Origin: Sphingomonas sp. SUN019
GTDB lineage: Bacteria > Pseudomonadota > Alphaproteobacteria > Sphingomonadales > Sphingomonadaceae
Direction of reading: 5' to 3'
Assembly: GCF_024758705.1 (NCBI RefSeq)
Contig: NZ_CP096971.1
Span: 806,001 to 870,000 of the forward strand
Length of the DNA: 64,000 nt
The first letter of the stretch is position 1, and every line of letters begins with the position of its first letter. The notes under the pieces were generated by a model. It was given only the letters and a program-made list of their open reading frames with translations. It was not told where the DNA came from and ran no database searches. A program made the position numbers and the translations under genes. Below are positions 1 to 64,000 of the stretch, in pieces.

Positions 1-56
1 CCCTCATCGACGCCGCAGCACATATTCGGCACGTTTTGCCCTAACAGATGTAAAAG

Positions 57-66
57 TGGTGTACCA
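57..66. promoter_or_regulatory. Possible GntR-family (UxuR/KdgR-like) operator
   Basis: TGGT-GT-ACCA, an inverted repeat with 4-base arms and a 2-base spacer, lies about 87 bases before the kinase start at 153. It resembles the TGGTATACCA core known for UxuR-type hexuronate regulators in enterobacteria. The match is short and no regulator gene is visible in the window, so this is a suggestion only. Confidence 0.3.
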
Positions 67-152
67 GTGCGCGCGAATTGGTAAGGCAAGATTATTCATC
101 GCCCGCGACGTTCGTCAACGTTACCGGCCTTGGAATATCTGAAGGGAAAATA

Positions 153-1067
153 ATGGCGCGGATCGTCGTTGTCGGTGAGGGGATGCTCGAACTGTCGCGG
201 GTCGGCGCGCATTGGCGGCTGGGTCATGGCGGCGACACGCTCAATACCGCGATCCATCTGGCGCGGTTGGGCCGCGGCGTGTCCTATGCGACCGCATTGG
301 GCGCGGATGCGTTCAGCGAAACGCTGCGCACCGCATGGTCTGCCGAGGGTCTCGACATATCGTTGATCCTGACCGATCCCGATCGCCAGCCCGGACTGTA
401 TGCGATCAGCACCGATCCGCTGGGCGAGCGCAGCTTCGGCTATTGGCGCGGTGAGAGCGCGGCGCGTCAGCTTTTCGCGTTGCCCGGCGTAGACCGCATG
501 ATCGCCGCGGCCGAAACCGCCGATCTGCTGGTATTCTCGCTCATCAGCCTCGCGATCCTGCCGCCGGAAGGACGGGCGGCGCTGTTCGACCTGTGTCACA
601 GGGTTCGCGCGCGTGGCGGACGAGTGGCGTTCGACAACAATTATCGCCCGCGCCTTTGGGAAAGCGCCGCTACGGCCCGCGCGGCCTGCGACCAGGCGAT
701 CGCGCTGACCGACATCGGGCTGCCGACGATCGACGACGACATCGCGCTCGCCGATCTTCCCGCAAACGCACGTGATGCGGCAGCCGTCCGCGACCGGTGG
801 CGCGCGCTCGGCGCGCGCGAGATCGTGGTGAAACTGGGCGGTGCGGGATGCTTGGTCGACAATGAGATCGTGCCGCCGTCGGCGGTGCTGACGCCTATCG
901 ACACCAGCGGCGCGGGCGACGCTTTCAACGCCGGTTATCTTCACGCAAGACTGGCGGGCATCGCGCCACACGATGCCGCGCGCGTCGGGCACCGGCTTGC
1001 GGGATGGGTCATCATGCGGCCCGGCGCGGTCCCGGCCAGCGCGCCCGACGCGCCCTATCAAGAGTGA
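153..1067 (+). CDS. kdgK: 2-keto-3-deoxygluconate kinase (PfkB family)
   Basis: A cytoplasmic sugar kinase of 304 aa that should phosphorylate 2-keto-3-deoxygluconate to KDPG, the last activation step before aldol cleavage in uronate (pectin or alginate) breakdown. The N-terminus VVVGEGMLEL followed by GGDTLNTAIHLARLG (about residues 26-40) is the sugar-binding start typical of KdgK. DTSGAGDAFNAGY near residue 250 is PfkB signature 2, with the catalytic Asp and anion hole. The ATG at 153 is preferred over upstream in-frame codons because GAAGGG lies just before it and the family begins here. A TBDR gene converges from the other side. Ribokinase-like specificity for another sugar cannot be excluded. 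Confidence 0.85.
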   Translation: MARIVVVGEGMLELSRVGAHWRLGHGGDTLNTAIHLARLGRGVSYATALGADAFSETLRTAWSAEGLDISLILTDPDRQPGLYAISTDPLGERSFGYWRGESAARQLFALPGVDRMIAAAETADLLVFSLISLAILPPEGRAALFDLCHRVRARGGRVAFDNNYRPRLWESAATARAACDQAIALTDIGLPTIDDDIALADLPANARDAAAVRDRWRALGAREIVVKLGGAGCLVDNEIVPPSAVLTPIDTSGAGDAFNAGYLHARLAGIAPHDAARVGHRLAGWVIMRPGAVPASAPDAPYQE

Positions 1068-1181
1068 CCGGCCAGGACCGGCTGGTCCGCCCGCGTCGCC
1101 GTTACGTTCACTATTGCGATCGGTCATGGCGACCGTGATCCTCCCCATACAACGGCATGACCCGGCGACGCCCGGCCGCCG

Positions 1182-1209
1182 CGGCATCGGCCAGAGCTGG
1201 CCGATGCCG
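1182..1209 (-). terminator. Hairpin behind the TonB receptor gene
   Basis: A perfect 12-bp stem (CGGCATCGGCCA / TGGCCGATGCCG) with a GAGC loop lies 7 bases past the stop of the minus-strand receptor, in the short convergent gap with kdgK. No T-run follows on the minus strand, and only GTTTCC follows on the plus strand. It could stop transcription from either side or act as a 3' stabiliser. Confidence 0.5.
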
Positions 1210-1216
1210 TTTCCAC

Positions 1217-4200
1217 CTAGAACTGGAAGTTGACCGCCAGCGCATAGGTGCGACCGAAATAGGACGTGTACAGCGGATCCTGCCGCACCGTGTCGACGGT
1301 GAGGCGATTGGTTTCGTTGGTGATATTCGACACTTCGGCGATCAGCTTGATGTTCTCGTTGATGTTGTACGAGGCGGACGCGTCGACGAAGATCGAACTC
1401 GCGTTTGAGGTCGAGTCCGCGTCGACCGAGCCGCTTGGCACCGCCGTGAGGAACGCCGCCCGGTAGTTCACGGTCGACCGGATGCTGAATTTATCGTCCT
1501 CGTAATACAGCGTTCCGCTCGCGGTTTCCGGCGACAGGCCGACCAGCGGCGCCGTGCGAGAGAGCGTCGGCGAGATGACGTAGTTGATGTTCGAGCGGAC
1601 GCGGGTGAAGTTGCCGAGCGCGCCGAAATTGCTGAGCGCCCCCGGCAGGAAGCTGAAGGGCAATTGCAAATTGACTTCGAACCCCCGCAACGGCCCGCCC
1701 GGCGTGTTGTTGCTGCGCTGGACCGTAAACAGATCGGTCGGGCGGAGCTGTGTGCCGTTCAGCAGGGTCAGCGGCAGGCCGATGTCCTGGAACGCGACCT
1801 GCTGGCTCGTCGTCTGGATGTAGGTCTCGATGTTTTTGTAGAAATAGGCGACCGAGATCAGCGAACCCGGCGCGAAATACCATTCAAGCGCCGCATCGAA
1901 CGTGTTGGCGCGGATCGGTTCAAGGAAAGGATTGCTGAACGACGCGGTCTGGATGACGAGATTGGCAGACCCCGCCGGTATGAGCTGACCGTAAGCCGGA
2001 CGGGACATCACACGGGCGACGGAGGCGCGCGCGATCAGGTTGGACGTTACGTCCAGCGCCAGATTGGCCGACGGCAACCAGTCGTCGTAGCTGCGGCTGA
2101 CCTCCGAAATGACGAAGCGCGACGGATACAGCGATCCGGCCGGCGCGGCGGTGGTGATCGGACCGTAGGCGTCGAGCTTTGTGTGGACATAGCGCACCCC
2201 GGCGTCACCACGGAGCGTAACGGGCAATGTATTCTCGGTGTTGAACTTGACCATGGCATAGCCCGAACCGTACTTTTCCTCGACTCCGCCGAACGTCCCC
2301 TTCGCACAATCGATGCTGCAGTAAACGTAGCTGTCGAGATTGGCCGCGCTGCGAAACTTGTCCGGATCGATCGAGACGAAATCCTGCAACAGTCCATCCA
2401 GATTCTTGCCGACTCCGCTGGTTACGGAGGTGAAGCTGGACAGCGAGACGCCGGCTGGCAGGCTGAGTGGCGTATTGGTTGCGAGCTGTCGCTCACGCGC
2501 GGTATATTTGTTCGTGCGATACTGGCCGCCGACCTGCACCGTGAAGTCGGGCGCTGCCTCCCACTCGCCGTTCAGTTCGAACGTCTTGCTGGTTATCGTG
2601 TTGCGGCGAATGAAGTTCGACAGCTGGCCACGCTGGTCTCCGTTCGGCAGCGGCGGGCCGTACTGGAACAGCGCAGGGTTCGTGATGTCGATCCCGTAAC
2701 CGATTTTTGGAACATCCGCGTTGTCACGGAAATCGATCGAGAAGTTGCGCGTATCATTCGAATCGATCGCAACCTGCAGGCGGTTGACGTCCAGCTTCGA
2801 TTGATTGATCCCGGCCAGGCCGAAGACTCGAAAGGTATCGGAGAAGCGGTGATCGATGTTCAGATTGACCTGCCGATACGTCGAGGTGAACCGCTCGCTC
2901 TGCATCTCCGAACGCAAATCGACACCATCGAACAGGCCGTGGACCAACGACCCGTTATCGTCGACCTCGATCTCGCGAACGGACGTCAACGGCTGTCCGT
3001 TGTTCGAAATCGCGCGGCCGAATGAACGCGCATCGAAATACTGGTCGAGGCGGTCGACCTTGAAGCGCGAATAAAGTCCGTCGACCGAAATATCGGTGTC
3101 GTCGGTCGGCTTCCACTGCAGCGTCAGGGTGCCGGCGAGACGCTCCTGATCCTGACTGCTTCTTACCGGTCGCGGAAGACGCGGCAGGAACACGCCGCCA
3201 CCCGGACGGCCGTTCACGCCGGTGCGGCTCATGATATAATCATAGGCCGCCTGCGTGCCGGTGCGCGGATTGCCGGTGCTGCAATTGTTGGCGTCCGAAC
3301 CGATCGGCGTACCGTTCGGCTGGGTATAGCCGACAACGGGGCTCGTCACCGGCGCCCCCTTGTAAACATACCCGACCGGCGTGCAGAACGGAAAGATTAC
3401 GCCGGCATTCGCAGTGCCCGCCGGCTGCGCCTGACCGTAAACGGTGGTCGGCACGACATCGACCGCCGAATAGGCGAATTCGTCGATATGCCGTTTCGAA
3501 TAGGCGACGCTGCCGAGAATACCGAACGTGTCGCCGAACTTCTTTGCGACCAGCGCGGACAGGCGCGGATCGACCTTCTTGCTGATGTCGTTGTAGATGC
3601 CGCGTGCGGTGCCCGAAAAGGTGAAATCCTTCTTCTGATCGAACGGCTTGGGCGCGCGCAGATCGACGGTCGCGCCCAGCGACCCCTCCTCGACATCCGC
3701 CGACAGCGTCTTGCGAACGGACAGCGCGGAGAAGATTTCGGTCGGGAATGTGACGAAGTCGAACGAACGACCGGTGGCGACACCCCCACGAATGTCGCTG
3801 CCGCTAACCTGCGACACGCCCTCCATTCCGTTGATGCGCACGCGGGTGAACTGCGCGCCAAGGCCACGGACCGAGATGTTGCGCCCTTCGCCGCCGTCGC
3901 CGCGCGACAGCGCCACGCCGGGTATCCGCTGCATCGATTCGGCCAGGTTGGAATCGGGGAACTTGCCGATGTCCTCGGCGACGATGCTGTCGATCGCGGC
4001 GGTTTCATTCCGCTTCAGGTTCAGCGCGCTGTTCAGCGAGGCGCGGAAGCCCGTGACGACGATGTCCGCTTGTTGCGACGACGGATCGGCCTCGGCCGGA
4101 TCGGCTGGCGGCGAACTGGCTTGAGTCGGATCGGGTTGAGGCGGAGCGGTGCGCCCCTCTTCGCTTGTCTGGCCGGTTGACGGCGTTGGTGCTTGTCCGG

Positions 4201-4291
4201 CCACTTGAGCCGAGGCAGGCGCGGCGAGCAGCAAGCCGATGAAGCTCGTCGAGATAAGCAGTTGGCGCTTATCGCAGCTTTTGCGGTTCAA
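1217..4291 (-). CDS. TonB-dependent receptor (large carbohydrate type)
   Basis: An outer-membrane, energy-coupled transporter of about 1,024 aa. A signal peptide (hydrophobic LISTSFIGLLLAAPASAQ, cleavage after AQ) is followed by a Pro/Thr-rich linker and a TonB box region DIVVTGFRASL. The plug domain contains EDIGKFPDSNLAESMQRIPG and NISVRGLG. The beta-barrel ends in the terminal aromatic VNFQF needed for barrel assembly. No ATG is usable at the 5' end. The TTG at 4291 is chosen because GGGAGAGGG sits at the right distance and gives the start MNRKSCDKRQLL; a TTG at 4312 is the alternative. Next to a KDG kinase and a divergent Gfo/Idh/MocA gene, it probably imports an oligosaccharide or uronate oligomer, but the substrate is not shown by the sequence. 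Confidence 0.9.
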   Translation of the reverse strand: MNRKSCDKRQLLISTSFIGLLLAAPASAQVAGQAPTPSTGQTSEEGRTAPPQPDPTQASSPPADPAEADPSSQQADIVVTGFRASLNSALNLKRNETAAIDSIVAEDIGKFPDSNLAESMQRIPGVALSRGDGGEGRNISVRGLGAQFTRVRINGMEGVSQVSGSDIRGGVATGRSFDFVTFPTEIFSALSVRKTLSADVEEGSLGATVDLRAPKPFDQKKDFTFSGTARGIYNDISKKVDPRLSALVAKKFGDTFGILGSVAYSKRHIDEFAYSAVDVVPTTVYGQAQPAGTANAGVIFPFCTPVGYVYKGAPVTSPVVGYTQPNGTPIGSDANNCSTGNPRTGTQAAYDYIMSRTGVNGRPGGGVFLPRLPRPVRSSQDQERLAGTLTLQWKPTDDTDISVDGLYSRFKVDRLDQYFDARSFGRAISNNGQPLTSVREIEVDDNGSLVHGLFDGVDLRSEMQSERFTSTYRQVNLNIDHRFSDTFRVFGLAGINQSKLDVNRLQVAIDSNDTRNFSIDFRDNADVPKIGYGIDITNPALFQYGPPLPNGDQRGQLSNFIRRNTITSKTFELNGEWEAAPDFTVQVGGQYRTNKYTARERQLATNTPLSLPAGVSLSSFTSVTSGVGKNLDGLLQDFVSIDPDKFRSAANLDSYVYCSIDCAKGTFGGVEEKYGSGYAMVKFNTENTLPVTLRGDAGVRYVHTKLDAYGPITTAAPAGSLYPSRFVISEVSRSYDDWLPSANLALDVTSNLIARASVARVMSRPAYGQLIPAGSANLVIQTASFSNPFLEPIRANTFDAALEWYFAPGSLISVAYFYKNIETYIQTTSQQVAFQDIGLPLTLLNGTQLRPTDLFTVQRSNNTPGGPLRGFEVNLQLPFSFLPGALSNFGALGNFTRVRSNINYVISPTLSRTAPLVGLSPETASGTLYYEDDKFSIRSTVNYRAAFLTAVPSGSVDADSTSNASSIFVDASASYNINENIKLIAEVSNITNETNRLTVDTVRQDPLYTSYFGRTYALAVNFQF

Positions 4292-4529
4292 ATTCCCTCT
4301 CCCTGTACCCAATCCCGCAGAGGCTCCGCGGCCGGGGCTCTATTCCTGATGATGGTCTTGTAATTATCGCTGGTCGGTCAGGTATCATTGTCGGTTAGGC
4401 ATGACAATCCTGTTGTATGTGGCCGGACCAAAATCTATTGACGTTATCGAAGGGCTGCGGGTCAGTTGCCGCCCATCGGCATGACGAGCACATCCGCGCC
4501 GACTGGCAAACGGATTATCATCTGAGGGG

Positions 4530-5693
4530 ATGACGGCTTTGGAAGATACGAACCGACGCACAATTTTAGGATTTGGCCTTACAGCGGGCTTGGCTGCCGG
4601 CTTCGCCGCCGACGCACTTGCTCAATCGGTCACGCGTGGCGATGCGCCGACCGAGGGCGCAATCGCCCGGCCCGCACCGGAGGCGAAGTACCGCGTCCCG
4701 TTTGCCGTGATCGGGCTGGATCACAATCACATCTACGGCATCACCGACGCGATCATCCGCGGCGGCGGCGTTCTCTCCGCCTTCTATGCGACCGATCCGA
4801 AGCAGATCGCGACGTTCCGCAAACGATACGGCGACATCCCGTTGGCGCGGGCGGAAGATCAAATCCTCGAAAACCGCACGATCAAACTGGTCTGCAGCGC
4901 GGCCATCCCCAACCTGAGGGCGCCGCTGGGCATCCGGGTCATGCGCGCTGGAAAGGACTATCTCAGCGACAAGGCTGCCATGACCACGCTGCGGCAGCTT
5001 GCGGATGTTCGCCGCGCGATCAAGGAAACCGGCCGCATATTCGGGATCATGTATTCCGAGCGGCTCGAGGTGCCCGCAGCGGTCATGGCGGGTCAGCTCG
5101 TCCACGATGGCGCGATCGGCCGCGTGATCCAGACGGTAAACCTCGCACCTCATCGATTGGCCGCGCCGACCCGGCCCGACTGGTTCTGGGATCCGAAGCG
5201 CAACGGCGGCATCCTGACGGACGTCGGCAGCCATCAGGCCGATCAATTCGTCTATCTGACCGGCAGCAAGCGCGCGCACGTCGTCGCGTCGCAGACAGGT
5301 AATTTCGGCAATCCCGGGCATCCGCAGTTCGAGGATTTCGGCGATATGATGCTGAGCGGCGACGGTGGCGCCGGCTATGTCCGCGTCGACTGGTTCACGC
5401 CGGACGGCCTGCCGACCTGGGGCGACGGCCGCCTCTTCATCCTCGGCACCGAAGGGTACATCGAGCTGCGGAAGTATGTCGACATTGCGGGACGGCCGGG
5501 CGGCAACCATCTGTTGATCGCCGATCGCAAGGGCACGCGCTATCTGGATTGCTCGAAAGTGCCGCTGCCGTTCGGCCCGCAATTCGTCAGCGACATCGTA
5601 GAGCGCACGTCCACGGCGCAGGATCAGGAAGGGGCGCTGCTCGCCGCCGAACTTTCGCTGACTGCGGAGGCTCGTGCGATCCGGGCCAAATAG
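4530..5693 (+). CDS. Gfo/Idh/MocA family oxidoreductase with Tat-type leader
   Basis: An NAD(P)-dependent sugar oxidoreductase homologue of 387 aa. The N-terminus has twin arginines (NRRTILGFGLTAGLAAGFAADALAQ), a Tat-style leader, so the folded enzyme may act in the periplasm. The Rossmann part begins at FAVIGLDHNHIYG rather than the canonical GxGxxG, a variation common in secreted members. A C-terminal alpha/beta domain of the GFO_IDH_MocA_C type contains GGILTDVGSHQADQF. GAGGGG touches the ATG at 4530 directly, so a TTG at 4539, nine bases from that site, may be the true start. It is divergent from the TBDR at 1217-4291 across about 240 bases that must hold both promoters. The substrate is unknown. 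Confidence 0.8.
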   Translation: MTALEDTNRRTILGFGLTAGLAAGFAADALAQSVTRGDAPTEGAIARPAPEAKYRVPFAVIGLDHNHIYGITDAIIRGGGVLSAFYATDPKQIATFRKRYGDIPLARAEDQILENRTIKLVCSAAIPNLRAPLGIRVMRAGKDYLSDKAAMTTLRQLADVRRAIKETGRIFGIMYSERLEVPAAVMAGQLVHDGAIGRVIQTVNLAPHRLAAPTRPDWFWDPKRNGGILTDVGSHQADQFVYLTGSKRAHVVASQTGNFGNPGHPQFEDFGDMMLSGDGGAGYVRVDWFTPDGLPTWGDGRLFILGTEGYIELRKYVDIAGRPGGNHLLIADRKGTRYLDCSKVPLPFGPQFVSDIVERTSTAQDQEGALLAAELSLTAEARAIRAK

Positions 5694-5766
5694 GCAGCAT
5701 GCGTTGCGGCGATCGTCGCTTTGCGATACATTTGTGGCGGTGCCGAGGTTCGCAGGGAGTGCGACG

Positions 5767-6276
5767 ATGGCCGATATCGAAGTCGTTTACGAACCGATCG
5801 CGATCAACAGCGGGCCGGTGACCGTCGCGGTCAACGGCCTCGACGACATCAAGCTTGCGATCCCCGATCCGATCAAGACCGAGACGACGCTGAAGCTGCC
5901 GGACACGTTTAAGAGCGACGGCAAGTTCGCTTTCAGCATCCCAGAGCCGATCCGCACCAACGCTACGGCCGATTTGGGTCTTCGCGCCGGGATCGATCTT
6001 CAGCCGGTGGTGGTCGATCAATGCCTGCGCCTGTCGCTCGGGCCGCTGCCGGCGACGCGGATATGCCTGCCCAATCGCCAGCATGTCGGGCTGACTCTGT
6101 TCGGCATCGAGATATTCGGCATCACGTTGGAGGGTGAAGCCAACATCCTCGTCAGCGAACCCGATCGCCAAACCCGGATCGTGAAGACCGCGTCCGCTCA
6201 TCCGACTCCGGCGCGTCCGAAATCCGCCCATCATGGCGCCGGAAGCGACGGCGTTCGTATCCGGCTTGGCGATTGA
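5767..6276 (+). CDS. Uncharacterised beta-rich protein, first gene of the 5.8-12 kb operon
   Basis: 169 aa, not recognised. It has no signal peptide or membrane segment. The middle consists of alternating hydrophobic and polar residues (for example VTVAVNGLDDIKLAIPDPI, then FAFSIPEPIRTNATADL), suggesting an all-beta fold. The last 30 residues are basic and His/Pro/Ser-rich, probably disordered. The ATG at 5767 follows AGGGAG at good spacing. It opens a set of seven genes separated by 12 bases or fewer, or overlapping, so it is probably co-transcribed with the Ig-like genes that follow. It does not show their shared CGE / PGxxYR pattern and may be a structural partner. Confidence 0.6.
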   Translation: MADIEVVYEPIAINSGPVTVAVNGLDDIKLAIPDPIKTETTLKLPDTFKSDGKFAFSIPEPIRTNATADLGLRAGIDLQPVVVDQCLRLSLGPLPATRICLPNRQHVGLTLFGIEIFGITLEGEANILVSEPDRQTRIVKTASAHPTPARPKSAHHGAGSDGVRIRLGD

Positions 6277-6288
6277 GGAACGAGGGCG

Positions 6289-7065
6289 ATGGCCACGATC
6301 GATCCTGTCGACTGGCCGGCCGATCGACCGCTTCGGTTCTCGGGCGCGCCATCGTCGTTGCGCGCGCCGGTCGTTACCCAGGCTAATCAATCCCAACCGC
6401 AGCTACAGGCGTCGTTGACCGGCGTCACGGATGCGTCCGGCATTGGTCTTGCGGCGCGCTCGATCGGGGTGATGCGAGGCCAGATCCGGCTCCGGCTCGA
6501 TCCGGCGACGCCGCCGGGCCGCTACGAAGGCGGCGTGGAGATTGCCGGGGTCGCGCGACCGGTCGTGATCGACGTCGTCGAGACGGTCGATCTGTCCATT
6601 CGGCCGCAGCCAGTGGTGATCGACCTGGCGATGGGAGTGCAGCAGGAGGCGGTCATCGCGATCGACAATCGCGGCAACGTCCCGCTCACGATCGACCTAA
6701 GCGGCGACTATCCGCTTGGCGAGGAGATCGCGATCTTCCCCGACCGGATCGAGCGCGACACGGGCGATGCGCTTCAGCGGCTTGCGGACCTGTTCGCCAG
6801 GACGATCGGAACCCGGACGCGGCGCGCAATGCGCGAGGCCGGGACCGTGACGCTCGCGATGGCCGACGGGACGATGCGCATCGATCCGGGAGCGACCCAG
6901 ACGGCAGCGGTGCGCGTGACCCTGCCCGAAGGCCTGTCCCCGAATGGTCGCTACCGCGCCTTCATACCGGTCTATACCGTCGATCTCGAATTGGTAGCCG
7001 TCACCGCGACGAAGCCGCCGCAGGAAGAGCGGCCCCGCGTACGAAAACGAGGAGCTTCGACATGA
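6289..7065 (+). CDS. Uncharacterised protein with two Ig-like beta segments
   Basis: 258 aa, not recognised by family. Two segments have the Ig-like (CARDB/COG1470-like) pattern. The first ends LDPATPPGRYEGGVEI. The second runs from VVIDLAMGVQQEAVIAIDN to LPEGLSPNGRYRAFIPVYTV. An Arg-rich helical insert (QRLADLFARTIGTRTRRAM) separates the strands of the second. No signal peptide is visible, so it is probably cytoplasmic. It starts 12 bases after the previous gene with GAGG before the ATG, and its stop overlaps the next start by four bases. The same strand pattern recurs in the next two genes, which suggests duplication within the operon. Confidence 0.6.
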   Translation: MATIDPVDWPADRPLRFSGAPSSLRAPVVTQANQSQPQLQASLTGVTDASGIGLAARSIGVMRGQIRLRLDPATPPGRYEGGVEIAGVARPVVIDVVETVDLSIRPQPVVIDLAMGVQQEAVIAIDNRGNVPLTIDLSGDYPLGEEIAIFPDRIERDTGDALQRLADLFARTIGTRTRRAMREAGTVTLAMADGTMRIDPGATQTAAVRVTLPEGLSPNGRYRAFIPVYTVDLELVAVTATKPPQEERPRVRKRGAST

Positions 7066-7649
7066 TGCGAACCGCAATCGTTCGAGAAAAGCCCGCCGGG
7101 ACCGACCTGGGCCGAATGGCGAAGGACATGCTGCAACCTTGGGCCGACGCGTACGAAAACTGGCGAACCGGCGTCGCCGGCATGCTCGATCGCCGCCCCG
7201 CCAAAGGCGATTGCTGCGCGAAATGCGCACCGGACGATTGCAGTTGCCGCTGTTGCGTTGCCGACAGCGATCTGCTCGTCGAGGCGCGCGTGGGCGAGCG
7301 CCGGGTCGTTCCGATCACCATCGAAAACCACTGGCGGCGTGAGCGTGATATCGAGCTGGAACTGTCGAGCTGGACCAATGTGGACGGCGTCCAGATCAGC
7401 GGCCAGATCGCCGGGCCGACCTCGTTCAAGCTCGAGCCGTGCGGCGAGGCAAGAGTGGTGCTGGTTATCGAAATCGGCGGTGGCGGCACCGACGATAACC
7501 AGCGCACCGGCGACGTCAGGCAATGCGCCGTCGCCTATGCCGATCTGCGAGTGAAGGGCTGCGATATTCGGCCGATCCGCATCGCGGTGGCGGTGCTGCC
7601 GCGCGATTGCGACGACTATGTCGTCGATTGCCGCTGCGGGTGCTGCTGA
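7062..7649 (+). CDS. Uncharacterised Cys-rich Ig-like protein
   Basis: 195 aa, not recognised. A helical N-terminus (KDMLQPWADAYENWRTGVAGML) leads into a Cys cluster, CCAKCAPDDCSCRCC at about residues 49-63. An Ig-like segment follows (RVVPITIENHWRRERDIEL, then FKLEPCGEARVVLVIEI), and the protein ends in CDDYVVDCRCGCC. There are seven Cys in fifteen residues and five at the tail, with no export signal, so a metal or Fe-S site in a reducing compartment is more likely than disulfides; this is inference. GGAG lies seven bases before the ATG, which overlaps the previous stop (ATGA). The KLEPCGE stretch aligns with SIAACGE in the next gene. Confidence 0.6.
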   Translation: MMRTAIVREKPAGTDLGRMAKDMLQPWADAYENWRTGVAGMLDRRPAKGDCCAKCAPDDCSCRCCVADSDLLVEARVGERRVVPITIENHWRRERDIELELSSWTNVDGVQISGQIAGPTSFKLEPCGEARVVLVIEIGGGGTDDNQRTGDVRQCAVAYADLRVKGCDIRPIRIAVAVLPRDCDDYVVDCRCGCC

Positions 7650-7650
7650 C

Positions 7651-8268
7651 ATGGCCACCGATTTCTCCCAAGCGGCCGGTTCGCTGAGCCGCACGACGTC
7701 GTCGCTCGCACGGCGCTGGGCGACGCAGCGACTGTCGGCGGTGCAGAGCTACGGCCGCATCCTCGCCGACTATGGCAACGGCCGGGCCAGCGGCCGCGCC
7801 GCAGCGCAAGCTTATGCGAAGCTGGCGATGGAGGAAGCGGCCCGCTATCCGGCCGACGCGTTCCAGCTCGCGACGGACTATGTCTCCGCCGTGGCGCGTG
7901 CCGCCGGCCTGTCGACCGCAGTGGATAAAGAAACACGGTCGTCCCCGGTGATCGACATAGAAATGTCGGGGCCGAGCGGCGGCGTGGCGAGCCGCGACTT
8001 CGTGCTGGAGAACCCGCATGACAGCGCGGCGGACATCGCTTTCACCGCCTCCAATTTTCTGGACGATGAGCGCGACGTGAAAGCGAAACCGGTCTTCGCG
8101 CCGGCCAAGTTCTCCATCGCCGCGTGCGGTGAGCAGACGGTCACGGTCAGCGCCAAGCTGGATCCGCGAAAGTTCAAGCCCGGCGTCAGTTACCGGTCGA
8201 ACGTGGCGGTCGAAGGGTTCGACGACATGATCGTGCGAGTCCACCTGATCGTCACCCCGGCAAACTGA
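7651..8268 (+). CDS. Uncharacterised protein: phasin-like helices plus Ig-like domain
   Basis: 205 aa. Residues 1-90 are predicted helical, amphipathic and Ala-rich with many Gln and Tyr (AVQSYGRILADYGNGRASGR, AAAQAYAKLAMEEAARYPAD). This is the kind of stretch seen in phasins that coat polyester granules. Residues about 100-205 form an Ig-like segment containing FVLENPHDSAADIAF, FSIAACGEQTVTVSA and FKPGVSYRSNVAVEG. The ATG is two bases past the previous stop. The DUF362 gene follows after six bases. The phasin resemblance is by composition only and has not been tested. A cytoplasmic scaffold or granule-surface role is possible. Confidence 0.6.
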   Translation: MATDFSQAAGSLSRTTSSLARRWATQRLSAVQSYGRILADYGNGRASGRAAAQAYAKLAMEEAARYPADAFQLATDYVSAVARAAGLSTAVDKETRSSPVIDIEMSGPSGGVASRDFVLENPHDSAADIAFTASNFLDDERDVKAKPVFAPAKFSIAACGEQTVTVSAKLDPRKFKPGVSYRSNVAVEGFDDMIVRVHLIVTPAN

Positions 8269-8274
8269 ACCGGC

Positions 8275-10365
8275 GTGCCCGGCCGCGCCGTCGTCATCGT
8301 CCGTGCGCCCGGCGCGGCACCTGCCGCCTTGCTGGATCGCGCGCTCGATCAGGTGGGTTTCCGGGCGCGCATCGTCGCCCAAGTGAAGAGGGCGAAGACC
8401 GGTTTCACCGCAATCATCGCGCCTGCGCTCGATGCGTTTGCGGCCGGATCGCCGACGGCAACCGATCCGCGTCTGGTCGAGCATCTGATTGACGCCTTGT
8501 TCGATTCCGGCGCGACCCGGGTCGATGTCGGCGCGACGCGCGACAGCAGCGCGTTGTGGCTCGAGAATCGCGATCCGTTCATGGTCGCCGACCTGCTGGG
8601 CTATCGCTACGAAACGCCCAAGGGCCGACCGTATGACGTGATCGACTTCGCCGACGATGTTGTCGAAGGTGCTTTCCCCGACACCAGCCCGCTCGCCGGA
8701 ACCGCGTTGTCGCGTGCATGGCTAGAAGCCGATCTGCGCATCGTCTTCGCCGCGAACCGCAGCGACGAGGATGACGGCTATGCGCTCTGCCTCACCACGC
8801 TGCTGGGCGTGCTGCCGCTGACCGACAAGGACTATCACTACCGGCTGCGGCGCGATCCCGGTGAGGTCGTCGCGGCTTTGCTCGATCGCGCGCCGGTCGA
8901 TCTCGCGTTGATCGACGCGGTCGTCAGCGCGCATGGCAATGGCGGCGGGCGGTCGCCGCGGCCGATCGTCACCGACACCATCATCGCCGCCACCGATCCG
9001 GCGCTCGCCGATCATCACGGCGCGGTCCTGATGGGGCTCGATCCCTACGTCTCGCGCGTGGCTGCGCCGGGTCTTCGCAAGCCCGGCCTGCTTGCCGGCG
9101 TCCGCACGATGGGTGCGCTCGGTCCCTATCCCGGCTGGATCAACGTCGATCCGCTGCTGATCGAATCCAACCGGCTTCGGCGTCAGTCGGTCGCGATCGA
9201 CCGTTCGGTCCGGCCGCTGCTCCAAGCGGTCGACCGAGATCTGTTCCCCTTCTCCAACCCCGCGATCGATCGCGCCAACGCCACGCTCGCCCCGTTCTTC
9301 GACGGTGCCGAGGATGCCAACCTGCTTGCCTTGTTCAATTTCTGGCTCGGGCAGCTCGCCGCCGCACAAGCCGCCTGGGCGACGCATTTCGACAAGGATT
9401 CGCTCCACCGCATCGACGCCCCGGTCAACATCGATCCCGCTTCGGTGTCCGATGCAGCATTCAACGGGATCGCCGGCGAGCTGCTGCCGCTCGTCGACCT
9501 GCTCTGCGGCATCCCGGCCGATGCGACCGGCCTGCGCTGGCGGTCGCACGACGGTGCGATCCTGTTCGACGGCGTGCGGCGCTACCCGATCGCGTTCGAC
9601 ACCTTCGTGGACGCGGTCGAGATCCACCGCACCATCCAGTTTATGAACGACTATATCGGCGGCAGCGCGATCGTCGTCGCGCGTGACGACGCGGGCCGCG
9701 TTACCCGGCAGGTCGAGCGCAACCTCTATCTGCCGCAGCCCAACTATTCGATCCTGTTCGGCGGCGAGGTCATCGATGTGACCAAGATCGAGGCGGTCGG
9801 ATACGCCCCGCGCCGCCAGCAGATGGTGTGGAAGACGGTCAAGAGCGCCAACGATTCCGCCATCGCCGACGACGGCATCGTGACCTTCGAAGCGCTCGGC
9901 GACGACACGCTCGTCACGATCTGGGGCCGCCAGCTCTTCCGTCTGCCCCCGCTGCTCGCCGCGATCGACCTCGATCTCTTTCCGACGCTCAAGCAATTCC
10001 TCGTCACCGACGCCTATCGCCGCTTCTTCCGCCGCACCTTCGCCAATCTGGAGGCGGTCGCCGAGGGCCGCGACATCCATATCGGCCGCGCCTGGGCAGA
10101 GGAAGACGAGCCTTTGCCGATCGAACGGATCACCGAGTTCGTGAAGTCGCTCGGCGAAAGTCACGATCTCGACCTGATCGGCTGGATCAAATCGCTAGGC
10201 GAGCGTCCCGACACCAAACCGAAGCCGATCCGCATCGACGACGACGGCTTCCGCCACTTTGAGGCGGCACCGCGCACGACGACGCCCAGCAAGACGCGCG
10301 CGATGGGCAATATCCTTGCCGATCTGCAGCACGCGGCGCGGGTCGATGCGGGGCTAGTTCAGTGA
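8275..10365 (+). CDS. DUF362 domain protein with START-like C-terminal region
   Basis: 696 aa, GTG start. The first 300 residues match the DUF362 type (FTAIIAPALDAFAAGSPTATDP, LIDALFDSGATRVDVGATRD, then a GLDPYVSR region). The family is poorly characterised and some members carry [4Fe-4S] motifs, but no ferredoxin-type CxxCxxC is visible here. The C-terminal third (from about residue 440) contains IQFMNDYIGGSAIVVARDD and MVWKTVKSANDSAIADDG, a beta-strand and helix order like START/SRPBCC lipid-binding domains. A separate START-like gene occurs two genes later. The 3' end overlaps the next start by four bases (GTGA), so translation is probably coupled. The reaction is unknown. Confidence 0.7.
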   Translation: MPGRAVVIVRAPGAAPAALLDRALDQVGFRARIVAQVKRAKTGFTAIIAPALDAFAAGSPTATDPRLVEHLIDALFDSGATRVDVGATRDSSALWLENRDPFMVADLLGYRYETPKGRPYDVIDFADDVVEGAFPDTSPLAGTALSRAWLEADLRIVFAANRSDEDDGYALCLTTLLGVLPLTDKDYHYRLRRDPGEVVAALLDRAPVDLALIDAVVSAHGNGGGRSPRPIVTDTIIAATDPALADHHGAVLMGLDPYVSRVAAPGLRKPGLLAGVRTMGALGPYPGWINVDPLLIESNRLRRQSVAIDRSVRPLLQAVDRDLFPFSNPAIDRANATLAPFFDGAEDANLLALFNFWLGQLAAAQAAWATHFDKDSLHRIDAPVNIDPASVSDAAFNGIAGELLPLVDLLCGIPADATGLRWRSHDGAILFDGVRRYPIAFDTFVDAVEIHRTIQFMNDYIGGSAIVVARDDAGRVTRQVERNLYLPQPNYSILFGGEVIDVTKIEAVGYAPRRQQMVWKTVKSANDSAIADDGIVTFEALGDDTLVTIWGRQLFRLPPLLAAIDLDLFPTLKQFLVTDAYRRFFRRTFANLEAVAEGRDIHIGRAWAEEDEPLPIERITEFVKSLGESHDLDLIGWIKSLGERPDTKPKPIRIDDDGFRHFEAAPRTTTPSKTRAMGNILADLQHAARVDAGLVQ

Positions 10366-11435
10366 GGGCGCTGGTCACCGGCGCCAACGGGCTGATCGGC
10401 GCCAATCTGCTGCGCGAACTGCTTGATGACGGCCATGAAGTCGTCGGCCTCGTGCGTCCGACCAGCGACCTGTCGCACATCGCGCGGCTTCCGGTCCGGC
10501 TTGAATATGGCGACGTGCTGGACCCGCAGTCGCTCGCAGCGGCGGCGGTCGGCTGTGATGTCATCTTCCATACCGCGGTTCACTTCGCTTATTGGGGCCA
10601 TGCGCCAGACGATCTCGCGCGCACCGCGGTCGAGGGCAGCCGCAACGTGCTTGCCGCCGCGCGCGACGCCGGCATCGGCCGGGTCGTGATGACCTCGTCG
10701 TCGGTCACGCTCGGCGCGTCCTACACCCCGGACGTCCGCAACGAAGCGCGAACAGCGCAGGACGACGCCGACGAGCCCGCCTATGTCCTCGCAAAGATCG
10801 CGCAGGAACGCGAGACGATCGGCGTCGCCAAACGGCTGGGTGTCGAACTGGTGATCGCCTGCCCGACGATGAGCGTCGGCGCGTTCGGCACGTCGCTCGG
10901 GCCCAGCAACGGCGTCATCACCAGCTATCTCGCCGATCCGCTGCAACTGACCTGGGCGGGCGGCTGCAACATCGTCTCGGTGCGCGATGTCGCGCGTGGC
11001 CATATCCTTCTGGCCGAACGCGGCGCGCCGGGTGAACGCTATGTGCTCGGCTCCGAAAATCTCGGCTGGCGCGACATCCACGAACGGATCGCGACGCTCG
11101 CCGGGGTCGCGCCGCCGGGTGAGACAGCGAGCGCCACGGCCTGCTACTGGATCGCGCTCGCCGAAGAGACACGCGCGCGGGTGACCGGCAAACCACCGCT
11201 CGCGACGCGCGCGCAGGCCAAGATGGTCGGCCGTTATTATTGGTATAGCCATGATCGCGCCGCCGCGCTCGGCTATGCCCCCCGCCCCGCCGCCGACGCG
11301 CTGGCCGAAGCGATCGCCTGGCTCGCCGCCAGCGCGCATGTTGCACGCGAGACGCGCATGAAAATGCGGCTCGCCCGCCCCGTCCAGACCGCCCGCGCCG
11401 CCGCCGCGAAGATCGAGCGGAGGTTCGCTGCATGA
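10362..11435 (+). CDS. NAD-dependent epimerase / 3beta-HSD-like reductase (extended SDR)
   Basis: 357 aa, GTG start overlapping the previous stop. The nucleotide-binding motif TGANGLIG is at residues 6-13. GDVLDPQSLAAAAVGCDVIFH and the TSSSVTLGA strand follow the dihydroflavonol-reductase/HpnA pattern, and the catalytic YxxxK is YVLAK near residue 142. In such enzymes the hydride goes to a hydroxyl or keto group of a sterol, terpenoid, flavonoid or nucleotide sugar. With START-like neighbours a hydrophobic substrate is more likely than a sugar, which is inference. It ends in a four-base ATGA overlap with the next gene. Confidence 0.8.
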   Translation: MRALVTGANGLIGANLLRELLDDGHEVVGLVRPTSDLSHIARLPVRLEYGDVLDPQSLAAAAVGCDVIFHTAVHFAYWGHAPDDLARTAVEGSRNVLAAARDAGIGRVVMTSSSVTLGASYTPDVRNEARTAQDDADEPAYVLAKIAQERETIGVAKRLGVELVIACPTMSVGAFGTSLGPSNGVITSYLADPLQLTWAGGCNIVSVRDVARGHILLAERGAPGERYVLGSENLGWRDIHERIATLAGVAPPGETASATACYWIALAEETRARVTGKPPLATRAQAKMVGRYYWYSHDRAAALGYAPRPAADALAEAIAWLAASAHVARETRMKMRLARPVQTARAAAAKIERRFAA

Positions 11436-11959
11436 AGGCGTTCCACTGCCTCGTCGGCCTGCGTCAGCCGCTGACCCGCGTGGCACCCGCGATCCGCGAT
11501 CGCCTGCCCGAAATCGCGCCGGCGCTGGACGATGTGGAAATCATCCGCGCCGTCGCCCGTGTCGAGCAGCCCTGCGGCGGCGTAAAGCTGGTGAACGAAT
11601 GGCGGGTCAACCCGAAGCTGCCCGCCGCGCTCAACGGTCATATCACGCCCGATATGCTTGGCTGGCTCGATCACGCGGACTGGTCGGCGGATCTGACGCA
11701 CTGCCGCTGGCGGATCGAACCCTACTTCATGGCGGAAGCGATAAGCTGCGAAGGCGAGACGCGGTTCGAACCGGCGATGGGCGGCCGCGGCACGCGTGCG
11801 ACCTTCGAGGGCAGGCTCGACATCGACGCATCTGCGCTGATGCGTGTGCCTGCGGCATGGCGCCGCCCCGCAGCGGCGGCGATCGAGCTGCTCATCGGCA
11901 CGCTGATCCCCAAGAACTTTCGCAATACGGCGGATGCGGCGGCGGGGCTGCTCGACTGA
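11432..11959 (+). CDS. START/SRPBCC-like protein, uncharacterised
   Basis: 175 aa, no signal peptide. The order of strands, with long central strands (WRIEPYFMAEAISCEGETRF, GGRGTRATFEGRLDID) and a final amphipathic helix ending IPKNFRNTADAAAGLL, resembles SRPBCC proteins that hold a hydrophobic ligand in a helix-grip pocket. The gene is translationally coupled to the preceding reductase and is the last gene of the operon. The convergent gene at 11963 begins three bases beyond its stop. It may carry or protect the substrate of the reductase. The assignment rests on fold-like patterns, not on a specific motif. Confidence 0.6.
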   Translation: MKAFHCLVGLRQPLTRVAPAIRDRLPEIAPALDDVEIIRAVARVEQPCGGVKLVNEWRVNPKLPAALNGHITPDMLGWLDHADWSADLTHCRWRIEPYFMAEAISCEGETRFEPAMGGRGTRATFEGRLDIDASALMRVPAAWRRPAAAAIELLIGTLIPKNFRNTADAAAGLLD

Positions 11960-11962
11960 GCG

Positions 11963-13183
11963 TCACCCCACCAGCGCAGCATGATGGAATCCCAGCCGCG
12001 GGTCGGCCGACGGCGACAGCGTCGGCACGAATTCCTGCAGCGGCGGCATCGGCACCCGCAGGCGCAGCGCGCTCGACGGATAATCGTAGATGGTGATGTG
12101 GTTCAGCCCGCGATTGGCCGTGAACAACAGGCTCTGGTCGGCCGAGAGCTGACAGGCATAAACCGAATCGAGCAGCGAGCCACGGCTGACCTGGAGCGCG
12201 CCCAGGAAATGCTGTGAGTTGCTGAAGACATTGCCGCGCACGAATGTCTCGAACACCTGCGTCGCCACCTCGCGCGGCCTTTTGGCGAGTTCCGCGATGT
12301 CGGGCCGCTCGTCGATCATCCGGTGGCGCGCCAGATCGGCCAATTCGACAAACAGGATCGACTGGCTCCCGCCATTGCAGAAGATCAGTTCGCTATCCGA
12401 CGACGTGATATCCGAATTGATATGCGCCGGCGTCTCGCGCCCGGTCGCCCAATGCCGCCGCACCGCCCCGCGCGTCGCATCGATTTCGAACACATATTCC
12501 TTCAGATACGCCATGCCCCATTGATGCCAGTCGACGCGGTCCTGCGGCGCGACGCGGAACGAAATGGCGTAGAAAAGTTCCTCGCTGCGGTGCGGCAGAA
12601 CGTGCCAGCAAGTTGCTGGCAGATCGACGATGCGAATCTCGCCTGTCTGCATGTCGCGGATGCCGACATGCCTCGCCTCGCCGCGACGGCCGCGGCTCGG
12701 ATCGTCCATCGATCCATAGCAGAGGTAACGCTTCGACGCGGTCAGCTTCATCGCGTGCGGCAGTTTCACGCCGTGCGGCTCCAGTCGTTCGGGATTTTCG
12801 AGATCGTCCAGCGCGAAGCGATAGAAATGCCTGCCGATTGCGGTGATGAAGTGCCGGTCGTCGAGCCAAGCGAGATGCGTGCTGCCGTGCAGCGACGTCG
12901 CAGGCGTCTCGAACCGCAGCGTCGAGATGCGCGCGGTTTCCGCCAGCGTTTTCGCGTCGAAGAACAACAGGTGCTGCCCGGCATTACCGAGGAAGCCGGT
13001 CGTGCCGCCCGGGTTGACCATGCAGGCATGACCCGCGGCGACACCGTCGTAATATTCGATCTTCCAGGCAAAACGGTCGCCCGCAGGATCGAACAGGAAC
13101 AGGCACATGCCCGCCATGCCTTCGAGGCCGTTGATCCCGTTGCCGTCCAGCGCGACATAGAAAGCGTAAGGATAGCCCCGCAT
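11963..13183 (-). CDS. Uncharacterised beta-propeller-like protein
   Basis: 406 aa, not recognised. Repeating blade-like units of about 45 residues recur (GNAGQHLLFFDAKTLAETARI, HFYRFALDDLENPERL, RHVGIRDMQTGEIRIV, SLLFTANRGLNHITIYD). Each carries a hydrophobic strand, a turn and an aromatic strand, as in YVTN/WD-like propellers. Many His are spread through the chain (HACMV, HGSTH, HAMKL, CWHVLPH), which could bind a metal. No signal peptide was seen. The ATG at 13183 follows a G-rich site and is preferred over upstream in-frame codons. It converges on the operon at 5767-11959 and shares its promoter region with the PAP2 gene at 13358. Confidence 0.6.
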   Translation of the reverse strand: MRGYPYAFYVALDGNGINGLEGMAGMCLFLFDPAGDRFAWKIEYYDGVAAGHACMVNPGGTTGFLGNAGQHLLFFDAKTLAETARISTLRFETPATSLHGSTHLAWLDDRHFITAIGRHFYRFALDDLENPERLEPHGVKLPHAMKLTASKRYLCYGSMDDPSRGRRGEARHVGIRDMQTGEIRIVDLPATCWHVLPHRSEELFYAISFRVAPQDRVDWHQWGMAYLKEYVFEIDATRGAVRRHWATGRETPAHINSDITSSDSELIFCNGGSQSILFVELADLARHRMIDERPDIAELAKRPREVATQVFETFVRGNVFSNSQHFLGALQVSRGSLLDSVYACQLSADQSLLFTANRGLNHITIYDYPSSALRLRVPMPPLQEFVPTLSPSADPRLGFHHAALVG

Positions 13184-13357
13184 CGATTCCCCCCGCTCCA
13201 CGGGCTTGGACGGCGGATAGTCGCGTAATCGTCGCGCAGGCGCAACGGTCCCCCACGCACGATTCGGAACGGCTGCACCGACGCGCCGCATTGTGCTATG
13301 TTAAGATCGAAGAAAACAGGAGTCGCGCGAGGGGCACATTGCAGCAGGGGGGCTTCG

Positions 13358-13930
13358 ATGCGACGGTGGATCGGGCTGGAACGGGCGGCGCGAGACGGAT
13401 CGCTGGCCGATTTCTTCGAACGGCTGGACGCGCGTGAACTGGATCACGTGCGCCGCTATGTCGGCCATATGGAGCGCAAAGCGGTTCGCCATGTCGCCAT
13501 CGTCCTGAATCGCCTGTCCAACGGCAGCCTCTATCCGATCGTCGCCGCGATCCTTTTGCTGTTCTTTGGCCGACCGATACTAGCCGGCGTCATCATCGCC
13601 ACCAGTTCGGTACTCTGCGCGCATCTGATCTATCCCGGAATAAAGACGCGTTGCGCGCGACGGCGGCCGTTCGATTGCGACCCCTCGATCGCCTCGCTGC
13701 TGAAGCCGCTCGACCGTTACAGTTTCCCCAGCGGGCACGCCATGACGGCGACGGCGGCGTTCGTGCCGCTTGCTGTGGCGATGCCTGCGATCGCCACCCC
13801 GGCCATCGCCACCGTGATCCTGATCGGCTGGGCCAGGATCGCCGCAGGTCACCATTATCCCACCGACGTACTTGCCGGCGCCCTGCTGGGAAGCGTGATA
13901 GCGGGGCCGGGACTGATCTGGCTCTCTTGA
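13358..13930 (+). CDS. PAP2-family membrane phosphatase
   Basis: 190 aa integral membrane phosphatase. All three catalytic motifs of the acid phosphatase/PAP2 superfamily are present: KTRCARRRPFD (about 96-106), YSFPSGHAM (PSGH, about 125-128) and RIAAGHHYPTDVLAG with the catalytic His and Asp. Hydrophobic segments LYPIVAAILLLFF, PILAGVIIATSSVLC and IATVILIGWA flank them. Likely substrates are lipid phosphates such as undecaprenyl diphosphate or phosphatidate. GCAGGGGGG precedes the ATG at 13358. It is divergent from the beta-propeller-like gene and converges on the monooxygenase gene that ends at 13955, so its functional link to either side is open. Confidence 0.85.
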   Translation: MRRWIGLERAARDGSLADFFERLDARELDHVRRYVGHMERKAVRHVAIVLNRLSNGSLYPIVAAILLLFFGRPILAGVIIATSSVLCAHLIYPGIKTRCARRRPFDCDPSIASLLKPLDRYSFPSGHAMTATAAFVPLAVAMPAIATPAIATVILIGWARIAAGHHYPTDVLAGALLGSVIAGPGLIWLS

Positions 13931-13954
13931 GGACGGAACGCGATCAAGCCTGGC

Positions 13955-15631
13955 TCAGTCGCCGCGCCTCTTGAACTCGAGTTCGGGAAAGCCTCCATCG
14001 GCCGACTTGTCCAGCGTATCATAGTAAAGGCCCGCACCGCCGAAATAGATCAGCACCCGCGCCGGCTTGTCCTCGCGATTGGCGCCCATCATCCATGAAT
14101 TCACCTTGTCGCCCTGCGCCATCAGCGTTTGCCCGTGGATGTCGGCGGTCTGCGCGGACCACGCCTGCTCGGCTTCGCGCCGCGGTTCGAACACGTCGAA
14201 GCCTTCACGCTCCATCTTGTCGATACAGCGCGTGATCCAGATAACGTTCTGCTCGATCGAGGTTGGCAGGTTGGCGAATGGCGCCTGCGGACCCGTGATC
14301 ACGAACATGTTGGGGAAATCCGACACGCAGACCCCCATGATGCTTTCCGACTGCGCCCGCCATTTTTCCTGCAACGTCTGGCCACTACTGCCTCGGATCG
14401 GAAACGCCTCCAGCGCGCCAGTATAGGCCTTGAAGCCGGTCGCCAGGACGATAATGTCGAAGTCGTAGTCGCCCTTCGTGGTGCGCACGCCGGTCTCGAT
14501 GATTTCGACCAGCGGTTCGGCGTTCTTTATGTCCACCAGTTGAACGTTGTCCCGGTTGAACGCTTCAAGATAGCCGTGGTCGAGCGGCGGGCGTTTGGCG
14601 AAGAGCGGATAATCGTCGAATGACGGCGTCAGCTTTTCCGCCAGGACCGGATCCTTCACCCGCTCCCTCATCTTCGCGCCTATGAAGTCGGCGGCCATCC
14701 GGTTGGCCTCCGGACTGCTCAGCAGATCGTCGAACGTTTCGAATACCCAGCGGAAGCTTCCGGTCCACTTCTCCTCGAATATCCGTTGCCGTTCCTCCGC
14801 GGGCGTGTCGACGGCGTTGCGGCCGACCGGGCTGTCGAACGCCATGCCGAACACATGCTTGCGGCATTTGGCGACGATATCGTCGTAATTCTGCTTGATG
14901 CTCCGGTCCCACTCCGGCGTCATGTCCTGCTGCATCGCAGGCAGCACGTAGTTCGGCGTGCGCTGAAAAACCGTCACGCTCGCCGCGGTTTCGGCGACCA
15001 CCGGCAACATCTGCACGGTCGTCGCTCCCGCGCCGATGATGCCGACGCGCTTGCCCGCATAGTCCAGATGCTGCTGCGGCCAGCGCGAGGAATGGAACAG
15101 CGGCCCCTTGAAATCCTTCATGCCGTTGATCTTCGGGATCACCGGTTCGGAAATCATGCCCATCCCGCTGATAAAATACTTGCAGGTGAAGGATTCGCCG
15201 CCCGCAGTGTCGACCTGCCAACAGGCTCGATCGGCAAGATACCGCGCCTCGACGATTTCGGTGTTCAGCTGAATGTTCGGCCACATGTCGCACCGGTCGG
15301 CAATGAAGCGGAGATAATTCTGTGTTTCCTCCCGGCCCGGATACCGCTTGGTCCATTTCCATTCCTGCAACAGCTCCTTGGAAAAGGTCAGGCAGTAATA
15401 ATAACTTTCGCTGTCGGTCGCCGCGCCGGGATAGCGGTTCCACGCCCAGGTGCCGCCGACGTCCGACGCGCGATCGAACACGCGGACCGACAGGCCCAGC
15501 GTGCCGAGATGATGGAGCACAGCGAGTCCGGCAAACCCAGCGCCGATGCAAATGGCGTCGAAATCCACGCCATCTGTCTTGGGCTTCCGGCCCTGCGCGG
15601 CTTCATCGGTACGGATGACGGTAGTGCTCAT
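13955..15631 (-). CDS. Baeyer-Villiger / flavin-containing monooxygenase
   Basis: 558 aa, FAD- and NADPH-dependent, inserting oxygen next to a ketone carbonyl to give an ester or lactone. The first Rossmann motif GAGFAG is at residues 30-35 and the second, GIIGAGA, near 197-203. The Baeyer-Villiger fingerprint FxGxxxHxxxW is exact at F174-W184 (FKGPLFHSSRW). GTWAWNRYPGAATD is typical of cyclohexanone- and phenylacetone-type enzymes. AGGAG lies eight bases before the ATG. It is the last gene of the seven-gene minus-strand operon starting at 21073. The downstream partner would be the alpha/beta hydrolase at 16816, acting as a lactone or ester hydrolase. The substrate is unknown. Confidence 0.88.
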   Translation of the reverse strand: MSTTVIRTDEAAQGRKPKTDGVDFDAICIGAGFAGLAVLHHLGTLGLSVRVFDRASDVGGTWAWNRYPGAATDSESYYYCLTFSKELLQEWKWTKRYPGREETQNYLRFIADRCDMWPNIQLNTEIVEARYLADRACWQVDTAGGESFTCKYFISGMGMISEPVIPKINGMKDFKGPLFHSSRWPQQHLDYAGKRVGIIGAGATTVQMLPVVAETAASVTVFQRTPNYVLPAMQQDMTPEWDRSIKQNYDDIVAKCRKHVFGMAFDSPVGRNAVDTPAEERQRIFEEKWTGSFRWVFETFDDLLSSPEANRMAADFIGAKMRERVKDPVLAEKLTPSFDDYPLFAKRPPLDHGYLEAFNRDNVQLVDIKNAEPLVEIIETGVRTTKGDYDFDIIVLATGFKAYTGALEAFPIRGSSGQTLQEKWRAQSESIMGVCVSDFPNMFVITGPQAPFANLPTSIEQNVIWITRCIDKMEREGFDVFEPRREAEQAWSAQTADIHGQTLMAQGDKVNSWMMGANREDKPARVLIYFGGAGLYYDTLDKSADGGFPELEFKRRGD

Positions 15632-15687
15632 CTGGTTTCTCCTGGCGCAGGCGATTTCGGTCGGACGATTGGGTGCGGGTCGAACCC

Positions 15688-16791
15688 TCAGTAAAGAATG
15701 TCTTTGGTTTCCAGGGCGTAGGGCTTCAGGTCGGTCAGATCATGGGCCAGCACCTTTCGCAGCCACTCCGGATCGCTCAGCAACGCGCGGCCGACCGCCA
15801 CGAGATCGAAATCGCCGCGTTCGAACCGGCGGCGCAGGTCGTCGAGTTTCTCGACCTCCGGTTGCGAAGTGCCTTCGACAAAATCCGCCATCAGATCGCG
15901 CGACAGTCCGATCGACCCGACCGTGATGGTCGGGCAGCCCGTGACCGCCTTCACCCACCCTGCAAGGTTCAGGTCGCTCCCCTCAAACGTGGGTTCCCAG
16001 AAACGGCGTTCGGAGGCGTGAAATATGTCCACACCCGCATCGACCAGCGGCGTCAGCCACTGCTCCATTTCCGCCGTGTCGCGGGCCAAGCGCGCGTCGT
16101 AATCGTACACCTTCCACTGCGAGACGCGGAAGATGATCGCGAGGTCGGGCCCCACGGCTTCGCGGATCGCGGCGACGGTTTCGGCGGCAAAGCTTGCCCG
16201 CGCTCCGATATCCGATCCGCCATAGCCATCTGTTCGCTTGTTAGTGACGTCCCAGAAGAATTGGTCGAACAGATACCCATGCGCACCGTGAAGCTCGATG
16301 GCGTCGCAACCCATCCTGACGGCATCCCGCGCGGCGCGCGCAAAGGATGCGATGACGTCGGCGATGTCCTCCTCTGTCATCGGCCGTCCGCCGGGCATGT
16401 CGAGCCCTACCAAGCCGGAAGGGCTGACCAACTGATCATGCGGGGAGTCGGGGAAGTTGAAATCGGTGCAGCCGCCGACGTGCCAGAGCTGCGGGATGAA
16501 CGCGCCGCCGCTCGCGTGAACGCCGTCGACAACGTGCTGCCATCCCTGAAGCGGGCGCTCGCCGTGGAAATGCGGGACCGCGTCGGCGGCGACCGCGCCG
16601 GGCACGTCCACCGCGACGCCTTCGGTGATGACCCCCGCGACACCGCCGTCGATGCGGCGGCGATAGTAATCCGCGATCTCTCGCCCTGGCGTACCCCCCG
16701 GCGCGAAATAGCGCGACATCGGCGCCATCACGAAACGGTTGGCCAGCTTCAGCGACTTGTACGCGAAAGGAACCATCAGCGAATCAAGCAT
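15688..16791 (-). CDS. NADH:flavin oxidoreductase, old yellow enzyme family
   Basis: 367 aa FMN enzyme with a TIM barrel. VMAPMSRYFAPGGTPGREIADYY is the family's N-terminal FMN and substrate region. ELHGAHGYLFDQFFWDVTNKRTDGYGG carries the conserved HGAHGYL and N.RTD.YGG signatures. The C-terminal VGSIGLS...LVAVGRALLSDPEW binds the FMN phosphate. The length and absence of an Fe-S Cys cluster match single-domain ene-reductases rather than 2,4-dienoyl-CoA reductase. It probably reduces the C=C bond of an enone before Baeyer-Villiger oxidation by the downstream gene, which is inference. It sits 24 bases behind the hydrolase gene. Confidence 0.88.
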   Translation of the reverse strand: MLDSLMVPFAYKSLKLANRFVMAPMSRYFAPGGTPGREIADYYRRRIDGGVAGVITEGVAVDVPGAVAADAVPHFHGERPLQGWQHVVDGVHASGGAFIPQLWHVGGCTDFNFPDSPHDQLVSPSGLVGLDMPGGRPMTEEDIADVIASFARAARDAVRMGCDAIELHGAHGYLFDQFFWDVTNKRTDGYGGSDIGARASFAAETVAAIREAVGPDLAIIFRVSQWKVYDYDARLARDTAEMEQWLTPLVDAGVDIFHASERRFWEPTFEGSDLNLAGWVKAVTGCPTITVGSIGLSRDLMADFVEGTSQPEVEKLDDLRRRFERGDFDLVAVGRALLSDPEWLRKVLAHDLTDLKPYALETKDILY

Positions 16792-16815
16792 GGAAGTGCC
16801 TTTTCAGGATAGCGA

Positions 16816-17622
16816 TCATCGCAGGTCCGCCAGAAAGCCGATCAGCGTGTCGTGATAGGCGTCGGGATCCTCGACGAACGGCGCGTGGCCGCTGCCCTCG
16901 AAGGTGACCAGGCGGCCGTGCCGCGCAATTTCCGCCGCCTGCATCCCGATCTCCGGCGGCACGATCGCGTCCGCGCTCCCGACGAGCGAAAGTACAGGTA
17001 CGTCGAGCCGCGCGAGCACCGCACGCTGGTCGAGATCGGCGAGATCCACGATCGACCGGCCGACGCCGGGGCCGCTGTCCATGAACATGGCCCACATCCA
17101 GTCGATGACGGGCTGCCCTACGGGCTTCGCACAAACAGCTTGCGCGATCCCCATGAAGAACCCGGCACGATCCGCCGCCATCGCCTGCGGCGTGCCGCGA
17201 ACCGCCTCCGCCGTGCCGCCATACGGAAAATCGCTCGCCTGCGTGTAACGTGGCGTAGCGCCGCAGGTGAGCACCAGCCCGGCAAGACGGTCACCGAGCC
17301 GATCGGCCGCCGCTACTGCAACCGCACCGCCGAGCGACCAGCCGTTCAGCACCACCCCATCAAGCCCGAGTTGCTCTACGACCGCGACGACGTCGCCCGC
17401 CAGCGCGTCGATCGACGTATCGGCGAAATCATGGTCCGATCGCCCGCAGCCACGGTGGTCGATCGCGACCACCGCGTGCCCCGCGGCGCGCAGGCGATCG
17501 ATCGTCCCCGCCCAGGCGCGTGACGACATCGCCCAGCCGTGGATGAGGACGACCGGGCGTCCCGGCCCGGCATGGTGCTGATAATAGACCTGTCGGCCGT
17601 CTTCGGCATCGATAAAGGCCAT
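16816..17622 (-). CDS. Alpha/beta-hydrolase (probable lactone or ester hydrolase)
   Basis: 268 aa, cytoplasmic. The oxyanion motif LIHGWAMSSRAW is near residue 27. The nucleophile elbow GWSLGGAV (Ser near residue 95) and the C-terminal GSGHAPFVEDPD with the catalytic His are all present, and DAIVPPE supplies the acid region. AGGAGAG precedes the ATG. Because it is co-transcribed with a Baeyer-Villiger monooxygenase, hydrolysis of the lactone or ester product is the natural role. Haloperoxidase-type and C-C hydrolase-type members share these motifs, so the reaction is not proven. Confidence 0.82.
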   Translation of the reverse strand: MAFIDAEDGRQVYYQHHAGPGRPVVLIHGWAMSSRAWAGTIDRLRAAGHAVVAIDHRGCGRSDHDFADTSIDALAGDVVAVVEQLGLDGVVLNGWSLGGAVAVAAADRLGDRLAGLVLTCGATPRYTQASDFPYGGTAEAVRGTPQAMAADRAGFFMGIAQAVCAKPVGQPVIDWMWAMFMDSGPGVGRSIVDLADLDQRAVLARLDVPVLSLVGSADAIVPPEIGMQAAEIARHGRLVTFEGSGHAPFVEDPDAYHDTLIGFLADLR

Positions 17623-17662
17623 GCGTCTCTCCTGCGGGCTTCGTGCTCGGTCGCGCGTCTGT

Positions 17663-18124
17663 TCAGGCGGGCGCCGACAGCGTGATGCCGACCAGCGGGC
17701 TGAAATGATGCATCTTCACGTGGCGGCGCGCGATCTTCCACACGCCGCCGCGGCGCTCGAAATCGTCGGTGTAGGTCGCCGCCACGGTCTGCGCCTGCCC
17801 GTCCGCCGTCGTGCCGATACAATCGACGTCGCTGACCCCGCTCGCCTGGTCGGCCCCGTCGAACGTGACGCGCAGGTTGGTGTTATAGTGGGTCGACTGT
17901 TTCCATGCCGGCCACAGGATGTCGTGGACGGCGCGCGTGATGCCCTCATGCCCGTCGAAGTTGCCGAACGGTGGACCAACCTCCCATACGGCATCTTCCC
18001 ACCAGATGCCGATGAAGCGCTCCCAATCCCTTTTGTCGAAGCCCAGGCAGTAATCGGACGTCAAATCCAGGATCGCGAAGCGGCTTTCCAGCTGATCGAT
18101 CCGGGCGAGCAAAGCGTCGGTCAC
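17663..18124 (-). CDS. SnoaL/NTF2-like protein
   Basis: 153 aa with a cone-shaped alpha+beta fold pattern: helical start (LLARIDQLESRFAILDLTSDYCLGFDKRDWERFIGIWWEDAVWEV), then strands ending VWKIARRHVKMHHFSPL. The D..RDWE.F...W..DA.W pattern is common to SnoaL_4-type isomerases, dehydratases and hydroxylating partners in ring-degradation clusters. The GTG start overlaps the acyl-CoA dehydrogenase stop by four bases (GTGA), so translation is probably coupled. It could be an isomerase or dehydratase for the enzyme pair around it; no catalytic residues can be named with certainty. Confidence 0.75.
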   Translation of the reverse strand: MTDALLARIDQLESRFAILDLTSDYCLGFDKRDWERFIGIWWEDAVWEVGPPFGNFDGHEGITRAVHDILWPAWKQSTHYNTNLRVTFDGADQASGVSDVDCIGTTADGQAQTVAATYTDDFERRGGVWKIARRHVKMHHFSPLVGITLSAPA

Positions 18125-19428
18125 GCGGCAACCTCCTTTTCAAGAAACGCGGCGAATTTGCGCTCGGCGGCGGCGCGGGTGTCGGGCACGAAATAGGTCG
18201 GGAAAACGCCGGGCGAGGGCTGCACGTCACGCAGCACGTCGCGCGCGACCGAGACCTTGTGCACCTCGGTCGGGCCATCGACGATGCCCATTTCGGGGAC
18301 GTACTGCCACATGTCCATCAGCGGCGTTTCATTCGACATGCCGAGCGATCCGTGCAGATGCAGCGCGCGATAGACGACGTCCTTCAGCACGCCGGGCATC
18401 GCCGCCTTGATCGCCGAAATCTCGCGCCGGACGGGCCGGGTATAGGCCTTGTCGCGGTCCAGCAGCCATGCCGCGTACAGCACGTGCAGGCGGAACTGCA
18501 GGATCTGCGTATAGCTGTCGGCGATCTTTTCCTGCACCATCTGCTTGTCGGCCAGCCGCTCGCCTTTCGTAATGCGGGAGACGACACGCTCCTTCATCAT
18601 GTCCATCGCCTTGTTCAGCATGCCGACGGTGCGCATCGCGTGATGGATGCGCCCGCCGCCGAGCCGCGACTGCGCCACCTTGAACCCCGCCCCGACCGGA
18701 CCAAGGTTGCTGTCCGCCGGAACGCGGCAATCGGTGAACCGGATATAGCCTTGGACGCCCGATCCCAATTCGTCCTTCGGGCCGACGGCGGTGTTGCGGA
18801 CGATGTGCATGCCCGGCGTCCCAGCGGGCACGATGATCATCGTCGACCCTTCGTGCACCGGCACGTCGGGGTCGGTGATGGCCATGACGATCAGGAATTC
18901 GGCGACGCAGGCGTGGCTGGCGAACCATTTCTCGCCGTCGACCACCCATTCGTCCCCGTCCAGCCGGGCGACGCAGGTGAACTCGCCGGGATCGGCACCC
19001 GCCTGCGGCTCGGTCATCGAATAGCAGGACACGATGTCTCCATCGAGCAACGGCTGCAGATACCGCGCCTTCTGCGTATCGCTGCCAAAGCGGGCGAGGA
19101 TTTCGGCATTTCCTGTATCGGGCGCCTGCGTGCCGAAGACGGTGGGGGCGAAACGGCTGCGGCCGAGAATCTCGTTCATCAGCCCGAGCTTCAACTGGCC
19201 AAAGCCATTCCCGCCCAGTTCCGGTCCCAGGTGACAGGCCCATAGCCCGCGTTCCTTCACGATTCGCTGCAACGGCTTCATGATCGCGCGCGCGGGCGAT
19301 TTCGGATCGAACGGTGCGGCGGGCGCGCGGAACACCAGGTCGAGCGGCTCCACCTCCTCGCGGACGAACGTGCCCATCCAGTCCAGCTGTTCCTGAAAGT
19401 CGGGGTCGGTCGAAAAATCCCACGCCAT
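18121..19428 (-). CDS. Acyl-CoA dehydrogenase, ACAD10/11-LvaC-like subgroup
   Basis: 435 aa flavoprotein. SMTEPQAG (about 137-144) and GEKWFAS bind FAD and substrate, and DGPTEVH near the C-terminus is the family end motif. Several stretches match, from memory, the dehydrogenase domain of human ACAD11: FAPTVFGTQAPDTGN (93-107) and GRIHHAMRTVG (259-269). That subgroup acts with an APH-type kinase to remove a hydroxyl from 4-hydroxyacyl-CoA through a phosphorylated intermediate, as LvaA and LvaC do in levulinate breakdown. A kinase of the right family is encoded at 24285-25304. GGAGA precedes the ATG at 19428, which is preferred over longer in-frame starts. Confidence 0.88.
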   Translation of the reverse strand: MAWDFSTDPDFQEQLDWMGTFVREEVEPLDLVFRAPAAPFDPKSPARAIMKPLQRIVKERGLWACHLGPELGGNGFGQLKLGLMNEILGRSRFAPTVFGTQAPDTGNAEILARFGSDTQKARYLQPLLDGDIVSCYSMTEPQAGADPGEFTCVARLDGDEWVVDGEKWFASHACVAEFLIVMAITDPDVPVHEGSTMIIVPAGTPGMHIVRNTAVGPKDELGSGVQGYIRFTDCRVPADSNLGPVGAGFKVAQSRLGGGRIHHAMRTVGMLNKAMDMMKERVVSRITKGERLADKQMVQEKIADSYTQILQFRLHVLYAAWLLDRDKAYTRPVRREISAIKAAMPGVLKDVVYRALHLHGSLGMSNETPLMDMWQYVPEMGIVDGPTEVHKVSVARDVLRDVQPSPGVFPTYFVPDTRAAAERKFAAFLEKEVAA

Positions 19429-19468
19429 CTTGGTCTCCGGCCGCACCCGCGGCCTCAGGTGAAAAGGA

Positions 19469-20221
19469 TCAGTGCCCCGCGTACCAGCCGCCATCGATCC
19501 ACAGTTCGGCCCCGGTGATGTAACGCGCCTCGTCCGAAGCGAGGAACAGCGAGCCGTACGCGATGTCCATCGGATCGCCGACGTCGCCCATCGGGATCGA
19601 CGCCTTGATCGCGGCATCTTGCTCTGGCGTGATGTCGCCGAGGATCGGGGTCTTGATCTGGCCGGGAAAGATCGTGTTCACGCGGATGCCCGCCCGCGCA
19701 AATTCCAGCGCCGCGCCCTTGCCCATCACCCGCACCGCCGCCTTGGACGCGTGATAGCTGATCGCATCGGGGCTGCCGATCAGGCCGTACAGCGACGATA
19801 TGTTGACGATCGCGCCATTTCCCGACGCCAGCAACGCTTCCGCCGCCGCCTTCATGCCGAGAAAAGGCCCGGTCTGGTTGACCGCGATCATCTTCGCCCA
19901 GCCCGCTTCGCTTTCGCTGCGGACACCGCCGGGATGGAAAATGCCCGCATTGTTGACCAACGTCGTCAGGCTGCCGAAGGCTGCGATCGTCGCGTCGACC
20001 GCCGCGGTCCAGCTGTCGAGGCTGGTGACGTCCAGGCGGATGAACGCCGCCTCACCCCCCGCGTCACGGATTTGCGTTACGATTTCGGCGCCGAGCGATT
20101 CCTGCAGATCGCCGATCATCACCTTGGCACCCTCGCGCGCGAACAGCACCGCCTGCGCCGCGCCGAGACCGCTGGCGCCCCCGGAAATCAGCGCCACCTT
20201 GCCGGCCATCCGATCCGCCAT
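19469..20221 (-). CDS. Short-chain dehydrogenase/reductase
   Basis: 250 aa classical SDR. The cofactor motif SGGASGLG (TGxxxGxG type, Thr replaced by Ser), NNAG, the catalytic Ser in VNISSLYG and YHASK (YxxxK) are present. C-terminal ITGAELWIDGGWYAG closes the fold. The Asp after the second strand (MIGDL) favours NAD over NADP. The ATG at 20221 is eight bases after GGGAGAGA; a GTG two codons upstream is too close. It likely oxidises an alcohol to a ketone in the same pathway as the monooxygenase downstream. An 84-base gap to the previous gene carries the second copy of an operator-like motif. Confidence 0.88.
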   Translation of the reverse strand: MADRMAGKVALISGGASGLGAAQAVLFAREGAKVMIGDLQESLGAEIVTQIRDAGGEAAFIRLDVTSLDSWTAAVDATIAAFGSLTTLVNNAGIFHPGGVRSESEAGWAKMIAVNQTGPFLGMKAAAEALLASGNGAIVNISSLYGLIGSPDAISYHASKAAVRVMGKGAALEFARAGIRVNTIFPGQIKTPILGDITPEQDAAIKASIPMGDVGDPMDIAYGSLFLASDEARYITGAELWIDGGWYAGH

Positions 20222-20278
20222 CGTCACTCTCTCCCACGGCGCAGCTTTTCCAACCGGCTCGTATTAACGACTAACTCA

Positions 20279-20297
20279 CTTACTAGATCATAACAAG
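20279..20297. promoter_or_regulatory. Putative TetR operator, copy 2
   Basis: CTTACTAGATCATAACAAG, an imperfect 19-base inverted repeat (CTT..T...A..AAG), lies in the gap between two SDR genes of the minus-strand operon. It closely resembles the motif at 21129-21147, and flanking bases are also shared (CAC before, A..AT after). The site probably marks a second, internal promoter. Confidence 0.45.
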
Positions 20298-20305
20298 TAA
20301 CATAA

Positions 20306-21073
20306 TCAGGTCGGCCCGCCAGAACGCACGTGCCAGCCATTGTCGACCTGCAATTCGATGCCGGTGATGAAGCGCGATTCGGCGCTGGCGAGGAACAGCA
20401 CCGCCTGCGCGATGTCCTCCGCCGCGCCGATCGCGCCCTGCGGCAAGGCACCCGCCGCGACCGGCCGTTCCTCGCCCGGCCGGCCCTCGGCCAGCGCCAT
20501 CATCGGTGTCTCGATCGCACCGGGGTGGATGGTGTTGCAGCGGATGCCGGAGCCGGTTTCCTGGCAGTGCATCGCGATCGACCGGCTCATCGCCTCCACC
20601 GCGCCTTTGGCGGCGGTATAGGCGAAGAAGATCGGGAAACCGACCTTCGTCACGATCGACGCCATGTTGATAATCGATCCGCCACCGGCGCGACGCATCG
20701 CCGGGATGGCGTGCTTGCAGCCGAGGAATACGCCCTCCGCCATCACCGCGTTCATGCGACGGAAATCGTCGAGACCGGCGTCCTCGACCGTGGCGAACGA
20801 CACCACGCCTGCATTGTTGATGAGGATATCGAGCCGGCCGAAGCGCGCCTCTACATCGGCGATCAGGTCGATCCAGCCCTGTTCGTCGGTCACGTCCTGC
20901 GTCACGAAGTGCGCGTTGGGGCCGGCGCGATCGACCGTAACGCGGCCGCCGTCCGTGTCGATGTCGGTGGCGATGACCGTGGCGCCTTCGGCTGCCAGCA
21001 GGATCGTGTCGGCCCGGCCGATGCCCGATCCGGCCCCGGTCACGATCGCGACCATACCCTCGACCCGCCCCAT
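20306..21073 (-). CDS. Short-chain dehydrogenase/reductase, first gene of the operon
   Basis: 255 aa classical SDR. TGAGSGIG binds the cofactor, ATDID after the second strand suits NAD, NNAG follows, and the catalytic triad is Ser in INMASIV and YTAAK (YxxxK). The end ITGIELQVDNGWHVRSG is normal. The ATG at 21073 follows GGGAGAG and matches the usual N-terminus MGRVEGMVAIVTG; upstream in-frame codons are rejected. It heads the catabolic operon running down to 13955 and is divergent from the TBDR at 21273. It shares SDR class but not close identity with the neighbour at 19469, so the two probably act on different intermediates. Confidence 0.88.
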   Translation of the reverse strand: MGRVEGMVAIVTGAGSGIGRADTILLAAEGATVIATDIDTDGGRVTVDRAGPNAHFVTQDVTDEQGWIDLIADVEARFGRLDILINNAGVVSFATVEDAGLDDFRRMNAVMAEGVFLGCKHAIPAMRRAGGGSIINMASIVTKVGFPIFFAYTAAKGAVEAMSRSIAMHCQETGSGIRCNTIHPGAIETPMMALAEGRPGEERPVAAGALPQGAIGAAEDIAQAVLFLASAESRFITGIELQVDNGWHVRSGGPT

Positions 21074-21128
21074 TCCGCTCTCCCAACGCCGTTGATCCGG
21101 GCTGACGTTTCGCGGTCTGTAAAACACA

Positions 21129-21147
21129 CTTGCTAGACGTCAACAAG
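21129..21147. promoter_or_regulatory. Putative TetR operator, copy 1 (divergent promoter)
   Basis: CTTGCTAGACGTCAACAAG is an imperfect 19-base inverted repeat (CTTG.T...A.CAAG) in the 199-base region between the divergent SDR and TBDR genes. Copy 2 lies at 20279-20297. The size and symmetry fit TetR-family sites, and a TetR gene closes the plus-strand operon at 27674. Confidence 0.5.
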
Positions 21148-21272
21148 CATTATATCACCATCCGTACCGGAGAACCGGCGGATATGGTGCTGGGCACGGG
21201 CGTCGCACGAACGACTCTCGGCCCCCTCGCAAGCACCGGTCCGTCGACACGGCGTCAAGGAGGGGAAAACCA

Positions 21273-23555
21273 ATGTTCCGACGTCACACCTGTCTTTTCC
21301 GAACCGCCCTGAATGGTTCGGCCGCATTGGCCGCACTGACCGCGGCGCCCGCGTTCGCGCAGGAGGCGCCCGGCACTACCGCCGCCGCCGGATCGGCATC
21401 CGAGCAGACCGCCGGGCCGCCCACGACCGCCGGCGGGCTGGAGGATATCATCGTCACCGCGCGCAAGCGGGTCGAAAACCTGCAGGATGTCTCCACTTCG
21501 GTCAGCGCGCTGTCGGCGAATGAGCTGTCGCAACGGTTCGATTCCGACGTGCGCGATTTCGCCAATGCCGCGCCCAACGTGCTGATCGACGACACGCAAC
21601 AGGGACCGGGCGGCGTCGCCTCCGCCGCCATCCGCGGCATCGGCGTGGCCGACGTGGAAAAGGCGATCGACCCGACCGTCGGCATCGTGCTGGACGACAT
21701 CTATTTCGGCACCAGTTCGGGCGGCCTGATCAAGGCGATCGACATCGACCGGGTCGAGGTGCTGCGCGGGCCGCAGGGGACGCTGTTCGGACGCAACGCG
21801 ATCGCTGGCGTCATCAACCTCACGCGGTCCCGCCCGACGCAGGAACTGACCGGAAAAGTCCGCGCGACCTATGCCAATTACGATTCGCTCGATCTGGAAG
21901 GGGTCGTCAGCTTCGGCCTGACCGACTGGGCGGCGGTAAAGTTCTCGGGCGCGCGCAAGAAGACCGACGGCTATATCTACAACACGCTGCAGAACCAGGA
22001 CGGGCAGCGGTCGGACTTCACCGCGCTCGGCGTGCAATTGCTGCTGACACCGACGCCGGGGCTTGAGCTATCGTTCAGCTTTGACGACCAGAATACCGAT
22101 CAGGATCCGCCGCAGCTTTCCAACGTATCGGGGCCGACCTCGCTGCTCGGCGCGCCGCCGATCGCGCGGTCCAACCTGTTCTGCGCGGTGCTGAACCAGT
22201 GTTCGCCCGCATTCGGCGTGCCGCAGCAGGGCGATCGCTATCAATCGATCAGCAACGGGCCGCTGAACAAGAACGCGTTCTTCGACACCAACCTGTTCAT
22301 CGCGAAGGTCAAATATGACCTGACCGCCGATCTGGAACTTCAATATATCTACGGCCGGTACGAAACCGACGAGGCGATCACGCAGGATTTCGACGCGACG
22401 CCGCTGACCCTGTTCCACACCGACCGGCCGGCGCGCTATCATCAGGACACGCACGAACTGCGCCTGACGAAAGGCGGCGGCGGTCCGCTCAGCTTCGTGG
22501 CGGGTCTATACTATTGGGACTCGGCGTACCGGATCGATCTGGTCAGCTATATCGGCTTCGTCGTGCCCGATACCGTGCTGGCGCTGCCGCAGACCGTGCG
22601 TCAGACGAACAAATCCTACGCCGGTTTCTTCGACGTGGATTACCGTTTCACTGACTGGTTCAAGCTGACCCTCGGGGGCCGCTATACCAAGGACAAGAAA
22701 ACCCAGGGCGTGCGCGATCTGGGGTTCGATTTCTACGACGATCCGGTGAAGGACAGCTGGAAGAAATTCACGCCGAAGGTTGCGCTGAGCTTCGAGCCGA
22801 CCGACGATGTGCTGGCCTATGGCCTGTGGTCGCGCGGGTATCGCACCGGCGGTTTCACCGGACGCCCGGCGACCGAGAACGCCGCCCGCACGCCGTACCA
22901 GCCCGAAACGGTCGACAATTACGAGATCGGCGTGAAGGCCGAACTGCTCGACCGCCGCCTGCGCGTGAACGGCGCGATCTTCAAACTGGATTACAAGGAC
23001 AAGCAGGAGGAATTCAGCGTGCCCGCCCCGGTCGGCACCGGGCAGGAAACGCGCATCCTGAACGCCGCCACCGCGACCGTGAAGGGCGTCGAACTGGACG
23101 TCACCGCATTGCTGTTCGACGGGTTCACGCTGAACGGCAACGTCGGTTACCTCGATGCCAAGTACAAGAATTTCGTCGCCGACGTGGACAGCGACGGCAT
23201 CGTTACCGACAACAGCGGCCTGAAATTCCGCCGCGCGCCGAAATGGAACTGGACGCTCAGCGCCAATTACGAGCGGGAGATCGGCCCCGGCACCGCATAT
23301 CTGCAGGGGACATGGCATTATCTCGGCGCGCACGAGATGACGTTCCTGAACAATCCGGCGCTGCGAAATCCCGGTCAGGATCTGGTCGACGCCTCGATCA
23401 GCTACAAGGTCGGAAAGACCATGCTTTCCGGCTTCGTGCGCAATCTGTTGAAGGAGGATGGCTGGTCGATCGGTTTCGACGTGCAGGGCTTGTGGAGCTA
23501 TGCGGCGCCGCGCACGCCGCGGACCTACGGCATCGCGCTGACGCAAACTTTCTGA
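21273..23555 (+). CDS. TonB-dependent receptor (compact type)
   Basis: 760 aa outer-membrane receptor. The signal peptide ends PAFAQ, and the TonB box/plug start is LEDIIVTARKRVENLQDVSTSVSAL. The plug carries IRGIG, VEVLRGPQGTLFGRNAIAGVIN (the classic plug motif) and the barrel ends ALTQTF. This short class resembles receptors in sphingomonad catabolic clusters for aromatic, terpenoid or sterol-like compounds more than the 1,000-residue sugar receptors elsewhere in the window. AAGGAGGGG precedes the ATG. An SDR gene follows one base after the stop, so uptake and metabolism are co-transcribed. Confidence 0.92.
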   Translation: MFRRHTCLFRTALNGSAALAALTAAPAFAQEAPGTTAAAGSASEQTAGPPTTAGGLEDIIVTARKRVENLQDVSTSVSALSANELSQRFDSDVRDFANAAPNVLIDDTQQGPGGVASAAIRGIGVADVEKAIDPTVGIVLDDIYFGTSSGGLIKAIDIDRVEVLRGPQGTLFGRNAIAGVINLTRSRPTQELTGKVRATYANYDSLDLEGVVSFGLTDWAAVKFSGARKKTDGYIYNTLQNQDGQRSDFTALGVQLLLTPTPGLELSFSFDDQNTDQDPPQLSNVSGPTSLLGAPPIARSNLFCAVLNQCSPAFGVPQQGDRYQSISNGPLNKNAFFDTNLFIAKVKYDLTADLELQYIYGRYETDEAITQDFDATPLTLFHTDRPARYHQDTHELRLTKGGGGPLSFVAGLYYWDSAYRIDLVSYIGFVVPDTVLALPQTVRQTNKSYAGFFDVDYRFTDWFKLTLGGRYTKDKKTQGVRDLGFDFYDDPVKDSWKKFTPKVALSFEPTDDVLAYGLWSRGYRTGGFTGRPATENAARTPYQPETVDNYEIGVKAELLDRRLRVNGAIFKLDYKDKQEEFSVPAPVGTGQETRILNAATATVKGVELDVTALLFDGFTLNGNVGYLDAKYKNFVADVDSDGIVTDNSGLKFRRAPKWNWTLSANYEREIGPGTAYLQGTWHYLGAHEMTFLNNPALRNPGQDLVDASISYKVGKTMLSGFVRNLLKEDGWSIGFDVQGLWSYAAPRTPRTYGIALTQTF

Positions 23556-23556
23556 C

Positions 23557-24297
23557 ATGGAGCCCGACGCGACAGGCGCTCCGCCGCCGCGGCGCTGGAT
23601 CGTCACGGGTGCCTCGCGTGGTCTGGGACTCGCCATCGCGCACGGGGCGGCGGCGCGGGGCGACCGCGTCGCGCTGCTCGCACGTGGCGAGGGTGTCGAG
23701 GCGGTCGCCCGGACGGTCGGCGGCGAGGCGATCGGCCTGCGCGCCGACGTGTCGGATGTCGCGTCGGTCCGGGCGGCCGTCGACACGGTGGCGGCGCGGT
23801 GGGGCGGCGTGGACATTCTGGTCAACAACGCCGGGCTACATCGCGGCGACCTGATCGACAGGATCAGCGTCGGTGACTGGGACGACGTGCTCGCCACCAA
23901 TCTGTCGGGGCCGTTCCATGCCGTCCGGGCGGTATTGCCGCACATGCCGGCCGGCGGTTCGATCGTAAACGTCGGCGCGGTCGTAGGTTTTCGCGGGTTC
24001 GTCGGCGACAGCGCCTATGGATCATCGAAGGCGGGGCTCGCAGGCCTTACGCAGGTGCTGGCGGTGGAACTCGCGCGGCGCGGCATCCGGGTCAATCTGG
24101 TGCTGCCTGGGTTCGTCTCGACCGAAATGACCGCCGGGATATCCGAGCGTGCCCGTGCGCGCGTCGTGGCGCGAATACCGCTGAAGCGGGAAGGCACGCC
24201 GGAGGAACTGGCGGAGGTCGTCTATTGGGTCGCCGGATCGCCCTATATGACCGGGTCGGTGGTCGCCACTGACGGCGGGTTGATGTGCGCGCTGTAG
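23557..24297 (+). CDS. Short-chain dehydrogenase/reductase
   Basis: 246 aa classical SDR. TGASRGLG binds cofactor, and the basic residue after the second strand (LLARGE) suggests NADP. NNAG, VNVGAVVGF with a Gly in place of the usual catalytic Ser position, and YGSSK (YxxxK) follow. The end is GSVVATDGGLMC. The substitution at the Ser position is worth noting: the strand reads NVGAVVG where NISS is usual. It is similar in style to FabG-type ketoreductases. It sits one base after the TBDR and overlaps the kinase gene by 13 bases. Confidence 0.85.
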   Translation: MEPDATGAPPPRRWIVTGASRGLGLAIAHGAAARGDRVALLARGEGVEAVARTVGGEAIGLRADVSDVASVRAAVDTVAARWGGVDILVNNAGLHRGDLIDRISVGDWDDVLATNLSGPFHAVRAVLPHMPAGGSIVNVGAVVGFRGFVGDSAYGSSKAGLAGLTQVLAVELARRGIRVNLVLPGFVSTEMTAGISERARARVVARIPLKREGTPEELAEVVYWVAGSPYMTGSVVATDGGLMCAL

Positions 24298-25304
24298 CGC
24301 CGGACGAAGCCGACCGCTTCGCGCGCTGGATGGCGCGAGAGGCCGGTATTTCGGACGCGCGGATGGGGCGGTTGCTGGCGGGCGGCAATGCCAACGTGAC
24401 GCGTCTGATCGAGAGCGCGGACGGAGCGATGGTCCTGCGCCACGCCCCGCAGCAGGCGGTGTCGGCAAAGGCTGGAGCGGGGATCGCGCGCGAGTACCGG
24501 CTGCTCGCCGCGATCGGCGACGTGGCGCCCGTGCCGCGAGCGATCGCCTGGTGCGACGACCCGGCGGTGATCGGCGTACCGTTTGCGGTGTCCGCGTTCG
24601 TGGAGGGGGTGGCGCTGACCGACACGCTGCCCGCGGCCTATCCGGCGTCGGCGGATGCGGTCGATACGATCGGCCGGGAACTGGTGGACGGAATCGCGCA
24701 GGTTCATACGATCGACTGGCAGACACGCCTTCCCGCCGGTTGCGGGCGTCCGGACGATTTCCTGACGCGGCAGATTCACCGCTGGAACGATCTGCGAGCG
24801 GAGGTCTCGGTCCGCGAGCTGCCGATGCTGGACATGATCGCGCGCTGGCTGCTCGCCACGCTCCCGACGGACGGCGCGTCGCGGATTGTCCACTGCGACT
24901 ATCATCTCGACAATTGCCTGTTCGATCCGGCCAGGCCGGTGCTGCGGTCGATCATCGATTGGGAAATGGCGACGATCGGCGATCCGATGGTCGATCTCGG
25001 CCTGTTGCTCATGTTTTGGCGGCGGGAAGATATGGCGTCGCTGGGCTTCCACTTCGTCCAGCGAATTTCCAACCGTCGCGACGTGGTCGATCCGCGCGTG
25101 CTCGCGGACCGCTGGTCGGACCGCACCGGCCTGTCGTCGGAGCGCCTCGACTGGTATCGTGTCTTCGCCTTCTGGCGACTGGCGGCGATCGTGGAGGGCG
25201 CATTCGTGCTGTACCGGAAGGGCGCAGTCGACAGCGCCTATGCGCGCGGGCTCGAACGCGACGTGCCCGCCCTGCTCGCCGAAGCGGCGGCGCTGATCCG
25301 ATGA
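24285..25304 (+). CDS. APH-family phosphotransferase (LvaA / ACAD10-11 kinase type)
   Basis: 339 aa, GTG start inside the end of the SDR gene. The kinase catalytic motif IVHCDYHLDN (HxDxxxxN, about residues 201-210) and the metal-binding SIIDWEMATIGDPMVDL (about 222-238) are intact. GNANVTRL and VLRHAP near the N-terminus are the nucleotide-loop and Lys/Arg region. The DYHLDNCLFD and DWEMATIGDP pattern is that of LvaA and of the kinase half of human ACAD10 and ACAD11, which phosphorylate hydroxyacyl-CoA rather than aminoglycosides. A matching acyl-CoA dehydrogenase is encoded in the divergent operon (18121-19428), and an acyl-CoA ligase overlaps by four bases downstream. Antibiotic resistance is therefore not the likely role. 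Confidence 0.82.
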   Translation: MRAVAPDEADRFARWMAREAGISDARMGRLLAGGNANVTRLIESADGAMVLRHAPQQAVSAKAGAGIAREYRLLAAIGDVAPVPRAIAWCDDPAVIGVPFAVSAFVEGVALTDTLPAAYPASADAVDTIGRELVDGIAQVHTIDWQTRLPAGCGRPDDFLTRQIHRWNDLRAEVSVRELPMLDMIARWLLATLPTDGASRIVHCDYHLDNCLFDPARPVLRSIIDWEMATIGDPMVDLGLLLMFWRREDMASLGFHFVQRISNRRDVVDPRVLADRWSDRTGLSSERLDWYRVFAFWRLAAIVEGAFVLYRKGAVDSAYARGLERDVPALLAEAAALIR

Positions 25305-26947
25305 CGAGCACCGAGATGCAGCCGACGATGATGGCCTTTCCGATGACGACGCAGATGATCCTGCGGCACGGCGCGCGTCTGCACGGCCGGGCCGAGATCG
25401 TGTCGTTCGACGGATCGGGGTTCAGCCGCGCATCCTATGCGGCGGTGGCCGATCGTGCCGCGCGGCTGGCGGCGGCGCTGGCCGCACTCGGCGTCCGCGC
25501 GAACGACCGGGTGGCGACGTATTGCTGGAATCACCAGCCGCATTTCGAAGCCTATTTGGCCGTGCCCGCGATGGGGGCCGTACTGCACACGTTGAACGTC
25601 CGGCTCTCCGCCGATCAGATCGGCTACATCGCGCGCCACGCCGAGGATCGCGTGCTGATCGCGGACGCCAGCCTGATCGGCCAGATTGCTCACATACTCG
25701 GTTCGATCCCGTCGCTGGAGGCCGTGATCCTGGTCGGCGAAATGGTCGACCTGCCCGACTTTGCGGGTCGCGTGATCTGTTACGACGCGCTGCTCGGCGA
25801 TCAGGCACCGCTCGTCGACTGGCCGGACATCCAAGAAAACAGCGCCGCGGTCGCGTGCTATACGTCAGGCACGACGGGCGACCCCAAGGGCGTCGTCTAC
25901 AGTCACCGGTCGATCTTCGCCCACAGTCTGGCGTCGATGGGCGTTGACACGTTCGCCATTTCTCAGTCGGACCGCATCCTGCTCCTGCCACCGATGTTTC
26001 ACGCCAACGCATGGGGCCTGCCCTTCAGCGGCTGGTTCGCGGGCAGCACGTTCATCCTTCCTGGACCGCACCTGCAGCCGGGCAAGGTGCGCCGCATGAT
26101 AAAAGCGGAACGGCCAACCTTCGTGTCGACCGTGCCGACCATCCTGAACGACCTGCTCCGCGAACACGCCACCGCACCGATCGGGATGGAGTGCTTTCGC
26201 GTTATCGTGTCAGGCGGTTCCGCCGTTTCGCCCGCGTTGATCGAGCGGGTTCGCGAGACGTGGAACATCCCGGTCGTGCAGGGCTGGGGCATGACGGAAA
26301 CGAGCCCGTTGTGCGTCCTGTCGCACCCCCCGCTCGGCACGCCGACCGAGCAGGAATTGGACTGGCGCGCGAAGAGCGGCCGCCCGGTGCCGGGCGTCGA
26401 AGTACGCATCGTCGACGATGACGGCGAACGATTGCCCGAGGACGGTTCGGCGGTCGGCGCGCTCGAACTGCGCGGCCCATGGATTGCGCGGGGATACCAT
26501 GCCCGCGAATCTGCTGACGTGCTTTCCCCCGACGGCTGGCTGCGCACTGGCGACGTCGGCACGATCGACCCGCTCGGCTATGTCCAGATCACTGACCGCG
26601 TGAAAGACATCATAAAATCGGGCGGCGAATGGGTATCCTCGGTCGATATCGAAAATCGCCTCGCCAGCCTTCCGGAGGTGGCCGAGGTCGCCGTCATCGC
26701 CGTGCCCGATCCACGGTGGGAGGAGCGTCCGCTCGCGCTGATCGTTGCAACCACGCCGGATAGCCTGCATCCCGCAGCGTTGCGCGGCCGGTTGATGACG
26801 ACCATGCCGAAGTTCTGCGTTCCGGAATATTGGGCCGAAGTGTCCAGCTTGCCGCGGACAAGCGTCGGAAAGATCGACAAACGCGCGCTCCGCGCCGCCG
26901 TCGCGGATGGCACAATCCGCTATGTGCGCGAGGAGGCAATTCTATAA
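25301..26947 (+). CDS. Acyl-CoA synthetase (AMP-forming)
   Basis: 548 aa adenylate-forming ligase. The P-loop YTSGTTGDPKGV, the adenine site GWGMTETSPL, GWLRTGDVG, the hinge IKSGGEWVSS and the C-terminal catalytic Lys in RTSVGKIDKRALR are all present. It would activate a free acid (for example the hydroxy acid from lactone hydrolysis) to its CoA thioester. The ATG at 25301 overlaps the kinase stop by four bases. An open frame continues far upstream but runs over the kinase in another frame. The nearest families are medium- to long-chain fatty-acid and LvaE-type ligases. Confidence 0.9.
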   Translation: MTSTEMQPTMMAFPMTTQMILRHGARLHGRAEIVSFDGSGFSRASYAAVADRAARLAAALAALGVRANDRVATYCWNHQPHFEAYLAVPAMGAVLHTLNVRLSADQIGYIARHAEDRVLIADASLIGQIAHILGSIPSLEAVILVGEMVDLPDFAGRVICYDALLGDQAPLVDWPDIQENSAAVACYTSGTTGDPKGVVYSHRSIFAHSLASMGVDTFAISQSDRILLLPPMFHANAWGLPFSGWFAGSTFILPGPHLQPGKVRRMIKAERPTFVSTVPTILNDLLREHATAPIGMECFRVIVSGGSAVSPALIERVRETWNIPVVQGWGMTETSPLCVLSHPPLGTPTEQELDWRAKSGRPVPGVEVRIVDDDGERLPEDGSAVGALELRGPWIARGYHARESADVLSPDGWLRTGDVGTIDPLGYVQITDRVKDIIKSGGEWVSSVDIENRLASLPEVAEVAVIAVPDPRWEERPLALIVATTPDSLHPAALRGRLMTTMPKFCVPEYWAEVSSLPRTSVGKIDKRALRAAVADGTIRYVREEAIL

Positions 26948-26993
26948 CGACGCGGGCTTCAACCGCGTTCACAACGGGAACCTACGCCGCACG

Positions 26994-27674
26994 ATGACCA
27001 AGCCAGACAAGCCTGCCCGGATGACCCAAGCGGAACGGACCGCGATATCCGATGCGCGAATGTACGAGGCGGCCGTCGCGCTGATCTTCGAATCGGGCAC
27101 CCACAACACGACGTTGAAGGATATCGGAGAGCGCGCGGGCTACAGTCGCGGGCTTGCGAGCAACCGGTTCGGATCGAAGGAAGCGCTGTTCGGCAATTTG
27201 GTCACCAATTTCAACAAGACCTGGGTCGAAGAACTCGGCCGGTTCGTCGGCGACCGGACCGGCCTGCCGGCCTATCTCGCCGCGCTTGATGCGGTCGAAG
27301 ATTTCCTGTTGACCCAATCGGTCGTCATGAAGGCGATGTACATATTGTGGTACGAAACGATCAGCAGCCACAACGATCTGCGCGTCCGTCTTGCCGAACA
27401 TCACGCCGCCTACCGCCGCGACGCCGAACGCTGGCTACGCGAGGGGATCAAGGACGGCGTGGTCCGCCCCGACGTCGATCCGGCGCTGACCGCGATCCAG
27501 TTCTGCTCGTTCATCTTCGGCACCATTTATCAATGGCTGGTCGATCCGGTGGCGGTGGATATTCCCGGCAGCTTCCGCCTCTACCGGCAAACCTCGCTCG
27601 AAACGCTGGCCGTGCAGCATCGATCGGGCGGGCGGGCCAAATCGTCGGCCGCTCTGCTGCAAGCAAACAAATAA
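26994..27674 (+). CDS. TetR-family transcriptional regulator
   Basis: 226 aa. The N-terminal HTH region TLKDIGERAGYSRGLASNRFGSKEALF (about 40-66) is typical, with Arg-Ala-Ser-Asn in the recognition helix where YYHF often occurs. The C-terminal ligand domain is helical (FLLTQSVVMKAMYILWYETI). The ATG at 26994 is preferred; earlier in-frame codons lie inside the ligase gene, and an ATG at 27021 is possible. It is the last gene of the plus-strand catabolic operon and the obvious candidate for the two 19-base inverted repeats at 20279 and 21129. The effector is probably a pathway acid or its CoA ester, which is inference. Confidence 0.88.
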   Translation: MTKPDKPARMTQAERTAISDARMYEAAVALIFESGTHNTTLKDIGERAGYSRGLASNRFGSKEALFGNLVTNFNKTWVEELGRFVGDRTGLPAYLAALDAVEDFLLTQSVVMKAMYILWYETISSHNDLRVRLAEHHAAYRRDAERWLREGIKDGVVRPDVDPALTAIQFCSFIFGTIYQWLVDPVAVDIPGSFRLYRQTSLETLAVQHRSGGRAKSSAALLQANK

Positions 27675-28087
27675 CCGCCACCGCGGCTCCCGCGGGGTCG
27701 CGTTCCGCTTTCAGGTCGCTCGCGCCGCAGCAGGTTTGCGCCAGACGAGCACGCCCTAGATCTTCGCGCTCACAACGAGCGCGGGAGCGACAGGATGAAG
27801 GCGCGAACGACGAATTATATCTTGCGAGCGCAGGTACCGGTGCGTCTTCGGCTCATCCGTCACCGATATTGGCGGTGCTGGGCAGGCCCGAGCCGCAGAG
27901 AAAATCCGCCGCAGATGGATTCTTACCAAAAAATTAGCGCGATCGCGGCAGTCCGCGACGCGACTGCGCGGCCCCCCAGACAATGTCGCGCCATAATGGA
28001 GAACTGTTTTCCTGACCCCGCCCCGCGCGCCGTCCCCTCTGGACGCGCGGGCGTCCCTGGTTCCAGAAGGCGCGGCAGGAGGATGCG
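27675..28087. other. Intergenic region before the first halogenase-like gene
   Basis: 413 bases without a credible gene. A short CCGCGG-CTC-CCGCGG stem follows the TetR stop (27681-27695), and a 7-bp stem CGCGCTC/GAGCGCG lies at 27765-27783. Neither is followed by a T-run. A strong ribosome site, GGAGG, lies just before 28088. No LacI-type palindrome was found here. Confidence 0.6.
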
Positions 28088-29614
28088 ATGGACGACGCGC
28101 GGGTACGGACGATCATGATCGTGGGGGGCGGCACGGCGGGCTGGATGACCGCGGCGTTGCTGTCGAAACTGCTGACGGGATTCAAGATTCGGCTGATCGA
28201 ATCCGACGAGATCGGCACGATCGGAGTCGGCGAGGCGACGATCCCCGCGATCAGGACCTACGCGCAGCTCGCCGGGCTCGATCAGGTGGAGATGATCCGC
28301 GCGACGCAGGCGACGTTCAAACTGGGGATCGAATTCGTCAACTGGCGCGCGCCCGGCCACAGCTACATCCATGGTTTCGGCAAGATCGGGCAGGACATGC
28401 TTTGGCTGCGCGCCCATCACCTGTGGCTGAAGCAGGCCGCGAAGGGCGAGGCCAAGCACCTCGATTTCTACGCGCTCAATTGCCTCGCCGCGCGGCGCAA
28501 CCGGTTCTGCATGCCCGACCCGCGCAATCCCGGATCGCCGATGGCGGACATCGACTATGCCTATCATTTCGACGCCTCGCTGTTCGCGCGCTTCCTGCGC
28601 GGGCAGAGCGAGGCGCGCGGGGTGGAGCGGATCGAAGGGCGGATCACCGGGGTCGTGACGAAGCCTGACGACGGATCGGTCGACCATGTCGTGCTCGCCG
28701 ACGGGCGGACGATCGACGGCGATCTGTTCGTCGATTGCTCGGGGATGCGCGGGCTGCTGATCGGCGGGGCGCTGGGCGTCGGGTATGAGGAATGGGGCAG
28801 ATGGCTGCTGTGCGACCGCGCGCTGGCGGTGCCGTGCGAAAGCGTGTCGCCGCTCACCCCTTATACCCGATCGACCGCGCGGACGGCGGGGTGGCAATGG
28901 CGCATTCCGTTGCAGCATCGGATCGGCAACGGCCACGTCTATGCCAGCCAGCACATTTCGGACGACGATGCGGCGCGGATGCTGCTGGCGAACCTCGACG
29001 GCCGCGCGCTGGCGGACCCGCGGCCGGTGAAGTTCACGCCGGGCAAGCGCCACCGGTCGTGGGAGAAGAACGTCGTCGCGATCGGGCTGGCCAGCGGGTT
29101 TCTGGAGCCGCTCGAATCGACCAGCATTCACATGGTGCAGACCGCGATCCTGCGGCTGATCGCGCTGTTCCCCGGCCGCGGCTTCGACGCGCCCGACGTC
29201 AATGCGAACCGTGCGGAATATAATCGTCAGACCGACTTCGAATATGCCGACGTCCGCGACTTCATCATCGCGCACTACAAGGTGACGAACCGCGAGGACA
29301 CGCCGTTCTGGGCCTATGTGAAGCATATGGACGTGCCCGACTCGCTGACCGAACGGCTCGATCTGTTCGCCTCCTCGGCGCGCTTTTTCCAGCATGGGAA
29401 GGCGGAGCTGTTCCGCGAAGAAAGCTGGGTGCAGGTGCTGCTGGGACAGGGATTGCGTGCACGATACGACCCTGTCGTCGACATGATTCCTGACGCCGAG
29501 GTCGCCGGCTTCGTCCGGGACGTGGAGGAGGTGATCGACGATTGCGCCAACGCGATGCCCGACCACGCCGCCTTCATCGCGCGCCACTGCAAAGCCCCGC
29601 CGATCGCGGCCTGA
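28088..29614 (+). CDS. Flavin-dependent halogenase-like protein (tryptophan halogenase family)
   Basis: 508 aa. The FAD motif GGGTAGWM is at residues 13-20. The conserved Lys that holds hypohalite-amine in PrnA-type enzymes is in ATQATFKLGI (Lys78), and the catalytic Glu region is FLEPLESTSIHMVQ. The halogenase motif WxWxIP is present as GWQWRIPLQHR. All key residues of an active halogenase are therefore kept. It has no signal peptide. It precedes a TBDR by 199 bases, like other sphingomonad, Caulobacter and Xanthomonas copies found beside receptors. BrvH and Xanthomonas homologues brominate indole in vitro, but the natural substrate of this class is not known. A flavin reductase gene is not present nearby. 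Confidence 0.85.
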   Translation: MDDARVRTIMIVGGGTAGWMTAALLSKLLTGFKIRLIESDEIGTIGVGEATIPAIRTYAQLAGLDQVEMIRATQATFKLGIEFVNWRAPGHSYIHGFGKIGQDMLWLRAHHLWLKQAAKGEAKHLDFYALNCLAARRNRFCMPDPRNPGSPMADIDYAYHFDASLFARFLRGQSEARGVERIEGRITGVVTKPDDGSVDHVVLADGRTIDGDLFVDCSGMRGLLIGGALGVGYEEWGRWLLCDRALAVPCESVSPLTPYTRSTARTAGWQWRIPLQHRIGNGHVYASQHISDDDAARMLLANLDGRALADPRPVKFTPGKRHRSWEKNVVAIGLASGFLEPLESTSIHMVQTAILRLIALFPGRGFDAPDVNANRAEYNRQTDFEYADVRDFIIAHYKVTNREDTPFWAYVKHMDVPDSLTERLDLFASSARFFQHGKAELFREESWVQVLLGQGLRARYDPVVDMIPDAEVAGFVRDVEEVIDDCANAMPDHAAFIARHCKAPPIAA

Positions 29615-29780
29615 ACGTGGATCATGACGCGTTTCCGGTCGACTGTGGCCTGGCAGCAACATTTCGTCGTGAAACGTCGCCAGCGCGCCGCAGTCATCAT
29701 CGAATCAGTTGACCGATCTGGCCGATCCGGTCTTTGAACGACGCCTCGCATACGTATGCCAATAAATGCTTGATCGGCAG

Positions 29781-29794
29781 TGTAACCGGTTACA
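29781..29794. promoter_or_regulatory. LacI-family operator (perfect palindrome)
   Basis: TGTAACCGGTTACA is a perfect 14-base palindrome with a central CG, as in LacI-family sites, and lies 19 bases before the start of the TBDR gene at 29814. Binding there would block transcription or translation initiation of the receptor. A LacI-family gene lies at 35398-36450. Confidence 0.7.
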
Positions 29795-29813
29795 GCGAAT
29801 GGAGGGGATGAAG

Positions 29814-32800
29814 ATGGCAAAGGGTTTCACGACGCGTTCGAGCCTTGCGCTCGGGATTTCGACTTTCGCGATGGCGACCGGCGTGATGGTCGCAGCGCCC
29901 GCTGCGGCGCAAACCGTCGGCACGATCCAAGGCCGCGGCGCGACCGCGGGAGCGACGGTCACCGCGACCGACACGACTACCGGACGCAGTGTTACGACGC
30001 GGGTCAAGGCAGACGGCACTTTCACGATCGTCGGACTGCGACCGTCGGCGTATAGCGTGAAAGCCGGTGAGGCGACGCAGAACGTCACCGTCCCCGTCGC
30101 GCAGATCGTCACCGTCGATTTCACACCCGAAACCGCAGATACCAGCGGCGACATCGTCGTCAGCGGCCGTCGGGATCGAGCCGAGGTGCGCACTGCGACG
30201 ATTGGCACCAGTGTGTCGACGCAGCAGATCGAGACGCTGCCGCAGACTCAGCGCAACTTCCTGAACTTCGCCGCGCTCGCCCCCGGCGTGACGCTGAGCA
30301 GCGACGTCAACAACGCCCGCATCCAGTCGGGCGGCAACAGTTCCGACAATATCAACGTGTTCATCGATGGCACCAGCCAGAAGAACAACGTGGGCTTTGG
30401 CGGTGTCGCGGGGCAGAATTTTTCGGGCGGCAATCCGTTTCCGCAGTCGGCGATCCAGGAGTTCCGCGTCGAGACGCAGAATTACAAGGCCGAGTTCGAA
30501 CAGGCGGGTTCGGCGATCATCACCGCGATCACGAAAACCGGCGGCGACAAGTTCCACGGCGGCGTGTTCGGGACGTTCATCCCGAAGGCATGGTACGGTC
30601 GCCCCTTCTTCGAACGGAAGGGCGAGGCCAACAATCCGGGCTTCGCCTGCCCCAACAACGCATCGGACACATGCTACAACGAAAAGCCTGACTACAAGCG
30701 CTACGAATTCGGCGGCGATCTCGGCGGTCCGATCATCCCGGGCAAGCTCCATTTCTTCGCGGCCTATGAAGGCACGCGACGCACCAATCCCGCGATCATC
30801 GTGACCACGGGCGCGGGGATTCCGCCACAGCTCGCCGGTCTGCTTTCCGGCACCTTCGCGGCCGAGTTCAAGCAGGATCTCTATTTCGGAAAGCTGAGCC
30901 TGTTCGCGACCGACGCGGACACGATCAACGCCAGCTACTTCCGGCGCGAGGAAACCGATCTGCGCGACTATGGCGGCAACCGCGCGTTCGAAAACGGCCG
31001 CAACATCGGTACCCAGAGCGAAAATTATCAGCTTGAATGGAACCACCGCGGCGAAAATTGGCTGAACGAATTGACGCTTAGCAAGTTCTCCAGCTTTACC
31101 GGCACCCCGACGATCACGCAGGGACCAGAGTATCTAATCACCGTCAACAATACGGGCGGTGGCGATCTGTTATTCTTTGGCGCGAATTCCTTCCAGCAGG
31201 CGAACGATCAGGATTCGTATACGTTTCGAAACAACACGACCTACACCGGATGGGAAAACCACGTCGTGAAAACCGGCGCCCGCTTTGCGCGCGTGTCGTT
31301 GTCGCGCATCGAGGACGCCTTCTCGAATGGTCAGTACCGGTTCGCCGCCCCGAACTTCACCGGCGTCGATACGAGCATTCCTTATGCCGCGACGATCTCG
31401 CTTCTTCCCCCGGCCCCACTGAAGGCGAAGACCAATCAGATCGGTATTTTCATTCAGGACGACTGGACGATCGACGAGCATTTCACGCTCAATTACGGTC
31501 TGCGTTGGGATTACGAGTCGAACAGTTTCAACAACAGATACGTCACGCCCGCCAAGGTCGCCAATGCGCTGCGCAACTATCAGCCGTGGCAAGCGGCGGG
31601 GATCGACCCGGAGAATTACATTTCCGATGGCACGAAGCGCGACCCGTTCCTGGGGGCGTTCCAGCCGCGTATCGGCATCTCGTATGACGTTCGCGGTGAC
31701 CGCGATCTTATTCTCTTCGCCGGCGCTGGGCGCTATTACGATCGCAACATCTTCTACTCCGCCAGTCTTGAGCGGCTCTTCAACAACATCCGCAGCGATG
31801 TGAACGTCACGTTCTGCGGCGATACCGGCCTGCCGGCCTGTCCCGCCGGGACGCCGACGGCCCCCGGTTCGGCGGGCGGCGGCGGCGTGTTTCGCTGGAA
31901 CCCGGCGTTCCGCGACCCCGCGGCGCTGCGGTCCGCGGTGGCGACCGGGGGACTCTCGGGCGACATCTGGGTGATCAACAACGACGCAAAGGTGCCCTAT
32001 ACCGATCAGTTCACGCTGGGCGTCCGCAAGCGGCTCGGCGAAGTGCAGCTGTCCGCGGCGATCGCCCATAACCGTTCGCACGACGCGTTCACCTACGTCC
32101 GCGGCAATCGGCAGGCGAACGGCCTGTATACCGACGGTGGCGACGCGTGGATTCGCGATCCCGGGGCGATGACGCCCGAGATGTTCGTGCCCGGCTATAC
32201 TGGCCGCCTCAACATCGGTTCGTCGAATGGTGAGCAACGCTACACCGCGCTCTTCCTGACCGCTGAAAAGACGTATTCGCGCGAATCGGGCTGGGGATTT
32301 ACGTCGGCGCTGACCATTTCCGATGCGAAGTCGAATGTCGGCCGCGCGTTCGGCGAAGCCGAGATGTTCAACGCCGGGCGACAGGATGCGTTCGGCTGGC
32401 AACCGACCGGAGGACTCGAGCGGTGGCGTCTGGTCGCAACCGGAATCGGCGACCTGCCGTTGGACTTCCAGCTATCGGGTACGCTTACCCTCGCGTCAGG
32501 CCCGCGCTTCGGCAACGTCCGCTTCGACATCAAGCCGCCGAATTGCGGCGGCTGCACCTATTTCAATGAGGGCGGGGTGTTCAGCCCGAAGAGCGACATT
32601 GCCTACAAGAATCTCGACCTGCGCCTGTCGAAGCGGTTCCGTTTGCCGTGGGGCCACGATGTCACCGCCGATCTGTCGGTGTTCAACGTGTTCGACTGGG
32701 TGAACCGCACCTATTCGACATGGGGCGCGGGCAGTGGCGAGAACCCGCCGCTCGAGGAGAATGGCACCACCGGCTATGCACGCAGCTTCCAAGCCGGGTT

Positions 32801-32816
32801 GAAGTATCGCTTCTGA
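29814..32816 (+). CDS. TonB-dependent receptor with N-terminal carboxypeptidase-regulatory-like domain (Oar type)
   Basis: 1,000 aa outer-membrane receptor. After the signal peptide (ending APAAAQ) comes a small beta-sandwich of the CarboxypepD_reg type: GRGATAGATVTATDTTTGRS, then GTFTIVGLRPSAYSVKAG. The TonB box/plug SGDIVVSGRRDRAEVRT and an Oar-like plug (NFLNFAALAPGVTLSSDVNNARIQSGG, NINVFIDGTSQKNN) follow. The barrel ends FQAGLKYRF. GGAGGGG abuts an ATG at 29808 but is seven bases from the ATG at 29814, so the latter is chosen. Expression is probably controlled by the palindrome at 29781. The 3' hairpin at 32829 may reduce read-through into the following two genes. Confidence 0.9.
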   Translation: MAKGFTTRSSLALGISTFAMATGVMVAAPAAAQTVGTIQGRGATAGATVTATDTTTGRSVTTRVKADGTFTIVGLRPSAYSVKAGEATQNVTVPVAQIVTVDFTPETADTSGDIVVSGRRDRAEVRTATIGTSVSTQQIETLPQTQRNFLNFAALAPGVTLSSDVNNARIQSGGNSSDNINVFIDGTSQKNNVGFGGVAGQNFSGGNPFPQSAIQEFRVETQNYKAEFEQAGSAIITAITKTGGDKFHGGVFGTFIPKAWYGRPFFERKGEANNPGFACPNNASDTCYNEKPDYKRYEFGGDLGGPIIPGKLHFFAAYEGTRRTNPAIIVTTGAGIPPQLAGLLSGTFAAEFKQDLYFGKLSLFATDADTINASYFRREETDLRDYGGNRAFENGRNIGTQSENYQLEWNHRGENWLNELTLSKFSSFTGTPTITQGPEYLITVNNTGGGDLLFFGANSFQQANDQDSYTFRNNTTYTGWENHVVKTGARFARVSLSRIEDAFSNGQYRFAAPNFTGVDTSIPYAATISLLPPAPLKAKTNQIGIFIQDDWTIDEHFTLNYGLRWDYESNSFNNRYVTPAKVANALRNYQPWQAAGIDPENYISDGTKRDPFLGAFQPRIGISYDVRGDRDLILFAGAGRYYDRNIFYSASLERLFNNIRSDVNVTFCGDTGLPACPAGTPTAPGSAGGGGVFRWNPAFRDPAALRSAVATGGLSGDIWVINNDAKVPYTDQFTLGVRKRLGEVQLSAAIAHNRSHDAFTYVRGNRQANGLYTDGGDAWIRDPGAMTPEMFVPGYTGRLNIGSSNGEQRYTALFLTAEKTYSRESGWGFTSALTISDAKSNVGRAFGEAEMFNAGRQDAFGWQPTGGLERWRLVATGIGDLPLDFQLSGTLTLASGPRFGNVRFDIKPPNCGGCTYFNEGGVFSPKSDIAYKNLDLRLSKRFRLPWGHDVTADLSVFNVFDWVNRTYSTWGAGSGENPPLEENGTTGYARSFQAGLKYRF

Positions 32817-32828
32817 CGTTACCCATGT

Positions 32829-32859
32829 GGGGCCGCCGTCATGCGGCCCCGCTTTCTTT
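32829..32859 (+). terminator. Rho-independent-type terminator behind the TonB receptor
   Basis: Stem GGGGCCGC / GCGGCCCC (8 bp, all GC) with a CGTCAT loop is followed by GCTTTCTTT. It starts 12 bases after the TBDR stop. The DUF6445-like gene begins only 17 bases later, so it probably acts as a partial terminator that sets the ratio of receptor to downstream enzymes. Confidence 0.75.
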
Positions 32860-32876
32860 GTGGAGACCGCCCACCG

Positions 32877-33551
32877 ATGACGCCTGCGCTGCGCCATGTC
32901 GGGACCGGGCGTCATCCGGTGGTGGTTGTCGACGGCTTTTCCGGCGACGTCGCGGGGGTGCGGGCGTTGGCCGCCGCGCTCGCGCCGTTCCCGCGTGCGG
33001 GCAATTACTATCCCGGCGTTCGCCGCACGCTTACCCCCGCCGATCGTGACGGCTGGGCCTATTTCGAGCGCACGCTGGAGGCCGTCGCGCCGTTCGTCGG
33101 TGGCGCATTCGACATCGATTCGTTCCGCGTCGCGGAGGCGAGCTTCTCGATCGTCACCGCGTCGCCCGCGTTGCTACTGCCCGCGCAACGCGCGCCGCAT
33201 TTCGATTCGCTCGACCCGAAACATCTCGCGGTGATGCATTATCTGTCCGACACGCCGGACACGGGCACCGCTTTCTTCCGTCAGCGTGCGACGGGGATAG
33301 AAGCAGTCGACGCGATCAACGTCGACGCATTCATCGTGGAGGCCAAACGCGCCGGAGCGGCTTCCAGCGGCTACATCCACGGTTCCACGTCCGCCTTCGA
33401 GGAGATCGGCCGGGTCGAGGGTGTCGTGGACCGGCTTGTCATCTATTCGGGGCGGCTGCTCCATTCGGGCCTCATTCCCGAAGACATGATTTTCAGCGCC
33501 GATCCGCGCATCGGCCGGCTGACTGCGAACCTATTCATCCAAGGACATTAG
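32877..33551 (+). CDS. DUF6445-like protein, probable Fe(II)/2-oxoglutarate-type fold
   Basis: 224 aa, no signal peptide. An HxD pair in RAPHFDSLDPKHLAVMHYL and a distal His in IYSGRLLHSGLIPED have the order and spacing of the metal-binding facial triad of 2-oxoglutarate dioxygenases. FFRQRATGIE and ANLFIQG complete a jelly-roll pattern. The family is known mainly from TBDR and halogenase neighbourhoods, and no reaction is established. The ATG at 32877 follows GGAG. The next gene starts directly at its stop (TAGATG), so both are on one message. Confidence 0.7.
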   Translation: MTPALRHVGTGRHPVVVVDGFSGDVAGVRALAAALAPFPRAGNYYPGVRRTLTPADRDGWAYFERTLEAVAPFVGGAFDIDSFRVAEASFSIVTASPALLLPAQRAPHFDSLDPKHLAVMHYLSDTPDTGTAFFRQRATGIEAVDAINVDAFIVEAKRAGAASSGYIHGSTSAFEEIGRVEGVVDRLVIYSGRLLHSGLIPEDMIFSADPRIGRLTANLFIQGH

Positions 33552-35372
33552 ATGCGCATTCTCGCCGCCTGCCTGCTCGCCACCGTCGCTAGCGCTGTTG
33601 TCGCCGCGCCGCCGGGCAAGCGCACCTACGCGAACCCGATCGACATCGATTACCGCTACAATTGGGAACAGACCCCCGAACAGATTTCGTACCGGACAGG
33701 TGCGGACCCCGCGATCGTGCGGCACAAGGGCGCCTATTACCTCTTTCAGACGCTGGCCGACGGTTATTGGCGGTCGACCGATCTGGCGACCTGGACCTTC
33801 ATCACGCCGTCGCGCTGGCCGTTCCGCGGCATCGTCGCGCCCGCCGCGTGGTCGGACGGGGAGCGGCTGTATTTGATGCCGTCGATGACCGATCAGGGCG
33901 TGATCCTGGTCAGCGACGCGCCTGAGACGGGCAAGCTGGAGTTCCTCACCCGCCGCCTGCCGCCGCTGCCCGGTATGGTGCGGTCCGGGTTCGAGGATAG
34001 TATGAAGCCCGGTCAGGTGCCGCCGGGGCCGTGGGATCCGGCGCTGTTCAAGGACGACGACGCGCGCTGGTATATGTACTGGAATTCGTCGAACGTCTTC
34101 CCACTCTATGCGATCGAACTCGATCCGAAGAACCGGCTGTCGTACATCGGGAAGCCCAAGCCGTTGTTCGGGCTCGAACCCGGCAAGCACGGCTGGGAGC
34201 GTTTCGGTCAGGATCATTCGGGGACCCTCCCCAACGGCACGCCGATCAAGCCCTTCATGGAGGGCGCGTGGATGACCAAGGTCGGCGGCCGCTACTACCT
34301 CCAGTACGGCGCGCCGGGGACCGAATATAACGTCTATGGCAATGGCACATACGTGTCGAAATCGCCGATGGGGCCGTTCGAATATGCGCCGTACAATCCG
34401 GTCGCGTACAAGCCCGGCGGGTTCGTCGAGGGCGCGGGGCATGGCTCCACGTTTCAGGACAACAACGGGAACTGGTGGAACACGGGTACGCCGTGGATCG
34501 GGTATAACTGGACGTTCGAGCGGCGGATCGGGATGTGGCCGGCGCATTTCTATCCCGACGGACAGATGATGGTGTCGACCCGCTTCGGCGACTTCCCGCA
34601 TTACGCGCCCGACGGACCGAACGCCGATCCGGAGGCGCTGTTCACCGGCTGGATGCTGCTGTCATATCGCGCCATGGCGACCGCCTCATCGACGATGGGC
34701 GAGTTTGCGGCCGCGCGAGCGACCGACGAGAACCCGCGCACGTTCTGGGTCGCGGGGGCGAATAAGGCGGGGGAGACGCTGACGCTCGACCTCGGCCGCG
34801 CAAAAGAAGTGCGCGCATTGCAGGTGAATTTCGCGGACTATAAATCGGGCCGGTTCGGCGACGCCCCCGACATCTACACCGAATTCCGCGTCGAGGCGTC
34901 TGGGGACGGAAAAAGCTGGCGGAAGGTGGCTGAAACCGAAGCGCCGCGCCGTGACCGCCCGAACGCCTACTTCGAACTGGCGAAACCGGTCCGCGCGCGT
35001 TTCGTGCGCTACGTCCACGGCCACGTCGGTGCGGCGAACCTGGCGATCAGCGACATCCGCGTGTTCGGGAAAGCGGACGGCGCTGCGCCGTCAGCGCCGG
35101 GCGGGGTGACCGCGGTGCGCGAAAAGGATCAGCGCAACGCGCGCGTGACATGGACGGCGGCGCCCGGCGCGACCGGCTACAATGTGCGCTGGGGCGTGCG
35201 GCCCGATCGCCTGACGCTGACGTATCAGTTGTTCGCCGACGACGCGGTGAAGGCGGGCAAGGGATCGCTCGCGCTGCGGTCGCTGAACGTCGGGGTCGGT
35301 TATCACGTCGCGGTGGAGGCGTTCAACGAAGCCGGGGTTTCCGAGCTGAGCAACACGGTGGCCGTGCGTTAG
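33552..35372 (+). CDS. Family 43 glycoside hydrolase with discoidin-like and fibronectin III domains
   Basis: 606 aa, exported (signal peptide MRILAACLLATVASAVVAA). A five-bladed propeller carries the GH43 residues: Asp base in TGADPAIVRHKGAYYLF (about 52), pKa-modulating Asp in WDPALFKDDD (about 162) and Glu acid in FMEGAWMTKVGGRYYL (about 236). Residues about 370-500 resemble an F5/8 type C (CBM32-like) domain (WVAGANKAGETLTLDLGRAK, RARFVRYVHGH). Residues about 515-606 are a fibronectin III domain (PGGVTAVREKDQRNARVTW). It likely removes arabinosyl or xylosyl units from a glycan in the periplasm or at the surface. Confidence 0.88.
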   Translation: MRILAACLLATVASAVVAAPPGKRTYANPIDIDYRYNWEQTPEQISYRTGADPAIVRHKGAYYLFQTLADGYWRSTDLATWTFITPSRWPFRGIVAPAAWSDGERLYLMPSMTDQGVILVSDAPETGKLEFLTRRLPPLPGMVRSGFEDSMKPGQVPPGPWDPALFKDDDARWYMYWNSSNVFPLYAIELDPKNRLSYIGKPKPLFGLEPGKHGWERFGQDHSGTLPNGTPIKPFMEGAWMTKVGGRYYLQYGAPGTEYNVYGNGTYVSKSPMGPFEYAPYNPVAYKPGGFVEGAGHGSTFQDNNGNWWNTGTPWIGYNWTFERRIGMWPAHFYPDGQMMVSTRFGDFPHYAPDGPNADPEALFTGWMLLSYRAMATASSTMGEFAAARATDENPRTFWVAGANKAGETLTLDLGRAKEVRALQVNFADYKSGRFGDAPDIYTEFRVEASGDGKSWRKVAETEAPRRDRPNAYFELAKPVRARFVRYVHGHVGAANLAISDIRVFGKADGAAPSAPGGVTAVREKDQRNARVTWTAAPGATGYNVRWGVRPDRLTLTYQLFADDAVKAGKGSLALRSLNVGVGYHVAVEAFNEAGVSELSNTVAVR

Positions 35373-35397
35373 CAGGGTCGTTCCGCGCGTCGCACGA

Positions 35398-36450
35398 TCA
35401 ATCTGGTCGAACGGCGGTGGACCCGCGCACGGTCAGGCTGGCCGGCACCACGACCGGCGCGCCCGGCGTCTCCCGGCCCGCCTGCTCCGCAATGATCAGT
35501 TCCACCGCACGCGCTGTCACCTCCGCGATCGGCTGGACCACCGCGGTAAGCGGCGGATGGGCGAAGCGGACGATCGGCGTGTCGTCGAAGCTGACGATCG
35601 ACACGTCGCGCGGCACGTCCAGCCCGCGTTCGCGCACCAGCTGCAGCGTCGCGAGCGCCATCTGGTCATTACTAGCGATGATCGCGGTCGGCGGCTCGGG
35701 TGTGTCGAACAAACGTAGCGCCGCGTTTCGCCCGGAAGCGTAGGTGAAATCGCCCTCTCCCAGCAGGTCGCCGGTCGACAGCCCGGCGGTCGCCATCGCG
35801 TCGCGCCATCCGTTCACGCGCCATCCGCTCAGCTCGTATTCGCTCGATCCCGCGATGAACCCGATCCGGCGGTGGCCCAGTTCCACCAGATGTTCGGTCG
35901 CCAGCCGCGCGGCGCGTTCGTCGTCCATCGTCAGCGCAAAGCCCGCACCCGGCTGCAGCGACCCGATCCGCGCGAAGCTGATGCCGTGCTCCTCCAGCAG
36001 CCGGGTGATGAGCGGATTCTCCGAATGCGGCGGGGTCAGGATCACGCCGTCGGGCTGCAGCGCGGCGATCGCCGCCATAAGCTCGCGCTCGATATGGTCG
36101 CTGTGCGTGTCGACCAGCTCGACGATCAGCCGATAGCCATATTCGGCGCAGGTCAGCATCCCGCCCAGCAGCATCTGGTCGACCCAGTCCACACCTTCGC
36201 GGTTGCGCCAGTCGGCGATCGTGCGTTCGCGGTCGTTCAGCGCGACGATCAGATACGATCGCGATCCTCCCATCCGCTGCGCCGCGATCGAGGGCACGTA
36301 GCCCAGCTTGTCGATCGACGCGCGGACGCGCTCCGTCATCGCCGGGCGCACATTGGGTTCGTTGTTGATGACGCGGCTGACGGTCTGAAGCGACACGCCT
36401 GCATCCGCCGCGACGTGCTTGATCGTCACTGCCTGCCGCCGACGCGCCAT
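35398..36450 (-). CDS. LacI-family transcriptional regulator
   Basis: 350 aa. The HTH and hinge are complete: TIKHVAADAGVSLQTVSRVINN (about residues 9-30), then the YVPSIAAQRM hinge helix. The periplasmic-binding-protein-like core has VALNDRE, PDGVILTPP, HRRIGFIAGS, AIIASNDQMALATLQ and VSIVSFDDTPIVRFAHPPLT. It should bind a sugar and release DNA. The ATG at 36450 is eight bases behind the stop of the halogenase-like gene, so it is the last gene of the five-gene operon starting at 41257. The palindromes at 29781, 44407 and 44471 are candidate targets. Confidence 0.92.
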   Translation of the reverse strand: MARRRQAVTIKHVAADAGVSLQTVSRVINNEPNVRPAMTERVRASIDKLGYVPSIAAQRMGGSRSYLIVALNDRERTIADWRNREGVDWVDQMLLGGMLTCAEYGYRLIVELVDTHSDHIERELMAAIAALQPDGVILTPPHSENPLITRLLEEHGISFARIGSLQPGAGFALTMDDERAARLATEHLVELGHRRIGFIAGSSEYELSGWRVNGWRDAMATAGLSTGDLLGEGDFTYASGRNAALRLFDTPEPPTAIIASNDQMALATLQLVRERGLDVPRDVSIVSFDDTPIVRFAHPPLTAVVQPIAEVTARAVELIIAEQAGRETPGAPVVVPASLTVRGSTAVRPD

Positions 36451-36458
36451 CGCTCGGT

Positions 36459-37961
36459 TCAGGCCGCGACGGCGCGCGCGGCGCCGCAATATTGCACCAC
36501 ATAGGCGCCGTGTTCGGGCAGCTTCGCGACGGTCCGCGTCACTTCGTCGCGCAACAGTTTCAGCAATCGCGCGAGTTCATCGTCGGTCAGTTTCTCCGCG
36601 ACCGGGTGGTAGGCGCGAGGGCTTATCCCCTGCCCCATCATCACCTGCACCCAGCTGTTCTCCGCGAACAATTCCTCGTTCTTGCGGAACACGCGGCCGC
36701 TCTCGCGGAACAGCTCGATCTTCTGCGCCAGCGTATCGGGCACCGCCATCGCCGCGCATTGCCGCCAGAACGCGCTGTCGCGGCGCTCGGTCGCTTTATA
36801 GTGCAGGATTAGGAAATCACGGATCTGCGCCATGTCCTGATTCTGCTGGTCGTTGAACTCGGCGACGTCGGACGCGCTGATCTCACGCAACGGCATCATC
36901 CGGATCAGCCGCAGGATGGCGCGCTGGATCAGGTGGATGCTGGTCGATTCCAGCGGCTCCATGAACCCGCCCGACAGCCCGATCGCGATGCAGTTGCGAT
37001 ACCATTGCCGCCGCCGCGCGCCGGTGACGAAGCGCAGCACGTTCGGCTCGGTCAGCACGCGTCCCTCGACATTGCCGAGCAACCGGTCCTGCGCGGCGTC
37101 GCGCGACAGATACCGGCTGCAATAGACGATGCCGTTGCCGACGCGGTGCTGCAGCGGGATGCGCCATTGCCATCCCGCATCATGCGCCATCGCGCGGGTG
37201 AACGGGACGGGTGGGCGCACGCTCTCGGTCTGCACCGCGATCGCCGAATCGCACGGCAGCCAGTGCGTCCAGTCGTCGAACCCGGCGTGCAGCGACTGTT
37301 CGATCAGCAGCGCGCGAAACCCGGTGCAGTCTAGGAACAGGTCGCCCTCGATCCGCGCACCCGAATCGAGCACCAAGGCGGCGATGTCGCCGTTCTCACC
37401 GTTCAGTTCGACTGACGCGATCCTGCCCTCGACGCGCTTCGTCCCGTCCACTTCGGCCATCGAGCGCAGGAACTTGGCGTAGAGCGAGGAATCGAGCTGA
37501 TACGCGTAGTTCATGCGGTCGTCGGGCAGATGCGCGAATTTCCCCTCGCGCGCCGCGATCAGCTCCAGGCAATAATCGTCGTACGACCGGTCATGCCCTT
37601 TCTCGCGCCCATACATCCAGAAATGCTGGAATCCCGCGGACCAGTGATCCTTGCCGGTCGCCCCGAACGAATGGAAGTAACTGTCACCGACATTCTTCCA
37701 ACCGTCGAACCGGATGCCCAGCTTGAACGTCGCCTGCGTGGCGCGCATGAAATCGGCTTCGTTGATGCCGAGCAGCCGGTTGTATGTGACGAGCGGCGGG
37801 ATGGTCGATTCGCCGACCCCGATCGTGCCGATCGCTTCCGATTCCACCAGCGTCAGCTCGACCGTCCGCCCCATCGTCCGCGCGATCGCCGCCGCCGCCA
37901 TCCACCCGGCGGTGCCGCCGCCCGCGATCACGACGCGGCGCAGGCGGTGCTCGCCGTTCAT
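36459..37961 (-). CDS. Flavin-dependent halogenase-like protein (tryptophan halogenase family)
   Basis: 500 aa. GGGTAGWM (residues 14-21) binds FAD, Lys80 in ATQATFKLGI is the catalytic Lys position, GWQWRIPLQHR is the WxWxIP halogenase motif, and FMEPLESTSIHLIQ holds the catalytic Glu. It is clearly related to the copy at 28088 (same motif sequences) but not identical, and both keep all active-site residues. The ATG overlaps the stop of the cupin-like gene by four bases, so it is translated with it. As with the other copies, no dedicated flavin reductase is adjacent and the substrate is unknown. Confidence 0.87.
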   Translation of the reverse strand: MNGEHRLRRVVIAGGGTAGWMAAAAIARTMGRTVELTLVESEAIGTIGVGESTIPPLVTYNRLLGINEADFMRATQATFKLGIRFDGWKNVGDSYFHSFGATGKDHWSAGFQHFWMYGREKGHDRSYDDYCLELIAAREGKFAHLPDDRMNYAYQLDSSLYAKFLRSMAEVDGTKRVEGRIASVELNGENGDIAALVLDSGARIEGDLFLDCTGFRALLIEQSLHAGFDDWTHWLPCDSAIAVQTESVRPPVPFTRAMAHDAGWQWRIPLQHRVGNGIVYCSRYLSRDAAQDRLLGNVEGRVLTEPNVLRFVTGARRRQWYRNCIAIGLSGGFMEPLESTSIHLIQRAILRLIRMMPLREISASDVAEFNDQQNQDMAQIRDFLILHYKATERRDSAFWRQCAAMAVPDTLAQKIELFRESGRVFRKNEELFAENSWVQVMMGQGISPRAYHPVAEKLTDDELARLLKLLRDEVTRTVAKLPEHGAYVVQYCGAARAVAA

Positions 37962-38989
37962 CGGCTGAGCGCCCGTAGCAGGAAGGCGCGGATGCGGCCC
38001 GCGCTTTCGGTGTTGAGCGGGCCGAGCACGCTGCGCGCTTGCTCGGGAATATGCGCGACGACCGCCTCGTCATTCTCGAACACGTAGTAGTCGAACAGAT
38101 CGCGCCAATATTTCTTCTGATCCTCGGGCAGGTCGCGGATCGCCAGCATCGCATGGTTCAGCGCATCCTGCGGCTGGCCCAGCCAGCGCGGCGCGTCGCG
38201 CCACCAGTAATTCACCAGCACGTTGAACGCCGCCAGCCCCTCGACATGGTGCCACCACAGCGCCGGGATGTAGAGCGCGTCACCCGCGTCCAGCTCCGCC
38301 ACCTGCGCATGATCCAGCGCCTCCCTGAACCGCGGATACTCCGCGAAATCGGGGGCGTGGAAATCGACCATGCTGACCGCGCGCCCCGCGGGCGTATTAT
38401 CGACCGGGCCAAGGTAGAGATTACGAAATTGCTCACGCGGGAACAACGTAAACCGCCGCCGTCCGACCGCCACGCATGCCAGATTGTGCGGCACGTCGTT
38501 ATGCGCCGCGATCCGCGTCCGCGTCCCCATCCAGATGCTCGCGATCAGGGTACGATCGCCGAGATCGACGTGGTTCGCCTCGTGCAGCCCGTCGAAGAAT
38601 TCGTGCAGGTCGATCGAGGCGAGATAGATCGGCAGCGCATCCGCCGTTCCCTCGACCGCGTCGATCTTCGCGAAGATGTCGGGCAGCTTCGCGGTCAGCG
38701 TCCGGAAGTTCATCGCCATCGCATCGTCGTAGAACAGCCGCCCGTCGCTGCCCGGCTGGCCCGCCGCGACGGTGAACGGCCGGTCGCGGTGGTGGCGCAG
38801 GACGTAGTCGCGCGCGTCTTTCGCGGAGCGCCGCCCGGCCCGCACCAGCGGCCAGTCCGCCACCAGACCGCGCACGACGAACGGCGTGTCCGCGGTCCGC
38901 AGCCGCGCGTCCAGAGCGGCGGCGTCGGCGACTGTCACCTCGGGCACGCGCGCGATCGCGTCGACCACGCCGGGATCGGCCTCAGCCAT
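37958..38989 (-). CDS. Cupin-like (JmjC/cupin_8) protein, probable Fe(II)/2-oxoglutarate oxygenase
   Basis: 343 aa, cytoplasmic. The N-terminal TPFVVRGLVADWPLVRAG is the usual cupin_8 start. The metal site is HNDVPHNLACVAVGRRRFTLFP (HxD) with the distal His in DALYIPALWWHHVEGL. The order and spacing match FIH/JmjC-type hydroxylases. Asn in NYWWRD and Lys/Arg residues near the end could bind the cosubstrate. It overlaps SapC by eight bases upstream and the halogenase-like gene by four bases downstream. A protein or glycan-associated hydroxylation role is possible but untested. Confidence 0.8.
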   Translation of the reverse strand: MAEADPGVVDAIARVPEVTVADAAALDARLRTADTPFVVRGLVADWPLVRAGRRSAKDARDYVLRHHRDRPFTVAAGQPGSDGRLFYDDAMAMNFRTLTAKLPDIFAKIDAVEGTADALPIYLASIDLHEFFDGLHEANHVDLGDRTLIASIWMGTRTRIAAHNDVPHNLACVAVGRRRFTLFPREQFRNLYLGPVDNTPAGRAVSMVDFHAPDFAEYPRFREALDHAQVAELDAGDALYIPALWWHHVEGLAAFNVLVNYWWRDAPRWLGQPQDALNHAMLAIRDLPEDQKKYWRDLFDYYVFENDEAVVAHIPEQARSVLGPLNTESAGRIRAFLLRALSR

Positions 38990-39698
38990 GCGCCATCCGC
39001 CGGTTCTTGCGCGCGATCAGCTTGCCAAGGTTGGCCAGCGAGGCGAGCGCCATGAAGATCGGCATCAGATGATCGCCATCATGCAATTCGCCGAGCGCCG
39101 CGGCGTCCAGCGCGCGCAGCCGATCCTCGTCGATGACGTGGAAACCGACCAGCCGGTTGATCGCCCCGTCGTCCAGCGTCACCTCAAGCGTCAGCGGCTC
39201 TAGCAGATCGTGGCGCTTGAGCGCGGCGAAGAACGCGCCCGCCCCCTGATAGCCCTCGTCCAGCGCGCCCAGCTGTTCGGCGATCGATTCCAGATACGGC
39301 GTCGGCCGCCCGTCCGCAGCGAACACGCGCGTCCCCTCGCCGGTGCCGATCCGCGGCGAGGCGAGGTCGATGTGCACCTGCTTGTCGCCGAAGCCGGCGG
39401 CATTCGCCCCGATCAGGAAGGGCTGGATCGCAATCGCGAGCGGTTGGTGATCGGCGTCCCACCGATCGCCGTCGAGGAACAGATTCTCTCCCGCCTCGAA
39501 CCCAAACAGCGCCACCGCGGCGAAATCGTCGCGCTCGGGGTTGCGACGGAACAGGATCGGATAATCGTTCTGCACCTGCCGGAATTCGCTCGGCACGGTG
39601 ATGCAACTCATCACCGCATCGCCCAGCGCCACGCCGCGATCGGTGCGCACGCGCAGGTCGCGGTGTTCTTCGGCAGTCAGGATCGCGTGGTTCGTCAC
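38982..39698 (-). CDS. SapC family protein
   Basis: 238 aa with no signal peptide or membrane segment. [62 protein letters not shown] is the recognisable SapC core. The family is named after a Campylobacter S-layer secretion gene, but copies in sphingomonads and Caulobacter always travel with TBDRs and halogenase-like genes, and no activity has been shown. The ATG overlaps the preceding halogenase-like gene by four bases and the 3' end overlaps the cupin-like gene by eight, so this is one translational unit. Confidence 0.85.
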
Positions 39699-41257
39699 TC
39701 GGCGGCGCTTTCGGAGAGGTGCAATGCGTCGAGATAGGCGCGATTGGTGGGCAAGGTCGAGGCGAGCGTGCGCGCGCGCTGTCCCACCTGCCGCATCGCC
39801 GCCGTCGCGGCGTCACGCCCGGTCGAGCGGATCGCAAAATCGCGCGGCGCTGGGAAACCCATGCCGTACAGGACGTATTGATAGCTCGCCGCCGGGAACA
39901 CCTCGTCCTGCATCGGCAAATCGGCGTGCGACGGCGGTTGATGCCGCCACAGCGCCAGCAATTCGGTCAGCCGCGGGGGGATCGACGCCGCATCGCGGTG
40001 CGCGCGCCAGTACGGCTCGTCGCGCTGGCTCAGCACGTAATGCAGCTTCAGGAACTCGACGATCCGGTCCCAGCGATAGCGGAACAGATCGTTGAAACGC
40101 CGCGCGTGGATCGGCATCACGTCGCGTGTCGCCGGAAAATTGTCGAGCAGCGCATCCAGCGACAATTCGATCAGCACGATCGCCGACGCCTCCAGCGGCT
40201 CCAGGAAGCCCGCCGACAGCCCGATCGCCAGACAATTGCGCTCCCAGAACCGCTCGCGATGCCCGGATCGGAATGTCAGGTGGCGGAACGCCGATCGATC
40301 GATCGCGGACCCCGGCGCCGTACGGCGCAGATACGCCTCCAGCGTCGCCGCCGCATCGTCGTCGCTCGCAAATGCGGAGGCGTATACGCACCCCACCCCA
40401 CGCCGCGTCGGCAACCCGATGTCCCAGATCCACCCCGAGGGGTGCGCGGTCGCGTTGGTCTGCGACGCGATCGGCGCGTCCGGTGCGACCGGCACCTGCA
40501 CCGCCAATGCGCGGTCGTTGAACAGAACGTCGCTACGATCGACGAAGGGCACGCCGTATTCGCCCCCGATCAGCAGCGCCGCGTGCCCGGTGCAGTCGAG
40601 GAACAGGTCGCCCGCAATCGCGCCGTTCGCACGCGTGCGGACCGCGGCGATGTCGCCATCATCCGTGCGATCGACCGCGACGACATGATCGCGGACGTGC
40701 CGCACGCCCAGCCGCGCGGTCGCATGACGCGCGAGCATCGCCGCCAGCTTCCCCGCATCAAGGTGGTAGGCGTAGTTCAGCGCCCCCGCATAGTCCGGCA
40801 TCGCGCGCTGTCGCGGGGCGAGGTCGAGCGCACAGACCGCCGCCTGCGAACACACGGCATCGGCGAATGCGCCATCCCGCCAAGCCGCCGCCACATCGCG
40901 CGGCTCGCCGGTCACCGGCGCAGTGAACGGATGGAGATAGCTGTCGCCCGCTGCACCGGTGCGCCACCCGTCGAAGCGCGATCCCTGCTTGAACGACGCA
41001 TCGCACGCCAGCAGGAAGTCGACCTCCGACAGCCCGATCCGCTCCAGCGTGCGGCGCATCGTCGGCCATGTCCCCTCCCCCACGCCGATCGTCGGCACGT
41101 CGGGGGACTCGATCAATGTCACGCGCAAAGGCGCGGCCGCGGTGGGGTTCGCGCGCGCCGCGATCAGGCACGCGGCCAGCCACCCTGCAGTGCCGCCGCC
41201 GACGATCACGATTTCAGCGACTGCCGTGTCCACGCCGCGTGTCCCGATCCCCGTCAT
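39695..41257 (-). CDS. Divergent flavin-dependent halogenase-like protein
   Basis: 520 aa. FAD motif GGGTAGWL and the Lys position ([15 protein letters not shown]) are kept, and [13 protein letters not shown] replaces the WxWxIP motif (Ile to Gly at the fifth position). The Glu region reads [14 protein letters not shown], with Ala instead of Ser after the catalytic Glu. It is much less like the two other copies than they are to each other. The ATG at 41257 is used; an in-frame GTG at 41293 falls inside the hairpin at 41288-41312. It heads the five-gene operon after the TBDR. A halogenase with altered specificity, or a plain monooxygenase, are both possible. Confidence 0.82.
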
Positions 41258-41287
41258 GCTCCTGTTCTGCCGCCCGCCGCCATGAAA

Positions 41288-41312
41288 GGCCACCCTCCGC
41301 CGGAGCGTGGCC
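41288..41312 (-). terminator. Intercistronic hairpin between TonB receptor and halogenase operon
   Basis: GGCCAC and GTGGCC arms (6 bp), one C-C mismatch, then CTCC/GGAG with a three-base loop; on the minus strand TTTC follows. It begins eight bases past the receptor stop. With the hairpin at 32829, it is the second case of a strong stem placed directly behind a TBDR and before accessory genes. Confidence 0.55.
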
Positions 41313-41320
41313 CGCCAGCG

Positions 41321-44300
41321 TCAGAAGCTGAACCGCACGCCGCCCGAATAGCGCGCGTCGCCCGGCGCTGCGAAGGTCGCGAAATTGTCCGACCGGCGAT
41401 GCCCGCGTCGACCCGCGCCGGTCAGGTTGATCGCCTCGACGAACACCGTCAGGCCCTTCTTGAACTCGACGCTGGCGCTGGCGTCGACCTGTCCATAAGC
41501 CTCGACATAGGTCGGATCGAACGCGCCGCCGTTATAGAATTCGGCGCGCCAATTGTACGCCACGCGCGCCTGTAATCCGCCCTTGTCGTAGTACAGCACG
41601 GCGTTGGCGCTGTCGCTAAGGCCGCTCAACGCGAACTGGCCGATGTTGGGATCGACCGTATTGTCATACGTCGCGTCGCCATCGACGATCGTATAGTTCA
41701 GGATCGTCCCGAACCCGGTTTCCCAGAAGCGGTGCTGGATCGCGAATTCCCAGCCGTGGATGTTCGCCGTCTGATCGCTGTTGAACGGCTGGCTGATCTG
41801 GAAATTGAACAGATCGTCCGCCGCCACGCCAAAGATATCGCCGGTCAGATACGTCACGCCACCGACCGTCGTCGTCCCCGTCACGGTCGACGAATCGGGA
41901 TTGTTGCGCAGGATATAGTCGCGAATCCGGATCGTGTCGGTGGTGCCGAGCGCCGCCGCCGCCGCGCGGGCGCGCGGCCCCGACGCCGGGTTGCGCAGGT
42001 CGAAGGCGGGCGTGTTGATCTGCGTCGTGCCGATGAAATTCTGCACGTCCTTGGTGAAATATCCGACCGAAATATAGCTTTCGCGATCGTAATACCATTC
42101 CGCCGACAGATCGATGTTCTTCGATTTGAACGGAATCAGCCCCGGGTTACCCTGACTGCCCGTGCCGCCACCGATGCGCGGGTTCGAATCGATCGTCCGC
42201 CCGCCCTGCAGGACGCCGTAGTCGGCGCGCGTGATGGTATGGCTGTACGAAGCACGCAGCTTCACGTTGTCGATCGGCTCGATATCGACGTCGATCGCGG
42301 GCAGCCAGTTCTGGTAACTTCCCTTGAACCGCGTGAAGTCGCTGTCCGCCGAATAGATCACCGCAAACTCGTTGGCCGATACCCAGCGCGTGCCGACCGG
42401 CACCGGCACCAGCGCCGCCGAATCGACCACGGTCTGGTCATACCGGACGCCGCCGATGATGTGCGCCGGCATCGATCCGACGTCGAACTTCAGATTGGCC
42501 TGGATATAGGGCGAGATCGTCTTTTCGCGGATGCGGCGATCGACGGTGAAGCTGGCGCGGCACGTGCCCGCCTGCGCCGCCCCGGTCTGCGGATTGCTGC
42601 AGATGCCGTATTTGCTTTCGAGCAGATCGGCCATGTTCTCGAAATTGAACCTGTACAACGCCGGGATCATCCCCGCCGTGCCCGCGCCATCCACGCCCTT
42701 GAACTTGTCGGGCACGCTCACCTGCGTGAACAGGTCGTCCGGGATGTCCGACGCCGGGCCGATGCCGCCCCACGTGTCGTTCTGGATGAAGCCGTAGGCC
42801 GACCGCACCTTGTTATCGACGTACGAGAATCCGAAATCGATGCTGTCCAGGAAATCGCCGTCGTGGTCGTAATGGCCCTTCAACTGAACCTGGTTGATGC
42901 GGTCCTTGAAATACGCGTTGCGGAACGAATTGCCGGTCGGCGTGATCAGCGCGGGATTCAGCGGATCGATGCCGGGGTACATGGTGTACGACAGGATCGG
43001 CAGGTCGTTCTCGAAATTGACCGCCTGCGATTGCACGCCGAAGATCGCGTTCCCGATCGATGTGCTGCTGCCGTATTTGTTGGTCGGCTTCGATTCCGCG
43101 GTCGAGTGATGGGCGTCGAGCGACACGGTGACGCCGCCCGGCGCATCCCACGTCAGGTTACCGCCCAGCGACTTGTTGATGCTCTTGTTCGCCGCCAGCG
43201 AGCCGCTGTACGACAGATCCTTGCCCGGCGCGAAATTCTCCGAATAGAAGACCGGCCCGGCCGCGGGGCCGTCGGTCCAGGCGCTGCGCGTGTCGCCGAA
43301 GTTGAACCAGATGCCGACGCTGTTGTTGCGCACCTCGAACTTGTTGCTCGAATAGGTGAAATCGGCGGTCGCGGTCAGCGTGTCGGTCGGCTTGGCCTGC
43401 AGCACCAACTGGCCATTGATGCGCTCACGATCGATGTCGACCAATTCATAGGCTGCGCTCTGCGGGATTTCATAGACGTCGGTCGGACCCGGCCGGTTGG
43501 TGATGTTGGCCGCACCCGGCGTCCCCGGCTGCGCCAGCGTGCCCCAGTTGTTTTCCGATCCCAAGAAACCGTCGCGGAAACCGACGCTCGCGGTGTTCGT
43601 GCTCGCCTTGCGGCGTTGGTACGAACCGCTGAACAGCACGCCGATGCGATCGTCGGCAAACGTCGTCGACAGGATACCCGACACTTCGGGCGTGATGTCG
43701 TTCTTGCCGTTCTGCGAGGTGTCGATAACGCCCTTTGCGGCGATGCTGCCGCGCAGGCCCGGCTTGTCGAGCGGGCGCGGGGTGCGGATGTTGATGCTCG
43801 ACCCGATTCCGCCCGACGGCACCGCGGCGCGGCCGGTCTTGTACACCTCGACCCCGGCGATCCCTTCGGACGCCAGGTTCGCGAAATCGAACGACCGCGA
43901 CGCTGGCGGGCTCGCGCCGTCGCCCAGCGACGACGTCGGCATCTGCCGACCGTTCAGCGTGACCAGGTTATACTCCGGTCCGAAACCGCGGACGGTGACG
44001 GTCGATCCTTCGCCGTTGGAACGGTCGATCGACACGCCGGTGATACGTTGGAGCGACTCGGCCAGATTGGTGTCGGGGAACTTGCCGATATCCTCGGCGG
44101 AGATCGCGTCGACCACGCCCTGCCCGTCGCGCTTGATGTCGACCGATTGGCGAAGGCTGGCGCGAATGCCGGTGACGACGATGTCGTCCTCGCCTGCGGG
44201 CGCGTCGGCGGGGGGTTGGGGCTGGATTTCGGACGGTCCGGGGTTGCCCATCGTCGCTGCCGCGTCCTGCGCGAAAGCAGCGCCTGGAAGGCCGCCGATC

Positions 44301-44359
44301 GCCAGCGCCGAAACCCCGATCGCCATCTTCGACAGCGTGCGCGCCCTGAAGCTCCGCAT
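41321..44359 (-). CDS. TonB-dependent receptor (large carbohydrate type)
   Basis: 1,012 aa. A signal peptide ending GAAFAQ, a Pro-rich linker and the TonB box/plug start DDIVVTGIRASLRQSVDIKR are followed by EDIGKFPDTNLAESLQRITG, VRGFGPEYNLVTLNGRQMPT and VYKTGRAAVPSGGIGSSINI. The barrel ends GVRFSF. It belongs to the same class as the receptor at 1217-4291. GAGGGG precedes the ATG at 44359, so the upstream in-frame start is rejected. It is divergent from the GH3 gene, with two GAACGTTC palindromes between, and is followed by the halogenase/SapC/cupin/LacI operon. Confidence 0.92.
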   Translation of the reverse strand: MRSFRARTLSKMAIGVSALAIGGLPGAAFAQDAAATMGNPGPSEIQPQPPADAPAGEDDIVVTGIRASLRQSVDIKRDGQGVVDAISAEDIGKFPDTNLAESLQRITGVSIDRSNGEGSTVTVRGFGPEYNLVTLNGRQMPTSSLGDGASPPASRSFDFANLASEGIAGVEVYKTGRAAVPSGGIGSSINIRTPRPLDKPGLRGSIAAKGVIDTSQNGKNDITPEVSGILSTTFADDRIGVLFSGSYQRRKASTNTASVGFRDGFLGSENNWGTLAQPGTPGAANITNRPGPTDVYEIPQSAAYELVDIDRERINGQLVLQAKPTDTLTATADFTYSSNKFEVRNNSVGIWFNFGDTRSAWTDGPAAGPVFYSENFAPGKDLSYSGSLAANKSINKSLGGNLTWDAPGGVTVSLDAHHSTAESKPTNKYGSSTSIGNAIFGVQSQAVNFENDLPILSYTMYPGIDPLNPALITPTGNSFRNAYFKDRINQVQLKGHYDHDGDFLDSIDFGFSYVDNKVRSAYGFIQNDTWGGIGPASDIPDDLFTQVSVPDKFKGVDGAGTAGMIPALYRFNFENMADLLESKYGICSNPQTGAAQAGTCRASFTVDRRIREKTISPYIQANLKFDVGSMPAHIIGGVRYDQTVVDSAALVPVPVGTRWVSANEFAVIYSADSDFTRFKGSYQNWLPAIDVDIEPIDNVKLRASYSHTITRADYGVLQGGRTIDSNPRIGGGTGSQGNPGLIPFKSKNIDLSAEWYYDRESYISVGYFTKDVQNFIGTTQINTPAFDLRNPASGPRARAAAAALGTTDTIRIRDYILRNNPDSSTVTGTTTVGGVTYLTGDIFGVAADDLFNFQISQPFNSDQTANIHGWEFAIQHRFWETGFGTILNYTIVDGDATYDNTVDPNIGQFALSGLSDSANAVLYYDKGGLQARVAYNWRAEFYNGGAFDPTYVEAYGQVDASASVEFKKGLTVFVEAINLTGAGRRGHRRSDNFATFAAPGDARYSGGVRFSF

Positions 44360-44406
44360 GATAACCCCTCCCATACACCATCGGCGCAGTATGCCCGCGC
44401 CCTCAT

Positions 44407-44420
44407 TGAGAACGTTCACT
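44407..44420. promoter_or_regulatory. LacI-type operator, receptor side
   Basis: TGAGAACGTTCACT contains the perfect 8-base palindrome GAACGTTC at 44410-44417 and lies 48 bases before the TBDR start at 44359. A second copy with the same core lies 66 bases away at 44476-44483; flanks ATTGA and ATTGT are also shared. Confidence 0.55.
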
Positions 44421-44470
44421 TCCGTCAAACCACGTCGATTGTCAAGTAGCCGACGCCGCCCACCTCACAT

Positions 44471-44486
44471 ATTGTGAACGTTCCCA
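44471..44486. promoter_or_regulatory. LacI-type operator, GH3 side
   Basis: ATTGTGAACGTTCCCA holds the same GAACGTTC core (44476-44483), about 70 bases before the GH3 start. The two sites are on opposite sides of the divergent promoter region, 66 bases centre to centre, which would allow a looping repressor to control both directions. Confidence 0.55.
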
Positions 44487-44553
44487 GAATATGCTCCTCC
44501 TTGCGTGGGCCGCGCACTGCGCAACGTTACAGCGGCAAACGAAGGGGTTGAGG

Positions 44554-46800
44554 ATGACGAAGGTTTTCCACGCGGCGCTGCTCGGCGCGACCGTGATCGC
44601 AGGGTTGGCGGCGGCGACTCAGGCGCGCGAACCGCAAACTGCCGTCCGCAACGAAGCCCGCGCGCGCGCCGACTCGATCGTCGCGCAGATGACGCTGGAG
44701 GAGAAGATCGCGCTGGTCCACGGCCTGTTCCCGCCCTTCGCCAAGGGAAAGACCGCGAACGACCTGATCCCCTCGGCCGGTCATATCGACGGCATCCCGC
44801 GGCTCGGCGTGCCGATCGTGCGCGAAAGCGACGCGTCGTTGGGGGTGGCCAACCAGGTCGAACAGCGCAAGGGCGACGTCGCGACCGCGCTGCCCTCCAG
44901 CCTCGCCACCGCGGCCAGCTTCGATCCCGAGATCGCCCGCGCGGGCGGCGCGATGATCGGCAGCGAGGCGCGCGCGAAACGCTTCAACGTGCTGCTCGCG
45001 GGCGGGGTCAACCTGACCCGCGATCCATGGAACGGCCGCAACTTCGAATATCTCGGCGAAGACCCGTTGCTCGCGGGCACGCTCGGCGGCGCGCATATCG
45101 CTGGCGTGCAGTCGAACCGCATCGTCTCCACCGTCAAGCATTTCGCACTGAACGCGCAGGAAACCGGCCGGATGGTCGCCGACGCGCGGATCGACGAGGC
45201 GTCGCTGCGTATGAGCGACCTGCTCGCCTTCCAGATCGCGATCGAGAAGGGGAATCCCGGATCGGTCATGTGCGCCTACAACAAGGTGCAGGGTGATTGG
45301 GCGTGCGAGAATGCGCGGTTGCTGAACGACGTGCTGAAGCGCGACTGGGGCTATCCGGGCTGGGTGATGAGCGACTGGGGCGGGGTCCATTCGACCGCCA
45401 AGGCCGCGAACGCGGGACTCGATCAGCAATCCGGGCAAGAACTCGACAAGGCGCTCTATTTCTCCGCGCCGTTGAAGGCGGCGGTGGAGAAGGGCGAGGT
45501 TCCGATGGCGCGGCTCGACGACATGGTCGCGCGCTACCTGACCGGGCTGATCGAGACCGGAGCGTATGACGCGCCGGTTCCCACACACGCGCCGACGATC
45601 CCGTATGCGAAGAACGCCGACGCTGCGCAGCGCGCCGCGGAGGCGGGAATCGTGCTGTTGAAGAACGACGGCGCGCTGCTGCCGATCGCGCGCACCGCAA
45701 AACGGATCGCGGTGATCGGCGGCGCGGCCGACCTGGGTGTCCTGTCGGGCGGCGGGTCGAGCCAGGTCCGCTCGGTCGGCGGCGCGCCGGTCGAGATCGC
45801 GCTCAGTACCGGGGCAGCCTCCTCATTCGCGCGCATCACCTATCACGCGTCCTCCCCGCTCGCCGCGCTGCGCAAGGCGATGCCGCAGGCGAAGATCACC
45901 TATGTCGACGGCCGCAACCTGAACGAGACGGTCGACGCGGCGCGCAACGCCGACATGGCGATCGTCTTCGCGACGCAATGGACCACCGAGGCGCAGGACG
46001 TGCCCGACCTGCGCCTGCCCGATCATCAGGATGCGTTGATCGCCGCGGTCGCCGCCGCGCAGCCGAGGACGGTCGCGGTGCTGGAGACGGGCGGGCCGGT
46101 ATTGATGCCGTGGCTGGCCGCGGTCCCCGCGGTCGTGCAGGCCTGGTATCCTGGGCAGCGCGGTGGTGAGGCGATCGCCAATATCCTGACCGGGCGCGTG
46201 AACCCGTCAGGCCGCCTGCCGATCACTTTCCCCGCCAGCGCAGCGCAGGCCCCGCGACCGGCGCCGGTCGGGCTCGACACGCTGACCTCGCTGGAGGCGC
46301 AGGCCGCGGCCAATCCTGCCAACGCGTCGGGCTACGACCTAAAAAGCTTCCCGATCGATTATGTCGAGGGGGCCGATGTCGGTTATCGCTGGTACGAAAA
46401 GAAGCGCCAGCGCCCGTTGTTCGCGTTCGGCCACGGGCTTGGCTACTCCAGTTTCGCGTATCGCAACCCGGTGGTGACCGGGGGCAAGTCGCTCGGCATC
46501 TCGTTCGACGTCGTGAATACCGGCCAGCGCGAAGGGGCGGACGTGCCGCAGGTCTATGTCGCACGCGAAGGCTCTGCCGCACCGATGCGGCTGGCGGCGT
46601 TCACTCGCGTGACGCTAAAACCCGGCGAGGTGCGTCGCATCACGCTGACCGCGGAACCCCGCATCGTCGCGGATTACGACACGAAGCTGCCCGGCTGGCG
46701 GATCGCGGGTGGCACCTATCGTGTGGCGCTGGCCCGCGACGCGACCGACCGCGCGATCGTCCGCACCTTGACGCTCGATCCGGCGACGATGAAGCCGTAG
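44554..46800 (+). CDS. Family 3 glycoside hydrolase (beta-glucosidase type)
   Basis: 748 aa, exported (MTKVFHAALLGATVIAGLAAATQA). The N-terminal barrel has GVNLTRDPWNGRNFEYLGEDP and STVKHFALNAQE. The nucleophile Asp is in GWVMSDWGG (about 273). The (alpha/beta)6 domain follows from VIGGAADLGVLSGGGSSQV, and a fibronectin III-like end contains FDVVNTGQREGADVPQVYV. TTGAGG lies directly before the chosen ATG, 44554. It would release glucose or xylose from oligosaccharides in the periplasm. GH16 and an MFS sugar transporter are downstream, supporting a beta-glucan route. Confidence 0.9.
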   Translation: MTKVFHAALLGATVIAGLAAATQAREPQTAVRNEARARADSIVAQMTLEEKIALVHGLFPPFAKGKTANDLIPSAGHIDGIPRLGVPIVRESDASLGVANQVEQRKGDVATALPSSLATAASFDPEIARAGGAMIGSEARAKRFNVLLAGGVNLTRDPWNGRNFEYLGEDPLLAGTLGGAHIAGVQSNRIVSTVKHFALNAQETGRMVADARIDEASLRMSDLLAFQIAIEKGNPGSVMCAYNKVQGDWACENARLLNDVLKRDWGYPGWVMSDWGGVHSTAKAANAGLDQQSGQELDKALYFSAPLKAAVEKGEVPMARLDDMVARYLTGLIETGAYDAPVPTHAPTIPYAKNADAAQRAAEAGIVLLKNDGALLPIARTAKRIAVIGGAADLGVLSGGGSSQVRSVGGAPVEIALSTGAASSFARITYHASSPLAALRKAMPQAKITYVDGRNLNETVDAARNADMAIVFATQWTTEAQDVPDLRLPDHQDALIAAVAAAQPRTVAVLETGGPVLMPWLAAVPAVVQAWYPGQRGGEAIANILTGRVNPSGRLPITFPASAAQAPRPAPVGLDTLTSLEAQAAANPANASGYDLKSFPIDYVEGADVGYRWYEKKRQRPLFAFGHGLGYSSFAYRNPVVTGGKSLGISFDVVNTGQREGADVPQVYVAREGSAAPMRLAAFTRVTLKPGEVRRITLTAEPRIVADYDTKLPGWRIAGGTYRVALARDATDRAIVRTLTLDPATMKP

Positions 46801-46808
46801 ATTTGCCG

Positions 46809-46846
46809 ATCGCCGGGATAGCGGGCAAGACCGCTATCCCGGCGAT
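46809..46846 (+). other. Perfect 16-bp hairpin at the GH3-MFS junction
   Basis: ATCGCCGGGATAGCGG and its exact complement are separated by a GCAAGA loop. The stem begins eight bases past the GH3 stop and its last two bases are the first two bases of the presumed MFS start codon (ATG at 46845). No T-run follows. It may stabilise the GH3 mRNA end, stop transcription, or hide the MFS start. Confidence 0.75.
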
Positions 46847-48065
46847 GTCCAAACACTCCGCTCACCCCTCCGCGGCCCCATCCCTAGCGGCATCGCGCCG
46901 GTCGACCGCGTTCCTGCTGACGTACGCGCTGGCCTATGCCGGCGGCGTCATCTCGTACCTGCCGCTGCTCAGCCTGTTGCTGCCGCTCAAGATCGAACGC
47001 GTGGCGGGCGAGGCGCGGATCGACGTGCTAACCGGCAGCGTGATCGCGGGGGCGTTGGCGGCGAGCGTATCGAACATCGTGTTCGGGATACTCAGCGACC
47101 GCGCGGTCGCGCGCGGCGGCGGGCGACGGCGTGGGATGGCGATCGGCATCGTCGCGACCGCAGCATCCTATATCGGCATTTCGCTGGCGACATCGCCGTC
47201 GACAGTCATCCTGTCGGTGGTGATCTTCCAACTCGCTGTGAACGCGTTGCTCGCACCGCTGATGGCGATCATGGCCGACGAGATTCCGGATGCGCAAAAG
47301 GGGGTCGCGGGTGGCCTGCTGGCGCTCGGTGCGCCAGTCGCCTCAGGCGTGTCGGCACTGCTGATCGGAACGGCCATGCTGGGCGATGCGGCCCGCTTCG
47401 CGATCGTCCCCGCGGCCGTGGCCGCGTGCCTCGCACCGCTGCTGCTGACCCGTGCGGTTCGGGCCGATGAACCGGCGATCATTCCCGAACGGATGCTTCA
47501 CCGCGACCTGCTGACCGCGTGGGGCGCGCGATTGCTCGTGCAGGTCGCGGGCACCGTGCTGTCGCTTTACCTGCTCTATTATTTCGAGAGCGTCGCGCCG
47601 GACATTCCGCCAGACATCCTCGCGCCGCGCATCGGGCATCTGCTGACGATCGCCTTCATCCTGCCGCTGCCGATCGCGATACTCTTGGGGCGGCTGTCCG
47701 ACCGCACCGGCCGCCGTAAGCCCTTCCTGCTGGCCGCCGCTGCCGTCGCTGCGCTCGGGATTTTCGGCATGGCGATTGCTGACGACTGGACCGAGGGCGC
47801 AGCGGGTTTCTGCGTCTATGCAATCGGGTCGGCGGTGTTCCTCGCGTTGCATTCCGCCTTCGCGATGCAGTTGCTGCCGTCTCCAGAGCACCGCGGGCGC
47901 GACCTGAGCCTGCTCAACCTGACCAACACCCTACCCGCATTGCTCGGTCCTATGCTGGCTTGGCTGCTCGCGACACCGCGCGATTTCGACGCGGTGATGC
48001 TTATGCTCGCGGTCCTAACCCTCGGCGGCGGCGTGGCGATCCTCGCAGTGCGCGGGCGGCGTTAG
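46845..48065 (+). CDS. MFS sugar transporter
   Basis: 406 aa inner-membrane transporter with about 12 hydrophobic segments, starting STAFLLTYALAYAGGVISYLP. The MFS loop motif appears as GILSDRAVARGGGRRRG in the first half and GRLSDRTGRRKPF in the second. Its place behind GH3 suggests uptake of the mono- or disaccharides released in the periplasm. The ATG at 46845 has no clear ribosome site and overlaps the hairpin, so translation may depend on ribosomes arriving from GH3. A TTG at 46803 is the only upstream alternative seen. It converges on GH16 with a four-base overlap. Confidence 0.82.
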   Translation: MSKHSAHPSAAPSLAASRRSTAFLLTYALAYAGGVISYLPLLSLLLPLKIERVAGEARIDVLTGSVIAGALAASVSNIVFGILSDRAVARGGGRRRGMAIGIVATAASYIGISLATSPSTVILSVVIFQLAVNALLAPLMAIMADEIPDAQKGVAGGLLALGAPVASGVSALLIGTAMLGDAARFAIVPAAVAACLAPLLLTRAVRADEPAIIPERMLHRDLLTAWGARLLVQVAGTVLSLYLLYYFESVAPDIPPDILAPRIGHLLTIAFILPLPIAILLGRLSDRTGRRKPFLLAAAAVAALGIFGMAIADDWTEGAAGFCVYAIGSAVFLALHSAFAMQLLPSPEHRGRDLSLLNLTNTLPALLGPMLAWLLATPRDFDAVMLMLAVLTLGGGVAILAVRGRR

Positions 48066-48877
48066 CGTTTCCAGTAGCGCACGTAGTCCACCGTCAGGCG
48101 CTGCGGAAAAGCGCGGTCATCGATCCCTTTCTTCCCGCCCCAATCGCCACCCACCGCCAGGTTGAGAATCAGCTCATACGGGCGCGTGAACGGCCACGCC
48201 GCCGCGCCGCCCGGCTGGTCGTTCTTCACGCGCATATAGGCCCGCCCGTCGACACCGACCGTGATCGTGTCCGCGCGCCATTCGAGCTGATATCTGTGGA
48301 ATGCGGTGCAGGCCGTCGCCACGCGCCTTTGCGCACCGCGCTGCGTCCCCTTCGCGTGATTGAACGCGCCGGTATGGAGCGTTGCATGGATGACGTTCGC
48401 GTCCCAGCCGACCATCTCCATAATATCAATCTCGCCCATGTCGGGCCAGGTGCCGGTAGACGGCAACATCCAGATCGCAGGCCACGCGCCACGCCCGCAC
48501 GGCAACTTCGCGCGAACCTCGTAGAAACCGTAACCGAGCGGCGCACGCGTCACCAGTTTCGCCGAGGTATATGCCTGCCCGCCCCAGTCGCTGAACCGCG
48601 CCTTCGTAAGCGTCTCGCGACGCGCCTCGATGACCAGCGCGCCGTCTTCGATCCGCGCATTCTCACGGCGCGCCTCGGCGTAATATTGGCGCTCGTTATT
48701 GTACCATCCGGCGGCGTTGCGCGACGTGTCGAAGCGCCATTTCATGCGATCGATCATCGTCGCATCGAATTCGTCGACAAACGTGGGCGCGGCGGTTGGT
48801 GCCGCCAACGGCGCATCAACCGTGAAATTCGTCGCGCCTAACGAAGCCACTTGAGCGACATACAGCAATATATTCAT
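48062..48877 (-). CDS. Family 16 glycoside hydrolase (beta-1,3-glucanase type)
   Basis: 271 aa. The catalytic signature GEIDIMEMVG (ExDxxE, nucleophile and acid/base Glu) is exact. GFYEVRAKLPCGRGAWPAIWMLP upstream and WPFTRPYELILNLAVGGDWGG downstream are laminarinase-type substrate walls. The start MNILLYVAQVASLGAT is a short hydrophobic leader, so export is likely but not certain. AGGAG precedes the ATG. It should cut beta-1,3- or mixed-linkage glucans that GH3 then finishes. The minus-strand placement against the MFS gene means it needs its own promoter at about 48880-48950. Confidence 0.9.
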   Translation of the reverse strand: MNILLYVAQVASLGATNFTVDAPLAAPTAAPTFVDEFDATMIDRMKWRFDTSRNAAGWYNNERQYYAEARRENARIEDGALVIEARRETLTKARFSDWGGQAYTSAKLVTRAPLGYGFYEVRAKLPCGRGAWPAIWMLPSTGTWPDMGEIDIMEMVGWDANVIHATLHTGAFNHAKGTQRGAQRRVATACTAFHRYQLEWRADTITVGVDGRAYMRVKNDQPGGAAAWPFTRPYELILNLAVGGDWGGKKGIDDRAFPQRLTVDYVRYWKR

Positions 48878-49021
48878 GCGAACTCCTTATCCCTTCCGGC
48901 TCTTGCCCACGAGCATTGGATCGGCTCTTTCGCTCCTACGCTCGCCATCATCGTCGTTGCGTCACTCAAGCTTCCTTATTACGCGGATCGTATCCCGGCG
49001 CACGCGAGGCAGGAAGCGATT

Positions 49022-50509
49022 GTGCAGAACCTTTCGGCGCGTCTTGCCCGCGGAAGCATGTGGATCAGCGCATCGCGCGGCATCGTCAACACGCTGGGCT
49101 TCCTCTCGACGATCGTATTGGCGCGGCTGCTATTGCCGTCCGACTTCGGCCTTGTTGCGCTCGGCACGACGATGCTGGCCATTCTCCAGGCCGTCACCAA
49201 CCTGTCGCTGTCGCAAGCGCTGGTCCATCATCGCGAGCCGACGATCGACCATTTCCATGCCGCCTGGACATTGAATACGCTACGCGGACTGGTGCTTGGC
49301 GGCCTGTTCGCAGCGGCCGCGCCCGCGACGGCGGCATTCTATGGCGACGGGCGGCTGGCGAACGTCATGTACGCCTTCGCATTCAGCGTCTTCCTGAGCG
49401 GCCTCGCTAATCCCAGACGGATCATGCTGCAGAAGGAACTGATCTTCTGGCAGGACTTCATGCTGAACGTCTCCCAGAAACTGATCGGCGTGATCGTCGG
49501 CATCGCCGTGGCGCTGATCTACCGGAGCTATTGGGCGCTCATCGTCGGAACGATCGCCGGCCAGGTGGCGCAAGTGGCCATCTCCTACACGGTGCTGCCG
49601 TTCCGGCCGAAGCCGGGCTTCCGGCATGCCGGCGAACTATGGTCCTTTTCGGTCTGGCTGACGGCGAGCCAGGTGATCAACACGATCAACTGGCGGTTCG
49701 ACCAGCTTTTGATCGGCAAGTTTCTGGGCAGCACGGACCTGGGATATTATACGGTCGGCAACAACCTGGCGATCCTTCCGAGCCGCGAAGCTACGTTGCC
49801 GCTGACCCAGACGCTCTTTCCGGCTTTCGCCCGATTTTCTCATGATACCGAACGGCTGCGGCGCGCGTATCAACGGTCGCAGGCGCTTATAACCGCGATC
49901 GCGCTGCCGCTGGGCGTCGGCATGGCGCTGATCGCCGAACCGCTCGTGCTTTTGACGATGGGCGAAAAGTGGTTGCCTGCGACTACGGTGATCGAGGCGA
50001 TGGCCGCGATCATCGCAGTGCAGACCATCGGATCGCAGGTGGCGCCGCTCGGGATGTCCCTAGGCGCGACGAAGCTGCTGTTTAAGCGCGACACCCAGCT
50101 GTTCTGCATCCGCCTGCCCATGATCATCGCTGGAATGTATCTGGCCGGGCTGCAGGGCGTGGTCATCGCGCGCGTGCTGACCGGGATCGTCTCGACCGTG
50201 GTCAACATGGCCATGATCAGGGCGCTCATCGCGCTGCCGGTGCGCACGCAGCTTGCGGCCAACATGCGGTGCATCGTCGCCGTCATCGTCATGAGCGCCG
50301 TCGTCTGGCTGACGGGGCATGTGTTCCCACCGGGTAAGAGCATCGCGCATCTGCTCGCCGAGATCGCGACCCTGCTCCTGATCGGCGCGGGAAGCTATGT
50401 CGCCACCTCGATCGCCCTGTGGGCCTGGATGGGAAAGCCGACCGGTCCCGAACGCGAGATTCAGGCGCTGGTACGGCATGGGATCGCCAAGGTCCGCGGC
50501 GGAAAATAG
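49022..50509 (+). CDS. Polysaccharide flippase (MOP/Wzx-like)
   Basis: 495 aa with 12-14 hydrophobic segments, of the polysaccharide synthase/flippase family that moves lipid-linked sugar repeats across the inner membrane. N-terminal GSMWISASRGIVNTLGFLSTIVLARLLLPSDFGLVAL is typical. GTG at 49022 is chosen: AGGAAG lies six bases upstream and the resulting MQNLSARLARG start matches family length. An in-frame start at 48851 would add 57 residues and overlap the GH16 gene. No glycosyltransferases are next to it in the window. A QueC-like gene converges six bases past its stop. Confidence 0.85.
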   Translation: MQNLSARLARGSMWISASRGIVNTLGFLSTIVLARLLLPSDFGLVALGTTMLAILQAVTNLSLSQALVHHREPTIDHFHAAWTLNTLRGLVLGGLFAAAAPATAAFYGDGRLANVMYAFAFSVFLSGLANPRRIMLQKELIFWQDFMLNVSQKLIGVIVGIAVALIYRSYWALIVGTIAGQVAQVAISYTVLPFRPKPGFRHAGELWSFSVWLTASQVINTINWRFDQLLIGKFLGSTDLGYYTVGNNLAILPSREATLPLTQTLFPAFARFSHDTERLRRAYQRSQALITAIALPLGVGMALIAEPLVLLTMGEKWLPATTVIEAMAAIIAVQTIGSQVAPLGMSLGATKLLFKRDTQLFCIRLPMIIAGMYLAGLQGVVIARVLTGIVSTVVNMAMIRALIALPVRTQLAANMRCIVAVIVMSAVVWLTGHVFPPGKSIAHLLAEIATLLLIGAGSYVATSIALWAWMGKPTGPEREIQALVRHGIAKVRGGK

Positions 50510-50514
50510 CGCGA

Positions 50515-51729
50515 TCAGCCCGACCGCGCACGCAACGGGGACATCGTTCCGATCGCGCTGTTCTCCGGCCTTGGCGGTAGCCGCCGTCTCGGGAAAATGA
50601 CCCGCTTCATTCGCGGCGCCCAGTTCAGCAGGTAATTCCACATGATCGCGAACTGTACGGCGCGATACCATCGTCCACCGGTATTGCGCCCTTTCGCGGT
50701 GCGGACGATCTCCCGCAGATACGAAACCTGCACCGAATTCTTCGTCCGCATCGTCAGTATCTGCGCTGTCGACGGTCTGCCGGGCAGCGATGCCGGAGGT
50801 TCCTGCCCCAGCGCCATGAAGTTCAGCTTGGTGCGGATGCATTTCTCGCATTGCCCGCAATTGGCGCGGGCGGAAGCGTTCTGCCAGCACACCCGAAGAT
50901 TGGCGAGGCATTCCGGCCAATCACCGATGCCCTGCACCTTTTCGGTCCGGCCGAATGCGGCGCCGTCCAGAACGATCGGGAAGTCGGGCGAGGACAACAT
51001 CGAAAAGGTGATCGGGTTCGATCCCCACGGAATGACCATATTGGCATAGTCTTCGTCGGCGCCGATCAGCGCCGCGCCAAATGTTCCCTGCCAGTTCCGC
51101 AAACAGCTGGACAGGCCGGCCCCGAACTCCATCTGCCAGACCCTGGAGGCGACGTGCCGCCAGTTGGTGCGCATCCTCACCAGCGGAACGTCGATCGACG
51201 CCAGAGTCTGCGCGGCGCAGGAGAAGGCGTCTTCGAACTGCTGCTCATGCGTCAGGGGAATGTCGAGCCCGTGTACGAATAGCGCCGCACCCAGCGTCCG
51301 GTTGCTTCTCGACGCGCGCTTGCTGACGTGGCGCCAGGTCGTAAAGGCGCTGTCGACGCCGCCCGAAAACGCGACGACCGCATGATCGGGAAGCCTGCCG
51401 CCGCTCCTGTCGTCAGGCAGTTCGATGGTCGCGCTAATCCGGACAGGCCGGTAAAGATCGGGTCGCCACAATGTCCACGACGCGACCAGCTCTTCGAGCC
51501 CCGCCAGCAGCGACCGCGACACGGGGCCATCGACATGCAAGTCCCGCCCCGTCCCCATCGCCTTGAAGATCAGCGCCGTCGCGGCAAGGTCGTGTCGATC
51601 GAGCGGTTGCGGCAGCGCCTCGTCAGGACCATCGATTTCCCACCAGACTTCGGTCCGATCGAACGAAGCGGTCCTGCGCACCGACCCGGCTGATCGTGTT
51701 TCCGCGAGTCGTACCTCGATCCTGTCCAT
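50515..51729 (-). CDS. QueC-like PP-loop ATPase family protein
   Basis: 404 aa. The PP-loop AVVAFSGGVDSAFT near residue 120 (SGGxDS) binds ATP. A zinc-type Cys set, VCWQNASARANCGQCEKCIRTK near residue 300, has the C-x9-C-x2-C-x2-C order of QueC (7-cyano-7-deazaguanine synthase). The N-terminal 110 residues and the basic C-terminal tail are not found in housekeeping QueC, which is near 230 aa. It lies beside a polysaccharide flippase and not beside queuosine genes. Similar long PP-loop proteins occur in surface-polysaccharide loci; amidation or thiolation of a sugar-linked acid is conceivable, but no function is known. Confidence 0.7.
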   Translation of the reverse strand: MDRIEVRLAETRSAGSVRRTASFDRTEVWWEIDGPDEALPQPLDRHDLAATALIFKAMGTGRDLHVDGPVSRSLLAGLEELVASWTLWRPDLYRPVRISATIELPDDRSGGRLPDHAVVAFSGGVDSAFTTWRHVSKRASRSNRTLGAALFVHGLDIPLTHEQQFEDAFSCAAQTLASIDVPLVRMRTNWRHVASRVWQMEFGAGLSSCLRNWQGTFGAALIGADEDYANMVIPWGSNPITFSMLSSPDFPIVLDGAAFGRTEKVQGIGDWPECLANLRVCWQNASARANCGQCEKCIRTKLNFMALGQEPPASLPGRPSTAQILTMRTKNSVQVSYLREIVRTAKGRNTGGRWYRAVQFAIMWNYLLNWAPRMKRVIFPRRRLPPRPENSAIGTMSPLRARSG

Positions 51730-51967
51730 ATGCGTGATTCGCTCCCGGCCGCTTGCCTTTGGGACAATTTGGCGACTCCGCGGTTACATCGTTCTACGCC
51801 ACAATGGCGCTGCGAATTGAGGGACTTCCCACGCATATTTTGCCGACGCGCTCACCGATGGAGGTACTTCGCAAGCGCTGTCTATTGTCCATACCGCAGC
51901 TTGACCGACTGACGTTCGCAACCCGCTGCGACGGTTGGCTAGGGTCCGGTTGATCGTGAGATCAGGC

Positions 51968-51998
51968 GGGGCCGAGCGCGCCTGTCCGGCCCGGCCCC
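51968..51998 (-). terminator. Possible hairpin behind the autotransporter gene
   Basis: GGGGCCG and CGGCCCC arms with a 17-base loop lie 10 bases past the autotransporter stop. No clear T-run follows on the minus strand (GCCTGATCTCAC), so termination is uncertain. Confidence 0.35.
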
Positions 51999-52008
51999 TC
52001 CCGCAATC

Positions 52009-55000
52009 CTAAAAAGCGAAGCGCACGCCGATCCGTGCGCTCTCCCGCCGGTCGTCCTCGCCGCGCTCCGCCGCGACCGCGCTGGACAGCGTCACTCCGG
52101 ATTGCAGGTCCGCCTCGACGCCCAGCGCCGCCGTGCCCAGCAAGCGCGCACGTTCCGCACCTTCGACGACCAATCCCAGCCCGCCTCCGCCAAAACCGGT
52201 TAACGCCGAACTCGCTCGCCCCGCCGCCTGATAACGCAGACCGAAAGTGGCGAACGGCCGGACCGACCCGCTTCGCGTGACGGTCACCGTTCCGTCGACG
52301 AACGCCGCGGTATCGCTGCCCTTCCCCACCTGCGCCGCAAACGCCGTCGAGCCCGTTTCCGCCACCGCGTCGCCCTGCACCCGCACCACCGTGCCGCCGA
52401 TCCGGGGCTTGAGCGCCCAATCGCCGCCGATCGCAGCCTCATAGGTAACCGCCACGTCCAGCGTCAGGTTCGTGAGGTCGTACCTACCGCGTGCCGATCC
52501 GCCCGGCAGCGCGCGGCGTGTATCCGCGTCGGTCGCCGCGTAGGCTGCGGTCGCCATCAGCCCGAACGCGCCGAATGCCGCCCGGCCGTGCACGCCGAAC
52601 GTCGCGCCTTCGATCTCGGTCGTCGCGCCCCGTCCATCCAGTCGCTGCCGCCCGTCGAGATAACCGGCGAATCCGCCCAGCGACCAATCATCGCCCGCAT
52701 AACCCAGACCGCCGAACAGTCCGTAGCCGCCGAACCTAGCCCGCGCGGCGCCGCGATCCGCGTCCGCGCGCAGCGTCCGCTGATCGGCCGAAGACTGGCC
52801 GAAGGTGAACAGCCCCGGCTCGGTGCGTCGGCTCGCAAACCCTGCCGAGCGGCCGGCATCCGCCAGCGTCAGGCCCTGCTCCACCGCCGCCTGGCGCGCC
52901 GAGGCGTAGGCCTCCGGCGCGAGGAGCGCGAAGGCCCCCGCGTTCGACGTTCCGTTCGCACCCACCAGGCCCGGCGCCGCCGCCAGCAGCGCCGCGTTAG
53001 CGCGCCCGCTGACCAGAACGGCGTTGGTATAGTCGATCGTGCGCCCCACTTGGCCGGTGAACGACGCGTCGTTCCTGAACTGCCCGAGCAACGACAAGCG
53101 CCCGCTCTGCTGCACTAAGAAGCCGAACAGCGAATCGGGCTTCACCACGTTTATGAACGAGCCCGTAATCCCGCCCGTCGCCGTTATCAGATCGAGCGAC
53201 GCGCCCGGCAGCAGTTGCCCGGTCGGCACGATCTGCAAGGTTGCACCGTTCGCGATCGAGACCGCGCCGTTTACGACCAGCCGGTCGCTTGCCATCGGCG
53301 TGATCTCGAACACCGACACCGACGTGCCCGCCAGCGCGACGTTCCCGTCGACCGTCATGGTTCCCGACGACGCACCCGGGCTCAGCGTACCCGCGATGGC
53401 GACGTTTCCGCTCACCCTGCCCGCCGAACCAAAGGTCGCGCCCCGCCGCACGGTGAATGCCGATGCCGTCATCACCGAACCCGCAAGCCCGACGAGCCGC
53501 CCGCCCGACAGGTCGACCGAACCCAATGCGCCCGTGCCCGATAGCGTCGCATAACCGCGCGTCATCCGGAAGGCCTCGACCTCCGTGATCGACCCGAACG
53601 CCACCGGTGTCGCCGCCGAACCGCCCGATATCTCGATGACGTCGCTGCCCGCGCCGCCTGCGACCGAACCTGCATAGCCGCCCGCGATTTCGAAGCGATT
53701 GTCGCCACCGCCGAACCGCACCGCACCCGACAGCGCCGAATCGGCTGCTATGCGCAGATCGCCAATCGCATCGATCTGGCCGAATGCGAACGCGCCGCCC
53801 GTCAACGTCAGCCCGCCCGGCGCTTCGGAGGACAGGAATTCGAAGCCCGTCGCCCGTCCCGCCGTCAGCGTCGACGCGCGCGTTAGCCGAAGCCAGTCCG
53901 TCCCCGCCCCGCCGTCATAGCTTCCCGCCACGGTCGCCGCACCGATCGCCACCACATCGTCGCCGCCGCCCATCGCGACCCGCGCGACGTCGCCGTCGAC
54001 CAGCAATCGATCGGCGCCCGAACCGCCCTCGACGGCGCCAATCGTAAAGCCGTTCAGCCGGGCGTCGAACCCTACGCCGCTCAGCGTCACCCGCTCGAAG
54101 CCCTGCTGAAGCGTCAGCGACAGCGTACCCGCGCCGTCCACCAGCAACCGCTCGAAGCCGCTGTGCGTCGACAATCCGGTCCGGTCGCCCGCCAGCGTGA
54201 CCCGGTACAGATCGGTGCCCGCGCCGCCATCGACCGCGCCGCCCAGGACCGCGCCTGCCGTTTCGGCGTACAAATCGTCGCCCCCGCCCAGGTCGAGCGA
54301 AGCATCGATCCGGCCGGCGTTGACGATCGCGTCCGCGCCATCGCCCGCCGCCAAGCGCTCTCCCACCGCGCCCAGCACGCCGCGCACAGTGAGGGTCGTG
54401 GCCTGATCCAACGCCAGCGCCTCGAACCCGACCGCCCGGCCCGTCAGCATCGTCGCGCCGACGAAACGCAGCGTGTCCGTACCTGCGCCGCCGTCATATG
54501 CGCCCGCCAGCGTCCCACCGCCGATCGAAAGGAAATCGTCTCCCGCCCCCAGCGCGACGCGTGCGACGTCGCCGTCCGACACTAAGCGTTCCGCATTCGC
54601 GCCGCCCTCGATCGCACCGATCACGAAGCCGGCCAGCCGCACGTCCAGCCCGACGCCGTTCAGACTTATCGCTTCCAGGCTCTGGTCGAGGGTCAGCGAC
54701 AACGTGCCTACGCCGTCGACCGACAGCAGCTCGAACCCCGTGAGCGTGTTCGCGCCAAACGCGCGGTCGCCCGCCAGCGACACCGACGCCGCGTCGCGGC
54801 CAGCGCCGCCCGCTACCGATCCCGCCAGCAAGCCGCCCGTAGCGAGTTGGAAGCGGTCGTTGCCCATTCCAAGATCGAAAGCGCCTTGTAATCGGCCACC
54901 GTCCGCGACCGTCAGCGATTGTGCCCCATCGCCGAACGACACGGTGGTTGCGCCCAGCGCGCCCGTGACCAGCAGCGCGCCGCCATCGACCGTCACCGTC

Positions 55001-58000
55001 TCGAAACCGGTCGCAACGCCCGACAGCGTAGCCGGGCCGCTTCCGGCGAACCGGAGCAAATCGACGCCCGTGCCGCCGTCATACAGCCCGGCAAAGGTCG
55101 TGCCGCCGAGCCGCACCGAGTCGTCGCCGTCGCCCATCGACACGCGCGCCACGTCGCCGTCCACACCAAGCCGCTCAGATCCGGCGGAGCCGTCGACTGC
55201 GTTAATGGCGAAGCCGTCCAACAGAAGATCAAGTCCCGTGCCCGACAGCGAGGCCGATTCGAAATTCTGCTGAAGCACTAGTGACAGCGTGCCCGCGCCG
55301 TCCACGCCGAGCCGCTCGAAGCCGGTGTTTGCCGACAGCCCCGCACGGTCGCCGGCCAGCGTCACGCGATATTGATCCACACCCTCGCCCCCGTCGACCA
55401 GTCCCGTCGCCCGGCCCTCGCCGATCTCAACGAACAGGTCGTCGCCGCCGCCCAGCATCACCGCGCCCAACGTGCCCGCGACCTCGACGCTCTCTGCGGC
55501 GTCCGATCCCATCACGGCGACCGCACCTGCCGTGGCGAAGCTTCGCCCGGCCTCAACGCGCATCGTCCCGCCGGAAAGCTCCAGCGTCGGGGTCGAAAAC
55601 GCGCCCGAGTATGCGACCGCGCCCGCACCCGACTGCGTCAGCCGCTCGAAGTTCGCGAACCGCTCCGCCGAGACGGTGCCGCCGCCGACCGCATCTATCT
55701 CAATCACGTCGGTTCCGTCGCCGCCGTCCACCACGCCCGTCAGGCTGCCGCCGGCGCCCTGCAGGTAACGGTCGTCGCCCGCGCGCAGGAACACCGCGCC
55801 GTCGATCAGACCCCGGTTCTCGATCCGATCGGCACCCGCCCCAAGGTCGATCGACCCAACGATCTGGCCCGTGTTGCGGATCCGGTCATCAAACGTGTGC
55901 AACGATTGCACCGCGCCAGCCAGATAGGGCAACGTGTCGAAGATGGTGATCGGAAAGTCGGACGGCGTCCGCGTTACCCCGGCACCGCCCTGGATCAAAC
56001 CCGAATTTTCGAGCAAAAGCGCCGTCCGGGTCGTCAGCAGCGCGACCGAGTCCGCTCCGGTCGCCGCGATTACGCCTGAATTGACGACGGTGCCGCCCGC
56101 GCCGCCGCCGCCATAGATGGAGAGCGCCCGCCCGGGCGTGAACGTCGTCACCTCGCGCGCGGTCATGCCATCGAAGATGAAGACGCTTTCGTTGCTGCCC
56201 GCGCCGGTGGCCTCGATCAGTCCGTTGTTGACGATGGCGAAACCGCCGTCCTTGTCTCCGTCGATGCTGATCTGCACGCCGAGCGCTCCAGCCGAAGAGA
56301 TTTGACCTTCATTGGTAAGCAATAGTGAGCCCGCGCCCTCGAACGTTTTCACGTACAGGTCGAGCGCCGGAAACGAGTCAGCCGCCGCGGAGATGGTTCC
56401 GCTATTGGCGACCGTGACGCGGCCGGGCGTTTCGCCGGCGAAGGAGACCTCGCCATACACGCCGCCGTCGATCGCCCCGCTATTGACGATCGACACGCGC
56501 GTGGCCTGATTCATGTCCACGCCCACCGCCCCGTCGGAGCCGGCTATCGTTCCCGAATTGTCGAACGAAACGTCGCCCGTGCCGTCGATCCTGACCCCGC
56601 CGTCTTCGTCCGGCGTGAAGCCGACCGTGCCGGTATTGATGAAGCTGCGCACCTGCCCGTAGAAGCCGCCGTTCAACGTGCCTTCGTTGCGGAATTCCGC
56701 CAGCGCCAGGTCAAGTCCGATCGCCTTCAGCGCCTCCTGCCCGAAGAAGCCGTAGCCATAGAGGGGCGGTTCCGTCGTCACCAACGCGTTCACCGTCGCC
56801 TGGTTGACGATCCGGCCGTCTCCACCCACGAACACGTCCTGCTCCACCGGGGCGTCAGCGGTGAGCGTCACCACCGAATCCGCGCCGCGCGCCTGTACCA
56901 ACTCCGCTTCGAAATTCAGACCGCCAAGCGTGCCCAGCGCAACCGTGGCGCTCCCCGAATACCCTCGACCATAGACGTCGAATCCGTCACCGCCGTCGAT
57001 GACGCCGGTAACGCCGGTGGCGTCCCCGATCTGAAGGAACAGGTCGTTCCCCGCGCCGAACCGCACGTCGCCCTGGACCGTACCGCCCGCCGAAACGAAA
57101 GCGCCGGACGCGAAGCTGGGGCCACCGAAGGGCGACGCGCCTAACTGGACCATCCCCGTGATCGTGCCCGCGTTGAAGACCGTGCTCCCCTCCGCGACGA
57201 TCGCGACGCGCGCGGCGATGATCCCGCCCGCCCGGTTGTCGATCAGCGAGCCGAACGCAGCGCCGCGCACCGCGACGCCGCTCGTGCTTGCAATCGAACC
57301 CGAGTTGACGAGTGTTCCGGGGCCGCCCGAAAAGCCGGGCAATGATACGCCCGTACCGCTCACTTCGATCACGCCGCTGTTCACGACGTTGCTCACCCCC
57401 GAGACTCCGGTCACGCTGGGACCGCCGGTTCCCGTGATGCGTCCCGTATTGGTGAATTGGGCTACGCCCAGCACGCCGGTCAGATTTGCGCCATCAAGCG
57501 TGATCGTGCCGGAATTAAGCACGGAGGCTTCTGAAAAGTAGAACGACTGCCCGCCTGACACCGCCGACGCCGCCTGACTGCTTGTGGACGATCTCTTGAC
57601 GGTGATGGATCCGGCATTTTCGAACTGCGCACCGCCTGCGCGCACCGCCGTGAGGTCGCTCACGAACGAGCCGTCCACCACCGTCAGGCTGAGCGCGCCG
57701 CGGCTGGTGACGTCCAGCGCGTTGGCCTTGAAGGGTGCGGTTCCGACCAACTGGTCTGACGGGATCAACGTCAGGTCCAGCGCCGCCTTGTCGGTCAGCG
57801 AAACGTCGACCGCAAGGTCGGCTACACCCTCGCCAGCAAAGCCGACGCCAGTGGATAGCGGTGCTGGCGCAGTTAGCGTCAGCGTCGCGCCGTTCGAGAG
57901 TTCGTAGGACGATATCTCGAAGCTCGCCGGCGCGCTGGCGACAGCGCTCGCCGTCTCACGCACGCGGTATCTGATCGTGTCAGTCCCGGCCCCGGCGTCT

Positions 58001-60072
58001 ACTCCGCCGGTAGCGCCGGCCAGCGGCCGGCCTGCAATGGCCACCAGATCGGTAACCAGCAGGTCGTCGCCGCCGCCCAGCCGGATAGCGCCGGTCACGA
58101 CGCCGCCCTCGTCGACAAAGCGATCCTGCGACCCGCTAGCGCCGCCCGCCGTCATGTCCACCGCGCCTTCGACACGACCGCGGTTGACGAACGTCGTCAT
58201 GCTATAGCCATCACCGCGCACACCCGCCGTGCTTCCGCTCACCACCCCGGCCGCGGCGTTCACGAACAGGCCGCCGAACTCGAACAGCACGCCCGTCGCA
58301 CCCGACACGACTCCGCTGTTCTCGAAACTCCCGCCGTACACGCGTACGCCGGCCGTCGCGCCGGAGATCGTGCCGGTGTTGACCGATGCGACGCCCGAAG
58401 CGCCCGATCCGCTGAGCGACAGTCCGACCCCGCCGGACGATTCGATCGTGCCGCTGTTGTTCAGGACGCCGAAGACGGTCGCGCCGGTTCCCGTGGCGGT
58501 GATCCTGCCGCTGTTTGTGGACGTGCCGCCGCTGAAGCTGGACACGCTCACGCCGTTTCCGCCTGTCGCGGTGATGGCGCCACGATTGTCGAGCGAACCG
58601 GTCGCGATGACGACCGCGCTGACGCTTGCGAACGGGTTTGGCGCCATGTTGAGCGCGATGCCGCCTTCATTGACCAACACTGCTTGCCGGGTTGTCGTCC
58701 CCGTGCCGAACAGGCTTATCGCCGGGCCGACGGTGGCCGTCAGGGCCGCCCTGTTGGTGACCACGCCGTCGCCGATGGCTTGCAAACCGCCCGTCGCGTT
58801 GAAGCCCGGGGCCAGCGTGACGGCCGGAGCGTTCGCTAGTTGCACTTCCAGCCGCTCGAAATTCAGCGGCATGGTCGACGCGTCCAGCGTCGCGTCGCCG
58901 TCGATCCTGAACTGCAGCGTGTCGACTCCGCCGCCACCGTCGATCGCGCCCGAAATGCTGGACGTCCGGTTGGTCGTCCGGTCATAGCGTACGATCAGGC
59001 GGTCGTCGGTCCGGTCGAGCCTGACGTCGCCCGCGATCGTGCCCAGCGTTGTGTCAATCGTCGTCGGCCGCGATCCGCCTGCGCTCACCACGATCGAACC
59101 GATGATGCTTCCGTTGTTCGTCAGAGAAAGTCCGTCGCCGATCAGGAGCGCCACGCCAGCGGCGGTTGCGGCGGCGATGGTGCCCGTCGCCCCATTGGTC
59201 ATCGACGCGAAGCTGCCAGACCGGACCGCCGGGCCGCTGCCAGTATTGCGGATCGTCCCGGTGTTCGTCGCGAACAGTGTGCCCGCGCTGGACAGGGTGG
59301 CCTCGCCGCTCGCGGCGGTGAGGAGGCCGCTGTTAGTCACCGAGACTGCGGAGAAGAACGGCGTGGCTGCGGCGATCGCCGCTCGAGCGCCGCCATCAAT
59401 CGTTCCCGCGTTCGTCAGTGCGGAGACGTCGCCCGACACGCCGCCGATGAACCCGCCAGCCCGGTTTTCCAGCCGGTCGATCCGTGTGTTCGGTCCAGCG
59501 ACCACCGCTGGCCCCGCCGAGCCGGTGAGCCGCCCCGAATTGGTGATCGTGGCAGCGACGAAACCCGTATCGGCCGCAGTCGGCCGGCTCAGCAGGATCG
59601 CCGCCGTACCGTCGATTACACCGCCAGCGTCGACGGTCACCGTCGTGGAGGATTGTGGGGAGAAGATGATCGTCGGCGACGGGCAGTATCCGACCGACGC
59701 GCCGGCGTACGGATCGCACACAGTCGAACGCGGCGACCCGTTCAGACCGAGCATGCCGGGCCTGTCAGCGCCTAGGATCGCGCCGCGCACCACCAGCGTT
59801 CCGCTCGTCGACTGAGCCAGCACGGCCGCTTGCGCCGAACCGGGCCGCACCGTGGCCCCCGCCTCTACGATTACGGTCGAATTGGCGCCGTCAATCCGCA
59901 GGCCGTCCGCGTCTGTCCCCGCGCAGTTCGTGGTCCCGTTCGCCACCGTCGGATCGGGCGCGCACTGCGCCAATGCGGGGGCCGCAGTACCCGCGGCGAT
60001 GGCGGCCATGCTGGAACCGAGCGCGAGCGACACCATCCGCGGCCAAACCGACCGCACACCAACGTGATTCAT
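52009..60072 (-). CDS. Giant autotransporter (type Va), two-part passenger
   Basis: 2,687 aa surface protein. The signal peptide (SLALGSSMAAIAAGTAAPALAQ) is followed by about 1,450 residues of short beta-helix repeats (NSGTI.G..G / TNTGTI.N). About 750 residues then have glycine/aspartate units of RTX-like form (VDGGAGTDLYRVTLAGDR, MGGGDDVVAIG). A final helix part, RGATFGSAGRVSGNVAIAGTLSPGASSG, precedes the C-terminal 280-residue barrel (FGGYGLFGGLGYAGDDWSLGG to IGVRFAF). The terminal Phe is present. The ATG at 60072 is preferred to a TTG at 60102. A role in adhesion or biofilm is typical. A few Cys occur near the N-terminus (QCAPDP, NCAGTD). Confidence 0.9.
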   Translation of the reverse strand: MNHVGVRSVWPRMVSLALGSSMAAIAAGTAAPALAQCAPDPTVANGTTNCAGTDADGLRIDGANSTVIVEAGATVRPGSAQAAVLAQSTSGTLVVRGAILGADRPGMLGLNGSPRSTVCDPYAGASVGYCPSPTIIFSPQSSTTVTVDAGGVIDGTAAILLSRPTAADTGFVAATITNSGRLTGSAGPAVVAGPNTRIDRLENRAGGFIGGVSGDVSALTNAGTIDGGARAAIAAATPFFSAVSVTNSGLLTAASGEATLSSAGTLFATNTGTIRNTGSGPAVRSGSFASMTNGATGTIAAATAAGVALLIGDGLSLTNNGSIIGSIVVSAGGSRPTTIDTTLGTIAGDVRLDRTDDRLIVRYDRTTNRTSSISGAIDGGGGVDTLQFRIDGDATLDASTMPLNFERLEVQLANAPAVTLAPGFNATGGLQAIGDGVVTNRAALTATVGPAISLFGTGTTTRQAVLVNEGGIALNMAPNPFASVSAVVIATGSLDNRGAITATGGNGVSVSSFSGGTSTNSGRITATGTGATVFGVLNNSGTIESSGGVGLSLSGSGASGVASVNTGTISGATAGVRVYGGSFENSGVVSGATGVLFEFGGLFVNAAAGVVSGSTAGVRGDGYSMTTFVNRGRVEGAVDMTAGGASGSQDRFVDEGGVVTGAIRLGGGDDLLVTDLVAIAGRPLAGATGGVDAGAGTDTIRYRVRETASAVASAPASFEISSYELSNGATLTLTAPAPLSTGVGFAGEGVADLAVDVSLTDKAALDLTLIPSDQLVGTAPFKANALDVTSRGALSLTVVDGSFVSDLTAVRAGGAQFENAGSITVKRSSTSSQAASAVSGGQSFYFSEASVLNSGTITLDGANLTGVLGVAQFTNTGRITGTGGPSVTGVSGVSNVVNSGVIEVSGTGVSLPGFSGGPGTLVNSGSIASTSGVAVRGAAFGSLIDNRAGGIIAARVAIVAEGSTVFNAGTITGMVQLGASPFGGPSFASGAFVSAGGTVQGDVRFGAGNDLFLQIGDATGVTGVIDGGDGFDVYGRGYSGSATVALGTLGGLNFEAELVQARGADSVVTLTADAPVEQDVFVGGDGRIVNQATVNALVTTEPPLYGYGFFGQEALKAIGLDLALAEFRNEGTLNGGFYGQVRSFINTGTVGFTPDEDGGVRIDGTGDVSFDNSGTIAGSDGAVGVDMNQATRVSIVNSGAIDGGVYGEVSFAGETPGRVTVANSGTISAAADSFPALDLYVKTFEGAGSLLLTNEGQISSAGALGVQISIDGDKDGGFAIVNNGLIEATGAGSNESVFIFDGMTAREVTTFTPGRALSIYGGGGAGGTVVNSGVIAATGADSVALLTTRTALLLENSGLIQGGAGVTRTPSDFPITIFDTLPYLAGAVQSLHTFDDRIRNTGQIVGSIDLGAGADRIENRGLIDGAVFLRAGDDRYLQGAGGSLTGVVDGGDGTDVIEIDAVGGGTVSAERFANFERLTQSGAGAVAYSGAFSTPTLELSGGTMRVEAGRSFATAGAVAVMGSDAAESVEVAGTLGAVMLGGGDDLFVEIGEGRATGLVDGGEGVDQYRVTLAGDRAGLSANTGFERLGVDGAGTLSLVLQQNFESASLSGTGLDLLLDGFAINAVDGSAGSERLGVDGDVARVSMGDGDDSVRLGGTTFAGLYDGGTGVDLLRFAGSGPATLSGVATGFETVTVDGGALLVTGALGATTVSFGDGAQSLTVADGGRLQGAFDLGMGNDRFQLATGGLLAGSVAGGAGRDAASVSLAGDRAFGANTLTGFELLSVDGVGTLSLTLDQSLEAISLNGVGLDVRLAGFVIGAIEGGANAERLVSDGDVARVALGAGDDFLSIGGGTLAGAYDGGAGTDTLRFVGATMLTGRAVGFEALALDQATTLTVRGVLGAVGERLAAGDGADAIVNAGRIDASLDLGGGDDLYAETAGAVLGGAVDGGAGTDLYRVTLAGDRTGLSTHSGFERLLVDGAGTLSLTLQQGFERVTLSGVGFDARLNGFTIGAVEGGSGADRLLVDGDVARVAMGGGDDVVAIGAATVAGSYDGGAGTDWLRLTRASTLTAGRATGFEFLSSEAPGGLTLTGGAFAFGQIDAIGDLRIAADSALSGAVRFGGGDNRFEIAGGYAGSVAGGAGSDVIEISGGSAATPVAFGSITEVEAFRMTRGYATLSGTGALGSVDLSGGRLVGLAGSVMTASAFTVRRGATFGSAGRVSGNVAIAGTLSPGASSGTMTVDGNVALAGTSVSVFEITPMASDRLVVNGAVSIANGATLQIVPTGQLLPGASLDLITATGGITGSFINVVKPDSLFGFLVQQSGRLSLLGQFRNDASFTGQVGRTIDYTNAVLVSGRANAALLAAAPGLVGANGTSNAGAFALLAPEAYASARQAAVEQGLTLADAGRSAGFASRRTEPGLFTFGQSSADQRTLRADADRGAARARFGGYGLFGGLGYAGDDWSLGGFAGYLDGRQRLDGRGATTEIEGATFGVHGRAAFGAFGLMATAAYAATDADTRRALPGGSARGRYDLTNLTLDVAVTYEAAIGGDWALKPRIGGTVVRVQGDAVAETGSTAFAAQVGKGSDTAAFVDGTVTVTRSGSVRPFATFGLRYQAAGRASSALTGFGGGGLGLVVEGAERARLLGTAALGVEADLQSGVTLSSAVAAERGEDDRRESARIGVRFAF
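53640..55450 (-). repeat. Three tandem approx. 195-codon repeats in the autotransporter passenger
   Basis: Limits are approximate. Copies begin near 55400, 54820 and 54230 on the minus strand. Each contains AGDR..L...GFE.L.VDG.GTLSL.L.Q, then G...L.GF.I.A..G...AERL..DGDVARV..G.GDD. The period is about 580-590 bases. Divergence between copies shows an old duplication. Confidence 0.75.
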
Positions 60073-60235
60073 GAAAACGCAACCCCCGCAACACCGCCGC
60101 AATTCCCCCCGCGGCGGTTAGGCTCCTGTTAGCACGCGATTTTCCACCGTGTCCAGCAGGCCATTACGCTCGCTATCCGCAGTCAGGAGTGCGTTCGTGT
60201 GGGCTGCGAGTATGGCGCAAAACGGCGCGTCCACT

Positions 60236-61789
60236 TCATTCCCACTCGATCGTGCCGGGCGGCTTCGATGTATAGTCGTAGGTGACGCGATTGACGCCTT
60301 TCACCTCGTTGACGATGCGGGTCGCGACGCGGGGGAGGAAATCGCCGGGGAACTGGAACGCCTGAGCGGTCATGCCGTCGGTCGAGGTCACAGCGCGAAG
60401 AGCGAGCACCGAATCGTAGGTGCGGCCGTCGCCCATCACGCCGACGCTCTTCACCGGCAGCAGCACTGCAAACGCCTGCCAAATCGTGTCGTACAGCCCG
60501 GCATTGCGTATTTCTTCCAGATAGATGGCGTCGGCTTTTCGCAGGATGTCGCAGCGTTCCTTCGTGACTTCGCCGGGGATGCGGATCGCTAGCCCGGGTC
60601 CGGGGAACGGATGCCGCCCGACGAAAATCTCGGGTAGCCCGAGTTCGCGGCCGAGCGCGCGGACCTCGTCCTTGAACAATTCGCGCAGCGGCTCGACGAG
60701 CTTCATGTTCATCCGCTCAGGCAGGCCGCCGACATTGTGGTGGCTCTTGATCGTCACCGACGGACCGCCGGTGAAGCTGACGCTCTCGATCACATCCGGA
60801 TAAAGCGTACCCTGCGCCAGAAACTCCGCGCCGCCGATCTTTTTCGCTTCGTTTTCGAAGACTTCGATGAAGGTCTTGCCGATGAACTTGCGCTTCGCCT
60901 CGGGGTCGGTGACCCCGGCCAGACCATGCATGAACAGGGTTTCGGCGTTCACATGGATCAGCGGAATGTTGTAAGCGCCGCGGAACAGGCTGACGACCTG
61001 CTCGCTCTCGCCCGCGCGCATCAGGCCGTGGTCGACATAGACGCAGGTGAGGTGTTCGCCGATCGCTTCGTGGATCAGCACTGCGGCGACCGCAGAATCG
61101 ACGCCGCCGGACAGACCGCAGATCACCCTCCCCTTGCCGACCTGCGCGCGGATTTCGGCAATCTTGGTCTGGCGGAACTCCGCCATCGTCCAGTCGCCGG
61201 ACAGGCCGCAGACGTGGCGCGCGAAATTGGCGATCAGCTTGCCGCCGTCGGGGGTGTGGACGACCTCGGGATGGAATTGCAGGCCGTAATAGCGGCGTTC
61301 TTCGTCGGCGGTGATCGCGAACGGCGCGCCCTTCGACGAGGCGACGGGCTTGAAGCCGGGTGCGAGCGCGGCGACGTGATCGCCGTGGCTCATCCAGACC
61401 TGATGGCGTTCGCCCTCGTGCCACAAGGCATCGAACAGGGCGCAGCGCGAATCGACCTCGACGAAGGCTTCGCCGAATTCGCCCGAGAACCCCTTGTCGA
61501 CGCGACCACCAAGTTGTGCGGTCATCACCTGCTGGCCGTAGCAGATGCCGAGGACGGGCACGCCGCTGTCGAATACCGACTGCGGCGCGCGCGGGCTGTC
61601 GGGATCGACGACCGAGGCGGGGCCGCCCGAGAGGATCACGCCCTTCGGCTGCATCCGTTCGAAGGCCTCGGCGGCGTGCTGGAACGGCGCGATCTCGCTG
61701 TAGACCCCTGCCTCGCGCACGCGGCGCGCGATCAGCTGGGTTACCTGGCTGCCGAAATCGACGATGAGGATGCTGTCAGGATGGTCCAT
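60236..61789 (-). CDS. guaA: GMP synthase (glutamine-hydrolysing)
   Basis: 517 aa, the last step of GMP formation: XMP + ATP + glutamine to GMP. The class I amidotransferase domain has the triad Cys in GICYGQQ and His/Glu in QFHPEVVH. The ATP pyrophosphatase domain starts with [10 protein letters not shown]. The dimerisation domain has [12 protein letters not shown] and ends PPGTIEWE, the exact family C-terminus. Length and motifs are standard. The gene lies 133 bases from the autotransporter start, on the same strand, and seems to be transcribed on its own. Confidence 0.98.
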
Positions 61790-61867
61790 CGCGCAGGCCC
61801 TAGCCCCGCTCGCGCGCGAGCGAAAGGCTTAGGGCCAAGCGCGGCCGGCGGGGCTACGGCCCCGTCC

Positions 61868-61887
61868 GACGGCGCGGCTTCGCCGCG
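61868..61887 (+). repeat. REP-like palindromic element, copy A
   Basis: GACGGCGCGGCTTCGCCGCG is identical, in opposite orientation, to 62759-62778. It can fold by CGCGGC/GCCGCG around a TTC loop. It lies upstream of guaA. Confidence 0.6.
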
Positions 61888-61927
61888 GCGCGATGGAGAA
61901 GGAGCGCGCGTTGTCGCCGAGGGCGCG

Positions 61928-61948
61928 AATGTTGAGAATGTTGAGACG
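61928..61948 (+). repeat. 21-base repeat AATGTTGAGAATGTT-, copy 1
   Basis: The sequence AATGTTGAGAATGTT followed by GAGACG at 61928-61948 recurs with a single change (G to A) at 63358-63378. It also contains an internal direct repeat (AATGTTGAG / AATGTTGAG). Confidence 0.6.
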
Positions 61949-62058
61949 CTGGCGCGGTTTTTGCCGGGGTTCGTTGCTGGTCTTCGATAAGACAGGATTG
62001 GCGATCGTTCGGCATGCGCGATTGGTCGCATACCGAGGCGCTGTAGGAAAGCGCAACT

Positions 62059-62478
62059 CTATCGGCTAAGACTTTTCCACCAAGCGTCTTCCTTCATTTT
62101 CGACGTTAGCGCTCGCGCGTAGGACTCGAACGCCTGATTGTTTGTTGCTCGATCAGAACATCCAACCCACGCGCGCTTGCTAGCCTCGAAATCCGACCCG
62201 ATTTTCTCATACAATGGCTTCACGATCGTCATTTCGATCTGCTCGTCGGCTTGTTCGAGCCATTTTGCACGGTACCACTCACTAACGACTATGGTCGAAA
62301 AGATGCCTGGATCGATTTTCCCCTGCCGGTTGAGATCGCCTATGGCATGGCGTTGAAAATAGACCGCGAGGGCATGACAATGCACGTCGCTGTTCGGGTT
62401 ATAAGTTAATGCTGATACATTCGCGCAGCCCATCAACATCAAAGTCGTCACTAGCGTCAATCGAAGCATCGATCGCAT
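62059..62478 (-). CDS. Small uncharacterised lipoprotein-like protein
   Basis: 139 aa, not recognised. The N-terminus LRLTLVTTLMLMGCANVSAL is a signal peptide with a possible lipobox (LMGC), so it may be a lipoprotein. The mature part contains two further Cys (HCHAL, GCSDR) and is mostly helical (EWYRAKWLEQADEQIEMTIVKPLYEKIG). GC content is lower than that of the surrounding genes. The start at 62478 is used; an ATG at 62469 is equally possible. It is isolated between guaA and rplQ and is bracketed by the REP-like copies. Its function is unknown. Confidence 0.6.
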   Translation of the reverse strand: MRSMLRLTLVTTLMLMGCANVSALTYNPNSDVHCHALAVYFQRHAIGDLNRQGKIDPGIFSTIVVSEWYRAKWLEQADEQIEMTIVKPLYEKIGSDFEASKRAWVGCSDRATNNQAFESYARALTSKMKEDAWWKSLSR

Positions 62479-62718
62479 TTCCCGGTTTTAGCTGGTCTTT
62501 TTTTACGCAGTACCGGTTACCAAAACCCTTTGAGGGAATGTATTATTCGCTGTGCCCCCAGAGCGGCGCGACCGGCTGACGCCGACCCCATCTCTCAAGA
62601 AGTCGGAAAGCGCGGACCGAAAAGCGACAGCCTTCTGCGTGTGACCTGTCGAATTGGAAAGGCTGATTCTGAGCGCAAGCAGTCACAGACGATCATCCAT
62701 AGCCGCTCCCGCGAAGCG

Positions 62719-62746
62719 AAAAGGCCGCCCCATCGCTGGAGCGGCC
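62719..62746 (-). terminator. Rho-independent terminator of rplQ
   Basis: On the minus strand the stem GGCCGCTCCA / TGGGGCGGCC (10 pairs, one T-G wobble) with a GCGA tetraloop is followed by TTTTCGCTT. It lies about 107 bases after the rplQ stop and ends the ribosomal alpha operon. Confidence 0.85.
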
Positions 62747-62758
62747 CTTCATGTCCGT

Positions 62759-62778
62759 CGCGGCGAAGCCGCGCCGTC
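62759..62778 (-). repeat. REP-like palindromic element, copy B
   Basis: The exact reverse complement of 61868-61887. The two copies bracket the lipoprotein-like gene and its flanks over about 910 bases. Confidence 0.6.
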
Positions 62779-62852
62779 AGCCGGCGCTTGAGCGCCGCTG
62801 ACCGGACGAGGCTTGAGCCTCGGCGTAGCTGCGCTACGCCTTGGCCGCCTCG

Positions 62853-63275
62853 CTACGCCGCCTCGTCGAAATCCTCATCCGACATCACCGGACCCGAATC
62901 TTGCCCCTTCGCGCTGACGTCGCGATCGACGAATTCGATGATCGCCATCGGCGACGCGTCCGACATGCGGATGCCGGCCTTAATGACGCGGGTGTAGCCG
63001 CCATTGCGGTCGGCGTAGCGCGTGGCCAGCACGTCGAACAGCTTGATCAGCTGGGTTTCGTCTAACAACCGCGAATGCGCCAGGCGGCGGTTCGACAGGC
63101 CGCCCTTCTTGGCGAGCGTGATCAGCTTTTCGACGTACGGGCGAAGCTCCTTCGCCTTGGCGACCGTGGTCGTGATCTGTTCGTGCTTGATGAGCGCGGC
63201 GCTCATGTTGCGGAACAGGGCGATGCGGTGGGCCGAGGTCCGCTGAAGCTTACGGCCGCCTACACGATGGCGCAT
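62853..63275 (-). CDS. rplQ: 50S ribosomal protein L17
   Basis: 140 aa. N-terminal [20 protein letters not shown] is the L17 start, and [37 protein letters not shown] is the conserved core. The acidic tail ([15 protein letters not shown]) is longer than in E. coli and typical for alphaproteobacteria. It binds 23S rRNA at the base of the exit tunnel region. It follows rpoA by 112 bases in the alpha operon, and its end carries the terminator at 62719. Confidence 0.98.
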
Positions 63276-63357
63276 TGGTATTTCCTTCGTTCGTTAAGGG
63301 GCCGTTTTACGGAAACCCCAGACCAGGCGGTGCGAAACGGGCCACCGCCAAAACCCC

Positions 63358-63378
63358 AATGTTGAGAATGTTAAGACG
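63358..63378 (+). repeat. 21-base repeat AATGTTGAGAATGTT-, copy 2
   Basis: AATGTTGAGAATGTT followed by AAGACG lies in the rpoA-rplQ spacer, nine bases from the rpoA stop, and matches 61928-61948 at 20 of 21 bases. The same strand is used in both copies. Confidence 0.6.
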
Positions 63379-63387
63379 ATCACAGGG

Positions 63388-64000
63388 TTAACCCATGATC
63401 TCCTGTTCCAATTTCTTCGCCATCTCTTCGATGTTCTCAGGCGGCCAGCCGGGGATTTCCATGCCCAGACGCAAGCCCATCGACGACAGCACTTCCTTGA
63501 TCTCGTTCAGCGACTTGCGGCCGAAATTCGGGGTACGCAGCATCTCGGCTTCGGTCTTGCCGACCAGATCGCCGATATAGATGATGTTGTCGTTCTTCAG
63601 GCAGTTGGCCGAACGCACCGACAGTTCGAGCTCGTCGACCTTCTTCAGCAGGTAACGGTTGATCTGCTGCGTATCGCTGGTCATGTCGCCCGACGGCTGC
63701 GGCGCGGCCATGCCGACCGGAGCCGAACGCTGGACGATCGCGTCGTCGAAGTGGACGAACAGCGCTAGCTGGTCCTGCAGGATGCGGCCAGCGTAGCCGA
63801 CCGCGTCCTCCGGGGTGACGGTGCCGTCGGTCTCGATCGTCAGCGTCAGCTTGTCGTAGTCGAGATCCTGCCCGACGCGGGTCGGGTCGACCTTGTACGA
63901 CACCTGACGTACCGGCGAGTAAAGCGCATCGACCGGGATCAGGCCGATCGGCGCGTCGGCCGGGCGGTTGGCGGTCGCAGGCACATAGCCCTTACCGATG
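63388..64000 (-). CDS. rpoA: RNA polymerase alpha subunit, C-terminal part (cut by window edge)
   Basis: About 204 residues visible; the 5' end lies beyond the window. The end of the N-terminal dimerisation domain ([43 protein letters not shown]) and the C-terminal domain ([16 protein letters not shown], Arg of the UP-element contact; [23 protein letters not shown]) are clear. It assembles the core enzyme and touches promoter UP elements and activators. An open frame beginning with GTG at 63984 is not its start. rplQ follows on the same strand. Confidence 0.97.

Follow-up and report, generated by a model that had tools for sequence, protein, structure and literature searches.

The window, by which we mean the whole 64,000-nucleotide stretch of Sphingomonas sp. 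SUN019 DNA that was analyzed (contig NZ_CP096971.1, positions 806,001 to 870,000), carries two divergent sets of genes between positions 13955 and 27674. Searches with Pfam and NCBIfam models recovered all gene families of this locus at the coordinates listed below, and thereby bore out every family and place assigned in a preliminary description of the region. The acyl-CoA ligase was matched by NCBIfam only.

13955..15631, minus strand: type I Baeyer-Villiger monooxygenase (BVMO), CHMO-like, from PDB match, fingerprint and orthologues
15688..16791, minus strand: old-yellow-enzyme-family (OYE) reductase (PF00724; best PDB match 8e5h, 146 bits)
16816..17622, minus strand: alpha/beta hydrolase, probable lactonase (PF00561; Ser in GWSLG)
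17663..18124, minus strand: SnoaL_4 protein of the LinA family, probable dehydratase (PF13577; best PDB match LinA 5kvb, 136 bits)
18121..19428, minus strand: acyl-CoA dehydrogenase of an ACAD11-sister subfamily, probable phosphoacyl-CoA eliminase, from residues and tree
19469..20221, minus strand: SDR1, a conserved dehydrogenase (Pfam; 73-75% in the three first relatives)
20278..20298, no strand: operator palindrome ACTTACTAGATCATAACAAGT, upstream of SDR1
20306..21073, minus strand: SDR2 (Pfam)
21128..21148, no strand: operator palindrome ACTTGCTAGACGTCAACAAGC, in the divergent promoter of SDR2 and the TonB receptor
21273..23555, plus strand: TonB-dependent receptor (PF00593, PF07715)
23557..24297, plus strand: SDR3 (Pfam; 64-70% in the three first relatives)
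24285..25304, plus strand: APH-type kinase, probable hydroxyacyl-CoA kinase (PF01636; equivalents of R86/R176/D220/N225)
25301..26947, plus strand: acyl-CoA ligase (NF004837, 585.7 bits against a cut-off of 476)
26907..27674, plus strand: TetR-family regulator (PF00440; start perhaps at 26994)

The 3' end of SDR3 overlaps the start of the kinase gene, and the kinase and ligase genes share an ATGA overlap. A TetR start at 26907 would overlap the ligase gene, and an in-frame ATG at 26994 might be the better fit to the starts in relatives. SDR2 has no separate match in the three first relatives compared. The hydrolase most closely resembles 5h3h in the PDB (130 bits), followed by arylesterases (113 bits). 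The genes at 29766-48877 were considered as a further copy of the module and rejected, because they form an unrelated cluster of carbohydrate type, with glycoside hydrolases, a member of the Trp_halogenase family and LacI.

The BVMO is of type I, having both the FxGxxxHxxxW[P/D] fingerprint and a CHMO-like sequence. Its exact fingerprint, as described previously, occurs once, as FKGPLFHSSRWP at residue 174; the best PDB match is Thermocrispum CHMO 5m0z (474 bits), and close orthologues in relatives are 68-82% identical. Across 82 loci, the BVMO is present in 39 and the gene for a luciferase-like flavoprotein, LLMa, in six, and the two are never found together. Likewise, the OYE never co-occurs with the luciferase-like LLMg in these 82 loci, and a luciferase-like gene stands in place of the OYE in many relatives. 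Among eight same-family genomes with a close dehydrogenase, four have a close BVMO and the other four have LLMa; a close BVMO was also found in 12 of 14 genomes searched, with LLMa in the remaining two, and each of the 16 close loci that have sufficient flank carries one or the other. This pattern suggests that BVMO and LLMa, and likewise OYE and LLMg, probably stand in for each other at a single step. The swap between the OYE and a luciferase-like protein finds no explanation in a simple enone reduction.

Published work on ACAD11 has linked residues that are retained here to the handling of phosphate and CoA. When aligned to ACAD11, the window dehydrogenase retains the equivalents of R626, R631, H634, R637 and D753, the catalytic Asp aligning with D753, which was located from the D-to-N substitution that chain 8v3v carries. 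The phosphate-binding residues R626, H634 and R637 are present in this enzyme and in 14 other module dehydrogenases (15/15 tree rows); among eight paralogues from the same genome, two (near 473 and 1718 kb) have the full set and six do not. Both sequence stretches cited earlier for the subgroup, QAPDTGN and GRIHHAMRTVG, are present. In the tree, the module dehydrogenases form a sister clade to ACAD11 (joint group 94/89, stem 1.08), and the window enzyme does not fall inside the ACAD11 clade itself. Together, the residues and tree rule out an ordinary fatty-acid acyl-CoA dehydrogenase. The expected separation from such enzymes thus held, but the protein belongs to an ACAD11-sister subfamily rather than being an ACAD11 or LvaC orthologue, as placed against ACAD11 sequences. 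The genome's own paralogue near 473 kb is closer, at 56% identity to mouse ACAD11 versus 37% for the window enzyme. Given this 37% identity and the long stem branch, the substrate may differ from that of ACAD11. Judged from its residues and position, the enzyme is a probable phosphoacyl-CoA eliminase.

The kinase, when aligned in the same way, retains the equivalents of D220, N225, R86 and R176. The set is found in 13 of 14 module kinases, and the fourteenth (L121) has K for R176. R86 and R176 are missing from three of the five APH paralogues of this genome placed in the tree and present in the other two. A drug-resistance APH was rejected, as named drug enzymes reach at most 21.7 bits in the PDB versus 152 for the best match. 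The module kinases form a separate clade, sister to the kinase half of ACAD11, so that the proposed placement held with regard to drug-type APH enzymes but amounts to a sister subfamily, not ACAD11 orthology. No LvaB-like gene was seen at the locus. The sole match in the genome to DUF6285, which we take to be the family of LvaB, is at 3267646-3267900, a long way outside the window and next to another pair.

The module recurs among other Sphingomonadales as well as Gammaproteobacteria, the latter including many Halieaceae, and its gene grouping far exceeds chance. Besides the dehydrogenase, all 16 close loci that have sufficient flank carry a core of six genes, those for SDR3, kinase, ligase, TetR, hydrolase and SnoaL. 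Among the 36 sufficiently flanked loci of the distant group, only 17 show the BVMO and 17 the SnoaL gene within the fetched stretch. The pairing of a Baeyer-Villiger route with an ACAD10/11-LvaA-type module, as originally proposed, is therefore real and conserved across relatives. Plasmid relatives (dehydrogenase 59-62%) have an adjoining phosphotransferase and SDR, and none of the neighbouring genes is named as a BVMO; an unnamed FAD-dependent oxidoreductase is encoded near one of these. A kinase match is missing from the fetched 19-20 kb in four of five same-family relatives (dehydrogenase 55-60%), and thus the dehydrogenase is not invariably kinase-adjacent. Calling the regulon complete was too strong, since a CoA-transferase-III gene sits beside the BVMO in all three first relatives and is missing from the cluster described here. 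The closest such gene elsewhere in the genome is distant from the locus and 52% identical. The copy in relatives matches solely CoA-transferase-type models in NCBIfam, with scores far below cut-offs. No description of the regulon was found in the open-licence literature searched, and PMC8371827 mentions BVMOs in marine gammaproteobacteria in general terms.

A palindromic operator, CTTRYT-N7-ARYAAG, occurs at two sites in the 3.8-Mb genome, both at the locus, and was found in 66 of 80 related loci. Exact core sites number 85 in these 80 loci and 0-3 in shuffles. In eight genomes where the BVMO is unlinked, that is, outside the fetched dehydrogenase locus, a site lies within 250 bp upstream of it in exact form in five and with one mismatch in two, and is absent in one. 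Because the operator precedes the unlinked BVMO in seven of eight cases, the BVMO and the kinase/dehydrogenase pair look like one regulon. TetR presumably binds this operator.

The SnoaL protein, which was given no role in the route of the preliminary description, belongs to the family of LinA (the lindane, gamma-HCH, dehydrochlorinase). The two are 40.5% identical over 148 residues, and the LinA catalytic dyad D25/H73 is retained in the window protein and in 50 of 50 other module rows. The module protein differs from LinA in sitting in a conserved catabolic regulon and in having Tyr for K20 of the 3a76 chain, a replacement shared by 49 of 50 module rows; this position also varies within LinA, since the LinA-named chain 5kvb has Gln. 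One SnoaL row, L091, shows distant similarity only. Nesting of LinA within sphingomonad dehydratases, as in a 21-row tree (82/90), was not adopted, because a larger tree, from which six rows had been removed (3b8l, L091 and the second SnoaL copy in four cases), left the placement undecided (AU p 0.147). A homologue search with LinA returned 36 proteins, including near copies, one relative at 74% and many matches that were short and partial, and could not bridge to the module because the method requires shared exact words. The source of LinA has been obscure. Possibly, though with more doubt than confidence, an undescribed and widespread pathway joins Baeyer-Villiger cleavage to phosphorylation-elimination, and its LinA-like dehydratase is the stock from which LinA was recruited in sphingomonads.

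The gene content, its conservation, the shared operator sequence, the retained catalytic residues and the mutually exclusive alternative genes are direct observations, and they make it fairly likely that TetR controls a catabolic regulon here, which uses a BVMO and phosphorylation-elimination to degrade an alcohol or ketone that is cyclic and probably a methyl-branched compound of terpenoid type. The reactions and their order are inferred. The substrate, at a guess such a terpenoid-type ring compound with a methyl branch, would enter through the TonB receptor. An SDR would convert the ring alcohol to a ketone, the LinA-like dehydratase would remove a ring hydroxyl as water, and the OYE would reduce the resulting enone. 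The BVMO would then convert the ketone to a ring-expanded lactone, hydrolysis of which would yield a hydroxy acid for conversion to its CoA ester by the ligase. If this ester starts as a 6-hydroxyacyl-CoA, a beta-oxidation round would first shorten it. The kinase would then phosphorylate the 4-hydroxyl, and the dehydrogenase would eliminate phosphate to give an ordinary 2-enoyl-CoA. The route first proposed omitted the beta-oxidation round. Cells with ACAD10 are reported to form phospho-CoA from 4-hydroxyhexanoate and not from its 5- or 6-hydroxy isomers (PMC11342911), so a seven-membered lactone would need that round if the kinase here is equally strict. Geosmin is a guess at the substrate; three geosmin-degrading Sphingopyxis strains are described in PMC10353388, and the 80 related loci include none from S. 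soli, the type strain that the table of that paper places closest.

Other readings fit parts of the evidence. SDR3 directly precedes and overlaps the kinase gene and the plasmid relatives group dehydrogenase, phosphotransferase and SDR, as might be expected if an SDR made 4-hydroxyacyl-CoA from 4-ketoacyl-CoA in a levulinate-like way, with BVMO, OYE and hydrolase forming a separate upstream branch for the same substrate. This is unlikely: with the operator preceding the BVMO in seven of eight unlinked cases, and BVMO or LLMa in 16 of 16 well-flanked close loci, the BVMO is not a dispensable side branch. Still less probable is that dehydrogenase and kinase act elsewhere, on another hydroxylated CoA ester or in protective phosphorylation, and share only the ACAD10/11 fold. 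The long stem branch, the separate kinase clade and the four of five family relatives lacking a nearby kinase match would suit such a role, yet the three phosphate-binding positions, the catalytic Asp and the CoA-contacting R86 and R176 are all retained.

A steroid or bile-acid side pathway, in which the SDRs are hydroxysteroid dehydrogenases, the SnoaL protein a BaiE-type dehydratase and the OYE a BaiCD-type reductase, is improbable, falling between these two. The bai operon also has SnoaL, OYE, ligase, SDR and CoA-transferase III families. The OYE matches the BaiCD model at 122.5 bits, far under the cut-off of 825, and the relatives include Novosphingobium sp. Chol11, a name known from bile-salt work. 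However, the SnoaL protein matches LinA, with no bile-acid dehydratase among six solved relatives; the best solved relatives of the OYE are other OYE-family enzymes; and none of the 12 locus genes is a 9,10-seco gene.

The favored regulon, joining BVMO and phosphorylation-elimination, combines features of several known systems. The lower pathway for carveol/limonene or menthol in Rhodococcus comprises an SDR, enone reductase, BVMO, lactone hydrolase and CoA step, and by this description the locus is similar, with the addition of kinase/ACAD11-type dehydroxylation and a LinA-like dehydratase. Cyclohexanol/cyclohexanone pathways share the BVMO and lactone hydrolase, but alcohol and aldehyde dehydrogenases take the hydroxy acid to a dicarboxylic acid; none of the 12 locus genes matches an aldehyde dehydrogenase family in Pfam or NCBIfam, and the hydroxyl here is apparently eliminated, not oxidized. 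The lva operon of Pseudomonas putida (LvaA-E), in which LvaD is an SDR, lacks the BVMO, OYE, hydrolase, LinA-like protein, TonB receptor and TetR that the locus adds. Compared by described roles, it likewise groups kinase, dehydrogenase and acyl-CoA ligase, the roles given to LvaA, LvaC and LvaE in PMC12440821 and PMC11342911. The 4-hydroxyacyl-CoA pathway of mouse and human ACAD10/ACAD11 has the same dehydrogenase residues (R626, R631, H634, R637, D753) and kinase residues (R86, R176, D220, N225), whereas the locus has two separate genes, sister-clade proteins, 37% dehydrogenase identity and a BVMO regulon setting.

If this reading is true, the ACAD10/11-type reaction gains another bacterial setting besides levulinate, and the non-oxidative removal of a Baeyer-Villiger hydroxyl, without a dicarboxylate, would be explained. 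The regulon would also place LinA relatives in a natural catabolic setting and would point to a carbon source for marine Halieaceae and sphingomonads.

The preliminary description of the gene cluster at 13955-27674 was borne out on checking in all its reading frames, protein families and coordinates. The minus-strand genes are ordered SDR2, SDR1, dehydrogenase, SnoaL, hydrolase, OYE and BVMO, and the plus-strand genes TonB receptor, SDR3, kinase, ligase and TetR. Features of the window discussed here are as follows.

13955-15631, minus strand: BVMO
17663-18124, minus strand: SnoaL protein
18121-19428, minus strand: dehydrogenase
24285-25304, plus strand: APH kinase
27923-29662 and 50515-51729, minus strand: long open frames without Pfam matches
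29766-48877: carbohydrate-type cluster (outer-membrane receptors, GH43, GH3, GH16, LacI, SapC, cupin) that also holds two Trp_halogenase-family genes

Because the SDR3/kinase, kinase/ligase and dehydrogenase/SnoaL frames overlap, co-translation fits. On both flanks of the cluster, the genes either belong to unrelated families or have no Pfam match.

The dehydrogenase and kinase resemble the two halves of ACAD11. Against the PDB, the dehydrogenase scored 239.6 bits with 4hr3 and 222 bits with ACAD11, and the next enzyme reached only 143 bits; the kinase scored 152 bits with 9o56, 130 with 3dxp and 97 with ACAD11, with named drug kinases in the PDB at 21.7 bits or less. The window dehydrogenase has equivalents of ACAD11 R626, R631, H634, R637 and D753, residues for which modelling and mutation, in passages of PMC12440821, indicate roles in binding the phosphate, orienting the acyl group and catalysis. 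Likewise, the kinase has equivalents of R86, R176, D220 and N225 (ACAD11 numbering). Residues were counted in 15 chosen dehydrogenases and 14 chosen kinases of the module, out of 82 loci. The 14 kinases form a single clade (100/99) in a 24-row tree. In the 30-row dehydrogenase tree, the 15 module enzymes and five relatives at 55-60% identity also form a single clade (100/100), sister to ACAD11, 4hr3 and an own-genome paralogue near 473 kb. Thus, the proposed placement with the ACAD10/11 subgroup holds at the level of the joint group (94/89), but the module enzymes are a sister clade rather than part of the ACAD11 clade itself.

That paralogue belongs to a second kinase and dehydrogenase pair of the same genome (G000:C1:471054-474356; loci L004, L013 and L054). 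It has every signature residue and is 56% identical to mouse ACAD11, versus 37% for the window dehydrogenase. LvaC is placed at 56-62% identity to ACAD11/ACAD10 in passages of PMC11342911, so by this range the paralogue, and with it the pair, is likelier to be of the LvaC/LvaA type than the window gene. Another dehydrogenase paralogue, near 1718 kb, has all signature residues and branches outside the module and ACAD11 groups. The kinase residues also occur in two own-genome paralogues, near 471 and 1119 kb. At G000:C1:3263955-3270452 (L055, L059), a DUF6285 gene is flanked by a dehydrogenase and an APH kinase in which equivalents of R86 and R176 are missing; two CoA-transferase III matches lie nearby.

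A scan for the dehydrogenase in one genome per species found 531 related stretches, and the 80 best loci were taken on. The 82 loci compared with the window proteins by tblastn include two added loci and exclude five duplicate copies, and identity thresholds were chosen after hits had been seen. A close group of 31 loci, in which dehydrogenase identity is 78% or higher, and a distant group of 51 loci (65-72%) were defined; 16 and 36 of these, respectively, are well flanked, having 8 kb or more ahead of the dehydrogenase and 4 kb or more beyond it. All 16 close well-flanked loci have SDR3, kinase, ligase, TetR, hydrolase and SnoaL, and most have the TonB receptor (15), SDR1 (14) and CoA-transferase III (11). 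The distant group comprises Halieaceae, other Gammaproteobacteria and a few Delta/Myxococcota records. Its 36 well-flanked loci retain hydrolase (34), SDR3 (33), kinase (30), TetR (30) and ligase (28), with SnoaL, TonB receptor and BVMO at 17 each and OYE at none. Among 397 genomes of the window's family, the close dehydrogenase is found in eight (own counted) and a close BVMO in four, and the ten other same-genus genomes gave no dehydrogenase match at a cut-off of 1e-100. This patchy distribution is compatible with horizontal transfer. At L050:763-1785 (Allopontixanthobacter sediminis), a second APH kinase adjoins the OYE gene and clusters with ACAD11, 3dxp and an own-genome paralogue.

The pair also occurs in other settings. 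Plasmids of Rhodococcus, Massilia and Streptomyces (L165, L166, L167) carry adjacent genes for a 59-62% dehydrogenase, a phosphotransferase and an SDR, with no annotated BVMO in these three records (of 1722 matching); the Streptomyces plasmid also encodes an unnamed FAD-dependent oxidoreductase similar in length to a BVMO. In four of the five family relatives at 55-60%, no kinase match lies near the dehydrogenase. Since such trios occur without an annotated BVMO and most of these relatives show no nearby kinase match, the pair is reusable and has no fixed association.

Two luciferase-like genes alternate with module enzymes. Among the 16 close well-flanked loci, 12 have BVMO and the remaining four LLMa, while 15 have OYE and the remaining one LLMg. 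Across all 82 loci, BVMO is found in 39, LLMa in six, both in none and neither in 37; the counts for OYE and LLMg are 23, 36, none and 23, where 'neither' includes cut contigs and genes located elsewhere. Of the eight family genomes with a close dehydrogenase, four have a close BVMO, and in the other four (G035, G088, G118, G201) the locus carries LLMa. A close BVMO (68-82%) was found in 12 of 14 genomes searched, and the two others, to which L062 and L114 belong, carry LLMa. In L114, a record titled Deltaproteobacteria, LLMa follows the dehydrogenase, the position of BVMO elsewhere. LLMa belongs to the bacterial luciferase family (PDB, NCBIfam), and because this fold is that of type II BVMOs, LLMa could perform the ketone-to-lactone step of BVMO.

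In cells, ACAD10 yields phospho-CoA from 4-hydroxyhexanoate and none from the 5- or 6-hydroxy isomers, according to passages of PMC11342911. From a six-membered ring ketone, the expected product is a 6-hydroxyacyl-CoA, which a single round of beta-oxidation could convert to the 4-hydroxyacyl-CoA. A thiolase adjoining OYE in L051 would fit such a scheme. The CoA-transferase III family includes racemases, and a 2-methyl branch on the substrate would account for the relatives' CoA-transferase III, whose NCBIfam matches are to CoA-transferase-type models, well below cut-off.

The window SnoaL protein best matches LinA proteins in the PDB (136, 132 and 126 bits; next 33.5). The catalytic dyad of LinA, D25 and H73 (PMC3507683), is present in all 50 module rows and R129 in 49, L063 being gapped there; LinA K20 is Tyr in 49 of the 50. 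Positions 20 and 129 are Gln and Leu in 5kvb, a chain that is itself named LinA. Among the 120 homologues listed, 13 carry the source name gamma-hexachlorocyclohexane dehydrochlorinase. In the tree of module proteins, LinA joins the sphingomonad side (100/97; stem 2.4), and an AU test (p 0.147) did not separate nesting within the sphingomonad proteins from a sister position. Each lin gene is proposed to have a single origin in passages of PMC4478539, which name no source of linA. The metagenomic protein P0124 shares 74% identity with LinA, and its C-terminal end is apparently closer to the module dehydratases.

A palindrome spotted by eye at 20278 and 21128 (core CTTRYT-N7-ARYAAG) occurs only at these two sites in the 3.8 Mb genome, versus four matches per strand for the backward pattern. 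In 80 related loci, 85 exact cores are spread over 66 loci, against 0-3 sites in five mononucleotide shuffles and none for the backward pattern. In sphingomonads most sites fall in the interval from TonB receptor to SDR1, and in Gammaproteobacteria in that from SDR3 to dehydrogenase; looser matches occur between TetR and CoA-transferase. The window TetR probably binds this predicted operator. L091 has five exact sites in 21 kb, some upstream of CoA-transferase III and an SDR/SnoaL set, which are therefore likely further regulon members. BVMO lies outside the fetched locus in eight of the 12 genomes possessing it, and within 250 bp upstream of these unlinked genes there is an exact operator in five, a one-mismatch site in two and none in one. 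Because the operator precedes most unlinked BVMO genes, it links BVMO with the kinase and dehydrogenase more strongly than adjacency does.
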